Assembly (NCBI RefSeq): GCF_004698125.1
Contig: NZ_ML214298.1
Span: forward strand, 310,001 to 374,000
Length of the DNA stretch: 64,000 nucleotides
Direction: 5' to 3'
Origin: Halosimplex halophilum
Lineage (GTDB): Archaea; Halobacteriota; Halobacteria; Halobacteriales; Haloarculaceae
The notes beneath the pieces were generated by a model that searched no databases, was not told where the DNA came from, and was given only the letters and a program-made list of their open reading frames with translations. This document shows, one piece after another, positions 1 through 64,000 of this stretch (positions within the stretch are counted from its first letter, which is position 1; each line of letters opens with the position of its first letter). A program made the translations under genes and the position numbers.

Positions 1-501
1 GACGGGTTTCTTGACGTGCCAGCGCTTGAAGGCGTCCTTTTCCTGTCCGGTGTAGTACCCGTGTAGCATCCACGCCGTCGCCGCGATCCCTCGGGTCCGC
101 AATTTCTTGAACAGGTACTGCCCCATCTCGTCGGTGTTGTACTCAATGTCGCCGCCGTGCGGACAGGTGATGAACACGTCGGCGTCCGCTCGGTCCCACA
201 GGGTCTCGGCGATATCGCCCGTGACGAACGCCCGATCGCGGCTCTCGATCGGGACCGTCGCTTCGACTGTCCCTGTCTGCCCGGTCTGTGCGTCGATCCG
301 TTCTAGACCGTCCGCGTTGACCGTGAGTCCGGGCGCGTCGTGGTGGATCCCGTCGACGATAAAGTACGCCTTCGACGATTCACACTCGACTCTGACGTGG
401 TCGTCTTCCGTTTTCTCCAGGTCGTCGGCCACCCGGCGCGAGAGCCGACACCGGTTTGCGGCCGCTATCTCCGGTGATTCCCCGATACTAGCCTCGGTCA
501 T
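1..501 (-). CDS. Poly-gamma-glutamate hydrolase family protein (3' part cut off by window edge)
   Basis: A minus-strand reading frame opens with ATG at 501 and runs off the left edge; 167 codons are visible. The translation holds SKAYFIVDGIHHDAPG and, further on, ITCPHGGDIEYNTDEMG. The HGGxIE signature is typical of the phage/Bacillus-type poly-gamma-glutamate hydrolases, zinc-dependent enzymes that cleave gamma-glutamyl polymers. By family knowledge the substrate would be gamma-PGA, which some haloarchaea make as an exopolymer. No signal peptide is visible at this start, so secretion is not supported. The gene stands alone, with a gene-poor stretch behind its start. The C-terminal half is not available, so the remaining metal ligands cannot be checked. 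Confidence 0.8.
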   Translation of the reverse strand, partial: MTEASIGESPEIAAANRCRLSRRVADDLEKTEDDHVRVECESSKAYFIVDGIHHDAPGLTVNADGLERIDAQTGQTGTVEATVPIESRDRAFVTGDIAETLWDRADADVFITCPHGGDIEYNTDEMGQYLFKKLRTRGIAATAWMLHGYYTGQEKDAFKRWHVKKPV

Positions 502-1812
502 CGATCCTGTAGGCGATCAGAGGGCCCTCTGAAGAGTCTTTATCAAGTGCTGTCCTGTTGAAGTATTGTCTCCTGGTCGCGACGCTGTGCCGTCGAGAGC
601 CGGTTTGAGGCGACGATTCGGCTGTTTCTGGTCCGACGTGAGCGGCAACTCGCTATGGGGGAGGGGGAATCGACACCCCTTGACTGCAGCAGTGACACGG
701 GAGACTATCTTTCAGTATCACAGGGCCAGTGAGAGATTTTCGCACCCCTCGTTTGGCCGCCTCAACTCACCGCTCGATCGCTTCGCTTCTGTTTCGATAT
801 CCGCGTCAGCATAGACAGTTACGCCACCACTGGAGGAGGAGGGCGGCCGCTTAGACGACATCCTCCATTCTAGTGGTGTCCATGTCTCTCGCGAAGCTCC
901 GAAAGTTGTCTGTGTTGATCAAGCTGTTCTCACCTGAATCTCCAGTGGGCGGAGCCTGCCGGGGAAGCCACCGAGCGACAAGACTCGGTCTGTCCCAGTA
1001 GCGTCCGCTGGCGGGAATTCCTGGAGACGCGAACAGTGATAGTTACTCTCCAATCACGATCCATAGCCGTCCAGAATCGCATGCAAGCGGATGGGTATGG
1101 AGCTATGGAGCGACGAGCTAGTCTCGACGATGACATGGGATGACGTTCAGCTCGTTCCAGACCGACGCTGGGGGATCGACACCCGTTATCCGCGAACGGG
1201 TGGCTCGTCAGTGAGACGCCCGAGTGTCACGCTCCTGGGCAGACCATCCTCTCCCTCACTCTGTGCGCGGCTTCTGCAGGTGGCTTCCACTCGGGGTCGA
1301 CCAGCCCGTTCAGTGGCTGCTGACACCGGGCTGACAGCGCGCTTGGTCTACGAGCACTGCTGGGTTATGGAACAGCATGGTGCATCAGGTTGGCGTCAAA
1401 TCGAGTCTCTCCGTATCTCCCCCTACTGACAGCCATTCGCTATTGCGCAGGAACACTGTGCGACCGATCTCATCAACGCTACGCGCTACCCAGTACGTGC
1501 ATACACAGGACCGAACGGAACCTATCCATCCCCTTCCGGTGCTCAGCGACGAGTATGGGCCCACGGAGCGCTATCGAGACCGCCCAGCGACGGCTATGCA
1601 GGTATGGCTTCCAGGAAAACTCGATATGGTGAGCGACAGTGGTGCATCAAGGGGTTAGCCGTCTGGCGGCTCGATGGCTTGCCCACCCTCATCTGGGTGG
1701 CTCCACTGAAGGTCGCATTTCAGGTCCAGCATGGACATAGTCGGCGGGTGGACAGCAACCCCTTGGAGCGTCATCGCAGGCAGCACCTCACGGGATCGAG
1801 TAGTTAGAGTCG
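502..1812. other. Gene-poor 1.3 kb stretch
   Basis: No convincing gene is seen. Short open frames exist on both strands (for example 1091-1429 +) but none has the acidic composition or a recognisable domain of a haloarchaeal protein. A short plus-strand stretch near 883-960 reads like the start of a protein (MSLAKLRKLSVLIKLF) and then decays. The stretch may hold worn-out mobile-element DNA, but I cannot name it. Confidence 0.5.
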
Positions 1813-4800
1813 CTATTTTGAGACTTCCTCGAGCAGCGACTGTGCGTCCGAGACGGTGAACACGTCGGTCATGCCCGGCGCGTCGATCTTGTAATCGCTT
1901 GTCGGCGTCGTGTGGCTGTAGGTGCGGTCGATCCGGGGGTCGCCGTCGCTGGGGTCGTGCAGCGCCTCCATGATATCGACGGCGTCGGACTGGCTAGTGA
2001 CGACCCACAGCGCATCGTCGGGGTCGCAGGCAGCCATCTTGTCGAAATCGGTGACGGCGGCCTCGGCGACATCGTGGTTGACGCGCTCGGCTTCGATCGT
2101 CAGCACGATATCGCCCTCGCTATCGAGGCCGACGACGTCCAGGCGATGACCATCGTCGCGTTCGTAATAGGATTCGACGGTGTCGACTGCCGAGTCCGGA
2201 TCCTGGCGATAGGTGTGGGCGATGTCTTCGGCGAAGGCGACGAGCATGACGTGATGGGACGACTCACCCAGATCGCCCTTGCCGGCCCCGTGGTCGATCC
2301 CTTCGCGGTTGTGCTCGCCGATTACCGCCCGTCCCTCGGCGCTGACGCTGTAGAGTAAGTGGGGGTGGGTCGTATCCTTGCGGAGAATGTCGGCATCGAT
2401 GAGGTCGACCATCGCCGAGGCGTCGAGGCCGGCGTACTCTCGCAGGCGGATCATCGAATCACGCTGCAGGTCGTATTCGAGGTCGTGTGTGCGACGTTGC
2501 TGAGCGTCCCACACTGCCTGGACGAACAGCAGCTCTTCGACCGACCATTCAGACTCGGCGATCTCTGCTGCGGAGCGCTTGAGCGAGGGTGAACAGACGG
2601 GGATGTCGTCGCGGTCGACCTCCTCAAGTGAGTGACAGCACTCGATCGCCGCTTGCACGCCGTCGATATCGGGGTCGTATCGGGTCGTACAGGTCGTACA
2701 CTCGATGGCGTGGCGCTCGGCGTCGTAGTCGAGACAGTCGGGCAGCCGTGCGGTGTAGGGCAACAGCGAATCCGTCCGCCCAGCGGGTTCTGTCTGGGTT
2801 GGTTCGTGTGGTTCATCCGCTCGGTGCTCCCCATCGGGTTCCGGGTCGCTGTGGGCATCTCCGGGCTGGGTCTTGTCGGTCCGACCGGAATCGACGTGTG
2901 TCAGTGACGACACCGACAGGCCGTGCTGGTTTCGCGTCGTGTCGACCATGAGCGTTCGCGCGGCTCGATACGCCGATTTCGTGGCGCCATCGAGTGGCTG
3001 CTCGCCCGCGGGGTGGCCGGGAAGCGCGGGGAGTGATTTGGCGAGGAACGGCCGCGGAATCGGCTGGCCGAAGCCCGCTCCCGGCCGGACGAGCCACTCA
3101 CCGCTTGGCATACTCGCGAGTCGGGCTTCGATATCGGCCTGCGAGCGTTCGGCGGTCGTGAAGACGCTGGCGAGGTCGTCGTCGACGCGGACCTGGCCGG
3201 CGACGACGGTCGCGATCTCGTTGAGCGCTTCGAGATACGTATCGTCCTCCGGGTCGGGCGAATCCAGCTGTTTGGGATACTGGACGCCCAGACACATCGC
3301 GAGGCCGAACGACCGCCCCTCCGAGAGGAACGTATCGACGAGACTCGAATCGGCGACCCCGCCTGCCTCGTCCACGTAGCAGTTGACCAGTGGCGACTCC
3401 TCGATCCGCTCGTCTTCTTCGCGTGCCTTGAGCGCACTCCAGAGATCGGAGAAGAGGACGAGCGTCAACGCCCGCTTGACGCGCTCGTCCATCCCACCGA
3501 AGTCGAAGATGACCACCTGGTCGTCATCGACGATATCGGTGAACGAAAACCGGGGCGCACTCTCTTGGCCCTGCGTGGGTTCGCCGTCCCTGCTCGGGTC
3601 CGCCCCCTCGTCAGTCTGGGCGCCCTGCGTGCCTTCAGACGGAGACGGGCCAGCGGATGGGGAATGGCTCTCGTGTGCCGCCCCATCGCCAGCAGGCGCG
3701 CCTGTGGGTGCTGTCGATGGATTGCTCGCGCCATCGTCGTTACGAGTGCGGTCTGTGGTCGGGGACTGTCCCGTGGTGTGGTTAAACAGCGGTGCGAGCC
3801 GGCCGTCCGTGGCGATGGTCTCGATACGCCCGAGTGCGCCGCCGACGATGCGCGTGAAGACATCGCGGTCGCGCTCGACCAGGCCGTTGAACGACCGCGT
3901 GAGCCCCTCGGTCGTCGTCGCCGGCGGTTCCTCGTGTGTCTGGATCCGTTCGAGCCGTTCGTGGAGGTCCTTGTGGGAGTAGCTGTCCGCGCCGTGGATC
4001 GGGTCGAAGAGCGCACGGACCATGTTTGAGATGAGCTTTGTCGATTCCTGGGCCTGGTTGTAGCGTTCGCTGCCCATGAGCCCTTCGAGGATCTCGGCGT
4101 AGTGGCCGGCCTTGCGCGAGCGGGCTTCCTCGCGGGGAATGCCCGCCTCGAGCAGGGGTCGGATGTCGAAAAACGAGAGTGCTGGGAGGACCTGCGTGAG
4201 GTCGAAATACTGGACGTTCTCGAGAGTGCCGTGGGTCGCGTAGTGGGCGCGAAGGTAGTCCTCGGCCGCGCCGGCTTTGTGATAGAAGTGGAGATCGGGG
4301 CCGTCGGTGGCACCGTGATTCGTGAGCGCGGCCGTCTGCATCGCGACGGTCTTCCCGCTGCCGGTCCCGCCGATGATGAACTGGTGGGTGGGCTGGACGT
4401 CCGGCGGGAGATAGATCGGATCGCCCGATGGCTGGCGGTCGTTCGTCAGCGGCATCCCCAGTGCCATGCCCGGTGGTCGATACTGCAAGAGGATGCTCGG
4501 TGACGGGAGCGCCAGCGCCGTCTGTTCGGCTGGCCGCGTCGCGAGTGCGCGCTCGCCCTGGACGGTTAATCCTGCGCCGTCGAGGAGGCACACCGCCGGG
4601 AGTTCTTCGGGTGTGAGGACGATGCCGCGACTCGAATTCGAGCGCCAGGGGAGGCGCGAGCTGGTGGCTTCGTAGGCGGGATCATGGATCATCCGCTCAC
4701 AGAGGTCCTCGTAGACTTGCGTCCCGGCGTCGTCTGTCTGCAGCCAGCCGTTGGCTTCGTCAGTGTGGACGCGGCCGGTCACTTCGTGATCAGGCCCGCT

Positions 4801-5949
4801 GGCTGGGCTGAGGGCGCTCGCCAGACGGCGGGCGACGCGGTCGGCCTGGTCAGGGGTGTGGCGAGTGAGTGCAACTGCCCGTGCCGAGACGGTCATCGTC
4901 TGGTGGCAATTGCGCTCTTTGATGTCGTCGATACGTGCCTGGTCTGCGGGCGGTGGGACGTACTCCGAGGGATCGTCGCCGAGTTCCGGCACGAGTTCTC
5001 GCAGGAGCATATCGGCGATGTTGCCGTTCCCGTGTTCGAGGTCGTAGATGTATTCCTCGGCGGCGTCGCGGGCGCTCCCATTGAATCGACAGACCGCCTG
5101 GTAGACGACCGGCACCTCTGCATCGCTCATCGCCTCCAGCACGCCCGTGAGTGTGGTCTGGGTGGCCCCGTCGTCGCGTGACTGTGTCCCGCGACGTGTG
5201 TTCGGGCGGTCGCGTCGGCCGTTCGTTCGTGAGGTGGATGAGATTGGTGCTGAGAGCGGCGTCAGCCAGTCCTGTCGGTAGGTCGCCGTGGCCTCGTATT
5301 CGACGCCGGCGACGTACGGGTGGGTGAGATAGTCCGGGTCGACCGGTGGTGCCTGCCGGTCGGCGTCGTTTCGTTGGGTGAGGGTTTCGGAAGGCGTGGT
5401 CGATGTCTCGGATGGGGACGGGTCTCCGCCTGTGGGTTCGTCGTCGGCGGTCGTTTCCGCTTGGACGGGTAAGTGATCCTCGACGAAGCGTGGGTGGTAG
5501 GACACTTCGTTCAGTTCGTAGGTTCGTGGCAGTGCCGTCCGCAGCACTTCGACGAGCGTCTCGCGGAGTTCTTCGTGTGTCGTGCCGACGAGATAGCGGA
5601 CTGTGGGGTCGGCTCGGCCATCGGAGACGACGAGCCATTCGACCAGCGGCGTCTGTGTCGAGCCGGTGAGGCGGTGGCGAAGCCCGGTTTTGGTCGCTCG
5701 GTCGAGTGCAGCATACAGCCGGTTCATCGCCCGCGAGACGTTGCGGTGTTGGAGCGAGTCGGTCGTCGGGCGAATCTCGATATACGTCCGCGGCTCGGGC
5801 GGGTCGCGCGGTTCGGGGAGTTCTTCGGTGTCGATATCGAGTGCGACGGGTAGGTCTGTCTCTGGGTTGTTTTCGGAGTTCGGTTCGAGATCGAGCGGAG
5901 AATAAGTTGGTGTTGAATTAGTTTCGGGTGCGTCCCGGTCAGATGCCAT
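1813..5949 (-). CDS. HerA/VirB4-superfamily DNA-transfer ATPase with C-terminal winged-helix and nuclease-like region
   Basis: A 1,378-residue protein with ATG at 5949. Residues 1-500 are a poorly conserved, disordered, acidic front (many D, E, S, P, T). A P-loop GGTGSGKT lies near residue 530, Walker B VVIFDFGG near 810, and NCYVDEAGG near 857, the order found in FtsK/HerA/VirB4/TraD ATPases that pump DNA or drive conjugation. After a linker rich in charged residues comes a Cys pair (CTTC), a winged-helix-like part (about 1150-1230) and a tail with RLDVVGLDSEGDIVLTIEAE that resembles a PD-(D/E)XK beta-hairpin core. Such ATPases are common on haloarchaeal plasmids and integrated elements. The ATPase call is firm; conjugation and nuclease activity are inference. 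No relaxase or pilus gene lies beside it. Confidence 0.85.
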   Translation of the reverse strand: MASDRDAPETNSTPTYSPLDLEPNSENNPETDLPVALDIDTEELPEPRDPPEPRTYIEIRPTTDSLQHRNVSRAMNRLYAALDRATKTGLRHRLTGSTQTPLVEWLVVSDGRADPTVRYLVGTTHEELRETLVEVLRTALPRTYELNEVSYHPRFVEDHLPVQAETTADDEPTGGDPSPSETSTTPSETLTQRNDADRQAPPVDPDYLTHPYVAGVEYEATATYRQDWLTPLSAPISSTSRTNGRRDRPNTRRGTQSRDDGATQTTLTGVLEAMSDAEVPVVYQAVCRFNGSARDAAEEYIYDLEHGNGNIADMLLRELVPELGDDPSEYVPPPADQARIDDIKERNCHQTMTVSARAVALTRHTPDQADRVARRLASALSPASGPDHEVTGRVHTDEANGWLQTDDAGTQVYEDLCERMIHDPAYEATSSRLPWRSNSSRGIVLTPEELPAVCLLDGAGLTVQGERALATRPAEQTALALPSPSILLQYRPPGMALGMPLTNDRQPSGDPIYLPPDVQPTHQFIIGGTGSGKTVAMQTAALTNHGATDGPDLHFYHKAGAAEDYLRAHYATHGTLENVQYFDLTQVLPALSFFDIRPLLEAGIPREEARSRKAGHYAEILEGLMGSERYNQAQESTKLISNMVRALFDPIHGADSYSHKDLHERLERIQTHEEPPATTTEGLTRSFNGLVERDRDVFTRIVGGALGRIETIATDGRLAPLFNHTTGQSPTTDRTRNDDGASNPSTAPTGAPAGDGAAHESHSPSAGPSPSEGTQGAQTDEGADPSRDGEPTQGQESAPRFSFTDIVDDDQVVIFDFGGMDERVKRALTLVLFSDLWSALKAREEDERIEESPLVNCYVDEAGGVADSSLVDTFLSEGRSFGLAMCLGVQYPKQLDSPDPEDDTYLEALNEIATVVAGQVRVDDDLASVFTTAERSQADIEARLASMPSGEWLVRPGAGFGQPIPRPFLAKSLPALPGHPAGEQPLDGATKSAYRAARTLMVDTTRNQHGLSVSSLTHVDSGRTDKTQPGDAHSDPEPDGEHRADEPHEPTQTEPAGRTDSLLPYTARLPDCLDYDAERHAIECTTCTTRYDPDIDGVQAAIECCHSLEEVDRDDIPVCSPSLKRSAAEIAESEWSVEELLFVQAVWDAQQRRTHDLEYDLQRDSMIRLREYAGLDASAMVDLIDADILRKDTTHPHLLYSVSAEGRAVIGEHNREGIDHGAGKGDLGESSHHVMLVAFAEDIAHTYRQDPDSAVDTVESYYERDDGHRLDVVGLDSEGDIVLTIEAERVNHDVAEAAVTDFDKMAACDPDDALWVVTSQSDAVDIMEALHDPSDGDPRIDRTYSHTTPTSDYKIDAPGMTDVFTVSDAQSLLEEVSK

Positions 5950-6304
5950 TAGTGAGTGATGTACTGGACCGGGAGGGGCCGCCTGAATCTTGTTGCGAGG
6001 TGCCTACGGTTGGGTACCGATTTTGTTTGTGGCTGCGTTGGTGTGTCCGGTCTGTGGGCATGTCTTGGTGTGATCACTCCGGGTGGTTCATTTGGGGGAA
6101 GAGGTTGTACTCGACAGCAAGCGGTGAAAGCCCTCGGCGCGCTCGCGGTCGCTGAGCAGGATATCCGCGCTCTCCGCACCGCCCGCGCGGATAGTGGCCC
6201 GCTCAGGCGACTCACGACGCGAGCCCGCCTCGCCCTTTCAGTCCGCCAGGGTGATGGTTGGATGCCGCCAGTTACCTGTGGTCTGAGATTCCTCCGGTTT
6301 CAAC
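5950..6304. other. GC-rich intergenic stretch with inverted repeat
   Basis: No gene is seen between the two minus-strand genes. The middle (about 6100-6250) is GC-rich low-complexity DNA of the kind that recurs between haloarchaeal accessory genes. A 9-bp inverted repeat, ACCTGTGGT at 6274-6282 and ACCACAGGT at 6310-6318, overlaps the 3' end of the next gene and could act at the RNA level there. Confidence 0.5.
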
Positions 6305-7216
6305 TCAAAACCACAGGTCAGAGTACTCAACGTCGTGGACTGCTGCCCAGACGTATCCAGTCAGTAGCCCCACTGGGATGCTCACAACCGCGACTCGGAT
6401 ATCAGAGGCCAGGCCAATCACGAGACCGACCCACATCGGGACCAGGGTGGCGACTTTCGCTTGGGTTCGTAACGGGTTGGAATCAGCGTCTCCGGCGTTC
6501 GCGGTGAGATCTTTCAGGCCGCCACCACCGGACTGCATTTCCGCAGACTCGTCTATCGTGTACTCACCTGCATCTCCGTTGGTGCCAACACGGTCGCCTT
6601 GGTGCGTTTTCGGCTCATCCCGGCAGCCATGCTGGAACGGCTTTCGACAGTCAGTGCAGTAGTCCTCGCCACAGGCGGCGCACGTGGCAGTAACAACATC
6701 AGAAGCGCCACAGGCCGAACACGTTCCAGACAGTTCCTCTTCGATAGCTTTGATAGATTCGTCGGCTTGTGACTGGTGTTTCGTTCGGCCCTTCGAAGTC
6801 CCTGAGGAGGATTCTGAGCTAATCTCGATCTCAGCGTCCTCAATCAGCGATATCAGATCCGCTCTATCGATCAGATCTACTCCGAGCTCTTCTGCAAGAT
6901 CGATGGCGGGTGCGGTAAACGAGGAGGTGGTGACGAGTATGACCCGATCGGCACCTTCATTTTGATGTTTGAGCGCTGAATACTGCTGTATTTGACTGCT
7001 CCCGACCGTATTCCCTCCAGAGTAGTACTTTGCCTGAATCAGTATCGTCTCCGTGACCGGGATGTCCTTCTTTGCAATTACATCGACGCCTCTGTCGTGC
7101 GACCCCTGGGTAACCTCCGTCTCGTACCCCAGTTGCTGCCAGATCTCAGCAACGAGGTATTCAAACCCGTCACTGCTGATCGTATCGAGATACGAGTCGA
7201 TCCGCTCCCGACCCAT
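6305..7216 (-). CDS. Mrr-like restriction endonuclease with zinc ribbon and C-terminal membrane segments
   Basis: About 303 residues from ATG 7216; an upstream GTG at 7258 is also open. That longer start lies beside AT-rich TATA-like DNA, and family members begin close to the nuclease domain, so 7216 is preferred. The N-terminal half has FEYLVAEIWQQLGY, GVDVIAKK and ILIQAKYY, the D...QxK pattern of Mrr_cat (PD-(D/E)XK) type IV restriction enzymes, which cut modified foreign DNA. Then follow four CxxC pairs (CSACGA, CAACGE, CTDC and a C..H group), a zinc ribbon, and one or two hydrophobic segments at the C-terminus (VAVVSIPVGLLTGYVWAAV). A membrane-attached Mrr nuclease could guard the envelope against incoming DNA; that location is inferred. 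Confidence 0.8.
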   Translation of the reverse strand: MGRERIDSYLDTISSDGFEYLVAEIWQQLGYETEVTQGSHDRGVDVIAKKDIPVTETILIQAKYYSGGNTVGSSQIQQYSALKHQNEGADRVILVTTSSFTAPAIDLAEELGVDLIDRADLISLIEDAEIEISSESSSGTSKGRTKHQSQADESIKAIEEELSGTCSACGASDVVTATCAACGEDYCTDCRKPFQHGCRDEPKTHQGDRVGTNGDAGEYTIDESAEMQSGGGGLKDLTANAGDADSNPLRTQAKVATLVPMWVGLVIGLASDIRVAVVSIPVGLLTGYVWAAVHDVEYSDLWF

Positions 7217-7837
7217 TACTCCACGATTGTCTGTCTGATGCATAAAATCGGGCGTCACTGAATTTCCCGACTATTTATTTCCTTTCGACACGTTCAGATA
7301 CCACCAATTGGAAGCTTCCTCTGTGGAATCTGCGCGTTCGATTGAGTACTCACAAGCCAGTGAAGGCGGCAGGGTGGGTGCGCCTCGTCCTTTCGTCTGC
7401 CACGAGTGTGTCATCAGTTTTCGCTATCGACCGGCCGGTGTGTCGTGACGGCCCGCCCCGCTCGCCGCGTACCGCCCGGAGCGCCGCTCGCGACTGACCA
7501 TTCCGGGCGTGCGGGCGCTCTCCGCACCGCGAGCGCCCGTACCGGGCTACAGTGAATGTGCCCTCGCGCCAGCACCAAGCGCGCTTTCGGTTGCGTCGGC
7601 CACAGGCCGACGGACACGAAACCGGCTTGTGTGCTGGACGCGCGCTCAGGGCGGGTCGGCGCGCGGTGCTGGTTGTGGGATCCTCGGAAGCGCGCGCTCG
7701 TCGCGCCCGGAGGGCGCGAACGAAGGCGCGAGCGAGCGCGCGCAGCTGTGTCTCGTCGGACGTGTCGTCGGAAAACCGCGATGTAGTAGCATCGCGGTGG
7801 CGGCGCGTGAGCGCCTTCTGGAACCAGTGTGATTCCA
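7217..7837. other. Intergenic stretch, very GC-rich, with hairpin near its right end
   Basis: No gene is supported. The left 100 bases are AT-rich and probably hold the promoter of the Mrr-like gene (AAATAAATAG on the minus strand near 7270-7282). From about 7440 to 7760 the DNA is extremely GC-rich and low in complexity (runs of GCGCG and GAGCGCGC), and open frames there on both strands have biased arginine/alanine composition. Confidence 0.5.
7775..7798. repeat. Perfect 9-bp inverted repeat with TAGTAG loop
   Basis: ACCGCGATG at 7775-7783 and CATCGCGGT at 7790-7798 are perfect inverted copies separated by TAGTAG. It lies 40 bp upstream of the OB-fold gene. TGTAGTAGCAT recurs at 45059-45069, and in both places GCGCGTGAGCGC follows about 10-25 bp later, so this looks like a dispersed element rather than a one-off hairpin. 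Confidence 0.6.
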
Positions 7838-8647
7838 ATGTCTAGTGAAACGCGATTCGGTAGTAAAGTTTCGGACGCACAGGCGGATGACCAGGAAGTC
7901 GATGCGGCATTCGATGAGGGGCCGGAACTGCGGCGGTCGGTCGACCAGGAGATACAGGGGAAGGTCGATACGAATCATCCGAATGCCAGGCCAGAGGGCA
8001 TGACCCTGAAAGGCGAGGAGAAGTTCCGAGCGCGGGAGGATGAAATTCGACGAACGCGCCAGCGGATGGATCGAAGGCAGTCCTCCGATCGTGAAGAACG
8101 AACGCGCGACGTGGTGACCGGACAGACGCGCTATGCGACGGAAGAACCCCCTGAAGATCCGCGTGAACGTCTCAGTAGCGAGCAACTGGCGGAAGTAAAC
8201 AAGCGCGCGGCGCAGATCGCGGATGACCTCGAAGACCGTTCCAGGGCAGGGGCAGCGTATCGACTCGCCAAGAAGGTGCGCGAAGGCGTGGATATGTTGA
8301 ACGCGGCGTTGCTGGTCAAAGAGGAATTGCACGCATCTCCGGGCGTGCCAGTCCCGATCGAGACGCTCGAAACCGTGCCTCGCTCGGCGGTGGACATCGA
8401 GGGCGAAATCGTGCAGTTGTGGGAGCCGGATAACGCGAAGATTCAGTCGGTCGGACTCATCGAGGACGAGTCGGGACGGACGAAGTTCACCATCTGGGAG
8501 CGAAGTGGGCAGCCGTGGGTGAGTGAAGGCGAACGCGTGCGGTTGCGAAACGTCGAGAAGAGCTGGTATCAAGGGCGCGTCTCGGTGGCCGTGACGGGCT
8601 GGTCAGAGGTGGAGTTCCCGGAGAAAGACCGGTGGTGGACCGAGTAG
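7838..8647 (+). CDS. RPA-like OB-fold nucleic-acid-binding protein
   Basis: 269 residues from ATG 7838 (an in-frame GTG nine bases earlier is less likely). The first 90 residues are highly charged and look disordered. Residues about 110-170 form a helical stretch (EQLAEVNKRAAQIADDLE). The C-terminal 100 residues have the shape of an OB fold: VDIEGEIVQLWEPD, IQSVGLIEDESGRTKFTIWE, and GERVRLRNVEKSWYQGRVSV, the pattern seen in archaeal RPA/SSB proteins. It probably binds single-stranded DNA of the element it sits on. No zinc finger is visible. It is alone on its strand with a T-run just after the stop codon. Confidence 0.65.
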   Translation: MSSETRFGSKVSDAQADDQEVDAAFDEGPELRRSVDQEIQGKVDTNHPNARPEGMTLKGEEKFRAREDEIRRTRQRMDRRQSSDREERTRDVVTGQTRYATEEPPEDPRERLSSEQLAEVNKRAAQIADDLEDRSRAGAAYRLAKKVREGVDMLNAALLVKEELHASPGVPVPIETLETVPRSAVDIEGEIVQLWEPDNAKIQSVGLIEDESGRTKFTIWERSGQPWVSEGERVRLRNVEKSWYQGRVSVAVTGWSEVEFPEKDRWWTE

Positions 8648-8660
8648 GGCGCGAACTCTC

Positions 8661-8672
8661 TCTCTTTTTTAA
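8661..8672 (+). terminator. T-run terminator after the OB-fold gene
   Basis: A pyrimidine tract ending in six Ts lies 14-24 bases past the stop codon at 8647. Archaeal RNA polymerase ends transcription at such T-runs without needing a hairpin. Confidence 0.45.
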
Positions 8673-8935
8673 CGCCAGACCGGCCCGACCCCGCCTCCCC
8701 ACCCACCGCTCCGTGCTCGCTCTCAGCCAGTCGCTGCGCGCGCAGCCACAACCTCCAGCAACAGGGGTGTCATAAACGGTTCTCATCCCATCCCCTCTCT
8801 TTCGCTTTGCTCAGTACAGGGCGCGTATCTCGCACGGTGAATCGCTCTGAATTCGGCGGTATCTGTGTCCGCTCACTCAACAGAATGTTTCCGGGATCGG
8901 TATGACTTTCTCGCCTCGCGCTCCCGTATTTGCGA

Positions 8936-9925
8936 ATGTCCAGTGACAAGACACTCCGCGAACTGGCCGACGAACAAGGCGTGACGATCGGGGCAGGCGT
9001 TCCCGCTCGATCGTTCAGACAGTATCCCGACGACCCGACGCTCGCACAGACGCTCAAGCGGGAGTTCAACGCGGTTACGACAGCGAACGCGCTGAAAATG
9101 GGGCCGTTGCGCCCCGAACGCAAGGTCTACGATTTCGATGACGCCGACGCGATCGTGAACTTCGGTGTCAAGAACGACATGACCGTCCGGGGACACACGT
9201 TACTCTGGCACAAGCAGACCCCGGAGTGGTTCCTCGCTTGGGACTATACCGACGACCAGTTAGAAGCGTTTGTCCGGGATCATATTCACACGGTGGCCGG
9301 CCGCTATCACGACAAGGTAGATGTCTGGGATGTCGTGAACGAAGCGGTGGCCGATGACGGGTCGATGCGCGAGACGATGTGGTACGAGGCGATGGGCGAA
9401 GAGTATCTCGACAAGGCCTTCGAGTGGGCAAACGACGTCGCACCGAACGCCGATCTCTATTACAACGATTACGAGATCGCGTCAGACAACGACAAGGCCG
9501 ACGCTGTATACGACCTTCTGCAGCGCCTGCTCGACCGTGGCGTGCCGATCGACGGCGTCGGGATCCAGATGCACTCCCTTCCGTCGTATCAGCACAGCCG
9601 GGAGGATCCCGAAGCGGTCGGCGCGAACATCCGTCGCTTCAAAGATCTGGGCTTGGATGTCCAGGTCACCGAGATGGACGTGGCGTACGGTCCCGACGAG
9701 GAGTTCGACGATCGTCTCGAACACCAAGCACAGTACTATCGAGATGTCCTCGAGGCGTGCCTCGACAACGGCTGTGACACGCTTATCACCTGGGGCGTCC
9801 ACGACGCGGGAACCTGGCTCCAGAATCGCTACGACGTGACGAGCGACCCACTGCTCTTCGACGAGAATTTCAACCCCAAGCCCGCGTACGACGCGATCCG
9901 AGACCTCCTAGAGAATCGGAGGTGA
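8936..9925 (+). CDS. GH10 endo-1,4-beta-xylanase
   Basis: 329 residues from ATG 8936. The whole protein is one glycoside hydrolase family 10 barrel: NALKMGPLRPE, VRGHTLLWHKQTPEWF, VDVWDVVNEAVADDG with acid/base Glu136, LYYNDYEIA, GIQMHS, and VQVTEMDVAY with nucleophile Glu246, then TLITWGVHDAGTW. The enzyme retains configuration and cuts internal bonds of xylan. No signal peptide, Tat motif or carbohydrate-binding module is visible, which fits action on imported xylo-oligosaccharides in the cytoplasm rather than on polymer outside. The sugar-acid dehydratase and uronate-dehydrogenase-like genes follow, and a carbohydrate esterase lies at 16.0 kb, so a small hemicellulose-use cluster is likely. 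Confidence 0.93.
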   Translation: MSSDKTLRELADEQGVTIGAGVPARSFRQYPDDPTLAQTLKREFNAVTTANALKMGPLRPERKVYDFDDADAIVNFGVKNDMTVRGHTLLWHKQTPEWFLAWDYTDDQLEAFVRDHIHTVAGRYHDKVDVWDVVNEAVADDGSMRETMWYEAMGEEYLDKAFEWANDVAPNADLYYNDYEIASDNDKADAVYDLLQRLLDRGVPIDGVGIQMHSLPSYQHSREDPEAVGANIRRFKDLGLDVQVTEMDVAYGPDEEFDDRLEHQAQYYRDVLEACLDNGCDTLITWGVHDAGTWLQNRYDVTSDPLLFDENFNPKPAYDAIRDLLENRR

Positions 9926-10111
9926 CACGCGCGAACGCCCCACTACTGAGCGAGCAGCGCGCTGTACGCTACCGCACGTCTCTTCTTCGGCAGTGGCAGT
10001 ATAGAATCGAGGCAGAGTTACCGAGAACAGGGTGGATGTGGCCTCCATAGGCATCTCGAGTAAAGCGAAGGGGTCCCGAGACATTATGACGCATTCTATC
10101 GAACGGTGGAT

Positions 10112-11251
10112 ATGGAGATCCGTGACTACGAACTCTTCGAAGTGCCACCTCGGTCACTGTTACTGAAAGTCGAAACGTCGGACGGCCTCATCGGGTGGGG
10201 CGAACCGATCCTCGAAGGACGAGCACAGACTGCCGCCGCGGCAGTTCGGGAACTGCTGGACACCTACGTCGTGGGCGAAGAGGCATACGAGATCGAACGG
10301 CTGTGGCAGAAGATGTACCGCAGCGGCTTCTATCGCGGGGGCCCGATCCTGATGAGCGCATTGTCGGGGATCGATCAGGCGCTCTGGGATCTCAAGGGGA
10401 AATCTTTGGGGGTTCCCGTGTACGAGCTCCTCGGTGGGAAAGCGCGTGACCAGATCCGACTGTATGCGCACATCAGAGGCGAGACGCCGACGGAAGCGGC
10501 AGAGTACGCGGTCGAGCGAGTCGAGGAGGGATTTACGGCACTGAAAGGGGCTCCCGGGAGCAGAGACTGGGAACATCTCGATACCCCGGCCGTGCTCGAT
10601 GAGGCACGGGCTCACGTGGGCGCCGTTCGAGACGCAGTCGGTGACGAGATTGACCTTATGTTCGACTTCCATGGGTGCCCGTCCAAACCAATGGCCAAGC
10701 GACTCGCCACTGCCCTGGAGGAGTTCGATCCGATGTTCTACGAAGAACTGGTCGTCCCGGAGAAGAATGACGTCCTCCCGGGAATCGCGGCCCACACGGA
10801 TATTCCCCTCGCGACCGGTGAACGGATGTACAGCCGGTTCGATTTCAAGCCGCTCCTCGAAGCCGGGGCCGTGGATGTCATTCAGCCGGACGTTTCACAC
10901 GCGGGGGGCATCACCGAGCTGCGCAAGATCGCTACCATGGCAGAAGCGTATGATGTCGCCGTCGCACCCCACTCGCCACTCAGTGCAGTTGCGCTGGCCG
11001 CGTGTGTGCAGGTCGACGCCTGCACGCAGAACGCGATCATCCAGGAACAGATCGTTCACGAGGACCGAGTGCCGAACTACCTTGCCGATATGAGCGTCTT
11101 CGACCACGACGACGAAGGGTACATCGACATCCCGGAGGGACCGGGATTAGGAATCGACGTCGACGAGGGGTACGTCCGCGAGATGACCACCGAAGACGCG
11201 TGGGACGCACCGATCGTAACGCGACGGGACGGCAGTATTACGGATTGGTAG
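10112..11251 (+). CDS. Enolase-superfamily sugar-acid dehydratase (galactonate dehydratase-like)
   Basis: 379 residues from ATG 10112 (GTG six bases upstream is possible). It matches the mandelate racemase/muconate lactonizing family. The metal and catalytic residues can be placed: Asp185 and His187 in DFHG, Glu211 in FYEELVVPE, Glu237 in ATGERMYSRFDF and His287 in APHSPLS. Their spacing equals that of D-galactonate dehydratase with an offset of two. VIQPDVSHAGGI and IIQEQ are also galactonate-dehydratase-like. The reaction would turn a sugar acid into its 2-keto-3-deoxy form. Haloarchaeal xylonate and gluconate dehydratases are also members of this superfamily, and the xylanase next door makes xylonate a fair alternative. 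Substrate is therefore left open. Confidence 0.88.
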   Translation: MEIRDYELFEVPPRSLLLKVETSDGLIGWGEPILEGRAQTAAAAVRELLDTYVVGEEAYEIERLWQKMYRSGFYRGGPILMSALSGIDQALWDLKGKSLGVPVYELLGGKARDQIRLYAHIRGETPTEAAEYAVERVEEGFTALKGAPGSRDWEHLDTPAVLDEARAHVGAVRDAVGDEIDLMFDFHGCPSKPMAKRLATALEEFDPMFYEELVVPEKNDVLPGIAAHTDIPLATGERMYSRFDFKPLLEAGAVDVIQPDVSHAGGITELRKIATMAEAYDVAVAPHSPLSAVALAACVQVDACTQNAIIQEQIVHEDRVPNYLADMSVFDHDDEGYIDIPEGPGLGIDVDEGYVREMTTEDAWDAPIVTRRDGSITDW

Positions 11252-11330
11252 CGAATGTCGTGACGGCAGGCTCGCATACCGGTAGTGAGTGCGGTGTGGC
11301 CTGCTCGGGTGAGTACGGGCGACGAGACCG

Positions 11331-12212
11331 TCAGCCCATTCGCCAGGAGTGGTCTGGTTCCCAACCGAGTCGGTCCTTGGCCTTTGTGTTCTCGACGAGA
11401 CTCTCATGGTCCGAAAAGTCCCGTCTGAGTGCCGCGTCCGGGTAACACTCTTCGATGAGCTCGTCGGTCGAAGTCTCCATGGTCGTGTCGTCGGCGACGA
11501 TCCAAAACGTCTCGTGACCGTCGAAGTCCGCCTCGATGACGCAACGGGCGGCCGCTGCGGCGTCGTCGACGTGGACGTACGCGAAGAGTTCCTGCCTGCC
11601 GCCGGGGGCGTCCGGAACCCCGGCCTCGAGTGTCCGGTCGCTCCGGACGAATGAGGAGTCGAGTTCCTCGCCGTCGGCGACCCACGGGTAACGGAGCGAC
11701 CCGATGCTCGGGGATGCGTTCGCGTCCCGACCGAATCCATCCGCGGTCACCTCGATCACGCGTTTCGCAATCGCGTATGGATCCCGGGGAGTCGTGGGGT
11801 GGTCCTCGTCTACCGGGAGATACTCGACTTCGATGGGAACGTCCTGAAACGACGCTCCCATAGCGTTGATACTGGATGGCAGGCAGACGGCCTCGAGCCC
11901 GAGTTGGGTGGCGGCCTCCAGGACGTGATATGTGCTCATCACGTTGTTCCGGTAGGTGACGTACCCCGGTTGGTGGCGCGGCGAGGGAACCGTCCCCATG
12001 TGTATCACTGCGTCCGCATCGCTCCGGGCGAGCGCCCCGTACACCTGGCCGGCGTCCTCGAGATCGATCGCGATGTACTGATCGGCGACCGCCTCTCGTC
12101 GCTCCGCTCGTTCGAGGTTGACCGTTCGGTAGCCGTGCTCGTTCAGCTCGACCAGCACGCGCTCGCCGATACGGCCGTTCCCTCCGGTGACAGCGACTAC
12201 CTCGATGGACAT
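11331..12212 (-). CDS. NAD-dependent epimerase/dehydratase, uronate dehydrogenase-like
   Basis: 293 residues from ATG 12212; the frame stays open upstream but the Rossmann motif (VAVTGGNGRIGERV) begins at residue 5 of this start. An extended short-chain dehydrogenase: LPSSINAMG holds the conserved Ser, and DPYAIAKRVIE gives the catalytic YxxxK. It faces the dehydratase gene tail to tail with 79 bp between them. Hexuronate dehydrogenases of this family oxidise glucuronate or galacturonate to lactones that feed sugar-acid dehydratases, which fits the neighbour, but substrate cannot be read from sequence. A nucleotide-sugar epimerase is the main alternative. Confidence 0.8.
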   Translation of the reverse strand: MSIEVVAVTGGNGRIGERVLVELNEHGYRTVNLERAERREAVADQYIAIDLEDAGQVYGALARSDADAVIHMGTVPSPRHQPGYVTYRNNVMSTYHVLEAATQLGLEAVCLPSSINAMGASFQDVPIEVEYLPVDEDHPTTPRDPYAIAKRVIEVTADGFGRDANASPSIGSLRYPWVADGEELDSSFVRSDRTLEAGVPDAPGGRQELFAYVHVDDAAAAARCVIEADFDGHETFWIVADDTTMETSTDELIEECYPDAALRRDFSDHESLVENTKAKDRLGWEPDHSWRMG

Positions 12213-12387
12213 ACGATAGACGAACAGCAGCCTTGATTTAATCCTTTTCAGCACCAGCCTGGTTCCAGCCGATGGTCTTTTCGCTCGTATACTGAGCAGA
12301 GGATTCGTCCTCAACAGCCCGAAATTACGACCGCTGATGGGCGAATCGAAGACAGTTCAACAACTATCTGATAGCGATACTGGGTGA

Positions 12388-12419
12388 TTTTATCGCCCCC
12401 TGAGGGGCGCGGGGGTACC
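12388..12419 (+). promoter_or_regulatory. Shared TATA-palindrome promoter, copy 1
   Basis: TTTTAT at 12388-12393 followed at once by CGCCCCCTGAGGGGCGC and a G-run. The core CCCC-TGA-GGGG spans 12397-12407. The start codon of the gene downstream lies 54 nt after the TATA-like box. The same block occurs at 13122, 14287 and 61421 with nearly the same spacing. The palindrome sits between the TATA box and the expected transcript start, where a repressor would block transcription. Confidence 0.65.
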
Positions 12420-12441
12420 TACTGAGTCCTCCGCGAGTACA

Positions 12442-13077
12442 ATGGGACATCGTGCACTCATCGCCTACGAACGGTCGGACAGTACCTACAATTGCCATTA
12501 CACCCACTGGGGTGGGATGCATCTCAGGCTCAAGCAAGCCATTACCAGCGAGACGCCCTTCGGTGGCGAGCAACCGAACGAAACGAGTCAATCCATCTGT
12601 ACGCAACTCCTCGAAGCAACGACCGAGACAGCAATTCAGTACGCCCTGGACAGCCGTCAATCACCGTCGCTCCCGGTTGATATCGATCCGTGGGCGACGC
12701 GTTGCACGCTCGAGGAGATCATCACCGAGCAGCTGGACTTCCTACACCACGAAGCGTTCTATGTCGTCGATCGTGACTTTGCGGTGACTGCCTACCGAAC
12801 GCACTGGTTCGGACTCCAGTACGACTGTGCTGCAATCGAAACTGCACCCACAGTCGGCAACGGGGCGCTCAGAACCGTCCGGTGGTATGACGGCGAACCA
12901 GTCGGCGACGGGTTCGCACAGGGTGAGTTCCGCGCGCTGAAAGCCGTCGCCGGCGACCTCATCGATCGGGGGTTCTTCACGCACTCTGAGGCCATCGAAT
13001 ACATCGAGCAGAAACTCGACGAGTGGGTCGGCGAAGATCAAGAACTCATCGTCAGACGACCGCACGTCGTCGAGTGA
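12442..13077 (+). CDS. DUF6735-like haloarchaeal protein of unknown function
   Basis: 211 residues from ATG 12442. It begins MGHRALIAYERSDSTYNCHY and has LDFLHHEAFYVVDRDFAVTA and a C-terminal helix rich in E and D. It resembles a small family, which I recall as DUF6735, found almost only in haloarchaea and often on plasmids or integrated elements. No catalytic motif, membrane segment or DNA-binding domain is visible. Its promoter is the first of four matching TATA-palindrome promoters in the window, which suggests joint control with the TFB, SWIM and integrase genes. Its job is not known. Confidence 0.7.
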   Translation: MGHRALIAYERSDSTYNCHYTHWGGMHLRLKQAITSETPFGGEQPNETSQSICTQLLEATTETAIQYALDSRQSPSLPVDIDPWATRCTLEEIITEQLDFLHHEAFYVVDRDFAVTAYRTHWFGLQYDCAAIETAPTVGNGALRTVRWYDGEPVGDGFAQGEFRALKAVAGDLIDRGFFTHSEAIEYIEQKLDEWVGEDQELIVRRPHVVE

Positions 13078-13121
13078 TCCATCGGGATTCGCTCGAACTC
13101 CGGTGTGCGTCGCTGCGTGTG

Positions 13122-13152
13122 TTTATTGCCCCCTGAGGGGTGCGGGGGGCAC
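13122..13152 (+). promoter_or_regulatory. Shared TATA-palindrome promoter, copy 2
   Basis: TTTATT at 13122 followed by GCCCCCTGAGGGGTGC and GGGGGGC. The TFB start codon is 55 nt downstream of the T-run. It matches copy 1 almost base for base through the palindrome. Confidence 0.65.
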
Positions 13153-13176
13153 TACAAGGCCTCGCGCTGACCTTCG

Positions 13177-14115
13177 ATGGCTACGACAGAACACTTCGAG
13201 CGAACGTTCGACGAGGAGATCGGCCAAACGATCCAGACGACCGAGTGTCCCGAATGCGACGGGCGACTCACCACTGACAGTGGGGAAACTCGCTGTACCG
13301 ACTGTGGACTGGTCGTCGAGGGCTGCCGTGTCGATCGACGCGGCCCACGTACCTTCGCCGAAGACGACACCAACCGAGAACGCACAGGCGCACCGATAAC
13401 TGAAGCGCGACACGACCGCGGGCTGTCGACGGAGATCGGATACAAATTCGATGGGAACGGCAACGCGCTCTCCGGACAGAAACGACGGCAGCTCACCCGC
13501 TTGCGTCGCGAGCACACCCGGGCAAAATGGCAATCCAAAGCCGAGCGGAATCTCGCCCACGGCTGTACGGAGATCGCGCGGCTGGTCGGGGCACTCGACC
13601 TCGATCGTGCGCACCGCGAGCAGGCGAGTGCGCTGTTCCGGTCGGCACAAGATGAAGGCCTCCTGCCCGGTCGGTCGATTGAGGCATTCGCGGCAGCCTC
13701 GATTTACGCGGTGTGTCGATGTACGGCCGCGACTCGAACACGCGGTGAGGTGGTGTCAGTCGCTCAGGTCGGCCATGAGCGAGTGATCAACGCCTACGAC
13801 GTGCTCAACGAGCAACTGAACCTGCCGACACCCCCACAGCGACCACGGGAGTACATCCCAGCGCTCGCGTCGGCGATGGACGTTCCACCGGAAACCGAGG
13901 GGGTTGCGCGCTCGCTCGCCGAACGTGCGCGGGACGCCGGTGAGAGCATCGGTGTCCATCCTGCGGGGTTCGCAGCGGGCTGTCTCGAAGTCGCCTGTCG
14001 GGACCACGGCGTGGACATCACGCAGTTGGCTCTCGCCGAAGCCGCGGACGTGACACCGGTAACCGTGCGTGCCCAACGCGACCGCATCGAGGCAGCGCGC
14101 GGTGGGTGGTGTTGA
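13177..14115 (+). CDS. tfb: Transcription initiation factor IIB (TFB) paralogue
   Basis: 312 residues from ATG 13177. An N-terminal zinc ribbon (CPECDGRL ... CTDCGLVV, about residues 24-48) is followed by the B-reader/B-linker segment and by two cyclin repeats; the first contains RSIEAFAAASIYAVCR (about 168-183), and the second carries VHPAGFAAGCLEVACR. TFB recruits RNA polymerase to TATA/BRE promoters. Haloarchaea carry many TFBs, and element-borne ones can redirect transcription to the element's own promoters. The stop codon overlaps the next start (TGATG), so the small zinc-ribbon gene is probably translated with it. Its promoter is copy 2 of the shared TATA-palindrome design, so it may control its own regulon. 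Confidence 0.92.
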   Translation: MATTEHFERTFDEEIGQTIQTTECPECDGRLTTDSGETRCTDCGLVVEGCRVDRRGPRTFAEDDTNRERTGAPITEARHDRGLSTEIGYKFDGNGNALSGQKRRQLTRLRREHTRAKWQSKAERNLAHGCTEIARLVGALDLDRAHREQASALFRSAQDEGLLPGRSIEAFAAASIYAVCRCTAATRTRGEVVSVAQVGHERVINAYDVLNEQLNLPTPPQRPREYIPALASAMDVPPETEGVARSLAERARDAGESIGVHPAGFAAGCLEVACRDHGVDITQLALAEAADVTPVTVRAQRDRIEAARGGWC

Positions 14116-14270
14116 TGCGGCTCTCCGGTGTTCGTGCGTTCCTCTCAAAGTTCGGATCGAGCGGCGAGTGCATCCACGAGTGTCGCCACTGTGGAGAAAC
14201 CGTGGACTCGATGGTCGACTCGTGTCCAGTCTGTGGACGGGCAGGCATTGCGACCTACGAGGTCGGATAG
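14115..14270 (+). CDS. Small zinc-ribbon protein coupled to TFB
   Basis: 51 residues. ATG at 14115 shares its A with the TGA stop of the TFB gene. The protein has two knuckles, CRHCG and CPVCG, 16 residues apart, the layout of a rubredoxin-like or 'double zinc ribbon' mini-protein. Haloarchaea encode many such two-CPxCG proteins, several of which affect regulation or biofilm formation. Coupling to TFB suggests a role in transcription, but this is inference. Confidence 0.7.
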   Translation: MRLSGVRAFLSKFGSSGECIHECRHCGETVDSMVDSCPVCGRAGIATYEVG

Positions 14271-14286
14271 ACGCTCCGCACGTTCG

Positions 14287-14315
14287 TTTATTGGCGCCCC
14301 GAGGGGCGGGGCGCT
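14287..14315 (+). promoter_or_regulatory. Shared TATA-palindrome promoter, copy 3
   Basis: TTTATT at 14287, then GGCGCCCCGAGGGGCGGGGC. The centre is CGCCCC-GAGGGGCG rather than CCCCTGAGGGG, so this is the most changed copy, but the TATA-to-start distance (53 nt) is kept. Confidence 0.55.
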
Positions 14316-14339
14316 CGCGTTCGGGTGCTCCAGCAATCC

Positions 14340-14789
14340 ATGCATCCACTGCAACAACTGGACGTTTCGACCCGCGTCGCAAAGCGCGCACAGTACGAAG
14401 CCTTCGAGTTTTCCCTGTCTCCAGGTGGCATCACCGTTCGCAACGGCAGTCACGCCAACCCGAGTGAGCACGAATATCTCGTCCGAATCGAGGATGGCAT
14501 TCCTGTGGTCTGTGACTGCCCAGCTGACGAGCACTACGAGGGCGCGTGCAAACATCGGGTCGCGGTCGCGATTCGCCGGCCAGTGCTCAATGCCGCTGGC
14601 ACAGCAGATGGCGCACAGCCGGTCGCGCCGGACGGTGGGCGCGTTACCACGCAGGCAGGGGAGAAACCCGATACAGACCCGTTGCAGGACGGGAGAGACG
14701 TTCGTGACGAGGAGGAGTGCTCGGAATGCATCGGTGAGTTCCCGTGCTGGGAGTGTGTTCGAACTGGCCGCAAAGAACTGCCCGAGTAG
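14340..14789 (+). CDS. SWIM zinc-finger protein
   Basis: 149 residues from ATG 14340. The N-terminal half ends in a SWIM finger, VCDCPADEHYEGACKHRVAV, the CxC...CxH pattern known from haloarchaeal and bacterial DNA- or protein-binding proteins. The C-terminal part is acidic and ends with a second cysteine group (CSECIGEFPCWEC), another likely metal site. SWIM proteins of this size are frequent neighbours of recombinases and replication genes on haloarchaeal elements. No enzymatic domain is attached. It probably binds nucleic acid or a partner protein; the target is unknown. Confidence 0.8.
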   Translation: MHPLQQLDVSTRVAKRAQYEAFEFSLSPGGITVRNGSHANPSEHEYLVRIEDGIPVVCDCPADEHYEGACKHRVAVAIRRPVLNAAGTADGAQPVAPDGGRVTTQAGEKPDTDPLQDGRDVRDEEECSECIGEFPCWECVRTGRKELPE

Positions 14790-14909
14790 CGGAATCGATT
14801 CTAGAAGATGGGATTCGATGTCGATTCTTGGGAGCACGCTTGCTCAGAAATCGTGGCGATACCTGCTTCTCTGTTGTCCAGCAGATCGAGGCTCAGCTGG
14901 ACACCCTCC

Positions 14910-14929
14910 CCCCGTTTGCGATATGAAAT
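14910..14929 (-). repeat. ORB-like box A (inverted)
   Basis: Read on the minus strand it is ATTTCATATCGCAAACGGGG, followed by further Gs. It is the only copy on this strand and lies left of the AT-rich stretch, with its G-run pointing away from it. Confidence 0.6.
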
Positions 14930-15034
14930 CGCGAATGAGGAGAGGGACAGGTGGCCAGAATAGTGGCCATCGCTGCCACCAACCACCTGATCTCCACCAA
15001 ACGGGTACTATACTGGCTCTGTACAATCTGTTCT

Positions 15035-15130
15035 GAAACCAGTGGTATTTATATATGAATAGTTAAAATTAGTCCGTAATACAGTAGCTATCATTGAGTT
15101 TGAAAAGGTATGTATTCTGATTAATCCGCG
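15035..15130. other. AT-rich stretch, candidate duplex-unwinding element
   Basis: A clearly AT-rich block in a GC-rich neighbourhood, including TATTTATATATGAATAG and GTTAAAATTAG. It sits between the inverted box A and the four direct boxes B-E, as the unwinding element does in haloarchaeal origins. Confidence 0.5.
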
Positions 15131-15238
15131 GCCGGGACGATGTCATTTCGACGGGAATCTATCGCAGATTCACTGTAACCTTCGTGCTTCTCTGTTGTGA
15201 CCAAAGCGAGATCCTGAACGGCCTTGCTCTTGCAGCTG

Positions 15239-15258
15239 ATTTCATCTTGCATGCGGGG
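15239..15258 (+). repeat. ORB-like box B
   Basis: ATTTCATCTTGCATGCGGGG, followed by GG. Two bases differ from the consensus ATTTCATnTCGCAnACGGGG. Confidence 0.55.
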
Positions 15259-15278
15259 GGTCCGCACAACCAGCGCTA

Positions 15279-15298
15279 ATTTCATTTCGCAAACGGGG
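15279..15298 (+). repeat. ORB-like box C
   Basis: ATTTCATTTCGCAAACGGGG, followed by GG. It matches the consensus exactly and differs from box A at a single base. Confidence 0.6.
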
Positions 15299-15380
15299 GG
15301 TTCTGGCTGATTCGGGGATTGATTGGCGTCTCCTGAATCGTTCAATTTGTTTGTCTGGGTGAGGTACTGGCTGGCTCGGT

Positions 15381-15400
15381 AATTCATCTCGCAGACGGGG
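15381..15400 (+). repeat. ORB-like box D
   Basis: AATTCATCTCGCAGACGGGG. One base differs from the consensus. Confidence 0.55.
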
Positions 15401-15620
15401 AGTCTCAAGTGGCAGTCTGTATGATAGAGGCCAATACTACCCAGAATTGGGTCCGATTGGCGATGCTACGGCACGTTGATCGGGAGGGGTCAAGCACACT
15501 GACGGTCAGCGAAGGAAAAGGACGCCCGCATATCTCTCGGACCGCACACCAGAGTCGCCTCGCTGAACGGTCGATGTCGCGATAGGTTCACGTGGCTTCC
15601 GTACTGAACCTCAAGACCGA

Positions 15621-15640
15621 ATTTCACTTTGCACACGGGG
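15621..15640 (+). repeat. ORB-like box E
   Basis: ATTTCACTTTGCACACGGGG. Two bases differ from the consensus; this copy lies 220 bp further out. Confidence 0.5.
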
Positions 15641-16017
15641 TGTGTCCGAGAACCATCCCCACTCGAAATCAGCTGCCAGAATTGTGAATTTGCTTGGGAG
15701 ACACACCACCGTCGCGAATGTATTCGCGTGTGGTATGGAATTATTTATATTTTGTTCATCTGTTACCTCTACAGACCCTTACATCCGCGACAGTGGTGTG
15801 TGTCTCTGTGGGCCAGGGCGTTCGATTCGCTGTTCTGGAATGGCTGTCTCCGCTGTGTCTCTCCAACCGTTCTAAAGTGGCCGACCGGATGTTGCTGGTT
15901 CAGAGAGGGGCGTTGTTGCTCGCGCGGCGGCTCATCGGGGCTGAGTGGGCCCACCGCAACCGAGGCACGTTCCGGAAACCGTAGCTCTATACCGACTGCT
16001 CCACCCTTTCGGATATC

Positions 16018-17004
16018 ATGACGAGCGATAGCTCCGTCCACGAGGGGGTCACGTACGCCGATCGCGAGACTGGCGAGCTGAAACTCGATCTCTATCTCCC
16101 GGAGAGGGAGGATCCACCACTCGTCGTCTACGTCCACGGCGGCGGGTGGATCGCGGAGACGCGCTCGAATATCCCCGATCCCGAGCAGTACGCTGCCGAG
16201 TGGGACTGTGCAATCGCCAGCGTCAGCTACCGCCTCCAGGAAGCTCCCAATGGGGCGGCCGTCAAGGAGATGTACGACCCAGCAAACCCCACTCCACGTG
16301 GGAGCTTCCCTGACCACTTCGTCGACGTGAAAGCCGCGATCCGATGGCTTCGCGCCCACGCCGGCGAGTACGGCTACGACGCCGAGCGGATCGCCGCGTG
16401 GGGCTCCTCGGCGGGTGGGCATCTCGCCTTGCTTGCGGGTGTCGTCGACGATGTCACTGACCTCGGGGATGCTTTCGCCGACGAACTTGAGCAGACCGTC
16501 GCCCCAGAGGAATCCGGTGCCGTCCAGGCTGTCGTCAGCTGGTACGGCGCCGCCGACTTCACGCTCGTCGAGGATGACGTTGAGGGGCTCATCCCACTGC
16601 TGATGGGCGGTCCCCAGTCCGAAATCCCCGAGCGGTGGGCACAGGCCAGTCCCGTCACGCACGTCACGCCCGAGAGTCCACCGACGCTGTTGATGCACGG
16701 TCGCCAAGACGAAGTGGTGGATGTAGAACACAGTCGCCGCTTTTTCGATGCGCTTGAGGACGCGGGTGTGAACGCGGTCTTCTACGAGTTACACGACCTG
16801 AATCACGTCTGGGTCGACGATGTCGACGATATCGAGTCCGAACGTGTGGCGATGGACCTGCTCGCGGCGGACCCGACCCACGCCCAGTCAGTCTACGAGA
16901 CGACACACGTCGAAGCGGGCGAGTCACCCAAGCCGCTTCTCGCGGATCTTCCACCCGCGGGGCCCGAGGCCATCCAGCAGTTCCTCGAACGTACGATCCG
17001 GTGA
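16018..17004 (+). CDS. Alpha/beta-hydrolase, carbohydrate esterase-like
   Basis: 328 residues from ATG 16018. The oxyanion motif HGGGW (VVYVHGGGWIAETR), nucleophile elbow WGSSAGGH with Ser131, Asp231 in MHGRQDEVVD and His263 in LNHVWVDD make a full catalytic triad of the hormone-sensitive-lipase/BD-FAE type, a group that includes acetyl-xylan and feruloyl esterases. No signal peptide is visible. Its place close to a GH10 xylanase suggests removal of acyl groups from xylo-oligosaccharides, but the group is broad and a general carboxylesterase is possible. The last 52 codons have a diverged twin at 23539-23703, see there. Confidence 0.82.
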   Translation: MTSDSSVHEGVTYADRETGELKLDLYLPEREDPPLVVYVHGGGWIAETRSNIPDPEQYAAEWDCAIASVSYRLQEAPNGAAVKEMYDPANPTPRGSFPDHFVDVKAAIRWLRAHAGEYGYDAERIAAWGSSAGGHLALLAGVVDDVTDLGDAFADELEQTVAPEESGAVQAVVSWYGAADFTLVEDDVEGLIPLLMGGPQSEIPERWAQASPVTHVTPESPPTLLMHGRQDEVVDVEHSRRFFDALEDAGVNAVFYELHDLNHVWVDDVDDIESERVAMDLLAADPTHAQSVYETTHVEAGESPKPLLADLPPAGPEAIQQFLERTIR

Positions 17005-17408
17005 GTCGTTCCTGAGGCTCGATCAGCCGATGATGAGGGGCCTACGGAGTCGTCGATTCTCGGATCTTCGGTGAGGGCCGTTCAATGGGTGCAGAGACGG
17101 GAGTTAACTCCGTTGTGTACCAATATAACGGACTGTATCTCTTGTTACTAGGCCCCAGTACAGAGATCAGGGGCTCGGGATAGGTCGTGCATATAGTTCT
17201 CTATGATAACTAAGACAGATCATGCGATCGGCTGGCAAAATGCAGTGGTCATTGGCCCGAGACCGCCGGACCCATATCGTAGTTCTTCAACAACTCCGAT
17301 CCCCTCTTTCATTGAGCAACATTAGCTAAACAACCGCTTGGCTAAGTGGAATGCCTTCCGGAGCAAGATTCCCAATATAATTGTGGTCTGGGAATGATTG
17401 AGCCGGTA
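17005..17408. other. Intergenic stretch with likely promoter of the AT-rich operon
   Basis: No gene is seen. Base composition becomes AT-rich from about 17100. AATATAAT at 17374-17381 is a TATA-like box about 27-30 nt before ATG 17409, the spacing of the leaderless transcripts common in haloarchaea. Confidence 0.45.
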
Positions 17409-18452
17409 ATGAGCGACAAGGTACAAGAGATACTCTCCGGAGCATCTCAATCAGATGATGTCTCCCACGAATTCGATTCATCTGTCCTCCAGAGATATCA
17501 GAGTCTTCTCTTAGATGTCCGGCAAGAAATAGGAGGAGAACGTTTTGGCCAAATTCAAGCTGGCCTCAAAGTAATTGAGATCTCATTATTAGCAGTGGGC
17601 GCGCTTCTGGGATTTGCATTATCGTTCAAATTCATCGACACATCGACTAAGGTGTTAGTCTGGGTGTTCTATTTGACACTTCTATTTTTTGTTGGATTAA
17701 CGCTCCGTCTGGTTCCGAGCGAGCTAAGATTATTAAATGAAAAGGTAACCCGGATTCGGTTAGTCAACCTTTGTGAGAGGCTTGCTGGTCAACTGGCCCT
17801 CTTTGATCTGATATATGATGAAGAATTCAAAAATGAGGATGAAGAGCGAATCATCGACAGTTTATCTAAGAATCTCCCACCATACGACTCATTATCTGAA
17901 GAGGATAAGAGTACAATCAAGAATTGTTTGGACGATGACCGGATATTTGAGGATTCCCGAGAAACGAATATCGCGCTAGACGACTTAGAAATAAGCAATG
18001 AATCTGCGGAGCGGCTTAATAGAGCGACAAAGGAGATTGTAGATCTGTGTCCCTACATATTCACGGGAGGAAATTTCACCGCAAAACTCTATCTCCGGAC
18101 GAAAATGGAAGTGTGCGGTGATGAAAATATAGAAGTTCTGACTAGTTTTACAAAATATCCTGCGGCCAGTGATCGGCCTCGAGGAAGTAGTTGGGTCAAA
18201 GCCCGTGGGAATCCATCGATTGTTTGGCAAGCTTTAGAGGATAGTCAGCCGAAACACGTACAAGAAAAGAATTTGGGCGAATATTACGATAGTGTCCTCG
18301 CTATTCCCCTGCCAGGCCGAATTGGCGTCCTCGCGATAACTTCTGACCGGATCGATGCGTTTGTAGATAAAGACGATGAGATATCTGTGCGTGCTTTGGC
18401 GGTAGCATCAAGAGCTAATGCATTGCAAGCGCTAGAAATTAGTGAGTCATGA
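17409..18452 (+). CDS. Two-transmembrane protein with C-terminal GAF-like domain
   Basis: About 347 residues from ATG 17409 (in-frame starts at 17346 and 17394 exist; the TATA-like box upstream favours 17409). After about 50 residues come two adjacent hydrophobic segments (GLKVIEISLLAVGALLGFA and VLVWVFYLTLLFFVGLTL). A middle acidic helical part follows, then about 140 residues that look like a GAF domain: an EVLTSFTKYPAASD strand, a SIVWQALEDSQPKHV helix and GVLAITSDRIDAFVD. GAF domains sense small molecules; here the sensor would face the cytoplasm from the membrane. The stop overlaps the next start (ATGA), so the two genes form one operon. The DNA is much more AT-rich than its surroundings, a sign of transfer. 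I do not recognise the whole protein. Confidence 0.7.
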   Translation: MSDKVQEILSGASQSDDVSHEFDSSVLQRYQSLLLDVRQEIGGERFGQIQAGLKVIEISLLAVGALLGFALSFKFIDTSTKVLVWVFYLTLLFFVGLTLRLVPSELRLLNEKVTRIRLVNLCERLAGQLALFDLIYDEEFKNEDEERIIDSLSKNLPPYDSLSEEDKSTIKNCLDDDRIFEDSRETNIALDDLEISNESAERLNRATKEIVDLCPYIFTGGNFTAKLYLRTKMEVCGDENIEVLTSFTKYPAASDRPRGSSWVKARGNPSIVWQALEDSQPKHVQEKNLGEYYDSVLAIPLPGRIGVLAITSDRIDAFVDKDDEISVRALAVASRANALQALEISES

Positions 18453-19312
18453 GTATTACAGCTGCGGACGTGACGGATGCGGAATTAGACGCTATCTGTG
18501 ACACCGTTTATGATAGCTCTCTTCCGGAAGATATCACGGTTGATGGAGTAGAGGTTTTTTCGAGTGAATTCTACCAAACTGCCAAGGAGTACTATAAAGA
18601 GTCGGGGCTTGTCCGTTTGCAATTCGAGGACCTCTCTCAACCTTTTGAACTGCTTGAACAAGTCGCGCGAGGATTTGGATTTGATTCTGCATTTGTACCT
18701 CCCCAATATTCTGATAGTGATGGACTCCACAACGATTTTGGCATCAATGAGATCTCACACGATGGTGGATCAGAATCGGATCACGAAGGCTTCCTTTCTA
18801 ACGAAGAACAGTCAGTACACGTTGACGGCACTTTAGAACCGATTGGATCGGTCCCAACAACGATAATGTTGTGCCAGTCTCAGGCACAAAGCGGTGGCGA
18901 AAGCCGAGTTTTCAATTCTGTGGGGGCTTTCACTCAACTTGTAGAGGAACATCCTGAACTTGCAAACGCGCTCTGTTCAACTAAAACGCTTACACGGAGT
19001 GATGTTGATCGGTCAGGGAACTCAAAAACTGGACCCGTATTTGATATTAATGAATCGGGGCTTGTAACCAGATTCTCCTTGGATAATACCTCTGAGTGGA
19101 ATTTAGACGAAGTTGAGCACCTGCAAGAAGCACTTGATTGGATGGAAAATAGACTCTCTCTTGATAGCGATTTCTACACGGAATTCAGACTAGCTCCAGG
19201 TGATATGCTAATTGTTGCGAATCATAAGATATCTCATGGCCGTAATGGGTACAAAGACACGGAAGGGAATCGGCGCCAATTATATCGTGCACTATTCCAA
19301 GAACCCTTATAA
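18449..19312 (+). CDS. TauD/clavaminate synthase-like Fe(II)/2-oxoglutarate oxygenase
   Basis: 287 residues from ATG 18449, overlapping the upstream gene by four bases. The facial triad is visible: His124 and Asp126 in QSVHVDGT and His263 in KISHGRNGY; a basic pair (NRRQLYRALF) near the end would bind 2-oxoglutarate. The spacing and the phrases TTIMLCQSQAQSGGES and APGDMLIVANHKISHGR resemble the clavaminate synthase/amino-acid hydroxylase branch more than taurine dioxygenase. It should hydroxylate or desaturate a small molecule or an amino acid; the substrate is unknown. Low GC like its partner. No biosynthetic genes lie nearby, so a sensor-oxygenase unit is the only context. Confidence 0.82.
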   Translation: MSITAADVTDAELDAICDTVYDSSLPEDITVDGVEVFSSEFYQTAKEYYKESGLVRLQFEDLSQPFELLEQVARGFGFDSAFVPPQYSDSDGLHNDFGINEISHDGGSESDHEGFLSNEEQSVHVDGTLEPIGSVPTTIMLCQSQAQSGGESRVFNSVGAFTQLVEEHPELANALCSTKTLTRSDVDRSGNSKTGPVFDINESGLVTRFSLDNTSEWNLDEVEHLQEALDWMENRLSLDSDFYTEFRLAPGDMLIVANHKISHGRNGYKDTEGNRRQLYRALFQEPL

Positions 19313-19549
19313 CGCCAATTCAATCCGGAAATACACTTAGTACGTCGATTAATTAGCCACATCACATGTATGATGATCAGGTACAGTTCGATTCCTCATT
19401 AGGCGTGTCCCTAAGGGGACGAAATCAAAACACAACACACCTTCTCGCAACCCCCCACAGGGAGTTGTCGGCTTGAGATCGAGGGTGAAAACAGCGAATA
19501 TTACTGGGAATTAGCCCCGGTCGATAGTGTTGCCACTACTCGGGCCGCT

Positions 19550-21194
19550 TCAGTCAAGGAGTCGCCAAGCCCTCGTTGCAAACGATTTCACCTCGGATGT
19601 CGAGAGATAGTTGCCCTTCGAACCAACGTCTTCTCTGTAGCGGACCTTCGCCATCCGGTACCGCTCTTCCGGCATGTCCGCGGAAGTCCAGAGATCGAAG
19701 CCCTCGCGTAGCTTCTTCCTGATGTCGTCGACCTTGCCGAATTCGAGTTTTAGATCACCGCCGCCTCGGTCTTGCACATCGATGTCGTGCTTTGCCGCCC
19801 AGGCAATGAACGCGCTCGTTGATTCGTCGACGCCACGTTCGGCCGCTTCCATGGCCTTGGCGCCCGCTTCTGCCGCTCGTCTCGTCGCTTCCTTCGCCTC
19901 CTTTACAGCATCGTGGACGAGATCCGCGATGTACTTCGAGCGCAAGGAAACGCTCCCGTATTCCCGCTCTACCAGCTCTGGGATGCGGTCGAGCGCCCGT
20001 CGGACACTTCCCGGGTGCCGATCGGTCTCTTCGGCGATCTCCTGCGGGCTGATCTCGCCCCCATCGGTCACGAGCACTCGGAGAGCGTCCTAGGCCGTCG
20101 GTGCCAGTCCGTCCGCGATGTGCTTGATGACGACCGACTCTTGCCTGTGCTTAATCTGCGTGAAGTCCGGGTCCACGATGTCGCGGTCTCGCTCCGATTC
20201 TGTGGGCGTGAAGTATTCGTCACTGACGTAGGTTCCCATGCCCGGGCGGAGCGGGACGTTCGCCTCCGAGAGAACGCTGAACAGCGTCTCCTCTAACTCG
20301 ACGGTGAGTTGCTCAAGAGCGCCGTCTGTTGCTCCAAGCTGGTCATCCCAGAACGACTTCTGGTAAGACACGCCGACCTTTGGATGTGAGAGCGAGCGGT
20401 TGCTATCCAATCCGGCCGCTTCTCTCGCGTAGTAGTGCTTGATCTCTTTCGGGAGTTCGTGTTCGGGGAACGCCTCGCGGATGCGTCTCGGGCCGAGTGT
20501 GGCCGTGTGATAGTATCCGGGTTGGTTCCGACCCCGCTCGTCGCTGTCGTACTGGACGAGCTTCCGACGGCCCTGACGGTCGTTTTCGAGCAGGTGTCCT
20601 AACTGTGCTATCGGACCGTCGCGGGCGTGGACTGACCCGCTCACGTCCTCGTGGAGACGGACGTACCGCTCCGCATCGAGTATCGTCGAGAACTCGTGAA
20701 GTTCCTGGAAGTAGCTGAGACTGATTCCGACGGATGCGGCCGCCTTCCGAATGAGAGGCTGGTAGCGCTCGAACTCGATGTTCGAACCCTGGACGTGGAG
20801 ATTCACTCCCTCGTCGAGATCGTCGGGGACGGAGATCGATTTCCCGCTTTTGCTCTCCATCCCCTGCCAGCGGGGTGCGATGTGGGCATGCATCGAGCGC
20901 TGGCCTACCTGGTCGTCGCAGCTGTGGATGTGGAGATCGAACTCGCGCATCTCGTCCAACTCGAAGGAGGTGCCCGTTGGGAGGGTCGCGCCGGGGTGAG
21001 CGAGTCCAGAGTCTCGATAGGAGAGCGATGCCTCCCACTCCTCGCTCTCGTACTGGAAGGTCGCGCGCTGGCTTCCACCGCCCTCCTTGATCCGCCGGTC
21101 GCACGCGAAGAACGGGGACAGCCCGTGCTCCGCGAACAGGAAGTGCGCGGCGAACTCGTGGGGCGCGCTCTCTACCAGCTGCAACCGCGCTCAC
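19550..21194 (-). pseudogene. DUF7845/winged-helix regulator, broken by an in-frame TAG
   Basis: A haloarchaeal protein of about 545 residues, split in two. The front part reads APHEFAAHFLFAEHGLSP, KEGGGSQRATFQYESEEWEA and PGYYHTATLGP. At 20090-20092 the minus strand has TAG where the reading continues in the same frame with DALRVLVTDGGEISPQE, a winged helix (SPQEIAEETDRHPGSVRRAL) and a long alanine-rich helix. TGG to TAG is the simplest cause. The 5' end also looks damaged: GTG at 21194 is one base out of frame with the rest, and removing one G near 21185 would give a normal start (MSAVQLVES). Both lesions suggest a decaying gene. The family name is from memory. Confidence 0.75.
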
Positions 21195-21445
21195 CCCCGT
21201 TAGCGCGATGGGTCGATAGGCGGAACGGAGGGGTTCCTACGGGGGTTGTCGTTCCGGCATGTAAACCGAGAAGGGTATGCCGCCTCCCGGAGTGAAACCG
21301 AGAAGACTAGCCTACCCCTTGGAAGAGCGTGTCTCGAGATTAGACACTCGGCTTTTGCACCTAGGAACACACTGAAATGAGGGGGGCCCAACCTTTCATG
21401 AGAATTTGATTCTGTCTGGCTGACAGAAAACGGATTCTCCAGAAC

Positions 21446-23278
21446 TCAATCTTGAGTGATCTCTGTTCGTTCCTGTGTGAAGTCCTGGAACGTCTCTACG
21501 ACGCGCTCTCGAATCAGTTGATCTCGGGCATCCAAGAACTGCAAGAAGTTCTCGATCTGGTACAGTGAATCATTCTGGGGGATGCAATGACGGTCTCGGT
21601 AATCGTCGGTCCGCGTCCGGATCCATTCTTCGAATGGGAGTTCTTGTTTTCGCGCGTTCTCCTCATCAGTCAATAACTGCAGATTCGCTACACGGTCACA
21701 GGCGTCTTCTAACTGTTCCGCCTGGGGGCGAGGGAATTCATGTTCCTTGACCAACTCCTCGGCGTCAAGCCGATTTTGCGGGAAAATATGATCTTGCTGG
21801 TACTCGACACCCTCTCTGACCGCGTCACCGAAATGCAGCAGTGACAACAACAGGAACGACTTCTTGGACCTGTATGTCGTTTCTTCCAATAGCGTGTCAA
21901 GGACCTCCGCGCTGAACCCAACGACTTTTCCGCGGCCACGCATTCGACTGTGAATCTCTTCTAACGGGTACCCGCTGTCGGCCTCATCGATTGCGGTCCG
22001 CGCATCGTCCAAGACTTCGTCCGGCCGTGAATTGAATGTCCCATTCAGCAACGCTGAGGTCAACCAGTAATGAATCCGTTTCCGCGTCTCCAACCCGTCC
22101 TGTGACGTCCAATCCAGCGACGGGTTATGCCGGTAAATGTAGTACGAAATCGGGATCAACGCATTGTGACTGGTGAGGCTGCGATTGTCGATGCCGAACT
22201 CAACGATCAGGTCGATCGCTCGCTCAATTGAGTCTTGGAAGGTCCCGTTTTCCCACACGGTCTGCATCCGATCGAGATTCTCATTCGAAAAATTCCCAAT
22301 GCGGTACTGCGGGATGGATTCCGTCCCGTACATCAACAACGCCTTCAGAATGAAGTCAATCCCGAATTTGAAGTTTTTATCCGGATGTCGTCGATTCAGA
22401 TTGTCAACGAACGATGTAATCTGCTCGCGCGCATCTACTGAATCCTCCCCTTCACCCCACCGTGCTGTCGCCATCGACAATAGAATCTCAGACTTACTCA
22501 ACGGCGTCCCACCGTCGTTCATCCGGATGAAAATATCCAGTACCCGCTCCCGATCAGTCGTATTCTCTTCATGATACTGGATCAGATCGTCATTATGCAC
22601 CGCATCGAACAGCTTCTTCAATGTCGTCCCAGCAGACCATCGCTGTTCATCCGGTACATCCAATTCCGACGCGATATCCATCACATCATCCGACTGGTCG
22701 ATGTTCAGGACCTCACCGACACGATACCAGTACGTCCCTTCCGAATTCGATGGGTCCGGCTCCCGGAACGAAAACTCGTACTGCAGCCCGAGCTCATCAT
22801 CAACTGTCTCATCGTCACCCGACAACAAATTCAGATACAGCCGCTTCTGATTCCACGCATCTGCGTTCTTTCGCTGTGCATATTTCTGCTTCTCCGTGAA
22901 CGTCCCCTTCAACCCGATATAAAACGCCGTCAACCGTTGCTGCCCGTCCAAAATAAGATCCTGCTCACTCGGCAAATCAATCTCATCTTCCTCCCGTATC
23001 TTTTTATTGTGATACCGCATCTGCTCAAACTCTGGCTCATCCGGGTGGACACTATCCTCAATATAATGTTGTATGAATTGATATTTCATCTCATCCTGTG
23101 CCGCCTCCCCATTCAAATGCCAGACTAAGAACGCCCCAATCGGGTATTCCTGCATCAACGAATCAAACAGCCGAATAATCTGATCCGCATCCCAAACAAA
23201 CTCCCGCTGAATCGCAGGCAACAAAATCGAGCGATTCACCCGATCAACAGCCTGCGCAATACTCCACGATTGCGGCAT
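21446..23278 (-). CDS. DUF262/ParB-like and HNH-type protein (GmrSD-like)
   Basis: 610 residues from ATG 23278 (MPQSWSIAQAV); the frame is open for 53 more codons but these are cysteine- and aromatic-rich and unlike the family. The N-terminal DUF262 domain shows LLPAIQREFVWDADQI, LFDSLMQEYPIGAFLVW, and ILDGQQRLTAFY, the DGQQR nucleotide-binding motif. FIRMNDGGTPLSKSEIL closes that domain. The C-terminal part has DHIFPQ and a following NLQLL, an HNH/DUF1524 nuclease core. This is the architecture of GmrSD-type IV restriction enzymes, which attack modified DNA. It lies behind the cytosine methylase and DISARM genes on the same strand. Codon use is more AT-rich than the neighbours. Confidence 0.82.
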   Translation of the reverse strand: MPQSWSIAQAVDRVNRSILLPAIQREFVWDADQIIRLFDSLMQEYPIGAFLVWHLNGEAAQDEMKYQFIQHYIEDSVHPDEPEFEQMRYHNKKIREEDEIDLPSEQDLILDGQQRLTAFYIGLKGTFTEKQKYAQRKNADAWNQKRLYLNLLSGDDETVDDELGLQYEFSFREPDPSNSEGTYWYRVGEVLNIDQSDDVMDIASELDVPDEQRWSAGTTLKKLFDAVHNDDLIQYHEENTTDRERVLDIFIRMNDGGTPLSKSEILLSMATARWGEGEDSVDAREQITSFVDNLNRRHPDKNFKFGIDFILKALLMYGTESIPQYRIGNFSNENLDRMQTVWENGTFQDSIERAIDLIVEFGIDNRSLTSHNALIPISYYIYRHNPSLDWTSQDGLETRKRIHYWLTSALLNGTFNSRPDEVLDDARTAIDEADSGYPLEEIHSRMRGRGKVVGFSAEVLDTLLEETTYRSKKSFLLLSLLHFGDAVREGVEYQQDHIFPQNRLDAEELVKEHEFPRPQAEQLEDACDRVANLQLLTDEENARKQELPFEEWIRTRTDDYRDRHCIPQNDSLYQIENFLQFLDARDQLIRERVVETFQDFTQERTEITQD

Positions 23279-23538
23279 ACCCTGAACCTGTACCTTGGAC
23301 TGCCCAAGAAACTTCCCTTTGAATAACAGCGAAAAATCACGGCATGAAATCACATCGATATCCAAACAGCGGCCTAACTCGACACAACATACAATGAGAT
23401 AATAACCCCGGTGAAAGCCTGTAAAGCAATTAGCCACGCAACTCAGTGATAGCAGTCACACAGGCAGCATTCGCGGTGAACAATGGGACAAACACCTCTT
23501 CTACAGGTGACCGCTGATCAGTCACCCACGCAGCACCT

Positions 23539-23703
23539 ATTGAATATGTGGTGATGGACCTGCTCGCGCCAGACCCGATCCACACCTGGTCAGTCTATGG
23601 GGCGCCACACGTCGAGAGTAGTAAAGCGTCCGGGCCGTTTCTTACAGACCTCCCGTCCGAAGGTTCCGAGGCTATCCAGCAATTCTTCGGATATGCGATT
23701 TAG
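23539..23703 (+). pseudogene. C-terminal remnant of a second carbohydrate esterase
   Basis: In one frame from 23539 to the TAG at 23701-23703 the DNA encodes VVMDLLAPDPIHTWSVYG, then PHVESSKASGPFLTDLP and SEAIQQFF. It aligns without gaps over the last 52 codons to the end of the intact esterase at 16018-17004 (VAMDLLAADPTHAQSVYE, EAIQQFLE), at about 55-60 percent residue identity by eye. The catalytic parts are missing. The 6.5 kb between the two therefore sits between one whole and one broken copy of the same gene family. Confidence 0.8.
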
Positions 23704-23822
23704 TGAGCCGTTGTGACGAACCGCTATACCGGAAGTTTTCGACAGGACCGTCAAATCGACCATCCACGCATCTAAGCAAGGTCCTCTAGTACGGGCGGAA
23801 ATGAGTACTGTAGTACAGGCCC

Positions 23823-25199
23823 TCAATCAGTAACGTGTTTACCTGAAAGAATTGTCTCCCGAACCGCAACACCGACTGCCTCCCCCAGCCGAGGCGGCAC
23901 TGCATTTCCAATCAAGCGATATGCGCTTGTACGGCTCTCTGGGAACCAGTATGTGTCTTTGAATGACTGCAGACGAGCCGCTTCTCGAGGAGAGAGCGAT
24001 CGTGCCTCTGTCGGGTGGATGAACATGTGCCCATCCTTCTGGATGTGTGCGAGAATCGTTGACGCTGGTTCTGCAGGATTCTGCTTCTTGTACTTATCGG
24101 GAAACACGTCGTCGCGGTATGGTTGGAGTCGAGTACTTACCTGACCGATGTTCCACCCGACGCCGTGACCAAGCAGCTTGTATATGGAGAGGTCAAGGTG
24201 ATTGTGCCAGCGTGCGTCATGGTTACGGAGTGTCTGCTCTTCCCAGTCCTCGCCATCTGAGAGATTTCGGGCCCATTCCTGATACGGGGAGACGGGAGGA
24301 AGCGTGTACTCAGTCGCCTGGCTCGGTGGCATCTCCCCATCAGGGGAGATCGGCGGCAAGTCCATAATCGCGTCTGCAACGGTGAGATAGGGATGCCTGT
24401 ATTCTCGGTTGGGCTCTAAGGAAGGAAAGACAGCGGACGATCCAGTTTTGAGCGTCTCCTGGGATTCATCACTGTCGTCCCTCAGTTCAGGACGAATCTG
24501 CATCCGCTGGTCTTTCTCTCGGTCGGTCGGCTCTCGATGGGTGAACCACTGGGTGAGTTCCGGTAGAGTCTCTCCAGTTCGCCGGCCGATGAAGAAGAGC
24601 CGTTCTCGATGCTGTGGAACGCCAAAGTCCGCTGCGTCAACGAGAAACCAGTCTGTAGTATAATCCAGCCCCTCCATTTCTTCAAGGATGACATCTGTGA
24701 CAGGGACATCCTCACCAACCGGCGACTGCTCGACCTCCTGTTCTGTCTCCGTCGGAAGAGATTCTTGGACTGTATCCGACTCGACAGTGACTGTATCAGT
24801 CAGCATCCCGGGAACGTTCTCCATAACGAACGCCTGTGGCTGGAAATACCTGACGTACCGAAGGAAATCGAGATACAGAACGTTTCGATCGTCTTCGTCA
24901 ACGGAGCGATCTTCAAGAGAGCCTAGCTTTGAACGACCAATCGTGGAGAACGATGGACAGGGTGGGCCACCCGCCACGAGGTCAAGGTCGCCCGGGTCGA
25001 TATCGGGTCCATCTTCGGCAGGGTCCGTATCACGAATATCCGCCCGAATGGCGTGGTCATCGTGGTTCTCGCGGTAGGTTTCAACTGCTGACTCGTCATA
25101 ATCGATTGCCCAGCGTACGTCATAGCCGGCCCGTCGGAGCCCTTCAGTAAGCCCCCCAGCGCCACAGAAGAGATCGATCGCAGATGGTCCCGAATCCAT
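23823..25199 (-). CDS. DNA (cytosine-5) methyltransferase
   Basis: 458 residues from ATG 25199. Motif I AIDLFCGAGGLTEGL opens the protein, motif IV GGPPCPSFS carries the catalytic cysteine, ENVPG is motif VI, HRERLFFIG motif VIII, and RLIGNAVPP motif X near the C-terminus. It transfers methyl from SAM to C5 of cytosine in a specific site. The stop is 23 bp upstream of a gene-poor strip with the esterase remnant. It directly follows drmD on the same strand (47 bp gap), so it probably protects host DNA against the DISARM system, the role of DrmMII in class 2 DISARM; here it occurs together with DrmMI. The target site cannot be told from sequence. Confidence 0.93.
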   Translation of the reverse strand: MDSGPSAIDLFCGAGGLTEGLRRAGYDVRWAIDYDESAVETYRENHDDHAIRADIRDTDPAEDGPDIDPGDLDLVAGGPPCPSFSTIGRSKLGSLEDRSVDEDDRNVLYLDFLRYVRYFQPQAFVMENVPGMLTDTVTVESDTVQESLPTETEQEVEQSPVGEDVPVTDVILEEMEGLDYTTDWFLVDAADFGVPQHRERLFFIGRRTGETLPELTQWFTHREPTDREKDQRMQIRPELRDDSDESQETLKTGSSAVFPSLEPNREYRHPYLTVADAIMDLPPISPDGEMPPSQATEYTLPPVSPYQEWARNLSDGEDWEEQTLRNHDARWHNHLDLSIYKLLGHGVGWNIGQVSTRLQPYRDDVFPDKYKKQNPAEPASTILAHIQKDGHMFIHPTEARSLSPREAARLQSFKDTYWFPESRTSAYRLIGNAVPPRLGEAVGVAVRETILSGKHVTD

Positions 25200-25246
25200 T
25201 GTGCGAACGGATGGGTGGGAATGATGAAAGTCGTTCGGAACCGTGA

Positions 25247-28189
25247 TCAGTTCTTAAAGGCGTCGATGACAACGGCCATATTCACGAGGTCGGGTTCATC
25301 GGGAACGACCTGTTCTTCCCCGTCAAGCCGGGCCATCTCTGCATTTTTCTGCTCTCGTAATTCGGCAAGCTCACTGCGGTGTTTCGCGAGTACTGCGCTC
25401 ATATCTTCGCCCGCACGGTCACGCTCTTCGAACTGCTCGATTCGTTCTTCGAGGTCTTCCATCCGGTACTCGAAATAGTTCTTGGCGTGCTCTCGGCGAA
25501 TACGGACCTCCCGCTCTCGGTCTGCGCGTGCTTCTTGGGCAAGGTCGTCAATGAGTTTCCATGCCACGTCGTCTGCTTTCGAGACGAGTTCTTCAGCTTG
25601 CGCGGTTACAGCGCCAATCGAGGGATACTCGTCGATCGCTGACGGGGGCAGCCCACCCGTGATGTGGATGTTCTCGGTTTGAGTCGTACCATCAGGAGTG
25701 ACGTAGACTTGCGCGAGTTTTTCAGTCACTGTATCACCTGATCCCGAGAGATAGCCAATCCGGTAGTGGCAGAGAAGTCCCGGTGTCTTCAGTTCCGCCC
25801 CTCCAGTGAGAACAGCTGTCTGTCCACCAACAGCGTCTGTGTCCAGACAGTACGCCATCATTGCCTGGACAGCTGGGTGGTCAAGTGTGATGAATTCGAG
25901 AGTCTCGTCTGCAAGCGCGTTTTCCCGGTCGAAGGTTGCACCGTCATATCGCCTCGCGACATCCTCACTGGTAACCGGGTCAGGAACGACCAGATCAAAC
26001 ACGTCAGCACCGTCTTCGGCGGGACCAGGACGAACGTTTTCGAGGCCACCACCGAACTCCTGACAGACTGTTCTGACGAGATATTCGATGTCTTCGTCGC
26101 TGACCGTATCAGTAGCGCTCTCCTCGACGATGTCGAGGATATCTCTGTCTTCCTCACTCAGGTCAAATTTATCCCGGATGAGGAGTTCTTCGTCGACGCG
26201 ACGGACAGCCTCTTCCTGGTCCTCGACGATGGCCTCAAGGTCGTCGACCACGGCATCTGGACTCTGGCCGGTCGCGAGTGCGGACATGATCTGCTCCTCC
26301 AGGTCGACGTCTTCGAGTACGAGCCCAAGGACATCCGAGCTCATCCCAAGCGTTTCCTCGATCTCGTCGATCTTCTCGAGGAGTCGCTCGAGGATGATGC
26401 TCTCCCGGGTGTCCTTGAAGAACAGGTTTCGAATCTCGACAGTCTCCTCCTGTCCGTAGCGGTGGAGACGTCCAATACGCTGGTCGATCCGTGTCGGGTT
26501 CCAGGGCAGGTCGTAGTTCACCATGATGTGGGCGAACTGGAGGTTCAGTCCCTCCCGGGCGGCGTCTGTTGCCAGCATCACATTGGCGGGGCCTTCGAAC
26601 TTCTTGAACTGTTGTTGGCGCTGCGACTGGGAGAGGTCGCCATAAATTTCCGCGATATCCCTGTCTCCGAACACTCGCCCCTTGAGGTACTCGAGTGTGT
26701 CTGTATATTCGGTAAAGATGAGGATTTTCTCGTCCGGATCCTCTTCCAGAATCCCATTGACGTACTCTCGCAGCCGTTCTGCCTTCGAGTCCACTGGGAT
26801 GGCCTTCGCTTGGTTGTAGAGGTCACGGACTATCGAGAGCTCTTCTTCGATCCTGTCCGGATCATTAGAGACTACGGCACCACCAAGCTCCTCTTCGACG
26901 TGCTCGCGCTGTGCCTCCGTGAGCATCTCGGGGTCCTCTCGGTACTCGTCGAGCAGGCTCTTCGTAACTGGAGAGAGGTCGCCCGGGTCGGCACCGCCTG
27001 CCTTGATCGACTCCATCCGGTTCCGGAGGGATTGCTGAATCGCGTAGATCGAGGAGACGAGGCGTTTCTGGTAGAGGACCATGGCGAACCCCGCAGCATC
27101 GTTCTCTTCCCGGCTGGCGAGGTTGTAGTGCTCGGTAATGTACTCCGTGATGTCGTCGTAAAGCTGCCGTTCCTCCTCCGTGAACTCGACTGGGAGCGTC
27201 TGAATGTTCTTCTCGGGGAACATCGGCGACCCGTCCGCCTCGTACATCTCGTCCTTCAGTCGACGGATCATCAGGTCTCGCAGTCCTTCTTTGTCGACAT
27301 CGTGCTCGTCGCGGAACCGATAGGGGTCGAGTAGCGAGATCATGAAGTAGAACTGGTCGCGCTTCCCGTTGTGCGGAGTTCCGGTGAGGAACAGCAACCC
27401 ATCAGAGGTTTCAGAAACCGCCTCTCCGACCCGGTATCGGTCAGTTTTATCGATGCCGCGCTTTCCCTCACGGCGTGCGGTGAGATGGTGGGATTCGTCG
27501 AAGAGTGCGATGTCCCAGTCGTCCTGGACGTTCTTCAGGGCGGAGAGCATGTCCTCCTGCTTGGCGAAGTCGATGGAGGTGATGATTCGGTCTTCGTGCG
27601 ACCAGACATTCTCGGCAGGGTAGGCGTCCTTCTTGGCCTCGACGTAATCGCGGTCGTAGATGACATAGTTCGTGTCGAACTTCTCGCGGAGTTCTTCCTG
27701 CCACTGGGTGGTAAGCGGCGCCGGGGCGACGATGAGCACACGGTCGGCCTGCCCCCGGGCGGCAAGTTCCTCGATGACGATCGCTGCCTCGATCGTCTTC
27801 CCCAGCCCCACCTCGTCGCCGATGAGGTAGCGATGGTCGTAAGAGGTGAGAATCTCGTGTGCAGCCTTCACCTGGTGGGGGGCGATGTCGATGCGGTTGT
27901 TCTCCAGCGCGACGAATCGGTCCTGGCGATGGGCGAGATCGAGTTCGGCTGCCCGGGCACGAAGGTGGAACCGCTCAGGCTCATCGAACTCACCCTTCTC
28001 AAGCAGCGCGTCGCTGCTGTCTATCAGGTCAACAACTGCAGCAGGAAGCTTCTTCGAGTTATCGTCATCAGTCAAGATGTGGAGCAGACACTGACCCGAT
28101 GGACGATGATTGGCCTTGACGAGTTCGCCTTCACCGCCCGCGAAGCTGACGCGGTCCCCGATATCGAAGCCGCATGCGCAACCAGACAC
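25247..28189 (-). CDS. drmD: DrmD-like SNF2-family helicase (DISARM)
   Basis: 980 residues from GTG 28189. After an SH3-like front (GDRVSFAGGEGELVKANH) comes a SNF2/SF2 motor: GDEVGLGKTIEAA near residue 130, APAPLTTQWQEEL, LFDESHHLTAR with the DESH box near 230, LTGTPHNG, and in the C-lobe IFTEYTDTLEYL, TDAAREGLNLQFA, QRIGRLHRYGQ near 578. A long helical tail (DREREVRIRREHAKNYFE) follows. SNF2-type helicases of this length define class 1 DISARM as DrmD. It lies on the same strand as the cytosine methylase behind it and drmMI ahead of it, though three other genes separate it from drmMI. RapA-like helicases share the architecture, so the name depends on context. Confidence 0.82.
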   Translation of the reverse strand: MSGCACGFDIGDRVSFAGGEGELVKANHRPSGQCLLHILTDDDNSKKLPAAVVDLIDSSDALLEKGEFDEPERFHLRARAAELDLAHRQDRFVALENNRIDIAPHQVKAAHEILTSYDHRYLIGDEVGLGKTIEAAIVIEELAARGQADRVLIVAPAPLTTQWQEELREKFDTNYVIYDRDYVEAKKDAYPAENVWSHEDRIITSIDFAKQEDMLSALKNVQDDWDIALFDESHHLTARREGKRGIDKTDRYRVGEAVSETSDGLLFLTGTPHNGKRDQFYFMISLLDPYRFRDEHDVDKEGLRDLMIRRLKDEMYEADGSPMFPEKNIQTLPVEFTEEERQLYDDITEYITEHYNLASREENDAAGFAMVLYQKRLVSSIYAIQQSLRNRMESIKAGGADPGDLSPVTKSLLDEYREDPEMLTEAQREHVEEELGGAVVSNDPDRIEEELSIVRDLYNQAKAIPVDSKAERLREYVNGILEEDPDEKILIFTEYTDTLEYLKGRVFGDRDIAEIYGDLSQSQRQQQFKKFEGPANVMLATDAAREGLNLQFAHIMVNYDLPWNPTRIDQRIGRLHRYGQEETVEIRNLFFKDTRESIILERLLEKIDEIEETLGMSSDVLGLVLEDVDLEEQIMSALATGQSPDAVVDDLEAIVEDQEEAVRRVDEELLIRDKFDLSEEDRDILDIVEESATDTVSDEDIEYLVRTVCQEFGGGLENVRPGPAEDGADVFDLVVPDPVTSEDVARRYDGATFDRENALADETLEFITLDHPAVQAMMAYCLDTDAVGGQTAVLTGGAELKTPGLLCHYRIGYLSGSGDTVTEKLAQVYVTPDGTTQTENIHITGGLPPSAIDEYPSIGAVTAQAEELVSKADDVAWKLIDDLAQEARADREREVRIRREHAKNYFEYRMEDLEERIEQFEERDRAGEDMSAVLAKHRSELAELREQKNAEMARLDGEEQVVPDEPDLVNMAVVIDAFKN

Positions 28190-28232
28190 TGCTACATCAA
28201 GATGTAGTGGCCCAACTTAACTTCTCGGCAAA

Positions 28233-28748
28233 CTAGTCACCGTGCTCTCGAAGAGGACTGATCTGTGTCTTTATTTCTTCAGCTTCTGACTCCGTCAATC
28301 GGTCATAGGCGTATGCATCAAGAGACCCGTCCGGCTCTGCTATGAGTAGATACTGGTTTGTGAATATGATGAAAAAGCGGTAATCGAGAGCATCGAAATA
28401 ATCGAAATACCGAGAAGAAATATCCATTGAAGTTACAGAGTTCCTCTCGTGGTTAATATCATGCCTCTCACCCATCCCCGTGCTTGCGAGGATACGGATT
28501 GATTCGGTCGTTCGTTGCCGGATCACGAAATCAGCGACAAACTGATCGAGTCCCGAAGACTTTCCTGGGTCCAGATACACTCGGTGCTCAATTCGATCCG
28601 GATCATAACCCACTTTCTCGAGAAAAGTTGTGCAACCTGATTCGAGCTTTTCTACCCCCCTCTCCGCACTTTCTAACGTATAGTCCACAGACGGCTCAAA
28701 GGCGTACTGTTCGAGAAATGCCGCGAGATTCTGGGGATCTGAACTCAT
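28233..28748 (-). CDS. Hypothetical protein upstream of drmD
   Basis: 171 residues from ATG 28748, 43 bp ahead of drmD on the same strand, so likely in one transcript. Two parts are visible: an N-terminal helical piece (LAAFLEQYAFEPSVDYTLES) and a piece with strands (HRVYLDPGK, YRFFIIFTNQYLLIAEPDGS). The pattern of a conserved SxD/GL...DFVIR followed by hydrophobic strands is compatible with a small nuclease or binding fold, but no motif is decisive. I do not recognise the family. Its tight link to drmD suggests an accessory of the defence system. Confidence 0.55.
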   Translation of the reverse strand: MSSDPQNLAAFLEQYAFEPSVDYTLESAERGVEKLESGCTTFLEKVGYDPDRIEHRVYLDPGKSSGLDQFVADFVIRQRTTESIRILASTGMGERHDINHERNSVTSMDISSRYFDYFDALDYRFFIIFTNQYLLIAEPDGSLDAYAYDRLTESEAEEIKTQISPLREHGD

Positions 28749-28888
28749 TGCCGGATATAGTACTGTCGCATATAATGTATTTATGGGTTACAGACCAGAC
28801 TTAGTGGTAATATTCGAACTGCAACTCCAAGGATCTTGACTAGCTACCAGGCAAATGTATTTCAAAGGCTGGTCATCAGAGAGATGGT

Positions 28889-29932
28889 ATGCAGCGAGCC
28901 TTCCGCGTCGGTGAGACTTATCGGGACACGGGAAGCTTCAGGAACGCGGAAGACCAGTTTCTGCGGTGGATCCGCGGTCCGCTGAGTAGCGGGATCAGAA
29001 ACACAGGCGGAATCCGTGACCTTGGTGCAAATCGCTCGGAGATACCCGCAGCCCTCTTCCTCATCTCGAACGATGCCGGAATCTCCCAGCACGACGATCC
29101 CTGGGAGGACACGCTTGCGGTCAACGCTGGTTACGTGAGCTACTGGGGCGATGCGAAAAAGGATCTCCGGTATGACGAGTCGGCACAGAATCGGAAAATC
29201 AAGGATGCGTTCGACAGGGCAGCCTCGGGACGACGTGAGGAGGTGCCTCCCGTGCTGGTGTTCCGAAAACCCGAGAGCGGTGTCGTCGAGTTCTGTGGGC
29301 TCTGTGTTCCCGACCACCTAGAGGTGCGTGCCTATCAGGACCATTCAGGAGAACAGATACCGAACTACCATTTTCACTTTTCTATCCTCAACACACAGGC
29401 GGTCCCGGTCTCGTGGCTCCACAGGCGTGCGCAGGCGAACGATGACGACCAGGCGCCCGAAGTCTGGAAGCAGTGGGTCAGGGAAGGAAAGGTCTCCCAG
29501 TGGCCGACTGGCGAACTCCTCGATACGGAAGGAGAGATTCGACGCTACGAAACGACCGAGACGACGGTGAGTGAAGCATTCCGGGAAAAGACGTTTGAAC
29601 GGTACGGGCATGCCTGCGCGATGACCGGTATTCGTGAGGGGGCGCTACTCGATCTGGCACACATCCTGCCGCGGAGCCAGCATCCCGATCTCGCAGAGCA
29701 CGCGGAGAACGTACTCGTACTGAACTCACTCCATCACCGGGCGTTCGATGCCGCGCTGTTCACAGTCGATAGTGAGTATCGGATTCGGACGAGCCCATCG
29801 TTCGAGCCTGCACATCCCTTCCTTCGCGAGACGATCGTCGAACGGGAGGGCAACCAGCTTTCGTTCCCCACTAACGCTCAGATACACCCGGAGTTCTTGG
29901 AAGAATTGAACGCTGGGTTGTCGTGGATGTAG
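28889..29932 (+). CDS. HNH endonuclease with SRA-like N-terminal domain (putative type IV restriction enzyme)
   Basis: 347 residues from ATG 28889. The C-terminal third is an HNH nuclease: CAMTGIREGALLDLAHILPR with the HNH histidine, then NVLVLNSLHHRAFDAALF. The N-terminal two thirds (WIRGPLSSGIRNTGGIRD, DPWEDTLAVNAGYVSYWGDA, PPVLVFRKPESGVVEFCGL) resemble the SRA/PUA-like modified-base readers of ScoMcrA- and AspBHI-type enzymes; this part is recognised by pattern only. Such proteins cut DNA with 5-methylcytosine or phosphorothioate. It stands on the opposite strand inside the DISARM block. A modification-dependent nuclease living beside two cytosine methylases must avoid the host's own marks, so its specificity must differ. 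Confidence 0.75.
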   Translation: MQRAFRVGETYRDTGSFRNAEDQFLRWIRGPLSSGIRNTGGIRDLGANRSEIPAALFLISNDAGISQHDDPWEDTLAVNAGYVSYWGDAKKDLRYDESAQNRKIKDAFDRAASGRREEVPPVLVFRKPESGVVEFCGLCVPDHLEVRAYQDHSGEQIPNYHFHFSILNTQAVPVSWLHRRAQANDDDQAPEVWKQWVREGKVSQWPTGELLDTEGEIRRYETTETTVSEAFREKTFERYGHACAMTGIREGALLDLAHILPRSQHPDLAEHAENVLVLNSLHHRAFDAALFTVDSEYRIRTSPSFEPAHPFLRETIVEREGNQLSFPTNAQIHPEFLEELNAGLSWM

Positions 29933-30026
29933 ATGGGTTCTGATATTTAATACCGTCTACGGCCGAAACGGTTTGAAGAAACGTTGAAAAAGTAGAGTTA
30001 ACTGGGGTGGATGTATCAGGGGACGC

Positions 30027-31064
30027 ATGATCGGAGAGCGAATCGGCTTCATTTCCAAAAAGCGGATTAACCAGCTGTTTCTCGGATCATTCGCAGCAAT
30101 TGTCCTATTGTTTCTGTTACTAGGATACGTTGCCTATGACCCAAATTCAGTAGTTGATAAACAGATCCAGGCGCTGGGCACCATAGGGGGGTTACTCCTC
30201 AGTCTACTCCTGTTAGTGGTGTATATCGATATGAGTCAGGCGCAGGACGAACAACATGAATTCCTGCAAGATCTCAATTCCCCAGACGTCTACCTCAAGG
30301 AACTGAGATATACAGGGACCGACACTCCCCGCCGACCGAAGTTCACCGTATCTCTCTCAAATCTGGGGTCGGACGCTGCGACTGACCTCGAACTGGCCAC
30401 TCGCTCGAAGTTATTAACTGGCTTTGAGAAGGAAGGAACCGAAGAAAACCCTCAAATAGTCGAAAAGGAAAGTCAGGAGTGGAAAATCGAATCTCGACCC
30501 ACCTCCCTGAGTCGGCGAGAAAGTCTTGATGATGACTCCACGCTCATCTCTCAAGGACGGTATCTTGAGGAGGGCGAAACCAACCAGGATTTCGACTTTG
30601 TCGTGGAATTCGAACCAGCAAAAAACAGCAATTTCAAACAGGATCATCCGATCGGCCGCTACCCTGCGAGTGACATTATCGAGGCAGCCGTATACGACAA
30701 ACGCGTCGGGGAAGACGAGAAGCACTACTCGGAATTCAGCAAATACCGGAGCTACGGAGAGATATTCAGAGAACGGTCACTTGGAGAGGATAGCTCGATC
30801 GGGTATACCGAAGACGAACTACGTGAGCTGGCAAGCACGCTCCCTTTCCAGTATCTGGTGACTGAATTTGAACTGACCTATGGGAAGCAGAACAGGGAAA
30901 GTATCTCTCTGGGAACGCTGATTATCCGACTGGATCCGGGGCTGTCTGAAGACGAATTATGGGGCGATGCCCTCGAGTATGAGGAATTCCTCGAAGAGCA
31001 TCACCCTGGCACCCCGGACCCCATCTATACACGGAGAAGCATGCGAGAAGAGTTCGAAGACTGA
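30027..31064 (+). CDS. Two-transmembrane protein of unknown function
   Basis: 345 residues from ATG 30027. Two hydrophobic segments at about residues 17-37 (FLGSFAAIVLLFLLLGYVA) and 47-68 (ALGTIGGLLLSLLLLVVY) form a hairpin near the N-terminus; the rest is a soluble, charged domain with beta-rich stretches (RPKFTVSLSNLGSDAATDLE) that recall immunoglobulin-like folds of defence-associated membrane proteins. It follows the HNH gene by 94 bp on the same strand and converges with drmMI. No enzymatic motif is seen. A membrane partner or effector of the neighbouring nuclease is possible but unsupported. Confidence 0.6.
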   Translation: MIGERIGFISKKRINQLFLGSFAAIVLLFLLLGYVAYDPNSVVDKQIQALGTIGGLLLSLLLLVVYIDMSQAQDEQHEFLQDLNSPDVYLKELRYTGTDTPRRPKFTVSLSNLGSDAATDLELATRSKLLTGFEKEGTEENPQIVEKESQEWKIESRPTSLSRRESLDDDSTLISQGRYLEEGETNQDFDFVVEFEPAKNSNFKQDHPIGRYPASDIIEAAVYDKRVGEDEKHYSEFSKYRSYGEIFRERSLGEDSSIGYTEDELRELASTLPFQYLVTEFELTYGKQNRESISLGTLIIRLDPGLSEDELWGDALEYEEFLEEHHPGTPDPIYTRRSMREEFED

Positions 31065-31110
31065 TCTCCACGATATGTTACGGGAATTCTCTGAGAGGGC
31101 CTGATCTGTC

Positions 31111-34100
31111 TTACTCCTCTTTAACAGCTTCCTCTACAATCTCGATCTCCTCCTCAGTCAAGTCGTAGAGGTCGTAAACGATCTCGTCGATGAGCTGATC
31201 CGTCCTCTCGATCTTCTCATCGAGTTCGTCAGCGCGTTCCTTCGTCTCGATGTAGCGCCGGAGATCGTCAGCCACGTCGTCGGGGTCGGGCAGGGTCATC
31301 GCCTTCAGACGGTCGATCAGGGAGATATTTTTCGTAGCGTTGTCATGGAAGTCGCCGATTTCTTCCTCGACGGCGACAGGGACGAATTCCTCGACGAGTG
31401 TGGCCTCCTCGTCGGCCAAGTCTGTGAGCGTGAACGCTTCGTAGAACTCCGTCTCTGTGTAGCCGTAGGTATCGGTCTCGAACTCGTCCTCGTCTTCGGG
31501 CTTGTAGCGTGCCGTCGCCTCGATAGTGACTGCTTGGCCGTCCCGCTTCGTGCGGGCGCGTTCGATCTGGAGTTTCTCGTAGTTTTCTATAGTCTCATTG
31601 AGGATATTTGAACCTGTAGGCTGGAAGAGACCGATGTCGGGGAGACTGGGGCCTCCGCAGTAGTTGCCAAGGTAGTCGAGTAGATCGAGATTGAGATTAG
31701 CCAACTCCTCTCTCAGGTCGGTTGCTTTAGATACAAGTTCCCCAAGTTCGTCGTTCCCAGATATATTGTAAGGTATTGGAACGTCTTCTACGTGTGTGGC
31801 ACGGAATTCTTGATACCCGCCCCGTAGCCCAGACAGTTCTGCTTGAATCCAAAAATGAATTAAATCCGAGTTGAGTATTCCTAAGAGAGGAAGGTTTTCT
31901 CCGGAAATTGCATACAATTTATCATTTATATAGTGGCCGTCTCGGTCATACGCAAAATTGGGCCCTTTCGATATTACAGGGTAGACTATCTTTGGCTCGG
32001 AAAACACATTATAATAATCACAGGGCCGGAGTTCCCACCAGAAATCCCCACGATCATAACGTTCTTGCGCATCGTCTCGGAATTGAATAAGATGCTCCGC
32101 TAGTTTAGGAAACTCTGATTTAAACCACTTCCACGCTTCTTCCTCGTTTTGAGCGCCGGAATGTTTTCTTGTCCACCCAGAGGGTATACGGATCAGATAT
32201 CTATTTTCATAGCTAATCTGATACCGATGCACGTCTTTCCCCCGCAACAAAGGCTTGATATGTTCTCCTTCATACCCCACTTGCTCTTTCTCTTCCTTTG
32301 ATAGAATAAATGCATCATTCAGACCGGTCAAAATTCCTCTGTACAGGGGATCCTGCAAATAATCAACCAATGGCCTGGACAGCTCCTCCAATTTAAGTAG
32401 AACTTTTCGGACTTCGTTCGACTGGAGGTTCCACGACTCCTCGTCCAGCGATGACTGGGGTATTTCGTAAGAATGGCTCTTAATCTCAGAGCGGAGAGTT
32501 GTAAAATCTAGATCTTCCAGCACTGCTATATCTATTTTCTGGCTTTCACTTGGCGTTACGCCCTCTGCCAGCATTATCAAAGGATATGCGCTCACTTCGC
32601 TTGAGAAAACTGGCAAAGAGTGGAAGTCAATTAACTTCTCGATACGGTTCTCCTTCGAAAGAATCTCTCTGATTTTCTGGCCATAGTCTGCGTGCACGAA
32701 CTTGTTTGAGACAATATATCCTAGTCTACCACCATCTCGAAGAATTAAGTGTCCGATTTCAAGAAAGTACACATAAAGATCTGCAGCGCTGTCGTAACCC
32801 TCGTACGAGAGTGAAAGGAAATCCTTGGATCTTGATAATTGTTCTTGGCGCACATACGGAGGATTCCCAATTATCGCATCGAATCCAGCATCCGCCTTCC
32901 GCTCCCCATCCTGATTGTAAAACGCCATCGGGAACTCAAGTTCCCAGTGGAAGAAGCGCTCCTCCTCAGCCATAGCCTGCGCGCTCTTGAACCAGTCTTG
33001 TTCCTTAATGTTCTCCCACGCGTCACTGTGGAGCGCTCTAGCCATCCGCTCGTCAGCGTCGTCAGGTATATCGAGCCCAAATGTGCCGGCAGTGTGGACG
33101 TTAGCCATCGCGAGGAGCTTCTGATAGAGAGGGTCGTCACGTACCTCGTCGTAGACCGCCTCCATCTCCTTTGCGTCCTCCAGAGTCTCATTGTCGATAT
33201 CGAGCAGGTCTTGGAAGCGGTCGGTGACGTGCTCCATTGCGCGCTTTCGCGTGTGGTCGAGCGACTCCTGGAGTGTTAGCTGGCCGTCCTCTGTGGTTTC
33301 GTCATCGCCGTTGGACAGCACATCCTCAATGTCGCTTCCGACCAGTGAGTTGCCTGTTTTGAGGTGGTGGTCGAGGAATGCGAGCGGTTGCTCTGCCGCG
33401 AGCGTCCGTAGCCAGAGAGAGACCTTGGCCAGCTCGGTCGCGAGCGGATTGACGTCGACACCGTAGATACAGCGCTGGGCAACCTTCCGGCGCGCCCAGT
33501 TGATGTCCCGTAGCTCCCCCTCCTCCGTCCTCGGGGAACGGACATCTTCGCCCTCGGTGTCGAGCGCCTGTCGGTCCTGGCGTTCCTGGGCGTCGATGAT
33601 CTCGCGGGCAAGATAGTCGACAGCATTGACCGGGAAATGGCCGCTTCCCATTGCCGGATCTAGTACAGTGAGGTCGAAAATTCGCTCGGCGAACTCTTCG
33701 GCGAACCCGCCCTCACGGCTGTGAGTTGTGTCCGCCCCCTGTGACATGAGATCCTGCCGGATCTCCTCCACGAGTGGCCCGAGCGTCTCGTCGACGATGT
33801 ATTCGACGACGTACTCGGGGGTGTAGTACGACCCCGTCGCCTTTCGCTCTCCGTCGTCAGTGCGGAGATAGACCTCTCCCGTCTCGACGGTAACTGTGTC
33901 GTCGTCACCAGCAGCGACGTACTCACCGTCATCAATGGCCAGGGGTTCGTCAGCGACGGACAGTTTATACTCGAGCAGCCCTTCGTAGATAGAGCCGAGA
34001 TTCCGCTCGTCTAGCGAGGAGTAGTCAACGAAGACCTTGCCATCGCCCTCCGAGGCCTCGTGTCGCGTGAGGAGTTCGATGACCTCCGCGATATAGGCGT

Positions 34101-35271
34101 CGCCAACCTCGTACTCCGAGAGGAACTGTGATTCGACGCTGTCGTCCTCGTCCGGATCCGTGCGGAAGAGCCCCCCGTTGTACGCGGGAATGTAGAGGTC
34201 CTGCTTCGGGATGCCCTGCCCCTGGCTCCCCTGGTCGATGAGGACGAACAGTTCCTCGAGCCGGTCCCAGAGATCCGTCTGCCACGACTGGTACTCCTGC
34301 TGGGTCTTGCTCCGGTTCTCGACAACGATCTGTTTGAGCTCGTTCAGGCTGTAGCTCGCGCTGTAGATCTCGTTGTCCGTTGGAAGGAGGTTCCGACCTT
34401 CACTCTCGGCGTAGAGCACGAAGATGAGCCGGTAGAGATAGATGAGCGAACTGTCGTGAATCAGGTCGAGGTCCGCTTCGTCCAAGTCCTCGTTGGTATC
34501 GAGAAACCCCTCTGCGAGGACGCGAATTGCCTCGTAGATATTCTCCTGCAGGTCCTCACCGAGTTCCTCGGCAAAAACGCTCGATTCGTCATACACGTCG
34601 TCGAGGAAGCAGTCACCCGACTGGTCCGGGAGGAACGCGTCCTGCCGGAAGAAGAGGTAGAACTCCTTGAACGCCTCAAGGTCTCCATTCTCGTCGACGA
34701 TGTCGAGGAGCTTCGGGAGGTCGATCTCGTAGAAAGAGTCCAGACGGTGGCTCGTCGGCCCGTAGTACAGTCGCCACTTCTCTCCGTTCGTAAGGACTGC
34801 CCACTGGGCCGGGGTTTCCTGGAGATAGCGGTGGATCTGGTAGCTCGGATTTTCGAAGTCGCGCTTTTCCTCACCCCGGGTGTCGAGCTTTCGACCCCAT
34901 CGTTTCGCGTCCGCGACTGCGATGGCCTCCTCATAGAAGTTTTCACGGTCGAACGCGGTATCGGCGGCCTCCTCGCCCGGGAAGAACCCGTAGTCCGGCC
35001 GCCGAGCATTGCGCATGACCGTCTCCTCGATCTCGAAGGAGATGTCGAGGATCTCGAAAATCGGACGGATGAGGTTTCGCTCAAGCTGGGCCTCGTTGTA
35101 GTCCTCGACACGATCGCGTTTTTCGTCGAGGAGGTCGCTGATCTCCTCGAAGGCCGCTTCTACCTCCGCGTCAGGAACCTCGTTCCAGGGTTCGGTTTCA
35201 CGGAGATGATCGTTGAGGTAATGGTTCGAGAACAGGTCACGGTTAGTCCGGTAGATGGTTGCGTCTGTCAT
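31111..35271 (-). CDS. drmMI: DrmMI-like DNA adenine methyltransferase with N-terminal nuclease-like domain
   Basis: 1,386 residues from ATG 35271. Residues 80-130 hold RRPDYGFFPG and AVADAKRWGRKL, a PD...DxK pattern like the type I/IIG restriction nuclease core. SAM motif I is DPAMGSGHFPVNAVDYL near 540, and the N6-adenine motif IIGNPPYVRQEQ lies near 800. From there to about residue 1220 is the target-recognition region, and the tail is a long coiled helix (RLKAMTLPDPDDVADDLRRY). Class 1 DISARM is defined by an adenine methylase of this kind. Between about 31,600 and 32,870 the gene is strikingly AT-rich while both flanks are GC-rich, as if the recognition domain had been swapped. BREX PglX is the nearest alternative, but no pglZ or brxC is present. 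Confidence 0.83.
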   Translation of the reverse strand: MTDATIYRTNRDLFSNHYLNDHLRETEPWNEVPDAEVEAAFEEISDLLDEKRDRVEDYNEAQLERNLIRPIFEILDISFEIEETVMRNARRPDYGFFPGEEAADTAFDRENFYEEAIAVADAKRWGRKLDTRGEEKRDFENPSYQIHRYLQETPAQWAVLTNGEKWRLYYGPTSHRLDSFYEIDLPKLLDIVDENGDLEAFKEFYLFFRQDAFLPDQSGDCFLDDVYDESSVFAEELGEDLQENIYEAIRVLAEGFLDTNEDLDEADLDLIHDSSLIYLYRLIFVLYAESEGRNLLPTDNEIYSASYSLNELKQIVVENRSKTQQEYQSWQTDLWDRLEELFVLIDQGSQGQGIPKQDLYIPAYNGGLFRTDPDEDDSVESQFLSEYEVGDAYIAEVIELLTRHEASEGDGKVFVDYSSLDERNLGSIYEGLLEYKLSVADEPLAIDDGEYVAAGDDDTVTVETGEVYLRTDDGERKATGSYYTPEYVVEYIVDETLGPLVEEIRQDLMSQGADTTHSREGGFAEEFAERIFDLTVLDPAMGSGHFPVNAVDYLAREIIDAQERQDRQALDTEGEDVRSPRTEEGELRDINWARRKVAQRCIYGVDVNPLATELAKVSLWLRTLAAEQPLAFLDHHLKTGNSLVGSDIEDVLSNGDDETTEDGQLTLQESLDHTRKRAMEHVTDRFQDLLDIDNETLEDAKEMEAVYDEVRDDPLYQKLLAMANVHTAGTFGLDIPDDADERMARALHSDAWENIKEQDWFKSAQAMAEEERFFHWELEFPMAFYNQDGERKADAGFDAIIGNPPYVRQEQLSRSKDFLSLSYEGYDSAADLYVYFLEIGHLILRDGGRLGYIVSNKFVHADYGQKIREILSKENRIEKLIDFHSLPVFSSEVSAYPLIMLAEGVTPSESQKIDIAVLEDLDFTTLRSEIKSHSYEIPQSSLDEESWNLQSNEVRKVLLKLEELSRPLVDYLQDPLYRGILTGLNDAFILSKEEKEQVGYEGEHIKPLLRGKDVHRYQISYENRYLIRIPSGWTRKHSGAQNEEEAWKWFKSEFPKLAEHLIQFRDDAQERYDRGDFWWELRPCDYYNVFSEPKIVYPVISKGPNFAYDRDGHYINDKLYAISGENLPLLGILNSDLIHFWIQAELSGLRGGYQEFRATHVEDVPIPYNISGNDELGELVSKATDLREELANLNLDLLDYLGNYCGGPSLPDIGLFQPTGSNILNETIENYEKLQIERARTKRDGQAVTIEATARYKPEDEDEFETDTYGYTETEFYEAFTLTDLADEEATLVEEFVPVAVEEEIGDFHDNATKNISLIDRLKAMTLPDPDDVADDLRRYIETKERADELDEKIERTDQLIDEIVYDLYDLTEEEIEIVEEAVKEE

Positions 35272-35434
35272 TGATGGTTAGCGAGGCCCCGTCAGACGGG
35301 GTACGGCAGCTATACTGTACCGGGTACCTTCCACGTAATTAGTACTTTCCCACCGAATGCCGACCAGACTTGCTTCAGGCGATTCCAGAGAACAAACATC
35401 TAGCGCACTACCGGGTTCTGAAGACCGTAGCGCT

Positions 35435-36364
35435 TCACAGAGAGACTGAAACCGCACCCTCTGAGTCAAGCAAGAACCTGCAGAGATCGCGGTAGGGAGC
35501 CACTTTCGCGCCCTCCAGTAAGACGCCCAGTTCGAGGTACCGGTCGAAGCCGTAGTCAGTGACGTTGGCGCTTCCGACGTATGCTGCATCCGAATCAAAC
35601 AGCATCACTTTTGCGTGAAGAGTGAACCGAGGATTCGATCCGTTCTGCGTCCGCTCATCGACTGGCACGGTCTCATCCCAGACCGTGTAATCGACGAGTG
35701 AAACTTCTGCGGAGACACCGCGCTCAACAGCACGGTCGACGAACGACTTGATCACACTGTGGTTGTGTGAGTCCGTGTCTGTGAGGTACCGTGTCACAAT
35801 CGTCAGGTCGACTCCTCGTTCGAGAGCATCGAGCAGGACATCCGCGAGCCGACCGAATCCCTCGCCCTCGAAGAACGGGGAAAGCAGAACGATCTCACTC
35901 TCACAGCGTTTCACCTGGCTTGCGAGCGTCGAGAGCAGGCCGTCCATCCCGAACGAGGCTGCGGTCGCATCATTGAATGCTGGATCGTCGGGAAACGTGA
36001 CCAGCGGCGTCACCGTCGTGGTGGGCACACGGTCGCGGTGAGCAGCTACTATCTTGATCGCCTCACGGGTCCGGTCAAAGATCTCCCGCGTCTGAGTGCC
36101 GTGGACAGTAAAGCGCGCCTCCACGAGTCCAGTATCATAGCTTTCTCGCTGGACGGCGCCACATTCGTGGAGCTGCCGAAACAGGTCAGTCGCGGATTCA
36201 CGGCTCAGATGTGTATCCCGTGCCACCGCAGCAGGAGATAGCCATTGCGATCGACCAGCGGCAAGGAGAAGCAGACCTTCCAGTTCGTCGATGAGGTCTT
36301 CTTCCTGGTCGACGATGTCCGCGATTGCGAGCAGTCGGTCAGTCGTCGATCGGTGTTCAGCCAT
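35435..36364 (-). CDS. drmC: DrmC, phospholipase D-fold DISARM protein
   Basis: 309 residues from ATG 36364. The first 75 residues resemble a helix-turn-helix (SPAAVARDTHLSRESATDLF). The C-terminal part is one PLD half-domain with the HxK motif FTLHAKVMLFDSDAAYVGSANVTDYG shortened here to LHAKVMLFD near residue 250, followed by GSAN. IVLLSPFFEGEGF forms the core strand. DrmC is a PLD-family member of DISARM and is dispensable in some systems. It lies 30 bp behind drmB in the same transcript. A single HxK site means it would act as a dimer. Confidence 0.83.
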   Translation of the reverse strand: MAEHRSTTDRLLAIADIVDQEEDLIDELEGLLLLAAGRSQWLSPAAVARDTHLSRESATDLFRQLHECGAVQRESYDTGLVEARFTVHGTQTREIFDRTREAIKIVAAHRDRVPTTTVTPLVTFPDDPAFNDATAASFGMDGLLSTLASQVKRCESEIVLLSPFFEGEGFGRLADVLLDALERGVDLTIVTRYLTDTDSHNHSVIKSFVDRAVERGVSAEVSLVDYTVWDETVPVDERTQNGSNPRFTLHAKVMLFDSDAAYVGSANVTDYGFDRYLELGVLLEGAKVAPYRDLCRFLLDSEGAVSVSL

Positions 36365-36394
36365 CGTATGAAAGAGGGAGTGTCTTGCCGCCCG

Positions 36395-38356
36395 TTACAG
36401 TCGCCAGAAGCCCTCGATAGACCGGTCAGTGTTTGGCCGACTGCCGAACAGGTAGTCCCGACAGAGGACCTGGTTGAAGTACGAACAGCTGATCTCGCTC
36501 ACGTGAAGGCAGGACAGACAGGCCCCATCGCGCTGTGAGCACACCGGGTCCATCATGCACTCGTTCCCGTGTGCTTTCGCCTGCCCGAGGAGATCGTCAA
36601 GCTGCTGTTCGACCATGGTAGTCATCCCACCGATGTTGAACTCCTCGCGGTTGTTGGTGTAGATTACCAGCGAGAGGGCACGCGGGAAGAGGAACTCGCT
36701 CAGGTTCGTCCGGTCGAATCCACTGATGGTGCTTGCCTGCTTCAGGAGGATGTGCGAGAGCGTGTGCAGCATCTCGAAGACGTACTTCGTCACCTGCCCC
36801 TCGACGGTGTCGTCGGTGGTGGTGTCGAACCGACCATACTGGTCGACGGGGTCGAGGTGATTCAGCAGGAACGCCCACTGTTCGCCCTCTGAGAGATCTT
36901 CGATAGCGGCCCGGGCCCGCTCGATATCGGCCTCTCCCGGATTCTCCGGGATCTCGGGAAGCGTGATACTCCCCCGAACTGCATCTTCGTTGCTGGTTCC
37001 CGGAATGTTGACGGCGAGCCAGAGCAACACCGCGGCCGGGTCGAGGTCGAACTGCGTCGCCTCGGTTTCCGAGGTATCGACGAAGATCGGAGTCCCGTCG
37101 CCACTGCTTGCGTTCTGTGAGAAAGCGTTCAGCCGGGCCTCATCCTCCTCACGCCCCCCTCGCGTGTAACCGTAGACGAACGTCTGGACCGGGAAGTCCT
37201 CGATGACGCGAACGTCTCTGAACCCGAGACGCTCGAGGTCATCGAAGTAGGTCGAAATCTTGTCAGCCTTCTGTGGGAACCCCTCGGCACGAGCGTCTTT
37301 TTCCAGTTCGTCGATCGTGTGGGCGGTGAGTTCCTCGAGGCTGAGCACATACTGGAGGAGTTCGTCGCCAGCGTCGGTCATCTCTGTAGCGTTCTCGCCA
37401 GCGTTCAGGTCGATCAGGTCTCTGATGACTTCACCGATAGTCTGGCTGTCGATTTCGCCATGCTCGCGGAGCCACTCTTCAGCCTCGGCCAGTGACTCGA
37501 CCTCGGGTTCGCTCTGGTAGATCTCGATCTTCCGGTCGTCATCGATTTCGGCCCCCTCGATCCCCTCATTCATATCGACGGCTTGGAGCGGGGAGTCGGT
37601 GAGTCCGAGATGTTTGGCGAGTGCTTTCCGGGACCCGTCCTCGCTCCCGCGGAGGTGTCCAATTCCGGAAGTGTGTAGATTTACCGTCGTCAGGTAATGC
37701 GGGTAGTACGTCGAGCCGGCACGGTGGACCGTGGTGTACATACTGTCGTCGTCTGGGTTGTCCTCATAGGCCGGCGGAACGTAGTCACAGCCACAGCTCT
37801 GGTAGTAGCTCACCCGGGTATTCCATCCACAGATCTTACAGCGCCATTTGAAGTTCTGTGCACGCTGGCTGTCCTGCGTATCGAGAACGATGTGCTGATC
37901 GCCGTGCTCAGGACACTTCTGTGTGTAGAGTCGCCTGATTTCACCGCAGCTGTGGACGCTGGCGAACTGATACTGCTTCAGATCGCCGTTGCAGCCCGAG
38001 CGCTGGCACTTCAGTGCCTGGTTTTTTCCGCTGAGGTCATCCGCGGAGTAGTACTCGTGGGCCTTCTGGCAGCTGCTGCAATAGAAGGTGGTTGGGAAGG
38101 GGCGGGCGCGCACCTCCTTGGGGGCAGCGAAGTCGTAATGGCTGGGTTTGTTTGACGTGAAGCCCTGTTCACCACCATCCCAGTTCTTCGCCCGAGCGAA
38201 CACGCGGTCGACGATGTATTCCCGGTCGACCTGGCCGCTTGCGTCAGTTGTTTCGAGGCGGTTCACCTGCCAGATGCCGCGCTTGTCGCTGTAATCGAAC
38301 GTGTTCCCGGGAAGGAACTGATACAGGATCTGCTGACGGCTACGTTCCATGCTCAT
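36395..38356 (-). CDS. drmB: DrmB, DUF1998 DISARM protein
   Basis: 653 residues from ATG 38356 (an ATG at 38350 is also possible). Several cysteine groups in the first 220 residues (FYCSSCQKAHEY, CQRSGC, CGEI, CKICGW, YYQSCGCDY) form zinc fingers. The C-terminal 130 residues are the DUF1998 domain: FEMLHTLSHILLKQAS, FPRALSLVIYTNN, EEFNIGGMTTMVEQ, and the cysteine set CMMDPVCS, CLSCLHV and CSYFNQVLCRDYL. DrmA and DrmB form the core DISARM complex that loads on DNA ends and blocks phage DNA. Its start is 6 bp after the drmA stop, so translation is coupled. Confidence 0.9.
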   Translation of the reverse strand: MSMERSRQQILYQFLPGNTFDYSDKRGIWQVNRLETTDASGQVDREYIVDRVFARAKNWDGGEQGFTSNKPSHYDFAAPKEVRARPFPTTFYCSSCQKAHEYYSADDLSGKNQALKCQRSGCNGDLKQYQFASVHSCGEIRRLYTQKCPEHGDQHIVLDTQDSQRAQNFKWRCKICGWNTRVSYYQSCGCDYVPPAYEDNPDDDSMYTTVHRAGSTYYPHYLTTVNLHTSGIGHLRGSEDGSRKALAKHLGLTDSPLQAVDMNEGIEGAEIDDDRKIEIYQSEPEVESLAEAEEWLREHGEIDSQTIGEVIRDLIDLNAGENATEMTDAGDELLQYVLSLEELTAHTIDELEKDARAEGFPQKADKISTYFDDLERLGFRDVRVIEDFPVQTFVYGYTRGGREEDEARLNAFSQNASSGDGTPIFVDTSETEATQFDLDPAAVLLWLAVNIPGTSNEDAVRGSITLPEIPENPGEADIERARAAIEDLSEGEQWAFLLNHLDPVDQYGRFDTTTDDTVEGQVTKYVFEMLHTLSHILLKQASTISGFDRTNLSEFLFPRALSLVIYTNNREEFNIGGMTTMVEQQLDDLLGQAKAHGNECMMDPVCSQRDGACLSCLHVSEISCSYFNQVLCRDYLFGSRPNTDRSIEGFWRL

Positions 38357-38362
38357 TGTTGA

Positions 38363-41300
38363 TCACCGGTTGTCCATCGTCTCGAAGATCTCTCGGTAAC
38401 GGTACTCAGATCGGATCGGGAGCTGCTCATCGACGTCCCGCAAGCTCTGCATCGGCGAACGCTTGATCCGCTCGCTTGTCCACTGATCGTCGTCGAGGCG
38501 GAGCTGCGAGAGTGCTTCTTTCGTGAGGGCTTCGATGTCGCCCCGGAACTCCTCGTGGTCGTCTGGATTGCCGAACATTCTCAGCATCTGCTGGCGTAGT
38601 TCTCCCTCGTCGACAGAGTCGGCGAACTCCTCGGCGTTGTCTCCGAAGTAGAGGTTCCCGGCGCCTTCGCGGTACATGTAGTGGTTCAGGAGAAGCCCCA
38701 TGAATAGCCCTGGATGGGTCTGTTTGACGCTGTTTTTCGCCCAGCGGTTGATCGGGACCGGCTCCACCAGTCGGTCGAGGAATGCATGGTACTTCTCGAA
38801 GAAGTGGTAGTGACTCAGGTCGCGTTCCCGGATGGGATGTGCTACGTTGAACACGAGGCCAGGGCGCGACCGACCTGCCCGGGAACTCGCCTGGATGTAT
38901 TCAGCGGTCCCGCGGGGCATTCCGAAGAACGTCATCATGTTGAACCGGTCGACGTCGACCCCATGTGCGATCATGTTCGTCGCCGTGATGGTGTTGAGCC
39001 GACTCGCCAGCAGCCAGGCGAGCGCCTCACGCGTGTCCTCGCTTGCTCGGGCGCGCTCGACATCAAACTGATCGCTGTCGACGACCTCGTTCTCCTCGTC
39101 GAGACTGTTCTCGAGTGTGCTTCGGAGTGAGAGAACGGAATCTGTTACCTCCTCTTCGAGCACCCCTCGATCAATCAGCCGGTTGAGGATCTGTTTGTCA
39201 GCCTCCTCGTCCCAGGGGTCCTCCACAATATCCAGCACTTCCATGATTGTCTCGAAGCCGGTCCCTCCGGTCATCCGCTCGGAGGCCAGCGGGGGTCGCC
39301 CATCTTCCTGGAGGTAGGCGTCGAGCTGTGAGACGATGGACTGGTCCAGCCGGTCGCCGTCTTTCTTCGACAGTAGATAGGTGATACTGGTACTGTAGTA
39401 GCTGAGCAGCGCCAGCACCTCGTCGATCGAGTCAGCTTCGAGCGGAGCCGTCGTGTCTGTTCCTTCGAGTGCAGCACCTGTTAGCACCTGAGTCGGCTCG
39501 TTCAGGGACTTGCGGAACAGGTTCTGGATCTCCCGATGGTAGTAGAACAGGAGATCGATGATGGAGTTGATGTGGGTCTTCCCGTGGGGGACCAGCCCGA
39601 TGTAGTAGCGCTGGGTCTCTGCGCGCTCCTGTGCGTAGAAGTTCTCGCGCAGATAGGGGCCCGGGGAGGGGAAGCGCTCAGCCGGCCGCATGAACAGGTT
39701 ATGCACCTGATCTTCGAATCCGGTGATCGTCGCCGTCGGAGCGATGACCTTCGTTTTCCCGGCCTCGACGAGCTCCTGCAACTCGGCAACTCCCGTCTCG
39801 TAGTGACCGTCGAAGCTCCCCATGCTCTCTTCGAGCAGGTGGAGTTCGTCTGGAACCATCAGCGATGGCGCAGGGTCGTAGGGCTCGACCGGACGCGCCA
39901 TATCCGAGAAATCGTCTTTATCGATCGGGCAGCCGTATTTCTCGGTGCATTCACCGAGACTGGCGAACCCATGGATCGGACACTCGAGGTCCATCTCGCC
40001 CGTGATGAGGTGGGCGAACTTGCGCTGGTAGCCGACAGCGGTGATCTTGTCGATCGTCCCGGCAATGATCGTCGGCGCGTACCGGTAGAGCTCGTTGTCG
40101 ACGACGTGGACCGGGAGTTCCTCCTCCGCGTAGGTCTCGCTGGAGTCAAGCGAGCGCGACTGCCACGGGCATTCGAAGCTACTGCCTGTACAGCAGTGCG
40201 TTAGCCGATGGTCGTCCTCGGTGATCCGGACCTCAATATCCGCACCGCAGGCCGGGCAGTTGGGAACGACCTTTGCCTCACGGCGGAGACTCTCTCCAGA
40301 TGGGCCCTGGTACCGCTGGTGGTTGTTATTGTCATACCCGGTGAGGGCGTTCGGCGTGTTTCCCTTGCCGACGAGGTAGCCCATGGAAAATGGACGGGAC
40401 GGATGGGTCCCGATATCCGACTGTTCGCGGCGGACGAGGTCGGCATACATCACCGTCTCTGTCATCCGCTGGAATTGCTGGAGCGAGAGGAGCCGAAGCG
40501 GGAACTTTGTCCAGGCCGTAACCCCGAAGTTCTTCCCGCGAAGCCGGTCGAAGAACATGCTCCAGACTGCGACACCGAGGAACGCCTCGGTCTTGCCACC
40601 GCCTGTCGGGAACCAGAGCACATCGACGACATCGAGGGGAGAATCAGCGCCCTCGGCTCGATCTTCAGTCGATCCATCGCGCCAGCTGACCTCCGACCAC
40701 TCCTCGTACTCTCGGCTCGCAACGTCGGGGACTTCCATGACGATGAACACGAGCTGGAAAAGGCGCCAGCCTGGGAACTCGTGCATCCTATCCATCGCCT
40801 CGTTCATCAACTCGAACGCGCGTCCGACTGTCTCGGGGTGCTGACGGAGACATTCGATCCCGCGCTCGAAGCGCTTGATCTCGCGCTCGAACGCGTCGCG
40901 ATCGTCGTTAAAGTCGGCGAGATCGCCAGTTTTGGGGTCGTCATCCCAGTCTTCGCGCTCTCGATACTGTTCGAGCGCGGCATCGTACTCCTCGCGGAGG
41001 TACTGCCGCATCTCGGCAGCAATGTCGTCGAGGGTATCGAGGCCACCGTCTTCTAGATCCGCAAGCACCTCGAACGTCGCGTCGACATTTCGATCTGCGG
41101 ATTCGTAGACGAGCTGGCGGTACTGTGGGATGAACTGCGTCTCCAGCCGATTGGCCGTCGGTGCTGCAGCAGGTGCACGGCGGCCCGGCGGGACACCGTT
41201 TTCATCCACCTGCTGATCGTTGCGCTCGGGTGCAGTCACCGTACAGTTGCGCCCATGGCCCCAGAGGTCACGGTTATACCGGAAGTCCTCGGGAAGTGGG

Positions 41301-42190
41301 TCGAAAGTGAAGGGGACGAACTCGAGATCGCCTGTCGTCTCCAGTTCGAGTCCCACCTCGAACAGAGTTGGGTCGCGAATTGTGTAGATAGCGTCGTCAC
41401 GCGACTGTATTGCCTCGTTCGCGACTTCAAGATCAACGATGGTACTGTCGTCATCGTTTTCCTGGTCAGCCATCACTTCGACGGTCAGGGTGGCGTGCCA
41501 GTCGGGGAGTACCGGATCCCCCTCGGCAGCGCGTTCAGCCAGGTAACCACGGAAGCTCTCTTTGTCCTCCAGGGCAGCCGTCGGGACTTTGTCGTCACCC
41601 TCCGTCTCGGCGTAGAGGTCGTAGTTCTCCTGGGCGTGCTCGCGCGCGTCAGCGAAGGCTGTCTGGAACGCATCGCGGGCACGTTCTTGGACGACATCCG
41701 GGGTGGTCCGACTCGGTGTCTTGAGGACCTGCGCCGGGATCTCGATCGGGGGGATGTCGAGCTCGATCCGCTCGAAGACCGGGAGCAGGGTATCGCCCTC
41801 GTCATCCTCGTCGCGGTCACCCAGTGCGACGAAGGAATCCCGGTTCACCATCTCGTCGTACGTGGGGTTGACGCGCACCCATACGCTCGCGTTGACCGAG
41901 AGGACCAGCGCGTCGTCGTCGTCGGTGCCTCCCCGGACGCGGACGGTGGCACCGAGGCCGGTCGGCTCCATCTTCGACTGCAGGTCGTCATCCGGGTCGT
42001 CAAGTTGCTCTTCGCTTTCAGGCGCCAGCGCGCCCGCGAAGAACCGCTCGCTAGGGAAGTCCCGCTGGACCCGCCTGTCAATGTCGCCACGGGCCTGTTT
42101 CAGCACCGTCTCGCGGAGGTGCCGGGCGATGCGTTCGTCGTCGGCCGGGGTTTCAGTCCCGGTGGTATTTCCTGTGGACATCCTGCTCAC
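38363..42190 (-). CDS. drmA: DrmA, DISARM SF2 helicase
   Basis: 1,275 residues from GTG 42190, which overlaps the stop of the preceding gene by four bases (GTGA); ATG at 42181 is the alternative. The helicase core shows VDVLWFPTGGGKTEAFLGV near residue 530, a DEAH-like box LMVPDELHLLEES near 780, PTATITGF, and motif VI QASSRAGRSRPGLVF near 1107. Zinc-like pairs (CPACGADIEV, CPIDKDD) interrupt the lobes as in other DrmA proteins. The long N-terminal part (MIT-like helices and beta stretches) is typical of DrmA. With DrmB it forms the DNA-binding core that is opened when unmodified foreign DNA is met. Confidence 0.9.
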   Translation of the reverse strand: MSRMSTGNTTGTETPADDERIARHLRETVLKQARGDIDRRVQRDFPSERFFAGALAPESEEQLDDPDDDLQSKMEPTGLGATVRVRGGTDDDDALVLSVNASVWVRVNPTYDEMVNRDSFVALGDRDEDDEGDTLLPVFERIELDIPPIEIPAQVLKTPSRTTPDVVQERARDAFQTAFADAREHAQENYDLYAETEGDDKVPTAALEDKESFRGYLAERAAEGDPVLPDWHATLTVEVMADQENDDDSTIVDLEVANEAIQSRDDAIYTIRDPTLFEVGLELETTGDLEFVPFTFDPLPEDFRYNRDLWGHGRNCTVTAPERNDQQVDENGVPPGRRAPAAAPTANRLETQFIPQYRQLVYESADRNVDATFEVLADLEDGGLDTLDDIAAEMRQYLREEYDAALEQYREREDWDDDPKTGDLADFNDDRDAFEREIKRFERGIECLRQHPETVGRAFELMNEAMDRMHEFPGWRLFQLVFIVMEVPDVASREYEEWSEVSWRDGSTEDRAEGADSPLDVVDVLWFPTGGGKTEAFLGVAVWSMFFDRLRGKNFGVTAWTKFPLRLLSLQQFQRMTETVMYADLVRREQSDIGTHPSRPFSMGYLVGKGNTPNALTGYDNNNHQRYQGPSGESLRREAKVVPNCPACGADIEVRITEDDHRLTHCCTGSSFECPWQSRSLDSSETYAEEELPVHVVDNELYRYAPTIIAGTIDKITAVGYQRKFAHLITGEMDLECPIHGFASLGECTEKYGCPIDKDDFSDMARPVEPYDPAPSLMVPDELHLLEESMGSFDGHYETGVAELQELVEAGKTKVIAPTATITGFEDQVHNLFMRPAERFPSPGPYLRENFYAQERAETQRYYIGLVPHGKTHINSIIDLLFYYHREIQNLFRKSLNEPTQVLTGAALEGTDTTAPLEADSIDEVLALLSYYSTSITYLLSKKDGDRLDQSIVSQLDAYLQEDGRPPLASERMTGGTGFETIMEVLDIVEDPWDEEADKQILNRLIDRGVLEEEVTDSVLSLRSTLENSLDEENEVVDSDQFDVERARASEDTREALAWLLASRLNTITATNMIAHGVDVDRFNMMTFFGMPRGTAEYIQASSRAGRSRPGLVFNVAHPIRERDLSHYHFFEKYHAFLDRLVEPVPINRWAKNSVKQTHPGLFMGLLLNHYMYREGAGNLYFGDNAEEFADSVDEGELRQQMLRMFGNPDDHEEFRGDIEALTKEALSQLRLDDDQWTSERIKRSPMQSLRDVDEQLPIRSEYRYREIFETMDNR

Positions 42191-44913
42191 TCTGTAATTC
42201 GGTCGAGCTGATCGTCCGGGATGATGGTCGGCATGATCGTGGGGGCGAGGGCGTTGATGCTGCGAGCTACAACCTCGGCTGTGATAAGGCCCGTGTCCTC
42301 GAAACTCGTGCCGTACTCATCGACGTAGTCGCGGTACATGGTGATGGTGTAGAACACCATCGCGAGTTCGTAGTGCTGTTCGACGAACTCTTTCCAGTTG
42401 TCCTTGACGTTGCGCTCGACGATGAACGACCGGAGCGCAGCGGCGTCCATGTTGATCGTAAGCGAGAGGCCACTGATGGTTCCGTCCTGACTCGGATCGA
42501 GGTGGATCAGCGTGTGTTCGTCGAAGTGCCTCGCATCGGCTACATTGAACTTCTCAGGGTCGACCGGGTCACTGTCATCGTCGGTTCGCCAGTTCTCCTC
42601 GTGAACGTACCCGATGTCGGGCATCTCGAAGCCCCAGTCGTCGGTCCCGCCGTCGTCGCCTGTGTCTCCATCACGGTCGCTCGCGCTGGCTTCGTCGTCA
42701 CCAGACGCATCGGCGGTATCAGTGTCGCCGTCGCTCTCGTTCCCGGTTGAAGAATGGCTGTCTGTCCCCTCCACGTATTCGAGCTGGCAGCGTGCGGTGA
42801 GCGTGCCGGTATCGACATCCACGCCACCATCGGTTGCGAGGTCAGTCTCTGCGTGTCCCGGATAGGCGTCGGCTGGATCGTCGATCTCCGGACAATCGCG
42901 TGGGTCCGGACGGGTCAGATCGACCGAGAGCGTTGTTTCGTCCCCCGGGTCGGCGTCGTCAGCAGGGTCGATGGTCAGCGTGAGTAGACCGTTCTGGAGC
43001 TCGACCGCGCGTAGCTGGTCCGGGCTAGAGACTTCCAGCGAGCCGGAGAGAACGTCCCGGGCGAGGTAGTCGCTCTGGGCATCGGTTGCAAACCGAATCG
43101 TCGTCGCCCCGCTGACGGGTATTTCGACGGGCAGAGGCTCGTCATCGTCCCAGAGGACGTGCTCCTCACTCCCGGGGTTGTACTCTTCGATCGGTGTGAG
43201 AAACGTCGGGAGCTTCGGTGCGTGGGGCCTGTCGCTTCCGCTCTCGTCACCAGCCGAGGTATCCGTGTGGTCGGAGAGATCGCCGTCGGCGGACTCTGGT
43301 GGGGACTCGCTCCCATTGCCACTCGGGCGGATGCGCGGTGCGCGGATCCGCTCACCAGTGGCCATGAAGTTACCGACCTCCGGGTTCCGCTCGATGAACT
43401 CGGCGAACGTTTCGGTGTCGGTCGCCGGTTCGGCGTTTCCACGCTGCGCTCGTCGGCGTTCCTCTTCCGCGGTAAGCAGGTCGCTTCCCTCGAGAGCGTC
43501 CTCCAGCGCACTGAGGAACTTGTTGGCCTGCGGTGAATCCTCCAGTGTATCTCGGGACGGGCTGAACATGCTCACCATCCCGAGGTTCGCGAGGTCGTCG
43601 AACTCCGCGATGACAACGGTGTCAGAGGCGATCTTCGAGTACCCCAGCGACTTCAGGAAGTACTCTCCCTTGCTTGCATGGGTCTGGCCGTTGATGGTAA
43701 GCATCACGGCGTGGTCCTTCTGGACCCCCGTGCGTCCATGAGCGTCCTTGTGTGCCGAGGTACCGGAGACAAATTTTTGCTTCTCACTGGCCTCCTCGAG
43801 TTCGTCGTCGTCCTTGAACAGCAACACGGTGATGTCGCGCTCGCCCAACGTCTCCGAGCCCGTGTCGACGGTGAGGTGCTCTTTGTCCACGAGGAGATGC
43901 TCGTTGCCATCCTCCAGTTCTTGGCGGAACCCCCGCGTGTAGCTCTGCGGGAACTTCGAGTTGTACCGGAGATCGGTCAGCTGGATGGGGTACGGCGAGT
44001 CGACGACCGATCGCTCAAGCTTGTGGCGGAATCCCTCGTCGCCACTGATCATCGTTCGCGAGGCGTTCGTCTGGTAGTCGTACACCTTGACGAAAGCGCC
44101 GTGGCTCTGGGGATCTGGCGTCGTCGTGTTCTTCTCGAAGTCGTACTTCTCAGGGTAGCTTTCACGGAACTTCTCCGTGAGAGCCCCTCCGAACGTCCCG
44201 TCGAAGATGGGGAACTCGCCGTTCACCGTAAGGTATTCCACCTGACTCTTGTGCGGCTTGTCGTGAATCAGCGTCCACGACCACTCGCCCGGCTCGTGGA
44301 CGGAGGCACTGGCGATGAACTTGAACGCCCGCTCGTTGTACTCCTCCTCGACGTTCCCAGCGAACTTCATCACGGCTGTGCTCCCCATGCCGTACTGTCC
44401 CTGCAGGAAGTCGTACTCCTGCTTCTTTAGCCCGGGTGCGTGTAGCCCGACGAAGTCGTCGAATTCCGGGCGAGACTTCCCCTTTCCGTTGTCACGGACC
44501 GTGAGGTTGAGCAGGTTCCCCTCTTGGGGCGCATAGCCGTCGGCGATGATCTCGAGTTCTGCATCGTCGAGGTCGACCCAGCCCGACTGTGCGGCCTTCT
44601 TCATCGAGGAAGCAGTCGGATCGTCACCGACCGCGCAAGCCTCCTCGTAGAAGCGAAGGGTGAGCGAGTCCTCCGCATTCAGTGGCAGCTCCGAGAACGC
44701 CGCCATCGGAGAACTCGCCTGCGTGTAGACATCGGAGTAGTTGTTCTCGTCCTCACCAAGGGGCACCCAGTTCATTTCGTGTGCCCCCAGCTTGAGGAGA
44801 GTCTCTTCCAGCTCAGCGAGAATCTCCCAGACCTCGTCTGGGCTATCTGCGGTGAGTAGCCGTTCAGCGTACCTCTTGGAAGTGGCCCCAGACAGGCGTG
44901 CAGGCTGGCTCAT
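42187..44913 (-). CDS. MORC-like GHKL ATPase at the head of the DISARM operon
   Basis: 908 residues from ATG 44913 (MSQPARLSG); the open frame continues upstream through a hairpin but that part is basic and unlike haloarchaeal protein. The ATP-binding Bergerat fold is clear: LTVRDNGKGKSRPEFDDF gives the DxGxG box near residue 140, and GQYGMGSTAVMKFAG the glycine-rich lid near 172. A middle domain carries the S5-like part (AVMLTINGQTHASKGEYFL). Then come about 200 residues of acidic linker and a C-terminal helical domain. GHKL ATPases with SF2 helicases and DUF1998 partners were described as prokaryotic MORC relatives in restriction systems. Its stop overlaps the drmA start, so it belongs to the system. 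It is not among the standard DISARM genes. Confidence 0.85.
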   Translation of the reverse strand: MSQPARLSGATSKRYAERLLTADSPDEVWEILAELEETLLKLGAHEMNWVPLGEDENNYSDVYTQASSPMAAFSELPLNAEDSLTLRFYEEACAVGDDPTASSMKKAAQSGWVDLDDAELEIIADGYAPQEGNLLNLTVRDNGKGKSRPEFDDFVGLHAPGLKKQEYDFLQGQYGMGSTAVMKFAGNVEEEYNERAFKFIASASVHEPGEWSWTLIHDKPHKSQVEYLTVNGEFPIFDGTFGGALTEKFRESYPEKYDFEKNTTTPDPQSHGAFVKVYDYQTNASRTMISGDEGFRHKLERSVVDSPYPIQLTDLRYNSKFPQSYTRGFRQELEDGNEHLLVDKEHLTVDTGSETLGERDITVLLFKDDDELEEASEKQKFVSGTSAHKDAHGRTGVQKDHAVMLTINGQTHASKGEYFLKSLGYSKIASDTVVIAEFDDLANLGMVSMFSPSRDTLEDSPQANKFLSALEDALEGSDLLTAEEERRRAQRGNAEPATDTETFAEFIERNPEVGNFMATGERIRAPRIRPSGNGSESPPESADGDLSDHTDTSAGDESGSDRPHAPKLPTFLTPIEEYNPGSEEHVLWDDDEPLPVEIPVSGATTIRFATDAQSDYLARDVLSGSLEVSSPDQLRAVELQNGLLTLTIDPADDADPGDETTLSVDLTRPDPRDCPEIDDPADAYPGHAETDLATDGGVDVDTGTLTARCQLEYVEGTDSHSSTGNESDGDTDTADASGDDEASASDRDGDTGDDGGTDDWGFEMPDIGYVHEENWRTDDDSDPVDPEKFNVADARHFDEHTLIHLDPSQDGTISGLSLTINMDAAALRSFIVERNVKDNWKEFVEQHYELAMVFYTITMYRDYVDEYGTSFEDTGLITAEVVARSINALAPTIMPTIIPDDQLDRITE

Positions 44914-45022
44914 GCGACCCCACGCTCCATGGGCCGGAGGCCGGAACTGTCGGTCAATCGGCTGTGCGACGGTCTTGCGGCGCTGTGGTGGCCGTTGGGA
45001 ATGGTGGCCATACCTGTCAACA

Positions 45023-45060
45023 CAGATGCCCGTCCTCATAAAACTTCGGACGGGCATCTG
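45023..45060 (-). promoter_or_regulatory. Perfect 13-bp inverted repeat around a TATA-like box
   Basis: CAGATGCCCGTCC at 45023-45035 and GGACGGGCATCTG at 45048-45060 are exact inverted copies. On the minus strand the 12-nt loop reads GAAGTTTTATGA and holds TTTTAT, a TATA-like box for the DISARM operon whose first gene starts 110 nt further on. A repressor binding both arms would cover the promoter. Confidence 0.6.
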
Positions 45061-45088
45061 TAGTAGCATAACGCGCTCGCGGGCGCCC

Positions 45089-45114
45089 GTTGCGCGTGAG
45101 CGCTCGCGCGCAAC
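45089..45114. repeat. 8-bp inverted repeat in GC-rich leader
   Basis: GTTGCGCG at 45089-45096 and CGCGCAAC at 45107-45114 with a 10-nt loop containing GAGCGCT. It lies between the 13-bp operator-like repeat and the glycosylase gene. TGTAGTAGCAT (45059-45069) and GCGCGTGAGCGC just before and within it repeat those near 7782-7814. Confidence 0.5.
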
Positions 45115-45194
45115 GCGCGCGCTCGCGTGCAGCAGCTACGGAACACTACGGGACGTTTCGGGCCCCAAAACTGCTAACCAGCCGCGATAACCGA

Positions 45195-45983
45195 CTATAC
45201 CGAGGAATACGTACATCCGCTATTGAGTGGACACTCCTCACAGATAGGGTGCGCGTGTGTACAGCGAAGCGCGCCAAGATCGAGGAGTGCGAGATTGAAT
45301 GCTCGTGCCATGGCTCCGTCAGCAGGAACAAGGGAGTCGAGGAATCGGTAGACGACCTCGCTCTTGTGGGGTTGATCTGGTAGTGGATATTCGAACACCC
45401 GCCCCGTAATGCGTGCAGTATTCGCATCAACGAGTGCGAGCGGTTCCTGGAACGCAAAGAGCATGCATGCCCGGGCGGTGTAGGGCCCAACTCGCCACGG
45501 TTGCTGTAGTGCCTCCAAGTCAGTCGGGACTGCTCCATCATGATTGACAACGCAAAGTTCCGCAGCTTCCTGAATCGAACGGACACGGTGATTGACGAAT
45601 CCAAGGGATCTGATACACTCTCGAAGCTCTGTTTCGCTCTTTTCGAGGACTGCTCCTGGTCGCGAAAAAGTTGAGAAAAACTCCTCATAGATCTCCTCCA
45701 CCGCATCGGCACGGGTTCGCTGTAGCAGTATCTCGGTCGCGTAAATCCGCCAGGGATCCGTCGCATACCGCCATGGATACTCTCGTCCATAGGTCTCGAG
45801 CCAGCTGAGGAGTTGAGGTAATGTCGTCAGAAACTCATCGACCTTCTCGCCGGCCGAGTCAACGCCGACCTCCTGAAGCACGTCAAGTGCGGCGTGTTCG
45901 TCTACGTGGTCCCGAAGTTCTTCGGAAGTAACCTGAGTCCGTCCGAATGGGAACAGGGGATCGACCATCGGGTTCGAAATCAC
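45195..45983 (-). CDS. mig: Mig-type G/T mismatch (thymine) DNA glycosylase
   Basis: 262 residues from ATG 45983 (a second ATG 15 bases downstream is possible). An HhH-GPD glycosylase with an iron-sulphur cluster: YPWRYATDPWRIYATEILLQ, helix-hairpin-helix WRVGPYTARACMLF, and CTHAHPICEECPLNSGC with the Cx6Cx2Cx5C cluster pattern. Tyr168 stands where endonuclease III has its catalytic lysine, and Asp186 in LVDANTARI is 18 residues further on, exactly the Tyr/Asp spacing of Mig from Methanothermobacter. Mig removes thymine from G/T pairs left by deamination of 5-methylcytosine and is encoded beside a C5 methylase there too. MutY is the main alternative. Confidence 0.8.
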   Translation of the reverse strand: MISNPMVDPLFPFGRTQVTSEELRDHVDEHAALDVLQEVGVDSAGEKVDEFLTTLPQLLSWLETYGREYPWRYATDPWRIYATEILLQRTRADAVEEIYEEFFSTFSRPGAVLEKSETELRECIRSLGFVNHRVRSIQEAAELCVVNHDGAVPTDLEALQQPWRVGPYTARACMLFAFQEPLALVDANTARITGRVFEYPLPDQPHKSEVVYRFLDSLVPADGAMARAFNLALLDLGALRCTHAHPICEECPLNSGCTYSSV

Positions 45984-46143
45984 ATGGCTATCCCCTTCAG
46001 TTATCTGCTCAAATGAAGGATAATATGTGTGTTAATCCGATCCTACTATCAAGAGAGGTGGTTGAGTGGCTGTACGGAGTATCCGGAAGAAAGAGTGATC
46101 CCTCACCCTGGAGTTTATCCCTGGTGGCGGTTTAACAGGTGGT

Positions 46144-48387
46144 ATGCCTGACCCGGTCACGTCTTCCGATCTACCACTGGGCCTAATTCGTTCAGCGTCG
46201 AATACGGAGCGGAATATCCATCGAAAGTTGCTCTTCGAGAATGTTGATTTTCTCATTGATACACTGACTGCTGCCCATTCGCGGAGACAACGAATAACGC
46301 CGGTCGGATGTCCAGGTGCAACGCCGGAACAGATCGCACGAAAACGGAGTACGCAGGAAGCAAACTGCCGTTACGCACTGATCAACCGCGAATATACTGT
46401 CGACAGTGACTCTCCATGCCCATGCAATGATCCCCTCTGTGGGAGTGACGACCCGCTTGATGGGGTAGCTGCAGCTGTACTCAGTGGGGCCGTCGAATAT
46501 CCAGCGAGACGATTCTTCGAGCGATATCCTCGAGAAATTGTCCAGGCGCTGCGAGATCAACACGGGAGCTGGGAAGAGATCGCCTCGATGGATCAGGAGC
46601 AACTCGCTGATTCTCTTAAGGAGATGACCCGTGGCAGGGGCAAAGGACGGACGCGTGCCGCTCGGCTCCAAGATCTTCTTGAAGTTGTTGGGGAAACACA
46701 CTACACAGATGGGGTTACGCTTCGAGATTTCTCCCGAGTGAAGTATCAGACCTATGTAGATTTCCTTGCTACTCTACCAGGAATTCAGGAGGGTGACGGC
46801 TGGTGGTTGCTCCAGACGGCTTTCGACAAGCCGGTATGGCCCGCAGACCCCAAGATCGACGAGTTGCTCTGTTCACTCGGCCTCATCAAACCAGCCGATC
46901 TTCACGATGATGCTGGTCGCCGGCATGACCTTGAGAATGAACTGATAGACCGGCTTATTGCCCCCCTGTTCCGAGCACTTGCAACACATGCCGTCGCTGC
47001 CAAGACAGATGTCTGCGGTGAAGATTGTGAGATCAAAAAATTCCTACTAACCCATCGACTTCGACAACAGCAGGGAGAACCGACAGGACCGACAGCAGTG
47101 GACGTGTTTGCAGGTGCTGGTGGACTCTCATGCGGGCTAGAAGAGGCAGGATATAACGTCCAGTGGGCAATCGATATCGACTCTGACGCGGTAGCTACCT
47201 ACCGATTGAATCATCCAGGAATCCCCCACGAAAATGTCGTCTGTGAGGATGTCCGTGAAATCGAGCTTGCTAAACGGATTCAGGAAGCCGCCGGTGAACC
47301 CGACTTGCTCGTCGGGGGACCACCATGTCAGTCCCTTTCGAAGGCAGGGTATCGATCACGCCGATCGAACGACGATGAATATAGCATCCTCGACGATGAC
47401 CGGACGAACCTCTATACCCAGTATGTGAACGCCGTTGATGAGCTTCGCCCGAAAGCCATTGTAATGGAGAACGTTGAGGGCATGGTCAACGAGGTAGGAG
47501 ATACTGATATACGCGTAATTGACTGGGTGCTCGAAGATCTTGAATTACTCAGTGAAACGGGGCCCGGGTACGATGTTGAGTATCGGTTACAGGACATGAC
47601 AGAACTCGGTATCCCACAAAAACGGGAACGAGTCCTTCTGATCGGAATCCGAGAGGATCTTGTAGAGGGTTCATCGACTGCTGAAGAGGTGCTTACCGAC
47701 CTTCCAGTAGCAGACAATTCGCGGACCATCCAACAGGGACTGTCTGGGCTCCTTCGCCTTCGACGTGGAGCAGGAGGGCGAGTACTGACGAAGTCAGTTA
47801 GGGGGCAAAAGAGCGACTACGTCTACGAACACGATCTCGATTCAGACACCGATCTCTGCTTCAACCACAAAGCACGGGAACACCCGATGGAGAAAGATCG
47901 GATCCTGTTTGACGAGGCGCTGAGCCCTGGTGATACTGGCTGGGATGTCAAATACGATTCCGATGGAGAATATGCAGAATATGTCGAATACGATGTCGGA
48001 ACCGCTGATAACCAGCGATTTGGTGACAAGTACCGGATGCTTGAATGGTCAGAGCCCTCGCCGACGATTGTGGCCCATCTGGCCAAAGACGCGAACGGCT
48101 ACGTGCTACCCGATTATTATGAGCACGCCCGACCCGATCCTGCCCGCGCCGACCCGGAGCGAAACCGGGGAATTACCCCGCGGGAGGCTGCCAGGTTACA
48201 GTCGTTCCCTGATGACTACATCTTCCTCGGAACGTTCACGAGCTGGTTTAGACAGATCGGCAACGCGGTCCCTCCCGTTGCAGGAAAACAGATCGGGAAG
48301 ACGCTTAACGCTGTAGTTGATGCTGTAGAATCACCGGTGATGGAAGCGGATTCCGCCGGTGCCGATGAAGCCGTTTCCGATGACTGA
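46144..48387 (+). CDS. DNA (cytosine-5) methyltransferase fused to N-terminal HhH-GPD-like domain
   Basis: 747 residues from ATG 46144, divergent from the glycosylase gene with 160 bp between. Residues 320-740 are a complete C5 methylase: VDVFAGAGGLSCGLEEAG, GGPPCQSLSKAGY with the catalytic Cys near 395, ENVEG, RERVLLIG and RQIGNAVPP. Residues about 115-300 look like an HhH-GPD glycosylase: FFERYPREIVQALRDQHG, GKGRTRAARLQDLLEVVG, FLATLPGIQEGDGWWLL, and PVWPADPKIDELL with Asp235 at the site of the catalytic aspartate. The lysine or tyrosine expected before it is absent, and only one cysteine pair (CGEDC) recalls the iron-sulphur cluster. It may read or flip target bases rather than cut. A short Cys group (CPCNDPLC) lies near 98. 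Confidence 0.85.
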   Translation: MPDPVTSSDLPLGLIRSASNTERNIHRKLLFENVDFLIDTLTAAHSRRQRITPVGCPGATPEQIARKRSTQEANCRYALINREYTVDSDSPCPCNDPLCGSDDPLDGVAAAVLSGAVEYPARRFFERYPREIVQALRDQHGSWEEIASMDQEQLADSLKEMTRGRGKGRTRAARLQDLLEVVGETHYTDGVTLRDFSRVKYQTYVDFLATLPGIQEGDGWWLLQTAFDKPVWPADPKIDELLCSLGLIKPADLHDDAGRRHDLENELIDRLIAPLFRALATHAVAAKTDVCGEDCEIKKFLLTHRLRQQQGEPTGPTAVDVFAGAGGLSCGLEEAGYNVQWAIDIDSDAVATYRLNHPGIPHENVVCEDVREIELAKRIQEAAGEPDLLVGGPPCQSLSKAGYRSRRSNDDEYSILDDDRTNLYTQYVNAVDELRPKAIVMENVEGMVNEVGDTDIRVIDWVLEDLELLSETGPGYDVEYRLQDMTELGIPQKRERVLLIGIREDLVEGSSTAEEVLTDLPVADNSRTIQQGLSGLLRLRRGAGGRVLTKSVRGQKSDYVYEHDLDSDTDLCFNHKAREHPMEKDRILFDEALSPGDTGWDVKYDSDGEYAEYVEYDVGTADNQRFGDKYRMLEWSEPSPTIVAHLAKDANGYVLPDYYEHARPDPARADPERNRGITPREAARLQSFPDDYIFLGTFTSWFRQIGNAVPPVAGKQIGKTLNAVVDAVESPVMEADSAGADEAVSDD

Positions 48388-48518
48388 ATACAAAATTAGC
48401 GGATCCCATTCAGCCAAATAGATCTGTCATCGGAGTCGGTGACGGAACATCGGATGTCTTTCTGCCAAGAAATGGGCCTGGCAATTAATCCATACGCCAC
48501 CTGACAGACAGTCAGCCG

Positions 48519-51431
48519 TCACAGAAGCAGCGCCCGTTCAGCACATTCCCGCAGTTCGGCCTCCGACAGCGGCTCGATCTCGACCCGTTCGTCGTCGGCC
48601 GTGTAGTAGATGATCGGCCGGATCTCCCGGCGGGGATATTCCGCCGAGAGCACGTGGTGATAGACACTCAACTGTGTCCGGTACTCCGCGTGGGCGACCC
48701 GCTGGCGGTCGGTCTTGTAGTCGACGATGTCGACTCGCTCGGGCGTCACGTGCAGCAGGTCGACGATCCCGGACAGGACGATCCGCGGGTCGCCGTCGAG
48801 TGGACAGATGACGGTCTGTTCGGGCGACAGCGTCCCCGACAGCTCATCGATGAACGCTGCGATCCCAGCCTGTTCGTCCTCACCGGGACCGGACGGGTCC
48901 ACGTCCTCGCCCAGCGCGTACGCCTCGGCGAAGTCGTGGACGGCGGTCCCGAACTCGGTGCCTTCGCCCTCGGTAATCTCCTCGTAGACGCTGTCGTCCA
49001 TGATGTCGTGGACGCCCGCCTGCACCGGCCCCTCCCTGCTCGGTGGTGAAACAGACAGCCCAGTCTCCGTCGGCGGATCCCGTTCGACTGGCGTCACCTC
49101 GGGGTCGACCGTCGTCGGCTCCCGGTCCAGTTCGGTGAAGAAGTTGCTCGGTTCGTCGCCGGCGGTACACAGGAGGTGGCGCTTGGCGCGGGTCATCGCG
49201 ACGTAGAGCAGTCGTCGTTCCTCGTCGTAGCTGGACGGGAGCGCACCCGAGAGCACGTCGTACTGCCAGCTGTCGAAGACGTGCGGCCGATCAAGCGACG
49301 TATCGAGCACCTGCGTCTGTCGCAGCCCGACGGTATCGTCGAACCGGATCCGGCTCGCGTCGGGGTGCCCGTAGTGGGGGAACGCCCGTTCGTTGAGGTT
49401 CGCGAGGACGACGATCGGATACTCCAGCCCCTTCGCGCTGTGGATCGTCTGGAGCGTCACCGCGTCCTCGCCGGGGTTGGCGTCGATCTCCGGCGTCGTA
49501 CCGGCGTCGAGGTTCGCCTCGAGGAACTCGATGGCTTCGCCGCGCGTGTAGACGGTCGTCCCGTGCAGGTTCGTCAGCTCCTCGACGAGGCCGTCGGCGT
49601 AGGGACCGTCGAAGCCGTAGCGGTCGAACACGCGACGCACCAGGCCACCGAGCGTCTCGGTCGCGCGAAGCTCCTCCCGGAAGGTGACCATCGCCTCGGG
49701 GTAGGCCCCGCTGTCGAGCAGCTCCTCGGCGTGGGCGAGTGTGTAGCCCGCTTCTTCGAGGACGACCGCCCAGCCGCGGTCGTCGTCGGATTCGACGATC
49801 CGCAGCCAGGCCAGCAGGAGCTTCGCCTGGTCGGTGTCGAACAGTTCGATCCCGCCCTCGTAGCCGACCGGCACGTCGTGGTCCTCGGCGGCCTCGATCA
49901 GGTCGCGTGCGAACGCTCGCTTGCGCGTGAACACTGCGATATCGCCGTAGTCGGGCGTGTCCAGACGTGCCCGTTCGGCTTCGGCCTTGGCCTCCTCCGA
50001 TGCATCGTCCTCGACCGTCGGCTCGTCGTGTTTCTCGACGGCGTAGTCGGGGTTGTCGACGACGTGTTGCACCCGGTCGAGGACCAGTTCCAGCTCCCGC
50101 TCGTGGGTGACCAGCTCGATCCGGGAGTTGTCGACGTGGTTGGTCGCGTCGAGTTCCGTCATCTCGGCTTCGATCGCCTCGACATCGAGGTCCTCGCCGT
50201 CGGTCGCGGGGATCGTGAGACTGTCCTCGGCGAACTCGAGGACCGACGCCGTCGAGCGGTAGTTCTCCGTGAGCGAGATCCGCTCGATGTCCCCGACCTC
50301 GTAGGGGACGCGCTCGCGGTCGCGATTCAGCGCCGCCCGGTAGCGATCGATCCGCTCCCCGAACCGCTGGATGTTCTCGACGGTCGTGTACTGGAACCCG
50401 TAGATGCTCTGTTTCCAGTCGCCGACGACGCAGATGTTGTCGGTCCCCGACAGCAGCAACGCCAGCTTGAACTGCAGTTCGTTGGTGTCCTGGAACTCGT
50501 CGATCATCACGTACTCGTGGCGGACCTCCGCCCGGGCCCGGTCGTCCTCGCAGAGCAGGACGAAGGTGAGCACGAGCAACAGGCTCTGGGTGAGGTAGTT
50601 GCGCCCGAGTGCGAACGCCAGGTACTCGACGTACAGGTCGTGGACGAACGACCGGAGTGCCGAGCGGTCCTCGTCGAACGCCGTCGCGACCCACTGTTCG
50701 TCCACCTGCGGGTAGTCGACGATGTCGTCGTAGGCCGGCGCGTCCGGTCCGTATGGCCCCATCTCCGAGTCGAGGCGGCTGGCGATCCCCTTCCGGGCGT
50801 CCGACTGGTTGTAGCCGTTCGCCCCCTCGATGGGTTCGTTGGCCTCGCGAAACGCCTCCAGGAACGCGTCGCGGTCGCCATTGAGCAGGGCCCCTGACCC
50901 GCGGAACCAGCCGTCGGTCGTCGGGATCACCCCTTTCGCGGCCAGCTCCGCGATCAGCGACCGCAGCGACGCCGGGTCAGACAGCGCCGCGAACACGTCT
51001 TCGTGTTCGGGATGGCGGTCCTCGAACTGCGAGACGAACGTCCGGAAGCGCGTTCGCTCCTGGACCTCGTCTTCGACGAGATCCAGCGACTGGGGGATCC
51101 GCTCGTCGAGCCCGAGATGCGTCGGCGCCTCGTGGCCGTACCGGCGCAGAATCTGGTAGGCGTAGGCGTGGAACGTGCTGATGGGGGCGTCCTGCAGTTG
51201 CGTCAGGTCGTAGTCGGTCCGGGCGACGATCCGGTCTCGCATCTCCGCGGCGGCGTTGCGCGTGAAGGTGACCAGCAGGATGTCGTCGGGGTCGGCGGCG
51301 GTCGAGTCGAGGATGTTCGCGTAGCGGCGGGTGACGGCGAACGTCTTGCCCGTGCCGGCGCCGGCGTCGACGAGGTGTGGCCCGTCGAGACTCTCGATCA
51401 GGTCGCGCTGGCGGGGGTTGGGCTCAAGCAT
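48519..51431 (-). CDS. addA: AddA/RecB-like UvrD helicase-nuclease
   Basis: 970 residues from ATG 51431. UvrD/Rep-type SF1A motor: AGAGTGKTFAVTRRY near residue 22, VMIDEFQDTNELQ, VGDWKQSIYGFQ, LTENYRST, TIHSAKGLEYP and LLYVAMTRAKRH. The last 130 residues form a RecB-type PD-(D/E)XK nuclease (GTAVHDFAEAY, LSGIVDLLHV and DIVDYKTDRQ). This is the AddA arrangement. Its start overlaps the end of the upstream addB-like gene by eight bases, so the two are translated together and should form a helicase-nuclease that trims DNA ends for recombination. Archaea more often use HerA-NurA with Mre11-Rad50 for this. Confidence 0.87.
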   Translation of the reverse strand: MLEPNPRQRDLIESLDGPHLVDAGAGTGKTFAVTRRYANILDSTAADPDDILLVTFTRNAAAEMRDRIVARTDYDLTQLQDAPISTFHAYAYQILRRYGHEAPTHLGLDERIPQSLDLVEDEVQERTRFRTFVSQFEDRHPEHEDVFAALSDPASLRSLIAELAAKGVIPTTDGWFRGSGALLNGDRDAFLEAFREANEPIEGANGYNQSDARKGIASRLDSEMGPYGPDAPAYDDIVDYPQVDEQWVATAFDEDRSALRSFVHDLYVEYLAFALGRNYLTQSLLLVLTFVLLCEDDRARAEVRHEYVMIDEFQDTNELQFKLALLLSGTDNICVVGDWKQSIYGFQYTTVENIQRFGERIDRYRAALNRDRERVPYEVGDIERISLTENYRSTASVLEFAEDSLTIPATDGEDLDVEAIEAEMTELDATNHVDNSRIELVTHERELELVLDRVQHVVDNPDYAVEKHDEPTVEDDASEEAKAEAERARLDTPDYGDIAVFTRKRAFARDLIEAAEDHDVPVGYEGGIELFDTDQAKLLLAWLRIVESDDDRGWAVVLEEAGYTLAHAEELLDSGAYPEAMVTFREELRATETLGGLVRRVFDRYGFDGPYADGLVEELTNLHGTTVYTRGEAIEFLEANLDAGTTPEIDANPGEDAVTLQTIHSAKGLEYPIVVLANLNERAFPHYGHPDASRIRFDDTVGLRQTQVLDTSLDRPHVFDSWQYDVLSGALPSSYDEERRLLYVAMTRAKRHLLCTAGDEPSNFFTELDREPTTVDPEVTPVERDPPTETGLSVSPPSREGPVQAGVHDIMDDSVYEEITEGEGTEFGTAVHDFAEAYALGEDVDPSGPGEDEQAGIAAFIDELSGTLSPEQTVICPLDGDPRIVLSGIVDLLHVTPERVDIVDYKTDRQRVAHAEYRTQLSVYHHVLSAEYPRREIRPIIYYTADDERVEIEPLSEAELRECAERALLL

Positions 51432-54054
51432 CGGTCGTCCCCCCTGTCAGGATGAGATCCCGGTGGTCCACCCGGTCCCAGTTCGGCCCGTCGTCGTCAA
51501 ATGCGACGGGGAAGCGGTCGTCGTGATACCGCTCGAGTTCCGCGATCCGGTCGTCGACGAACGACTCGAAGGCATCCAGGTCGTCTTCGAGGAAGTAGCC
51601 CGTCGGTTCGGTCAGGTCGCCGAAGATCTTGTCGACCCCGTTGGCGACGTACTTGTAAGAGCCGACCTCCGATTCGGCGAGCGCCGCGAACGACTCTCTG
51701 ATCGCCGCCCGGCGCTCGGGGTCGTCGCCCTCCCGCGGGAGCTCGTGGGCTTCGAAGAACGTCCGGTACTGCTCGTAGCCGAGCGTGTCGAGGACCTTGC
51801 AACGGTCGTTCGAGTCGGCGTAGTCGGTCACCTGGTCGAACATCGCACGGCTGGCGACGAACTCGGCGAACGTGCTCGGGACGTAGGTGATGGGCGTCAC
51901 CAGCTCGTCCAGGTCGGGGTCGGCGCCTTTCACCATCTCGTCGACGGCGCCGAGCACGTAGACGAAGCGCAACTCGAGACGTTCTCCCGGCCGTTCCCGG
52001 CGGTGCTGTGCGAGATACGCCTTCGCCTGGAAGTCGGGCCGGTCGTGGACGGGGTCCAGCGCCGCCTTCCGCTGGACGGTGCTCGCGTCGCGAACGCTCC
52101 CGGACTTGTAGTCGACGAGTGTCCCCTCGTCCTGCAGGAAGTCGACGACCCCGTGGAGGCCGAGGTCCGTCGCGGTGAACCACCGCTCGCAGTGGTGCGC
52201 GTCCAGCGCCACACCGAGGGTCTCGGCGAGGTCGTTGTCGTGGGCGGGGTCGTCGTAGGTGGTGAACGCGCCGTCGGCGGGCGGCGACGGGCAGTCGTCC
52301 AGGTACGCGACGAGTACGTCCAGTCCAACGTCCAGGCGCGTCCTGAGCGCCCGCAGGCGCGGCTCGGTGACGAAGGGGGCCAGCCGGTCGCACATCGCGT
52401 CGAGGACGCGCTCGCGTTCCTCGCGGACGACTGCGGGGGCGTTGACGTAGACTTCGGCGGCGTCGTGGAGTACCTGCCCGCGCTCCATCGCCAGGTTGGT
52501 CGGCGACGCCAGCAGTTCGTCGAAGTAGTACTCCCGCGGCGCGTTGACGAGTTGCTTCAGCGTCGACTGGCTCACGGTCTCGACCGGGTCGGGCTCCGGT
52601 TCGGCCGCGTCGGTGGGCGCCTCGAAACAGCGCCGGTCCCGGCCGCCGTCGTGCGCCTGGCCCGTGTGGTCGGTCACGTCCGGGAGGTCGTCAAACCCGT
52701 CGACGGTCCGGTCGTCGAACAGTTCCCGGAGATAGGGACAGGGCGTGACTTCGTCGCCGGCCATCGTCGCCTGGGCGAGCATAAATCGCTGGTCGCCGTT
52801 CTGCAGGAGTCGCTGGAAGCGCCGGAAGTCGCGGTCGACGAAGGCTTCGGCGTCGACCCAGGGGTACTCGGGCGGCGTTCGGGCCCACCCCTCGCCGAGG
52901 CCGAGATAGAAGACGATCTCGCGGTCGACGGTCGCGGTCGCACCGGCGTCAACCAGCAACACGCCCTCGCTCTCCCGGTCGACGGGCACCTCGAACGACT
53001 GGAGATAGTAGACGAGTTCGTTCACGGCGGGCTCGGTCACGCGGGCGTCCAGCCGGCCGAGCGACCGGAGTTCCGTCCGCAACTGGTCGCGTCGCGTCCC
53101 GACCAGGTCCTCGAACGCGTCAAGTGTGTCGGCGAACGTCCCCTCCTGTACGGCACGCCGGAACCGTTCGATCCGGCTCCATACCTCGTCGTCGCCGAGG
53201 TCGACAGTCGCCACTCGACGGTCGTCGTACTCCCGCGACACGTCGAGTCCGGCCGCGACGAGAAGCGGGCGGACCTCGCCAACGGTCAAGCCGTCGCCGG
53301 CGAAACTCGTCTGGAGCAGCCGGAGAAAGAGCCGGATCTCGTCGTCGTCGACGAAGCCCGGACCGCCCTGGTAGGGGACGTTCGCGGCTTCGAGCTTCGC
53401 CTCCAGGAGGGAACTGTAGATCGTTCCCTCGTCGAGGACGACCCCGACGTGGTCGGCGGTCGCCGGGTCGATGTGGTCACAGACCGCCTCGACGACCGCG
53501 GTCGCGGACGGATAAAGGTGAGTCCGGGGGAGCGGCGTTGTTCCCGCCGCGAAGGGATCGACCGAGCGGTAGGCCGCGTCGTCGTCGGGGAGGAGTCGTC
53601 GGTCGAGCGGGCTCAGCGACCCCTCGTCGATGACGGCGATCTCCCGGCCCGGGTCGAGCGTTGTCTCGGCGAGCGTGCGGTGGCTGTTCGGCGTCGATTC
53701 GAGCAGATCCACGGCAGCCCGGATCGGGGGCGTATCGAAGCTGGGGTAGTTGCAGATCCCGTCCCGTTCGCCCGTCCGGTCCCAGCAGTCGAGGGTCAAC
53801 TCCAGTGCGCGCGTCGCCGTCTTCCAGGACAGGTCGGTCCCGCTGACGAACGCGGCGAACAAGTCGCGCCGGTCGTCGGGTGCGAACTCGCCGGTCGCCT
53901 GGCTGCGGGGCGTGGCGGCCATCCGACCGATCCGGGGTTCGGTCGCCCGACGGTCCAGCGCCAGCGTCAGCGGGGCGTCGGCGGAGATCGTCACGTCGGC
54001 GTCGGCGACCTCCGTGGCGAGGTCGTCGATCGACTTCGCAGTCGCGAGTGACAC
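51424..54054 (-). CDS. addB: AddB-like nuclease subunit
   Basis: 876 residues from ATG 54054. The N-terminal half has a degenerate helicase-like body (VGVVLDEGTIYSSLLEAKLE, SLGRLDARVTEP) with no Walker A box. The C-terminal part holds a PD-(D/E)XK nuclease: RGQVLHDAAEVYV, LHGVVDFLQDEGT and LVDYKSGS near residue 650, then FQAKAYLAQ. The cysteines that hold the iron-sulphur cluster of bacterial AddB are not seen in the usual places. Gene order addB-addA with overlap equals the bacterial operon. The DNA is the most GC-rich in the window and long antisense frames result from that. Confidence 0.8.
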   Translation of the reverse strand: MSLATAKSIDDLATEVADADVTISADAPLTLALDRRATEPRIGRMAATPRSQATGEFAPDDRRDLFAAFVSGTDLSWKTATRALELTLDCWDRTGERDGICNYPSFDTPPIRAAVDLLESTPNSHRTLAETTLDPGREIAVIDEGSLSPLDRRLLPDDDAAYRSVDPFAAGTTPLPRTHLYPSATAVVEAVCDHIDPATADHVGVVLDEGTIYSSLLEAKLEAANVPYQGGPGFVDDDEIRLFLRLLQTSFAGDGLTVGEVRPLLVAAGLDVSREYDDRRVATVDLGDDEVWSRIERFRRAVQEGTFADTLDAFEDLVGTRRDQLRTELRSLGRLDARVTEPAVNELVYYLQSFEVPVDRESEGVLLVDAGATATVDREIVFYLGLGEGWARTPPEYPWVDAEAFVDRDFRRFQRLLQNGDQRFMLAQATMAGDEVTPCPYLRELFDDRTVDGFDDLPDVTDHTGQAHDGGRDRRCFEAPTDAAEPEPDPVETVSQSTLKQLVNAPREYYFDELLASPTNLAMERGQVLHDAAEVYVNAPAVVREERERVLDAMCDRLAPFVTEPRLRALRTRLDVGLDVLVAYLDDCPSPPADGAFTTYDDPAHDNDLAETLGVALDAHHCERWFTATDLGLHGVVDFLQDEGTLVDYKSGSVRDASTVQRKAALDPVHDRPDFQAKAYLAQHRRERPGERLELRFVYVLGAVDEMVKGADPDLDELVTPITYVPSTFAEFVASRAMFDQVTDYADSNDRCKVLDTLGYEQYRTFFEAHELPREGDDPERRAAIRESFAALAESEVGSYKYVANGVDKIFGDLTEPTGYFLEDDLDAFESFVDDRIAELERYHDDRFPVAFDDDGPNWDRVDHRDLILTGGTTDA

Positions 54055-54158
54055 AGCACATACACCGCATGAACGCGTTTGTAAGTTTGGACTAAATGGG
54101 GTCTATTGGGTGTTTCCTTGTTCCCACCTGATCAGCTGACGCCGTTTTTCGTCTACGA

Positions 54159-54168
54159 AAATATATTA
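54159..54168 (+). promoter_or_regulatory. TATA-like box upstream of the PH-like gene
   Basis: AAATATATTA lies 27-36 nt ahead of ATG 54195 in an otherwise GC-rich area. That spacing fits a leaderless haloarchaeal transcript and supports the 54195 start over the in-frame GTG at 54186. Confidence 0.5.
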
Positions 54169-54194
54169 GTAATGTTGGTCCAGTTGTGGGGAAA

Positions 54195-55628
54195 ATGGAA
54201 GACTCGCGACAGGCGGTCCTTCGCCGGATGGTCGAGGATGCAACTCACGATTCTGTAACGGTCGAGCGACTCGACAGTCGTCCCAGTTCAGGACTATCGT
54301 CAAAAATCGGCCGAGGAGACGGCAGGACGGTCGACTATTACATTCGAGAGGATGAACAACCCCACTTCATCTTTATTGCCGAAAAGGAAACTCCGAACGT
54401 CTATGGAGAGGACAAACCCCTCGTTCCAGAACGGTCGAGACTGAGCGATATCTTTCATATAGTAACGGATGAGCGGTGGCTTACACTGGTTGGAACGGCT
54501 GATGGTGAAGAAAAGTTAGAGATCGAACTTTCCGAGATCGAAGCGACAAATTACGATACAGAGAGCGAACTCTCGTCCAAGATCCCAGATAAGCTCACTA
54601 ACAATCGTATCGTCCTTCAGACCGAGTCGCTGTACTACGAGATTCCGATATCCAACGAGTACGAAGAGGGAGATCTCGTTGTACTTCTCGGATATCTCCG
54701 TAAAACTGCGGACGCTCGACCGCGGGCGGCTCCACTTGATCCTGATGCCGGTGGATTCACTCTTGGTGGCGTAGAACGGAACGAACCTGATCGGGAGACT
54801 GTCCGAGCGGTGATAGACGAACTCCCGCCTGCTGCTATCGATGAAGCCAACGAACTGATCGCGGCCGAAGAAAATGCCGACCGTCTACTTCGGAAACTGA
54901 ACGAATTGATAGAGGAGTACGAGGGCCAGAACACTGAGGAGACCATCGACGATGTCGTAGCCGAAGCAGAATCGGTCGAAGACCTCCGTGAAGAGGTCCG
55001 AAGCCCGATGGAACAGAAAGTCGGCGAAGCGAAGACGACAGCAGCTACTGGTGCTGAACAAATGAAGGATCGAATCGGACGTGCTGATCGTGGGGCTGTT
55101 GCTAACTACGCTCTCTCGACCGCGAGAATCGCTCGGCCGTTTGCCGCCTCCGCAAATCCATCGACAACGCTTCTCTTGCTCGGAAGTCTATTTGTCGGCG
55201 GTGGGGTTGGTGTGTTTGCAAATACCGGTGATAGCGATATTCTCGACAGGATCGATCCGACGGAATTGCAGCGGCACGCCAGCGCGATAGCCGGCGTCGG
55301 TGCAGAACTCGAGGAAATCGACGGTGAAGCCGTTGGTATGTTCCTTGGAGCTACTTCGTATCTAGGCGAGGTACTCGCTCCGGAAGAATATGCGGAGTGG
55401 GTCGTTGAAGCCGACCACGAGGCAATGATGGCCGGGATCGAGCATGGGGCGTCCTTTGCCGCTGCCCATGGTGGAGACCGACATCTCGGTGGACTGTTCG
55501 GTGGAATGGTTGGACTCTTCGGGAGTTATACCGCCGAGGATCCGGTCGGTGGCACAGAGATGCTGTCCCAGATCCTGGATGAAGACTTACACCGGGAACT
55601 CGCTACTGAAGACCGATCGAGCAAATGA
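54195..55628 (+). CDS. PH-like domain membrane-associated protein of unknown function
   Basis: About 477 residues from ATG 54195. The first 170 residues contain two beta-rich repeats that look like bacterial PH domains (HFIFIAEKETPNVYGEDKP ... DIFHIVTDERWLTLVG). Then an acidic helical part (LIAAEENADRLLRKLNELIE), and a hydrophobic glycine-rich segment (TTLLLLGSLFVGGGVGVFA, about residues 325-350) that may sit in the membrane. The C-terminus (LGGLFGGMVGLFGSYTAE) is glycine-rich too. Similar PH-domain proteins are common and uncharacterised in haloarchaea. It ends 27 bp before a broken ADP-ribosylglycohydrolase gene on the same strand. Confidence 0.6.
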   Translation: MEDSRQAVLRRMVEDATHDSVTVERLDSRPSSGLSSKIGRGDGRTVDYYIREDEQPHFIFIAEKETPNVYGEDKPLVPERSRLSDIFHIVTDERWLTLVGTADGEEKLEIELSEIEATNYDTESELSSKIPDKLTNNRIVLQTESLYYEIPISNEYEEGDLVVLLGYLRKTADARPRAAPLDPDAGGFTLGGVERNEPDRETVRAVIDELPPAAIDEANELIAAEENADRLLRKLNELIEEYEGQNTEETIDDVVAEAESVEDLREEVRSPMEQKVGEAKTTAATGAEQMKDRIGRADRGAVANYALSTARIARPFAASANPSTTLLLLGSLFVGGGVGVFANTGDSDILDRIDPTELQRHASAIAGVGAELEEIDGEAVGMFLGATSYLGEVLAPEEYAEWVVEADHEAMMAGIEHGASFAAAHGGDRHLGGLFGGMVGLFGSYTAEDPVGGTEMLSQILDEDLHRELATEDRSSK

Positions 55629-55655
55629 TTCTGCAGTAGGGCAAGAAACACGTCG

Positions 55656-56584
55656 ATGCTGTACGATGGTGATTGTGTGACTGAAAGAGAGCGCGGACTC
55701 GGTCTGTTGCTCGGACTCGCCTGTGGCGACGCCCTCGGGCGCCCGGTCGAGTTCCAGTCGGCCGCTCAGATCGAACGAACCCACGGCCGCGTCACGGAGA
55801 TGCTGGCCGACGGAACCCACGGCCAGCCGGCTGGCCGGATCACCGACGACACGGAGATGGCCCTCTGTATCGCTCGCAGTCTCGCCGAGCACGGCGAGTT
55901 CGTCGCCGAAGACGTCGCCGCCCGGTTCGTCGAGTGGTACGAGAGCGATCCCTTCGACATCGGCCTGATGACGATGGACGCCCTTCGTCAGATCCGCGAT
56001 GGCGCCAGCTGGGACGAGGCCGGCCAGGCCATCTGGGAAGCACGGCCCGAAGGCCAGAACGCTGGCAACGGTAGCGTGATGCGGTGTGCACCCTACGCCA
56101 TCGCGTTTGCCGACCAGCCCGACCGACTCGCCGACGTGAGTCGCCAGTCGTCGGCGATCACCCACGCCGACCCGCGATGCACGTCCGGCTGTGCGATCTT
56201 CAACCGGACGCTCGCAGGGTTGCTCACCGGCGAGTCTCGACCGCTCGAAGCCGCACTCGATGCCCTCGGGAGCGAGGCACCCGACGAACTCGTCACCGCG
56301 CTCGAAGCCATCCCCGGCGGTATCGACCCGTCGGCCCTCCAGTCGAGCGGCTAGTCGTCCACACGCTGCAGACCGGCCTCTATCACGGGCTGACGGCCGA
56401 CAGCGCCGAGGACGCGATCATTAGGGCAGTCAACATGGGCAACGACACGGACACCGTGGGTGCCGTAGTTGGCGCAGTCGCCGGTGCGCGCTTCGGTGTG
56501 GCTGGCCTCCCGGAACGGTGGTGCTCCGAGCTGTCCCACGACGACGAACTCCGAACACTCGCTGCGGATCTCGCGACATTGTAG
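55656..56584 (+). pseudogene. ADP-ribosylglycohydrolase, broken by a 1-nt deletion
   Basis: From ATG 55656 (GTG 55677 is also plausible) the frame encodes a DraG/ARH-type hydrolase: LGLLLGLACGDALGRPVEF, AGRITDDTEMALCIARSL, EGQNAGNGSVMRCAPYAI. It hits TAG at 56352-56354. The family's next stretch, VVHTLQTGLYHGL then RAVNMGNDTDTVGAVVGAVA with the metal-binding DTDTVG, continues one frame over and ends at 56584. The family normally reads SGYVVHTL here, so loss of one base (TACGTC to TAGTC) near 56353 explains the break. The intact enzyme would remove ADP-ribose from proteins or nucleic acid. A sequencing error cannot be excluded. Confidence 0.8.
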
Positions 56585-56992
56585 TCCCTCACGAATCCGG
56601 ACGTAGATTCCACACGGTTATGCGATCAATCCCAGTACCGCGTCTTCCAGTGATCGGTCCTTCTATTCGGGCTCCGCAGCGTCACTGATTTCGCGCCCGT
56701 TCGTCTGGGTGAGGAAGACGCTCATACTGGCACAGATTCTGCATTGCACATCAATTTGGGAGTGTGGCTACGCGCTACGGCCACACTTTACCGTTCTGTG
56801 GTACATGAGAGAAATGAAATATCCGTAATTGTGCGGTCACGGCACTCATAGGCTTCGTCACTCCGTCGTAGAGGGAGAAACGATAGAGACTAAATCAGAA
56901 ATTTGGCGATAGTGAATTTTTGAAATAGTATAATTTGAGGATTATTCTCTGGAACGTTATTCTTATTTGTCTCCCGTTTCCTGTTTGATAAC
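56585..56992. other. Intergenic stretch with hairpin, AT-rich at its right end
   Basis: No gene is seen. AGTGTGGC at 56761-56768 and GCCACACT at 56780-56787 form an 8-bp hairpin followed by TTTA. From 56810 the DNA becomes AT-rich and remains so through the DUF262 gene, with AATAGTATAATTTG near 56923-56936 as a possible promoter. Confidence 0.45.
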
Positions 56993-58834
56993 ATGGCAAA
57001 TACTGATTCTCAGACTCTCAGTGGGCTCGTCACGGGTGACAAACGATTCGAGATCCCACCGTACCAACGGAACTATTCATGGGAGAGTGAACAGGTCGAT
57101 GACCTTTGGTCCGACTTGATTGAGGCTGTAGAAATGGACCGTGACCATTACATTGGAACCTTCCTCCTCATGGAAGAGGAACGCGACGATGAAACAGTCC
57201 TCCAGATTATTGACGGCCAACAGCGCATTACCACACTGATAATCCTCCTGTTTGAGCTGCAAGAACGGCTTGACGAATTCGGAGAAGAAATTACTGCCCG
57301 AAAGATCCGAGGCGAGTACATCGCCCGCTACGGGACCCAAAAGCTAACCCTCGCAGGAGACGACGAGACGTTTTACGAGCGCAAAATCCTTGAGAATATG
57401 GCCGATGACGACCGGTCTGGTCAGAATGAGGTTTCCGTTTCAGATGTTGACACCGATAGCCCGTCCCAAGAGCGTCTATTGGAAGCCAAGCAAATGTTAC
57501 GGTCCCGACTTGAAGAGGGGGTCCCTGATCAGATCCCTCATGACGAGCCGTCAGTGTTTTACCGCGATCTATATGAGACGGTGAAATCGTTACCCTTACT
57601 TGAGTATTCGGTTGAATCACGGAGCGAGGCCGCACGGATCTTCCAGACGGTCAACGATCGAGGTAAAGATCTCACTGCACTTGAGATTACGAAGAGCTAT
57701 CTTATGCATCGCGTATCCCTGCTTGAAGACGGAGCGAAAGCAGATGACCTCATCGGGAAGATACAACAGGAATTCAGTGAGATTTACGATAGTATCGAGA
57801 ATATTAGTGGGCCAAGCGAAGACCAGATCCAGCGATACCACTTTATTATGTGGAATCCGGAGTGGACGACTGGCTGGGATAACCGGTACTATCAGAATCA
57901 TCTAGATCACGTCAAGGAGCACTTCCGATCGGTATCGAGCGCGGAGGAGGTGATGGACTATGTCTATGAACTTGAGACGATGTTTGGTCGCCTAGATACT
58001 CTGATTAATTTCGAAACCAAGGTTGAAAGCAGTCGAGTAAAAGATCGGCTTGAAAGTCTATTTATCGCGGGCCGCTTGGGTAACTTTTACCCGCTATTGA
58101 TGGTCGCATACGACCAATTTAAGAAAGATCAAGTGACTGAAGACCAGTTCTGTAGACTGTTACGGCGGATTGAGACGTTTATTGTAAGAACATACATCAT
58201 CCAGCAGAAAAGTGCGGATACTGGTCGATCAAGGGCATATCCTCTCTCTAGAAGACTATATTATAGTTCTACAGAAGCAGTTCCTGAATCAATCGATCCG
58301 CTCGGCATTGAGGAGGTGATTGGCAAACTAGAGAGCTACATTGACAATTACTGCGACGATGACCAGCTTGAATCAACTCTCGCTAAGTCTAACGTCTACA
58401 AATATTACAGTGGCTCTAATCGCTTGAAAGAGCTACGGCTCTTGCTATACGCCTATGAAGCATCTCTTGAACGAGCAAAAGAAGATCTTCAGTTTGATGC
58501 AGAGAAAGTCGTTAAATCTGATAACGGCCGAATATCTATTGAACACGTCTGGCCGCAGACACCAAGTGATGAATTTGAGGAAGAGACGAAGGCACAGATT
58601 GAAGAACACAAGCACCGGTTAGGGAATCTCGCGCTTATGACTCGGGAGGATAATGCTGCGAAAGGGAATGATCCATTCAGTGTAAAGAAACAGAACTTTG
58701 ATGGCTCGAAATTCAGGATGCTTGAAGAGATTTTCGACAAGGATGATTGGAATGTTGATCGGATCGATGTCCGAGAACAGCAAATTTTGCGTGAAATCCG
58801 TGAGAGATGGCCTAATGGTTCTAACTCGGAATAG
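56993..58834 (+). CDS. GmrSD-like DUF262/DUF1524 restriction protein
   Basis: 613 residues from ATG 56993. N-terminal DUF262: RFEIPPYQRNYSWESEQV, YIGTFLLMEE, LQIIDGQQRITTLIILLF, and FQTVNDRGKDLTALEI. C-terminal DUF1524 with an HNH nuclease core: ISIEHVWPQTPSDEF and HRLGNLALMTREDNAAKGN. This single-chain form joins GmrS and GmrD functions; such type IV systems cut glucosylated or otherwise modified phage DNA using NTP. The gene is AT-rich against its surroundings, pointing to transfer. It shares domains but little sequence with the DUF262 protein at 21.4 kb, so the two are not recent duplicates. Confidence 0.88.
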   Translation: MANTDSQTLSGLVTGDKRFEIPPYQRNYSWESEQVDDLWSDLIEAVEMDRDHYIGTFLLMEEERDDETVLQIIDGQQRITTLIILLFELQERLDEFGEEITARKIRGEYIARYGTQKLTLAGDDETFYERKILENMADDDRSGQNEVSVSDVDTDSPSQERLLEAKQMLRSRLEEGVPDQIPHDEPSVFYRDLYETVKSLPLLEYSVESRSEAARIFQTVNDRGKDLTALEITKSYLMHRVSLLEDGAKADDLIGKIQQEFSEIYDSIENISGPSEDQIQRYHFIMWNPEWTTGWDNRYYQNHLDHVKEHFRSVSSAEEVMDYVYELETMFGRLDTLINFETKVESSRVKDRLESLFIAGRLGNFYPLLMVAYDQFKKDQVTEDQFCRLLRRIETFIVRTYIIQQKSADTGRSRAYPLSRRLYYSSTEAVPESIDPLGIEEVIGKLESYIDNYCDDDQLESTLAKSNVYKYYSGSNRLKELRLLLYAYEASLERAKEDLQFDAEKVVKSDNGRISIEHVWPQTPSDEFEEETKAQIEEHKHRLGNLALMTREDNAAKGNDPFSVKKQNFDGSKFRMLEEIFDKDDWNVDRIDVREQQILREIRERWPNGSNSE

Positions 58835-59012
58835 CTGACTTTGTCTTGGAGATGGAAGTTTCTCTATCTCTTCACCTACTTCAGTTACTCTGTTGTCCGG
58901 GAATACAACGGACTTGACCCCCTGATCGTTCCTCAGGATGCTACTATTTCTAGATAGCAACCTGAATTCCCCTACTCCTCAGGACTGACTTGGTGTTTAC
59001 TGAGTCGAAGTA

Positions 59013-59465
59013 CTACGGCGGATTCGACATCGTATTCAACCGTTCGAAGTCTCTAGCTTCGTAAGCCGCTCGCCACATTGCGTGGACCGCCCGAGTCACG
59101 AGTGAAACCTCCACAACCTCGATACAGGATGGTTCAGCAGTAGCAGCTGTCCCCGGCGATGGTGGATGGAAGTGACGCTCTGGGGAATGTGTATTCGGAT
59201 GCCGGTCGAATCGCCAATTAACGTCTTCACTATCCGTGTAATGGAACGAGTACATATCGAGTTCGCTCCACTGGACATCCAGGCGAGCCATGTCTGCGGC
59301 AGCTACCCCATCGCTGAGTTGTATCTGCAATTCCGTTGGCGAGACAGAGTCGTCGTATCGAGTATCTTCGACTAGCGGTTCGAGTTCGACCCAGAGAGAC
59401 CGGATCCGACGAAGTGCAGGAAGATAGATCGGCCCGAACTCACCAGCGCGATCGCCCTCAGTCAT
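59013..59465 (-). CDS. Small protein partnered with a DUF7342-like regulator
   Basis: 150 residues from ATG 59465, which overlaps the stop of the upstream regulator by four bases. It has a compact beta-rich body (LDVQWSELDMYSFHYTD, VNWRFDRHPN) and a conserved HFHPP, seen in a small haloarchaeal family often found next to a winged-helix partner; some such families are annotated as toxin-like (DUF6516). The pair looks like a toxin-antitoxin or regulator-effector unit. Activity is unknown. Confidence 0.6.
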   Translation of the reverse strand: MTEGDRAGEFGPIYLPALRRIRSLWVELEPLVEDTRYDDSVSPTELQIQLSDGVAAADMARLDVQWSELDMYSFHYTDSEDVNWRFDRHPNTHSPERHFHPPSPGTAATAEPSCIEVVEVSLVTRAVHAMWRAAYEARDFERLNTMSNPP

Positions 59466-59977
59466 GCAACGAGCTGGTGGTTGGCTTCGTCGTACGCGAG
59501 TGCGGCCTGGGCGATCGCGAGGTTCTGCCGTGTCGTCTTCCAGGCAGTCAGGTCGTCCCAGCCTTCAGTATCGTCGGGGTCGAGTTCTCGAGCGAGTTCT
59601 TCAGGTGAAAGAACACCGTAGTCATCCTCATAGCCACGGATCTCGGTTTTCATCCGTTCGATCCCCTCGAGGAGTTCCTCGCGATCGGCTTCCTCTCTGA
59701 GCTCGCGAATCCGAGTCATGAGCACGCGATCCGAATTGCGTTTGTAGAGTGTCGTCTGGCCGTCCTGCTCGGTTTCGGCAAAACCCGTGTTCACGAGGGA
59801 TTTACAGTGGCGCCGGGCGGTTGGCTCGCTAACGAGCGCTCGCTCGGCGAGCTCCGCTGCTGATTGTCCCTCGTGTGTTTGCTCGATGATTTCATACACC
59901 CGCTCGAACGGCGTCGTCTCAGCCTTCCACTCCTCCTCTACGTGTTCGTTGATGTCGTCCCATTCTTCAGCAGGCAT
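59462..59977 (-). CDS. DUF7342-like winged-helix regulator
   Basis: 171 residues from ATG 59977 (MPAEEWDDINE); the frame is open for 59 more codons but those do not look haloarchaeal. A winged helix (QSAAELAERALVSEPTARRH, then TLYKRNSD as the wing) is followed by a coiled helix (RIRELREEADREELLEGIER) that may pair subunits. It is a common haloarchaeal family, recalled as DUF7342, usually with a small partner gene behind it, as here. AATAAATAG-like DNA lies just before the start. It probably represses its own operon. Confidence 0.7.
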   Translation of the reverse strand: MPAEEWDDINEHVEEEWKAETTPFERVYEIIEQTHEGQSAAELAERALVSEPTARRHCKSLVNTGFAETEQDGQTTLYKRNSDRVLMTRIRELREEADREELLEGIERMKTEIRGYEDDYGVLSPEELARELDPDDTEGWDDLTAWKTTRQNLAIAQAALAYDEANHQLVA

Positions 59978-60124
59978 GTTTCCGGCTACGTTTCCGACGA
60001 ATAAATAGTTTCGTGAGAAAATTATCTGCTGTTCTTGAACCCATGGTAGACTACCCGGATACTCCGCTGTACAAGATCGCACCCTGGCTAGATTCAAATA
60101 TGGAGACAGGGGAACCCTGGCTAG

Positions 60125-60274
60125 ATGGATTCTGAAGACACAGACCATCACCAAGCCTCACTGGACGATCTCGCCGTCGACCACGGCACCGGGCAAACCT
60201 CGACCAAGCCAAGTGAATCGATTGAGGCAGGTGCGCTGGCCGAACTCGTCAAGAACTATCCAGTAGTTTGTTGA
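60125..60274 (+). CDS. Small acidic protein, copy 1
   Basis: 49 residues from ATG 60125, beginning MDSEDTDHHQASLDDLAVDH and ending ELVKNYPVVC. It has a near-twin starting at 61241 (MDSEDIHHHQTSLDDV). The two are clearly related over about 120 bases and then part. No domain is recognised. It may be the kept front of a longer gene. Confidence 0.5.
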   Translation: MDSEDTDHHQASLDDLAVDHGTGQTSTKPSESIEAGALAELVKNYPVVC

Positions 60275-60280
60275 CTAAGA

Positions 60281-61117
60281 CTACCATTCAATCTCCGTCC
60301 AGTCAGTCGTCTCGGCAACGGCAAGCGGATATCCATATCCTGGATTGCCTCCTTTGACGATGCGGACACGGCAAACCGTTTCAGGACGTACGTCGGTAAC
60401 CACTACCCATCTCCCATCCCCCGTCTCTGCGGTGCATCTCCGAGGATTCGTTGAGGAGGAAGATCTCACGGTCACGAAGTGTTCTTCTCCGGGTGTGAAC
60501 AGGTTCGGATTCACCGTTCGATAGAGCCGACGGAGCGTTGGGATATTCACTGCCACGAGGTTGTTCAGGGCGTGAAATCCGATAGCGAGCAATCCCAATC
60601 CGTTCAACCAGAGGTACATGTAAAAGAAGCCGCTGGGGAGGTAGGGAAGCAGTGTTCGGGATCGACCAACAGACACGTGCAGCTGTGCCCACAGCAGCGT
60701 CGCGAGGACCATACAGACGAGCGTATACCCGAAATAGTGAGTGGACACGTAGAAGGGCAGACCCCGAAAGATCAACTCCTCGAAGAGGACAAAAAAGAAT
60801 AGTCTGGCGACCCGGCGAATCATCTCGTAGCTGCTAGCCGTATCTCGCTGTTCCAATTCTTTGAGCGTAGCCGTTGTGAGTGGCCCAACGTCCGTCAAAC
60901 TCGAGTGCATATCAGAAGTGCCTGAAGTCGTTTCTGAGCGGATTTTTCGCCGAAGTCGTCTAATCCACCGAGCGATATCGGGAGACCAGTAGACCATCGG
61001 ACAGCGGACTACCTGCACGACGATCCAAAGGCCGAGAATACTGGGAAGATCGCCAGACTGGATACCGACAGTCCACGCGCTGTGTATGTATTCAAATAGT
61101 GACTGATCACGAAACAT
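60281..61117 (-). CDS. CPBP-family (CAAX-type) intramembrane metalloprotease
   Basis: 278 residues from ATG 61117. Several hydrophobic segments (ILGLWIVVQVV, RLFFFVLFEELIF, YTLVCMVLATLLWAQLHV, FFYMYLWLNGLGLLAIGF) and the family motifs EELIFRG near residue 113, a His in AQLHV, and HALNN. These give the two-glutamate, two-histidine metal site of CPBP/Abi proteases, which cut prenylated or membrane-bound peptides and often serve in bacteriocin self-immunity or abortive infection. The soluble C-terminus (80 residues) is extra. It lies between two copies of a small gene, pointing to insertion or duplication around it. Confidence 0.83.
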   Translation of the reverse strand: MFRDQSLFEYIHSAWTVGIQSGDLPSILGLWIVVQVVRCPMVYWSPDIARWIRRLRRKIRSETTSGTSDMHSSLTDVGPLTTATLKELEQRDTASSYEMIRRVARLFFFVLFEELIFRGLPFYVSTHYFGYTLVCMVLATLLWAQLHVSVGRSRTLLPYLPSGFFYMYLWLNGLGLLAIGFHALNNLVAVNIPTLRRLYRTVNPNLFTPGEEHFVTVRSSSSTNPRRCTAETGDGRWVVVTDVRPETVCRVRIVKGGNPGYGYPLAVAETTDWTEIEW

Positions 61118-61240
61118 CAGTATCCTCTGGTGGCATGCTCAATAGAGGCCATCTTGAGTGTACTTACAACGTACATCAGAGATTGTCGTCAATTACTCCC
61201 GCTTGCGTACAGCGATTTGATTCGAATATCTCGCGTATAG

Positions 61241-61435
61241 ATGGATTCTGAAGACATCCACCATCACCAAACCTCACTAGACGACGTCGCTGTCGGTCAC
61301 CATACTGGGCAAGCCTCAAGCAGGCCAAGCAAATCAATCGAGACGAGTGTGCTGGCCGGCCTCGTCGAGGACTTAGCGGCTACAGAGCTGCTTGGACCGG
61401 ATAGTGGTTCCGCACGTGTTTTTATCGCCCCCTGA
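61241..61435 (+). CDS. Small acidic protein, copy 2 (possibly decayed)
   Basis: 64 residues from ATG 61241. The first 45 residues match copy 1 at 60125 (MDSEDIHHHQTSLDDVAVGH, then IETSVLAGLVEDLA). Its end runs into the TATA-palindrome promoter of the integrase operon, and its stop is the TGA in the palindrome, so the true C-terminus may have been lost. Confidence 0.4.
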   Translation: MDSEDIHHHQTSLDDVAVGHHTGQASSRPSKSIETSVLAGLVEDLAATELLGPDSGSARVFIAP

Positions 61436-61447
61436 GAGGTGAGGGCG
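61421..61447 (+). promoter_or_regulatory. Shared TATA-palindrome promoter, copy 4
   Basis: TTTTAT at about 61420-61425, then CGCCCCCTGAGAGGTGAGGG. One palindrome arm differs (GAGAGG for GAGGGG) but the left half equals copies 1 and 2. The start codon of the 32-codon gene is 55 nt downstream. Confidence 0.6.
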
Positions 61448-61475
61448 CATTTAACAGCGTTCTCTGGAAGACAAA

Positions 61476-61574
61476 ATGAGTACAATTCGAGATACGTGGT
61501 CCGGACGGGATAGCCGAAAAGAAGCAGGACAACAGTTCAGATACCAGAACGACCTAAACGGGGGTGAAATCTGA
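61476..61574 (+). CDS. Micro-protein translationally coupled to the integrase
   Basis: 32 residues from ATG 61476, reading MSTIRDTWSGRDSRKEAG and ending NGGEI. Its TGA overlaps the integrase ATG (TGATG), a tight coupling. It has the conserved promoter block upstream. The amino acids are polar and basic. Its role is unknown; it may be a leader peptide or an excision helper. Confidence 0.55.
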   Translation: MSTIRDTWSGRDSRKEAGQQFRYQNDLNGGEI

Positions 61575-62722
61575 TGGCCCAAGGGCCCGTGAAGAAGCTA
61601 CGCAGCGAGCGAGACCGGATCGAGCGCTACGGTACTGACGGCACGCTGCCCGAAGAAACGACGAAGGCACTACTTGAGTGGTCTGCAGCACTCCATCCGG
61701 AAGAGACGGCGGTGCAATACGTCTCACCGGACGGTGAGGCAACCACATTTGCCATCGGAACTGTCGAGACATATCTTCGAGAGATGCGAAAAGTGGCCGA
61801 ACGTGCCATTTCAAATCTCCTGGAGCTCGATCCAAAGCGGTTCAATGCTGAAATAGACGCGATGCACAGCGGCGAGAATCCGAATGTGAAATCGGATGGT
61901 CTCGCAAAGCGCACTCTCACCGTAACACAGTCCGCGGCCAGAACATTCGTCTGGTACTTCGACATCGCAGACCCCGAGGCGATTCGAATATACAACGCCC
62001 CTGCAGAGTCGTCTCACGACGAGAGCGATGTCTTCACGAGAGACGATATCCAGGCTCTCAGGGCACACGTCGATGGGCCTCGAAACCGTGCCTTGCTCGA
62101 AATGCTGCTTCACACCGGACAGCGCATTAGCGCGATCCAGGGCCTGCGGATCAAGGATATCGACACGGACAACGGATGGTTCTCTCTCAATACTGACCGT
62201 GGCGCACTGAAAGGTGCGGATGCACGGGGCCAACGGCGTCCACTTCTGGGAGCGCAGCAGTACCTCTCCGAGCGGTTGGACGTTCATCCGCTCGCTGATG
62301 ATCCCGATGCATACGTCTTCGTCGGCGACCCATCTCATCACTACACGAATCTCGACGAACCGCTGTGCCAGGGAACGATCCGGCGGATGCTCGAAACGAC
62401 CGCTGATCTCGCGGGCGTCGACAAACCGGTGAATCCCCACAGCTTCCGGCACTTCTGGACGACAACGATGAAACAGCACTATGGGCTGAATGATGAAGAA
62501 CTGAAGATGCTCCTTGGTCACAAGCGAGAATGGAACGGTCTCAACCGGGTCTACAATCACGCGACAGACGAGACGGTCCGGGAGAATGCGCTCCGAAAGC
62601 TCGGGGAGCAAGACGGCCGTATCGCGAAACCGCTTACACCCGACCAGTGCGATAACTGCGATGAAACACTCGAGTCCCATTGGACTCATTGCCCCGTCTG
62701 TGGGGTGGCATACGGACCGTAG
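61574..62722 (+). CDS. Tyrosine recombinase/integrase with C-terminal zinc ribbon
   Basis: 382 residues from ATG 61574. An N-terminal helical SAM-like core-binding part (about 30-130) precedes the catalytic domain. Arg184 in HTGQRISAIQGL, His289 and Arg292 in HSFRHFW, His316 in LLGHKREW and Tyr327 in RVYNH form the active site of site-specific recombinases. The C-terminal CDNCDETLESH and CPVCGVAY make a zinc ribbon common in haloarchaeal integrases. It would excise or integrate the surrounding element. No tRNA gene or att repeat was found in the window, so its target is not known. Confidence 0.92.
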   Translation: MAQGPVKKLRSERDRIERYGTDGTLPEETTKALLEWSAALHPEETAVQYVSPDGEATTFAIGTVETYLREMRKVAERAISNLLELDPKRFNAEIDAMHSGENPNVKSDGLAKRTLTVTQSAARTFVWYFDIADPEAIRIYNAPAESSHDESDVFTRDDIQALRAHVDGPRNRALLEMLLHTGQRISAIQGLRIKDIDTDNGWFSLNTDRGALKGADARGQRRPLLGAQQYLSERLDVHPLADDPDAYVFVGDPSHHYTNLDEPLCQGTIRRMLETTADLAGVDKPVNPHSFRHFWTTTMKQHYGLNDEELKMLLGHKREWNGLNRVYNHATDETVRENALRKLGEQDGRIAKPLTPDQCDNCDETLESHWTHCPVCGVAYGP

Positions 62723-62831
62723 GCTCCCGGTCACGCAGCCCGATGTGGGCGATCAGATCACTCGGTAGCTGTACGGGGAGTCATCGGTCGGAGGAAAGGA
62801 TGTATACGAGCGGCTACCATCCCTTCCTCTA

Positions 62832-63815
62832 ATGAGCGAATCGGACGGTCCAAAGCAGGTGTCGGACCCGGAGTACCACAGCGAGAATCACACAGCCGCC
62901 CAGACTTGTGGCTGGACGGCAAATGCCTTGCGCGGGGAAGGCCGCTGTTATAAATATGCGTTCTATGGGATAGAGTCTCACCGCTGTATTCAGATGACGC
63001 CGGTCGTCAAGTGCAACGAGCGCTGCGTGTTCTGCTGGCGGGATCACGCTGGTCATGCGTACGAGCTCGGAGATGTCGAGTGGGACGACCCGTCCGCGGT
63101 CGCCGACGCCTCCCTCGAACTCCAGAAGAAGCTGCTCTCGGGCTTCGGCGGCAACGACGAGGTCCCCCGCGAGCGCTTCGAGGAGGCGATGGAGCCTCGC
63201 CACGTCGCCATCTCGCTGGACGGCGAGCCCTCCCTCTATCCCTATCTCCCGGAACTCATCGAGGAGTTCCGCGAGCGCGACATCACCACGTTCCTCGTCT
63301 CCAACGGGACGAAACCCGAGGTGCTCGCGGAGTGTGATCCGACGCAGCTGTACGTCAGCGTCGACGCGCCAGACCGCTGGACGTTCGACGAGACCGTCAA
63401 AGCGGTGGAGGACGACGCCTGGGAGCGGCTGATCGACACGCTGGACGTGCTCGCCGAGAAAGACGAGACCCGAACTGTCCTCCGCACCACGCTCGTCGAC
63501 GGCAACAACATGCACCACCCCGAGTGGTACGCGTCGATGTACCAGCGGGCCGACCCCGACTTCATCGAGCTGAAGGCGTACATGCACGTCGGCCACTCGC
63601 GGGGCCGCCTCGATCGGGATTCCATGCCCGACCACGAGGACGTGCGCGCGTTCACCGAGGACGTGAAAGAGCACATGCCCGAGCACGACTACATGAACGA
63701 GGTGCCCGTCTCCCACGTCACACTGCTGTCGAAGACCGAAGACACCTGGGTCCCCAAACTGCAGAAGGACAGCGAGTTCTGGGAACGGGACCCCTACGCC
63801 GACGCCGGCGACTGA
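62832..63815 (+). CDS. twy1: TYW1-like 4-demethylwyosine synthase (radical SAM)
   Basis: 327 residues from ATG 62832. The radical-SAM cluster motif CNERCVFCWRD (Cx3Cx2C) and the second cysteine pair typical of archaeal TYW1 (TCGWTANALRGEGRCYKYAF) are present, with SLDGEPSLYP and FLVSNGTKPE as family marks. The enzyme makes the tricyclic base of wyosine in tRNA-Phe from N1-methylguanosine and pyruvate. It is a core archaeal gene, has no partner in the window, and probably marks the return to conserved chromosome at the right side. Confidence 0.95.
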   Translation: MSESDGPKQVSDPEYHSENHTAAQTCGWTANALRGEGRCYKYAFYGIESHRCIQMTPVVKCNERCVFCWRDHAGHAYELGDVEWDDPSAVADASLELQKKLLSGFGGNDEVPRERFEEAMEPRHVAISLDGEPSLYPYLPELIEEFRERDITTFLVSNGTKPEVLAECDPTQLYVSVDAPDRWTFDETVKAVEDDAWERLIDTLDVLAEKDETRTVLRTTLVDGNNMHHPEWYASMYQRADPDFIELKAYMHVGHSRGRLDRDSMPDHEDVRAFTEDVKEHMPEHDYMNEVPVSHVTLLSKTEDTWVPKLQKDSEFWERDPYADAGD

Positions 63816-63851
63816 CCGGCGGCGACCGTTCCGCGGCCGTCTTCGCTCATG

Positions 63852-64000
63852 TCACCCTTCGACCGGCGGATGTTCGCCGACTCGTTCGAGCGCGGCGAGA
63901 CCGGTCACCTCGTCCGGTTCGTCGGGGACTGTCCACAGATCGAGGTCAAGGAGCGACCCGCCCAGCGCCGCGAGCATTTCCGTCTGGACGGCTCGTTTTC
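63852..64000 (-). CDS. 3' end of an unidentified gene (partial)
   Basis: On the minus strand a frame enters at the right edge and ends at TGA 63852-63854, encoding about 48 residues including MLAALGGSLLDLDLWTVPDE and ending EHPPVEG, with acidic haloarchaeal composition. A plus-strand frame from ATG 63850 is also open to the edge and has equally high GC at third positions, so strand is uncertain. Confidence 0.4.
   Translation of the reverse strand, partial: KRAVQTEMLAALGGSLLDLDLWTVPDEPDEVTGLAALERVGEHPPVEG

Follow-up and report, generated by a model that had tools for sequence, protein, structure and literature searches.

We report an array of five origin recognition boxes (ORBs) in the genome of Halosimplex halophilum that lacks an initiator gene, and propose that it is most probably a defunct plasmid-type replication origin that was captured, lost its initiator and is now eroding. 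The array lies in the 64-kb stretch of DNA that was analysed here (hereafter, the window). The initial annotation of this DNA had put forward a candidate origin without an adjacent initiator gene and offered three readings of it: an origin served by a distant initiator, a remnant of a captured plasmid, or a binding array for another protein. The second of these is the best supported, given the low-GC island in which the array is found and the absence of the initiator.

The pattern ATTTCATNTCGCANACGGGG, allowing up to three mismatches, occurs at exactly five sites in the window, one inverted and four direct and precisely where the initial annotation had placed them, against a mean of 0.05 sites in dinucleotide shuffles of the window, none of which reached five. 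A weight matrix compiled from 270 boxes of 32 intact origins retrieves the same five sites, and no others, within the window. Over the whole genome (4.47 Mb) no site outside the array comes within two mismatches of the pattern, and the box does not recur upstream of many genes as a regulatory site would; the five three-mismatch matches found elsewhere are single and scattered, near the level of a reversed-pattern control. The elements of the array are as follows.

14910-14929, minus strand: ORB 1, inverted, the left unwinding-flanking box; no mismatches, score 29.8, with an extended G-string (CGATTTCATATCGCAAACGGGGGGAGGG) that has six G in the 10 nt after GGGG.
15030..15125, no strand: AT-rich stretch, the presumed former DNA unwinding element; 70-77% AT in 60-bp windows, in the same relative place as in intact origins.
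15239-15258, plus strand: ORB 2, direct, in the right unwinding-flanking place; two mismatches, score 25.0, degenerate and without an extended G-string.
15279-15298, plus strand: ORB 3, direct; no mismatches, score 29.8.
15381-15400, plus strand: ORB 4, direct; one mismatch, score 30.6.
15401..15620, no strand: candidate former place of orc1, with no detectable Orc1 remnant.
15621-15640, plus strand: ORB 5, direct, the best preserved; two mismatches, score 37.6.

All five boxes score above the lowest-scoring box of the intact origins, ORB 2 falling among the lowest 8-9% of these, and they occupy an intergenic region that lies upstream of a hydrolase gene and downstream of two others, a TFB gene and a SWIM zinc-finger gene. 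The AT content between the inverted and the first direct box peaks at 77% over 60 bp near 15047-15106, compared with a window mean of 42%, and the G-runs of the boxes point outward, which bears out the architecture described in the initial annotation. ORB 1 and ORB 2 are 330 bp apart, within the 250-425 bp range of the family described below, in which most spacings fall between 333 and 348 bp with a mode of about 345 bp.

A scan of one genome per species located the box in 90 stretches, mostly haloarchaeal, with the remainder being single bacterial matches, and 53 of these stretches contain at least three boxes. A common plan is shared by nearly all of the latter and by about 50 haloarchaeal loci: an inverted box is followed by roughly 345 bp that include an AT-rich stretch, then by direct boxes, an orc1/cdc6 gene encoding 448 aa and further direct boxes; intact copies are present in the sister genomes of Halosimplex aquaticum (G005) and H. 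salinum (G004). Orc1 proteins with 80-95% identity to that of this family are plasmid-encoded in many genera. Since the same box and plan flank orc1 in dozens of genomes, and this Orc1 is so often plasmid-borne, the five boxes of the window are, judged by sequence and layout, ORBs of a plasmid-type haloarchaeal orc1/cdc6 origin family (TTTCAT-box, 448-aa Orc1), and their initial identification as haloarchaeal origin recognition boxes holds. No relative of the array DNA was found in the plasmid collection searched, and no exact box in the viral contigs searched. A single-copy palindrome-like site, CGTCTTTCACTTCGCAGACGGGGTGT, which is conserved on many haloarchaeal replicons (L261, L264, L265, L266, L268-L271, L275), is probably an operator and not an origin box.

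The initiator that should accompany such boxes is missing. No orc1/cdc6 gene lies in the window, in agreement with the initial annotation, and neither tblastn with 12 family Orc1 proteins nor hmmsearch with a profile of the 27-protein clade defined below detects a remnant of one there. Searching the whole genome with the family Orc1 gave matches of at most 36-39% identity where these were of substantial length, and a single 94-aa fragment at 45%; matches to this Orc1 with an E-value of 1e-100 or better occur in 84 of 195 related genomes, and the H. halophilum genome is not one of them. In a tree of 40 Orc1 proteins, the 27 that use TTTCAT-, TTACA- or similar boxes form a single clade (support 100/100), outside which fall all seven full-length Orc1/Cdc6 proteins of H. 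halophilum, their winged-helix (DNA-binding) parts being only 20-28% identical to those of the matching clade. Clear boxes accompany three of the seven, each set different and unrelated to those of the array: ACTAACTCGGAATCAGGTGTG on contig C1 (oriC1 type), TTTCCGGTGAAACGGGGG on C4 and GTTCCA..GAAAC.AAGGGGTGGGGG on C2. Obvious boxes are lacking for the Orc1 proteins at C2:469 kb and C4:211 kb and for a further two on C1. Within the matching clade, each sub-clade possesses its own box variant (e.g. TTACACATCGATGACGGGG, TTACAACTCGACAACGGGG), which agrees with published linkage specificity (PMC3528665).

Two other features of the host initiators were observed. Contig C3 contains, at 428.6 kb, an Orc1 gene fragment fused to an unrelated 37-aa start (L206, G000:C3:424000-434000, about 4563-4967). 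This fragment was considered as an initiator of the matching clade and rejected, being nearest to oriC1-type Orc1; it is a second dead initiator in the H. halophilum genome, and a 95% match to its 37-aa start is found some 0.9 kb from a solitary ORB-like box in the sister genome G002. On the 268-kb contig C4, the presence of Orc1 genes of equal score near both ends (L209, G000:C4:20000-32000, and G000:C4:266651-267811) suggests that C4 is a circular replicon with an assembly overlap.

The boxes themselves show deviations that are unevenly distributed. All 64 unwinding-flanking boxes of intact origins have at least five G in the 10 nt after GGGG. In the window the left box has six and ORB 2 has three, with 2-4 in the four right-hand boxes, so that the extended G-string, an element that is essential at H. 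hispanica oriC1 (PMC3936714), is present on the left unwinding-flanking box only and not on both. The four right-hand boxes retain GGGG and most of the core. Core position 13, the second N of ATTTCATNTCGCANACGGGG, is C in 96% of intact-origin boxes and reads A, T, A, G and C in the five boxes of the window, so that the near-invariant C has been lost from four of them. Four of the eight deviations in the array fall on this position (p about 0.004) and the remainder of each box is well kept; the consensus given in the initial annotation matches all five sites and yet hides this strong deviation. The clustering counts against the reading as an eroding origin: it points to a specificity that is relaxed or altered more than to uniform decay, and is not obviously the product of pure neutral decay; it might be due to a sub-clade of Orc1, as yet unsampled, that prefers another base. 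No intact array with this position-13 variant was found among 392 genomes of the order. Single matches of the form TTTCACTTCGCAGACGGGG in many megaplasmids were considered as the missing variant box and rejected, because they are single copies without an array.

By analogy with related origins in the literature, at an intact origin of this family the cognate Orc1 would occupy the boxes that flank the AT-rich stretch, melt the stretch and load MCM, and boxes near orc1 may also titrate Orc1. Because the cognate Orc1 is absent, and because the extended G-string is missing from the right unwinding-flanking box and a near-invariant base from four of the five boxes, we infer that the array in the window would not fire. 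Of the original proposal of a replication origin, box identity and layout thus stand, whereas the origin itself, with its initiator absent genome-wide and its right-hand G-string missing, is most likely dead.

The array resides in a low-GC island that spans about C2:304-393 kb and has mostly 50-67% GC, compared with 70-73% for the chromosome. We infer C2 to be part of the main chromosome, as C1, C2 and C3 add up to 4.18 Mb, compared with 4.16 Mb for the single-contig sister genome G002. GC skew along C2 presents no origin-like change at 325 kb, where the array lies, but none at the C2 Orc1 sites either, so that it is uninformative on this contig. Near the array in the window, a DISARM-like cluster occupies 23823-42178 and encodes DrmA, DrmB, DrmC, DrmMI-like and DrmMII-like methylases and a BrxHII/DrmD-like helicase, and proteins matching the PADLOC candidate-defence models HEC-05 and HEC-06/Orf5 are encoded at 21446-23275 and 56993-58831. 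At the same locus of G002, identity is 89-90% for the flanking TFB gene and hydrolase, and 92% between the segment 15537-15723, which includes ORB 5, and G002:C1:2534980-2535169. Only the ORB 5 orthologue has been kept there; ORB 1 to ORB 4 and the SWIM gene have given way to inserted genes, one of which reads like a transposon-associated gene. A 50-kb spacing of box matches in both G002 and G003 was set aside as coincidence, the two regions not being syntenic.

Downstream of ORB 5, at 15698-15804, an inverted repeat with 24-bp arms (GAGACACACCACCGTCGCGAATGT and an imperfect reverse of it) surrounds an AT-rich 60 bp. In G002 the GAGACACACCACCGTCGCGAATGT arms are about 1.7 kb apart and enclose a winged-helix-like gene and an apparent nucleotidyltransferase gene, on which basis the repeat may be an excision scar or a module boundary.

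These observations fit a history in which an origin of a mostly megaplasmid-borne family would have entered the Halosimplex chromosome within acquired low-GC DNA, and its initiator gene, which the relatives suggest once adjoined the array, would have been lost after acquisition. Chromosomal variable regions are known to gain origins that are then destroyed (PMC4441112).

A different reading, which we consider unlikely, is that of a working or dormant origin fired in trans by another host Orc1/Cdc6 or by the initiator of a plasmid that is transient or was missed in the assembly. A cdc6 gene can act in trans on its own origin in H. hispanica (PMC3936714), the four host Orc1 at C2:469 kb, C4:211 kb and on C1 have no known target boxes, and the boxes of the array retain most core positions. 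The assembly comprises 7 contigs, with a completeness of 99.87%, and may have missed a small plasmid that carries the initiator; this possibility counts against reading the origin as dead. Against service in trans stand the placement of all seven host Orc1 outside the matching clade, with their low winged-helix identity to it, the absence of the right-hand extended G-string and the loss of four of the five boxes in G002; the distant initiator of the initial annotation is likewise disfavoured by the different boxes of the three host Orc1 whose boxes are clear. In H. hispanica, three origins lost autonomous replication without their own cdc6 despite the presence of other cdc6 genes (PMC3936714).

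Loss of the initiator from an array of this family has a second instance. A near-perfect array without an adjacent orc1 is found on the Salinibaculum litoreum plasmid CP046867.1 (G020:C2, L228, 316 kb) and on its homologue G148:C3 (L229), two homologous 316-kb replicons that belong to different families. In neither genome is there an Orc1 of the matching subfamily; the nearest is about 55% identical and, on the G020 replicon, is associated with different boxes of its own. The left spacings of this array (110 and 84) correspond to those upstream of orc1 in intact loci (e.g. L106) and its right spacings (43, 40 and 44) to those downstream of orc1 (e.g. L082). Given this correspondence, its orc1 appears to have been deleted by recombination between two direct boxes, and by analogy the same route may have removed orc1 from the window locus. 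Both arrays combine inverted and direct family boxes, and for both there is no adjacent orc1 and the genome lacks an Orc1 of the matching subfamily. They differ in that the 316-kb replicon array has near-perfect boxes, a G-string on both unwinding-flanking boxes and spacings that fit an orc1 deletion, whereas the window array is eroded and its spacing bears no trace of a deletion event. Partial arrays without an adjacent orc1 also occur in G066, G113 and G163. Orc1 is absent from 4 of the 53 multi-box stretches, in three of which the boxes sit at the stretch ends and the gene may be just outside. Initiator loss is therefore recurrent, yet rare among multi-box loci. Beside the L228 orphan array (G020:C2:96000-109000, about 6920-7100) another repeat with a G-string (ACGACGGAAACGTGGGG) is present in more than one copy and may represent an origin of a different type.

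The array could instead serve as a decoy that sequesters the Orc1 of incoming plasmids of the family, lowering their copy number or excluding them, and thus act as a chromosomal incompatibility element; we regard this as decidedly unlikely. There is precedent in the H. hispanica chromosomal ORB cluster oriC2D, which lowers the replication of a plasmid with a matching origin (PMC3936714), and the complete initiator-less array on the two 316-kb replicons indicates that orphan arrays can persist. The right-hand boxes without a G-string resemble the non-unwinding boxes of intact loci, and the array is set within a defence-rich island. The near-invariant C missing from four boxes should, however, weaken binding to the common Orc1, and the array has been lost in G002. 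Of comparably slight probability is a broader conjecture in two forms: that initiator-less ORB arrays, in the window and on the 316-kb replicons, are kept as Orc1-soaking decoys and so constitute passive plasmid exclusion in haloarchaeal islands, or that the CAAACG/CAGACG variant is the signature of an Orc1 sub-clade not yet sampled, which comes in on transient plasmids and fires the chromosomal site in trans. Least probable is an operator array of an unrelated DNA-binding protein that merely resembles origin boxes, for although the boxes are intergenic, downstream of the TFB and SWIM zinc-finger genes and upstream of the hydrolase gene, the identical box and inverted/direct plan surround orc1 in dozens of genomes and the box stands at no other gene of H. 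halophilum, making a binding array for another protein an improbable source.

The published surveys of haloarchaeal origins drawn on here start from orc1/cdc6 genes (PMC3528665), and initiator-less arrays are consequently invisible to them. The arrays of the window and of the 316-kb replicons establish that there are orphan arrays and that a search for the box is enough to find them, and the latter suggests a simple route of loss, through recombination between the direct boxes that flank orc1. Orphan arrays trace past plasmid capture in chromosomes and offer a natural way to ask whether boxes without an initiator do nothing or work as decoys for one.

Read as a captured and eroding origin, the window array can be set against several known systems. 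Plasmid-type origins with the box TTTCATNTCGCACACGGGGTGTG, such as those on the Halosimplex aquaticum chromosome (NZ_CP118158.1) and the Halorarius halobius plasmid NZ_CP101165.1, share with it the box core, the arrangement of one inverted and several direct boxes, an AT-rich gap of about 330-350 bp and outward G-runs; compared with them, the window array has no orc1, has fewer boxes, has mostly lost the position-13 C and is without the right extended G-string. The oriC2D cluster of Haloarcula hispanica (PMC3936714) is likewise an array of ORBs that has no origin activity itself, as is presumed of the window array, but it adjoins a living initiator gene, cdc6E, whose product it titrates. A parallel in history is that of the disrupted or non-functional Haloarcula variable-region origins oriC3-cdc6D, oriC4-cdc6G and oriC5-cdc6H (PMC4441112), which were also acquired in a variable region and then broken; in the cases discussed there the cdc6 gene or part of it mostly persists, whereas in the window the initiator is wholly gone. 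The array is, in this sense, a new example of an already known kind of event.

Follow-up and report, generated by a model that had tools for sequence, protein, structure and literature searches.

Directly upstream of drmA, in an island of DISARM genes in Halosimplex halophilum, lies a gene encoding a GHKL ATPase which, judged from the sequences, is a selected but dispensable add-on of one haloarchaeal class I DISARM lineage. Among the relatives of this ATPase the common denominator appears to be DNA modification, not DISARM.

The ATPase gene and its DISARM island

We analyzed a stretch of 64,000 nucleotides, here called the window, which carries the following genes in the region of interest.

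23823 to 25199, minus strand: C5 cytosine methyltransferase a, 458 amino acids (Pfam DNA_methylase E 4.9e-62; same-place homologue in locus L054)
25247 to 28189, minus strand: SNF2 helicase, DrmD/BrxHII-like, 980 amino acids (PADLOC BrxHII E 8.8e-171, DrmD E 1.8e-112)
28889 to 29932, plus strand: AspBHI-N plus HNH endonuclease, predicted to be methyl-directed, between drmMI and drmD (Pfam RE_AspBHI_N E 1.7e-37; PADLOC mREase_II E 1e-23)
31111 to 35271, minus strand: drmMI, PglX-like adenine methyltransferase (Eco57I), 1386 amino acids (PADLOC DrmMI E 1.9e-112; Pfam Eco57I E 1.2e-38)
35435 to 36364, minus strand: drmC, PLD-fold nuclease, 309 amino acids (PADLOC DrmC E 5.5e-14; Pfam PLDc_2 E 7.6e-13)
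36395 to 38356, minus strand: drmB (MZB/DUF1998), 653 amino acids (PADLOC DrmB E 1.7e-51; Pfam MZB E 0.0011, under cutoff)
38363 to 42190, minus strand: drmA-type helicase of the YprA family, 1275 amino acids as called (PADLOC DrmA E 5.5e-162; NCBIfam DrmA 401 bits, under the cutoff of 950)
42187 to 44913, minus strand: GHKL (Bergerat) plus S5 ATPase, followed by an Ig-like domain and a C terminus made of helices, 908 amino acids (Bergerat motifs, model)
45195 to 45983, minus strand: MutY/EndoIII-like glycosylase, 262 amino acids, between the ATPase and C5 methyltransferase b (Pfam HhH-GPD E 6.9e-17; NCBIfam mutY E 1.1e-38, under cutoff)
46144 to 48387, plus strand: C5 cytosine methyltransferase b, divergent, 747 amino acids (Pfam E 3.2e-57)

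The ATPase gene and drmA head a minus-strand run in which drmB follows after 6 nt, drmC after 30 nt, and the PglX-like methyltransferase gene after 163 nt. PADLOC matched all five genes of the DISARM class I set (drmA, drmB, drmC, drmMI, and drmD) in this one island, so that the locus is class I DISARM by content, though a divergent one, as its DrmA, DrmB, and DrmC score far under the NCBIfam cutoffs. The AspBHI-type HNH gene (28889-29932) is on the strand opposite to the drm genes and shares the island with the genes for two C5 methyltransferases; a GmrSD-type restriction protein (21446-23437) is encoded there too. The pair formed by the MutY-like gene and the divergent C5 methyltransferase gene can also be found in ATPase-free DISARM loci (L044, L045, L149, and L150), which suggests that the glycosylase is a mismatch-repair companion of C5 methyltransferase b.

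The ATPase gene is real. Its longest open reading frame begins at 45069, and homologues favor the start at 44913 used here. As called, drmA begins with a GTG at 42190 that shares the letters GTGA with the ATPase stop, and the four-base overlap claimed in the earlier note is literally there. The relatives, however, support another start. In all eight intact loci an ATG lies 2 to 5 nt past the ATPase stop (in the window at 42181, 5 nt past it), and the overlapping in-frame GTG is present in only three of the eight (window, L028, and L029). The ATG at 42181 is therefore the more likely drmA start on sequence comparison, and the two genes are tightly coupled but probably not overlapping.

Occurrence with DISARM in haloarchaea

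In a collection of 391 haloarchaeal genomes we found the ATPase family in 15 and DrmA in 53, with two candidates scored per genome, so that weak paralogues may be missed. Close copies, with at least 61% identity, are present in seven genomes (that of the window and six others), and all seven adjoin drmA; the recurrence beside drmA that the earlier note looked for is thus borne out. An eighth genome with a DrmA of at least 80% (G285) has a 35-residue remnant of the ATPase C terminus before drmA. These eight genomes together with G313, plasmid pCBA1220-03, and a DL31 plasmid (remnant) make up a set of 11 loci, with eight intact ATPases, one frameshifted (L033, a decay or possibly a sequencing error), and two remnants; in the last three loci drmA is otherwise intact. 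The intact ATPase genes are directly upstream of drmA in loci from at least five families. Three of the 11 loci are on plasmids, which points to mobility.

In the DrmA tree, from which the duplicates L060, L061, L063, and L066 had been dropped, all 11 loci fall in one clade (support 100/98), next to relatives that have this operon but no ATPase. We take this to mean a single gain of the ATPase in the DISARM lineage, probably followed by three decays (one frameshift and two deletions), and the single gain supports the earlier proposal that the ATPase was added to a preexisting DISARM core. Purifying selection acts on the intact copies, with a dN/dS of 0.11 to 0.25 in six comparisons with the window copy; for DrmA the values were 0.045 to 0.058. 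With eight intact loci in at least five families and such dN/dS values, the pairing of ATPase and drmA is not due to chance.

The two remnants stem from independent deletions, after which the last 35 to 52 residues are still encoded in a short open frame just ahead of drmA (L059, 11974-12159; L147, about 10541-10645). These frames may reflect chance, coupling, or a docking peptide.

Motifs and predicted fold of the ATPase

The protein has a DNGKG box at residues 141 to 145 and a QGQYGMGS box at residues 171 to 178. The Bergerat motifs of the GHKL superfamily (E..N..D, DxGxG, a GxxxMG-type lid, and GT..K) are present in 63 to 64 of 64 relatives, with conservation of E75/N79/D82, D141-G143-G145, Q171-G172..M176-G177, G272, and K276. 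We take E75 and N79 to be catalytic residues, with the roles they have in GHKL ATPases. The AlphaFold2 model (mean pLDDT 79.5) shows a GHKL and S5 module with an Ig-like domain behind it and helices at the end; model and PDB matches put the Bergerat fold and S5 transducer at residues about 54 to 490. Motifs and model together confirm the Bergerat-fold GHKL ATPase of the earlier note. Searches with the single sequence gave no match in PADLOC, NCBIfam, or the PDB and only an HATPase_c_3 match under cutoff in Pfam (E 0.013), and a profile search of PDB sequences returned a chance match only.

Foldseek placed TopoVI-B, GyrB, TRAP1, MORC2, and MORC3 together as matches, a MORC2-DNA structure included. 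VIA-align gave its highest Z to Hsp90 (Z 20.0, rmsd 4.6, 308 aligned), ahead of MORC3 (Z 17.3, rmsd 4.1, 300 aligned), MutL (Z 15.2, rmsd 4.4, 287 aligned), and TopoVI-B (Z 15.2, rmsd 4.5, 315 aligned). The modeled fold thus gives the class, GHKL plus S5, and does not discriminate between subfamilies. The earlier note had held that a structural match to an Hsp90-type chaperone would speak against its reading; such a match does lead in VIA-align, whereas in Foldseek TopoVI-B, GyrB, TRAP1, and MORC2 rank together.

For a C-terminal model of 343 residues the top matches were Ig-like folds covering residues 1 to 155 only, and no nuclease was among the matches listed for this well-covered part. Pfam found no nuclease domain in 37 family members, whereas paraMORC3 and Shedu I-D proteins end in a PD-(D/E)xK nuclease, and it found neither a STAS nor an HTH domain in the ATPase. 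An Ig-like C-terminal part and the lack of a Pfam nuclease fit a partner-dependent effector.

The S5 domain of MORC proteins has the signature motif GhXhhpXXRhl (PMC2292703, available in part). This motif was found in none of the 64 relatives, the likely equivalent site being an invariant G-Q within NGQ. Pfam Morc6_S5 matched none of 37 members, and in a scan of 11 genomes the same model was silent throughout, in the controls as well. The ExxxH of the C-terminal S5 of paraMORC2 was not found either, as H412, the only near-invariant histidine in the S5 region, has N, not E, four residues earlier. The MORC membership implied in the earlier note is not supported: by the published S5 signature the ATPase appears not to be a MORC, nor is it a proven Hsp90. 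The same note mentioned a prediction that MORC-related GHKL ATPases work with SF2 helicases and DUF1998 proteins; PMC2292703 does name SF2 helicases, but neither "DUF1998" nor "DUF" occurs in the part of its text available.

DNA modification genes beside the wider family

A scan of GTDB gave 386 relatives of the ATPase, and the 80 best were taken further; viral contigs held no close relative and six distant ones. After removal of DISARM-linked loci (L063 and L066; L061, also DISARM-linked, never entered) and same-genome duplicates (L062, L064, L065, and L069), we classified 88 loci, 75 from bacteria or viral contigs and 13 from archaea outside DISARM. The 75 derive from the best 80 of the 386 and the six viral contigs and are not a random sample; at least two of sspB, sspC, and sspD are present in 44, one in a single locus, a queried methyltransferase gene within 5 kb in six more, and neither in 24. 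Of the 13 archaeal loci, eight have a methyltransferase gene within 5 kb and five have none. The 24 and 5 loci with neither include several short contigs, and the queries miss some methyltransferase families.

The bacterial relatives beside sspBCD (within L072 to L146) at times have dndB as well. The Ssp identity of representatives rests on PADLOC SspC, SspD, and SspB and on Pfam DUF4007, PAPS_reduct, and DndB. A binomial yardstick for the association, with 43 of 75 loci entered and one ssp locus per 4.5 Mb assumed, is rough. From these gene contexts the ATPase family is a candidate unrecognized partner of Ssp. No PADLOC v2.0.0 model of any kind matched any of 37 family members at E 0.05.

Among the relatives, one with 45% identity (L035) has both C5 methyltransferase types alongside and no drmABC, and in six loci (L034, L036, L037, L039, L040, and L042) the ATPase is near an N6/N4 methyltransferase. 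A dedicated link to DISARM is not supported by this survey, since most relatives examined sit with Ssp or methyltransferase genes and the gene has decayed in 3 of 11 DISARM loci.

One distant archaeal relative lies within an SNF2-PglX-(REase-like)-OLD-ATPase-YprA operon, just before the YprA helicase. An ARMADA-like helicase is present in 15 of the 391 haloarchaeal genomes, again with two candidates scored per genome. ARMADA is not a regular home of the ATPase, which is beside the helicase in one of the seven loci compared (G050; L038 plus six). In these ARMADA-like SNF2-PglX-YprA operons (L038, L155, and L160 to L165; seven loci compared) the place between PglX and the YprA helicase is a variable cargo slot.

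Possible functions of the ATPase

Closed-dimer GHKL proteins, such as TopoVI-B, MutL, Hsp90, and MORC, use ATP to join two modules around DNA or a client. We tentatively favor, at somewhat under an even chance, the reading that the ATPase is an ATP-gated dimeric GHKL clamp, a modification-coupled accessory restriction factor that entered the locus once, immediately ahead of drmABC. Host DNA would receive its marks from DrmMI and the C5 methyltransferases. Where invader DNA is unmarked or being actively processed, the ATPase would bind ATP, and its N-terminal modules would dimerize and close around the DNA while the helical C terminus keeps the dimer joined. The clamp would then hold or block the DNA and pass it to DrmAB and DrmC for unwinding and cutting. 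The DNA clamping or looping suggested in the earlier note is plausible from the model; we infer the dimerization, the closure on DNA, the sensing of modification, and the contact with DrmA. Since no nuclease was found in the ATPase, it would act either by trapping DNA or by handing it over to a partner, for instance DrmAB/DrmC. DrmAB is held in an autoinhibited state, and methylated DNA lowers its ATPase activity (PMC9142583, in the part available), so that a factor gripping unmarked DNA would suit it well as an accessory. Against an accessory role count the three broken or reduced genes among 11 loci and the absence of the ATPase from the sister clade, which has this operon too, as well as the 24 of 75 and 5 of 13 relatives without Ssp or a queried methyltransferase nearby and an Hsp90 fold match at least as good as that to MORC.

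Nearly as likely as this accessory role is that the ATPase pairs with a DNA methyltransferase in a small restriction-modification-like unit of its own, carried as separate cargo in a variable helicase-side slot of DISARM or ARMADA and acting in parallel to DrmA. Consistent with such cargo, L035 and the six loci with N6/N4 methyltransferases have the ATPase near methyltransferases, and the ARMADA-like slot varies between loci. In the six loci with all three proteins, moreover, ATPase distances follow those of C5 methyltransferase b (Spearman 0.73) more than those of DrmA (0.29), which favors the cargo reading, the pairs being few and nonindependent. C5 methyltransferase b, however, occurs both with and without the ATPase across the window's DISARM lineage, and the 2- to 5-nt spacing before drmA in 8 of 8 intact loci also argues against an independent unit. 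That the gene is a mere passenger being lost, as the 3 of 11 decayed loci would allow, is quite improbable given the dN/dS values and the full active-site conservation among intact copies.

That the ATPase serves the large DISARM proteins as a chaperone of the Hsp90 kind, or helps them to assemble, we consider improbable, if slightly less so than a passenger. Hsp90/TRAP1 chains do lead the VIA-align ranking over MORC3, and an Ig-like domain follows the GHKL and S5 module; yet Foldseek puts TopoVI-B, GyrB, and MORC2 level with TRAP1, the relatives sit with unrelated DNA-modification machines and not with one client, and sister DISARM loci do without the ATPase. Least probable of all is a kinase that regulates the operon, as the S5 transducer is a feature of closed-dimer ATPases and not of histidine kinases, and the protein has no STAS or HTH domain by Pfam. 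In its favor, the ATPase gene heads the tight drm cluster, and there is the precedent of CapK, a GHKL kinase described as controlling immune operons (PMC13373217, available in part).

To return to the clamp, the window-type GHKL ATPase would give DISARM a named accessory open to testing. The larger lead is a broad unnamed ATPase family, missing from PADLOC and common to chemically different self-marking systems. It is conceivable, though we think it rather unlikely, that these ATPases make up an unrecognized class of DNA clamps, general in use and gated by modification, in which one GHKL effector plugs into Ssp, N6/N4 and C5 methylation, ARMADA, and DISARM; paired with just one methyltransferase, it may form a nuclease-free restriction system by DNA entrapment. 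If one effector reads phosphorothioation, 6mA/4mC, and 5mC contexts, this would bear on how modification-based immunity works without a dedicated nuclease and, if true, also on the prokaryotic background to MORC silencing in eukaryotes.

Comparison with known systems

In a literature search confined to open papers and their main texts, we recognized no publication in which a GHKL ATPase is assigned to DISARM or linked to Ssp, and the terms GHKL and MORC are absent from PMC10853773, PMC12839542, and PMC12988326. The nearest published work, each source available in part, concerns MORC and paraMORC proteins in restriction-modification loci (Iyer 2008, PMC2292703), VcSduA (PMC12137116), and HEPN-paraMORC fusions (PMC3710099). 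The MORC and paraMORC proteins of PMC2292703 share with the window ATPase the combination of GHKL and S5 and a place beside helicases, methyltransferases, and nucleases; the window family lacks the MORC S5 signature, and the available text of PMC2292703 notes no link to DISARM or phosphorothioation. VcSduA, a paraMORC3-type GHKL-Shedu nuclease in phage defense, lost protection upon ATPase mutation according to the part of PMC12137116 available, and it has its own DUF4263 nuclease, whereas Pfam finds none in the window ATPase. The SNF2-PglX-YprA operon with the distant relative resembles the archaeal ARMADA type I order as given in the accessible part of a preprint (Bell 2025, PMC12458937), but the window helicase is of the DrmA type. 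SspBCD phosphorothioation systems are the neighbors of 44 of the 75 bacterial and viral-contig relatives; PADLOC and Pfam recognized no ssp gene in the window for the proteins near the ATPase that were scanned. With DISARM class I the window shares homologues of drmMI, drmD, drmA, drmB, and drmC, and to these it adds the GHKL ATPase, two C5 methyltransferases, and the MutY-like gene.

Follow-up and report, generated by a model that had tools for sequence, protein, structure and literature searches.

Introduction

The closest described relatives of the locus analysed here belong to kinds that are already known, namely the pairs of a Mig glycosylase with a methylase and the C5-cytosine methylases of DISARM. 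The gene of Mig.Mth, the enzyme of PDB entry 1kea, presumably adjoins a C5 methylase gene. Among the other HhH-GPD enzymes, the 5-methylcytosine (5mC) glycosylases DEMETER and ROS1 depend on a Lys/Asp pair and an Fe-S cluster, and the monofunctional glycosylases of the MutY/AlkA type require the Asp and not the Lys. In DISARM, self and invader are discriminated partly via cytosine methylation, and the ATPase activity of DrmAB is reduced by 5mC DNA (PMC9142583). 5mC can therefore act as a self-mark.

The window, that is, the whole analysed stretch of 64,000 nucleotides to which all positions below refer, covers positions 310,001-374,000 of a contig (NZ_ML214298.1) of the haloarchaeon Halosimplex halophilum. 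A preliminary description had reported in it a Mig-type glycosylase next to a C5 methylase with an HhH-GPD-like front domain. The Mig/methylase pair stands, and the DISARM setting, with drmA, drmB and drmC found at 21 of the 22 loci that carry the methylase, had been missed. In the open-access literature that we searched, no DISARM core gene was described as encoding a C5 methylase with a degenerate HhH-GPD domain of its own, and no paper brought DISARM and HhH-GPD together.

A C5 methylase with an endonuclease III-like front domain

The fusion gene (46144-48387, plus strand) encodes 747 residues, and in 22 haloarchaea it is a single open reading frame of 742-823 aa. The C5-cytosine methyltransferase domain occupies residues 318-721 (47095-48306, plus strand; Pfam E 3e-57), and its full set of catalytic motifs, including FAGAGG, PCQ, ENV, QKRERV and GNAVPP, is intact. 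From these motifs we infer a working C5-cytosine DNA methyltransferase. The AlphaFold model of the full-length protein reached a pTM of 0.72, with the target-recognition region modelled poorly.

In front of the methylase lies a domain of residues ~103-285 (46450-46998, plus strand). Searches of single sequences with Pfam (PF00730) gave no match in the first ~310-315 residues of the fusion, and the relationship emerged from profiles. An 8-row profile of the N-domain, compared with all PDB sequences, returned endonuclease III (EndoIII; 8a5c) at the top with E 1e-6, so that the motif likeness seen at the outset did not fail in a profile search, and nearly all of the further matches were HhH-GPD enzymes. 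By hhalign, the N-domain matched haloarchaeal EndoIII at 98% (E 2e-13, 168 columns), while five column-shuffled controls did not exceed 0.3% and EndoIII against Mig, as a positive control, reached 98%. In NCBIfam, the DR2438 glycosylase was matched directly, though weakly (E 0.0014). Structure prediction, which the preliminary description had proposed, yielded a model of the isolated N-domain with a moderate pLDDT of 74 and a pTM of 0.75, the pLDDT being higher in a 22-row run. With this model, the 50 Foldseek matches listed were all HhH-GPD enzymes, among them 1orn (6e-5) and 1kea (8e-4), with TM-scores of 0.4-0.6. Together, these comparisons of sequence profiles and predicted structure uphold the claim that an HhH-GPD-like domain heads the methylase, and indicate that the fold is genuine and that its ancestry is in the EndoIII branch, not in Mig. 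The possibility that the domain is a copy of the neighbouring Mig was ruled out, as its hhalign score against Mig was 0.2%, versus 98% against EndoIII.

The two ends of the protein carry further conserved features. A motif of four cysteines, C56, C75, C92 and C94 (46309-46425, plus strand), is kept in 22, 22, 21 and 22 of the 22 copies, respectively, and forms a possible Zn site. The C-terminal tail -Ser-Asp-Asp (48376-48384, plus strand) ends in -DD in every copy and in -[ST]DD in nearly all. These ends (loci L093-L113 and L006) come after a variable acidic linker and resemble a short linear docking motif. Unlike the fusion copies, the DrmMII of the window has neither ending at its C-terminus.

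The active site is degenerate while the domain is maintained

The active site of the fused domain is degenerate. In this protein, Gly217 stands where the catalytic Lys is expected and Asp235 is retained. Across the 22 copies, Lys is absent from the Lys position, where D, G, S, N, A, Q, R, E, H, T or P stands instead. Eighteen copies retain the Asp; in the other four, G, S, N or A takes its place, through four separate changes on the tree. The earlier statement that the aspartate is kept and the lysine lost therefore applies to this protein, but its first half does not extend to the whole family. The site of the EndoIII DNA-plug Gln, located in a poorly aligned loop, holds many residues, and Gln in just one of the 22 copies. 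The [4Fe-4S] quartet of EndoIII is incomplete, with only two cysteines partly kept (C291 in 18/22 and C295 in 20/22), and the HhH hairpin retains only its Pro-Gly part.

Other parts of the domain are maintained. The C56/C75/C92/C94 quartet, W143, W220/W221 and the K229-P230-x-W232-P233 segment are invariant or nearly so, 30 of the ~310 N-domain positions are invariant across all 22 copies, and the dN/dS values of 0.09-0.21 reveal purifying selection. A domain that is maintained while its glycosylase machinery is not points to a repurposed fold. Compared with endonuclease III, of the haloarchaeal and the D. radiodurans EndoIII-1/DR2438 type, the fused domain shares the fold and the sequence profile; it differs in that the Lys, the plug Gln and the full Fe-S quartet are not conserved, in its extra N-terminal Cys4 and in its occurrence only in fusion with a methylase. 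DEMETER and ROS1 share the HhH-GPD fold as well (7yho, TMq 0.50), but they are not methylases.

Distribution and origin of the fusion

The N-domain gave strong matches in 8 of the 145 genomes of relatives and in 21 of 391 haloarchaeal genomes. Searching for the fusion elsewhere, as had been suggested, we recovered the 22 haloarchaeal copies; a phylum sample of 393 genomes contained none beyond the haloarchaea, nor did viral contigs or phage records. A virus-borne origin was rejected, as the viral contigs and phage records contained no relative. Three plasmid records carry the fusion, which public annotation calls simply a DNA cytosine methyltransferase.

The two halves of the protein appear to share one history. 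Among the 145 genomes, the methylase clade occurs in precisely the 8 that have the N-domain, and scans of the 145 and 391 genomes found no unfused form of either half, the N-domain always lying in open reading frames of 742-823 aa. Judged by sequence, the fusion is thus obligate among the sampled genomes. The N-domain and methylase trees have 14 of 19 splits in common, as would be expected if the fusion arose in one old event.

The fusion in a DISARM locus

The minus strand of the window contains a complete DISARM-type set, comprising a DrmMII-type C5 methylase (23823-25199; PADLOC MTase_II 3e-85, DrmMII 1.6e-82), a DrmD/BrxHII-like helicase (25247-28189; BrxHII 8.8e-171, DrmD 1.8e-112), the N6-adenine methylase DrmMI (31111-35271; E 1.9e-112), the PLD nuclease DrmC (35435-36364; E 5.5e-14), DrmB (36395-38356; E 1.7e-51) and the DrmA helicase (38363-42190; E 5.5e-162). 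Next to drmA lies a gene for a GHKL/HATPase-like protein (42187-45069, minus strand), with a weak Pfam match (E 0.014) and homologues beside drmA in other loci; this ATPase is absent from PADLOC.

This linkage recurs among the relatives: besides the 21 of 22 fusion loci with drmA/B/C nearby, two more plasmid loci concur. In the haloarchaeal class sample of 391 genomes, all 16 genomes with a member of the close drmA clade (at least 58% identity) carry the fusion, an association with a Fisher p of 2e-24, uncorrected for relatedness, and four more fusions accompany a distant drmA type. The sole fusion without DrmA or DrmB, in G191, has a DrmMII-type methylase and a HATPase as neighbours. From this gene linkage, the fusion is a core gene of a haloarchaeal DISARM subtype. 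The DrmMII of the window, second and unfused, shares with the fusions a C5-MTase domain (~27-44% to their methylase part) and the linkage to DISARM, but lacks an HhH-GPD domain. Both genes occur together in several loci, including that of the window, and there the fusion is not a replacement of DrmMII.

Several other features of these loci may be recorded. No DISARM helicase was found with the G191 cluster of HATPase, DrmMII-type methylase and fusion. Within the DISARM locus of the window, an open reading frame (28889-29932, plus strand) combines HNH with an AspBHI-N domain, which belongs to a family of modified-cytosine-dependent restriction enzymes; it is found whole or in part in about nine fusion loci, and is odd next to two C5 methylases. 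GmrSD-type restriction genes, which are modification-dependent, occur on both flanks of the island (21446-23437, minus strand; 56993-58834, plus strand). Directly downstream of the fusion lies a UvrD/RecB-like helicase-nuclease paired with an AddB-like PD-(D/E)XK protein (48519-54054, minus strand). At the other fusion loci we found no such pair, only a weak UvrD match in G145. Between the HATPase and Mig genes, there is a perfect 14-bp inverted repeat, ACAGATGCCCGTCC (45022-45061), unique in the genome. A GC-rich stretch beside it appears foldable (z -5.4 for 45015-45150), and Rfam provided no convincing match for this region.

The neighbouring Mig glycosylase

The Mig gene (45195-45983, minus strand; 262 aa) and the fusion gene are divergently oriented, with 160 bp between them. 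Its product contains an HhH-GPD domain (Pfam E 7e-17), and among PDB entries it most resembles the thermostable thymine-DNA glycosylase 1kea (E 1.9e-35), with MutY (2.5e-27) and endonuclease III well behind. Tyr168, at the EndoIII Lys position, and Asp186 are aligned with the Tyr/Asp active-site pair of 1kea, and the [4Fe-4S] cysteines 241, 248, 251 and 257 are all present with the spacing C-x6-C-x2-C-x5-C. The coordinates, the 1kea match and these residues bear out the original identification of a Mig-type enzyme diverging from a C5 methylase. The protein is most likely an intact mismatch thymine glycosylase, presumably acting on T:G. It shares with Mig.Mth the fold, the Tyr and Asp residues, the cysteine spacing and a C5 methylase neighbour, and is distinguished by its DISARM setting and its dispensability.

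Mig is intact at 11 of the 22 fusion loci, broken at two and absent from nine, which rules it out as an obligate partner of the fusion. The broken copies are an interrupted gene in Natrinema pallidum and a remnant in N. gari. In the former (L014:13595-16237), an insertion of ~1.9 kb splits the Mig gene and the adjoining fusion is intact. Outside the fusion loci, close Mig homologues diverge from a DrmMII-type methylase in G032, G044, G045 and G135. More distant Mig-like sequences, part of which are broken or contain stops, also occur close to C5 methylases in several further DISARM loci. Our gene-neighbourhood data thus indicate that Mig tracks C5 methylases rather than the fusion, which is consistent with a role in guarding against 5mC deamination. 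This recurrent pairing supports the earlier proposal that Mig beside a methylase counters such deamination.

Discussion

We consider it probable, with moderate confidence, that the pair supplies the C5 methylation of an antiviral DISARM locus in haloarchaea, with the dead EndoIII-like front end of the methylase reading DNA and Mig guarding the self-mark. An EndoIII-like glycosylase would have been captured as the front end of a methylase and would then have lost its glycosylase chemistry. By binding or reading DNA, the degenerate domain may place the methylase on its substrate or couple it to DISARM. The fusion would write 5mC on the host DNA, and the DISARM helicase would treat this mark as self. 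Where 5mC deaminates to give T:G, Mig, judging from the known properties of its family, would restore C:G and thereby spare both the genome and the self-mark.

The preliminary description had left the fused domain as either a base-reading module or a 5mC/T eraser. The best reading of our data is a repurposed, non-catalytic module with a putative DNA-reading role, and the complete absence of Lys, the four losses of Asp, and the state of the plug Gln and of the Fe-S quartet make an active eraser unlikely. An improbable variant is that the domain works through Asp alone as a monofunctional glycosylase on T:G, 5mC or viral modified bases, so that one protein would be both writer and eraser, or would cut foreign bases. 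Since Asp235 has counterparts in 17 other copies and monofunctional HhH glycosylases such as those of the MutY/AlkA type function without the Lys, such an activity is compatible with the sequence. Three of the four Asp-less copies share their locus with an intact Mig, which would suit redundancy between the two; however, the relation between Mig loss and Asp retention is not significant (Fisher p 0.59), and an offset of the one by the other was rejected. The Asp was lost four times while the adjacent W and P residues are invariant, which also argues against catalysis, as do the unconserved plug Gln and the incomplete Fe-S quartet. Similarly improbable is a self-proofreading DISARM methylase: one chain would write 5mC, and a rewired EndoIII-like site in it, relying on Asp235 or on the near-invariant Asp239, would excise bases (5mC, T:G or viral modified cytosines).

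Less improbable than these, although we regard it as unlikely, is that the domain has lost its contact with DNA and serves as a docking module for a protein such as DrmAB, the HATPase or Mig. The strong linkage to drmA, the new invariant residues and the Cys quartet that EndoIII lacks, and the conserved -[ST]DD tail would all fit this idea, but the fusion is also found alongside a distant drmA type and, in one case, outside DISARM. Finally, the loss of the catalytic residues could be expected if the protein were an ordinary orphan or restriction-modification methylase dragging along a decaying, functionless glycosylase remnant. This reading is very improbable, as it is already contradicted by the dN/dS values of about 0.1-0.2, by the 30 invariant N-domain positions and by our finding no copy without the domain.

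If the preferred reading, a DNA-reading front end with Mig as guardian of the self-mark, is true, this DISARM subtype would illustrate the way in which a defence system preserves its self-label, by means of a captured repair domain and a guarding mismatch glycosylase. It would also provide a concrete, testable case in which a base-excision fold has become a DNA reader.
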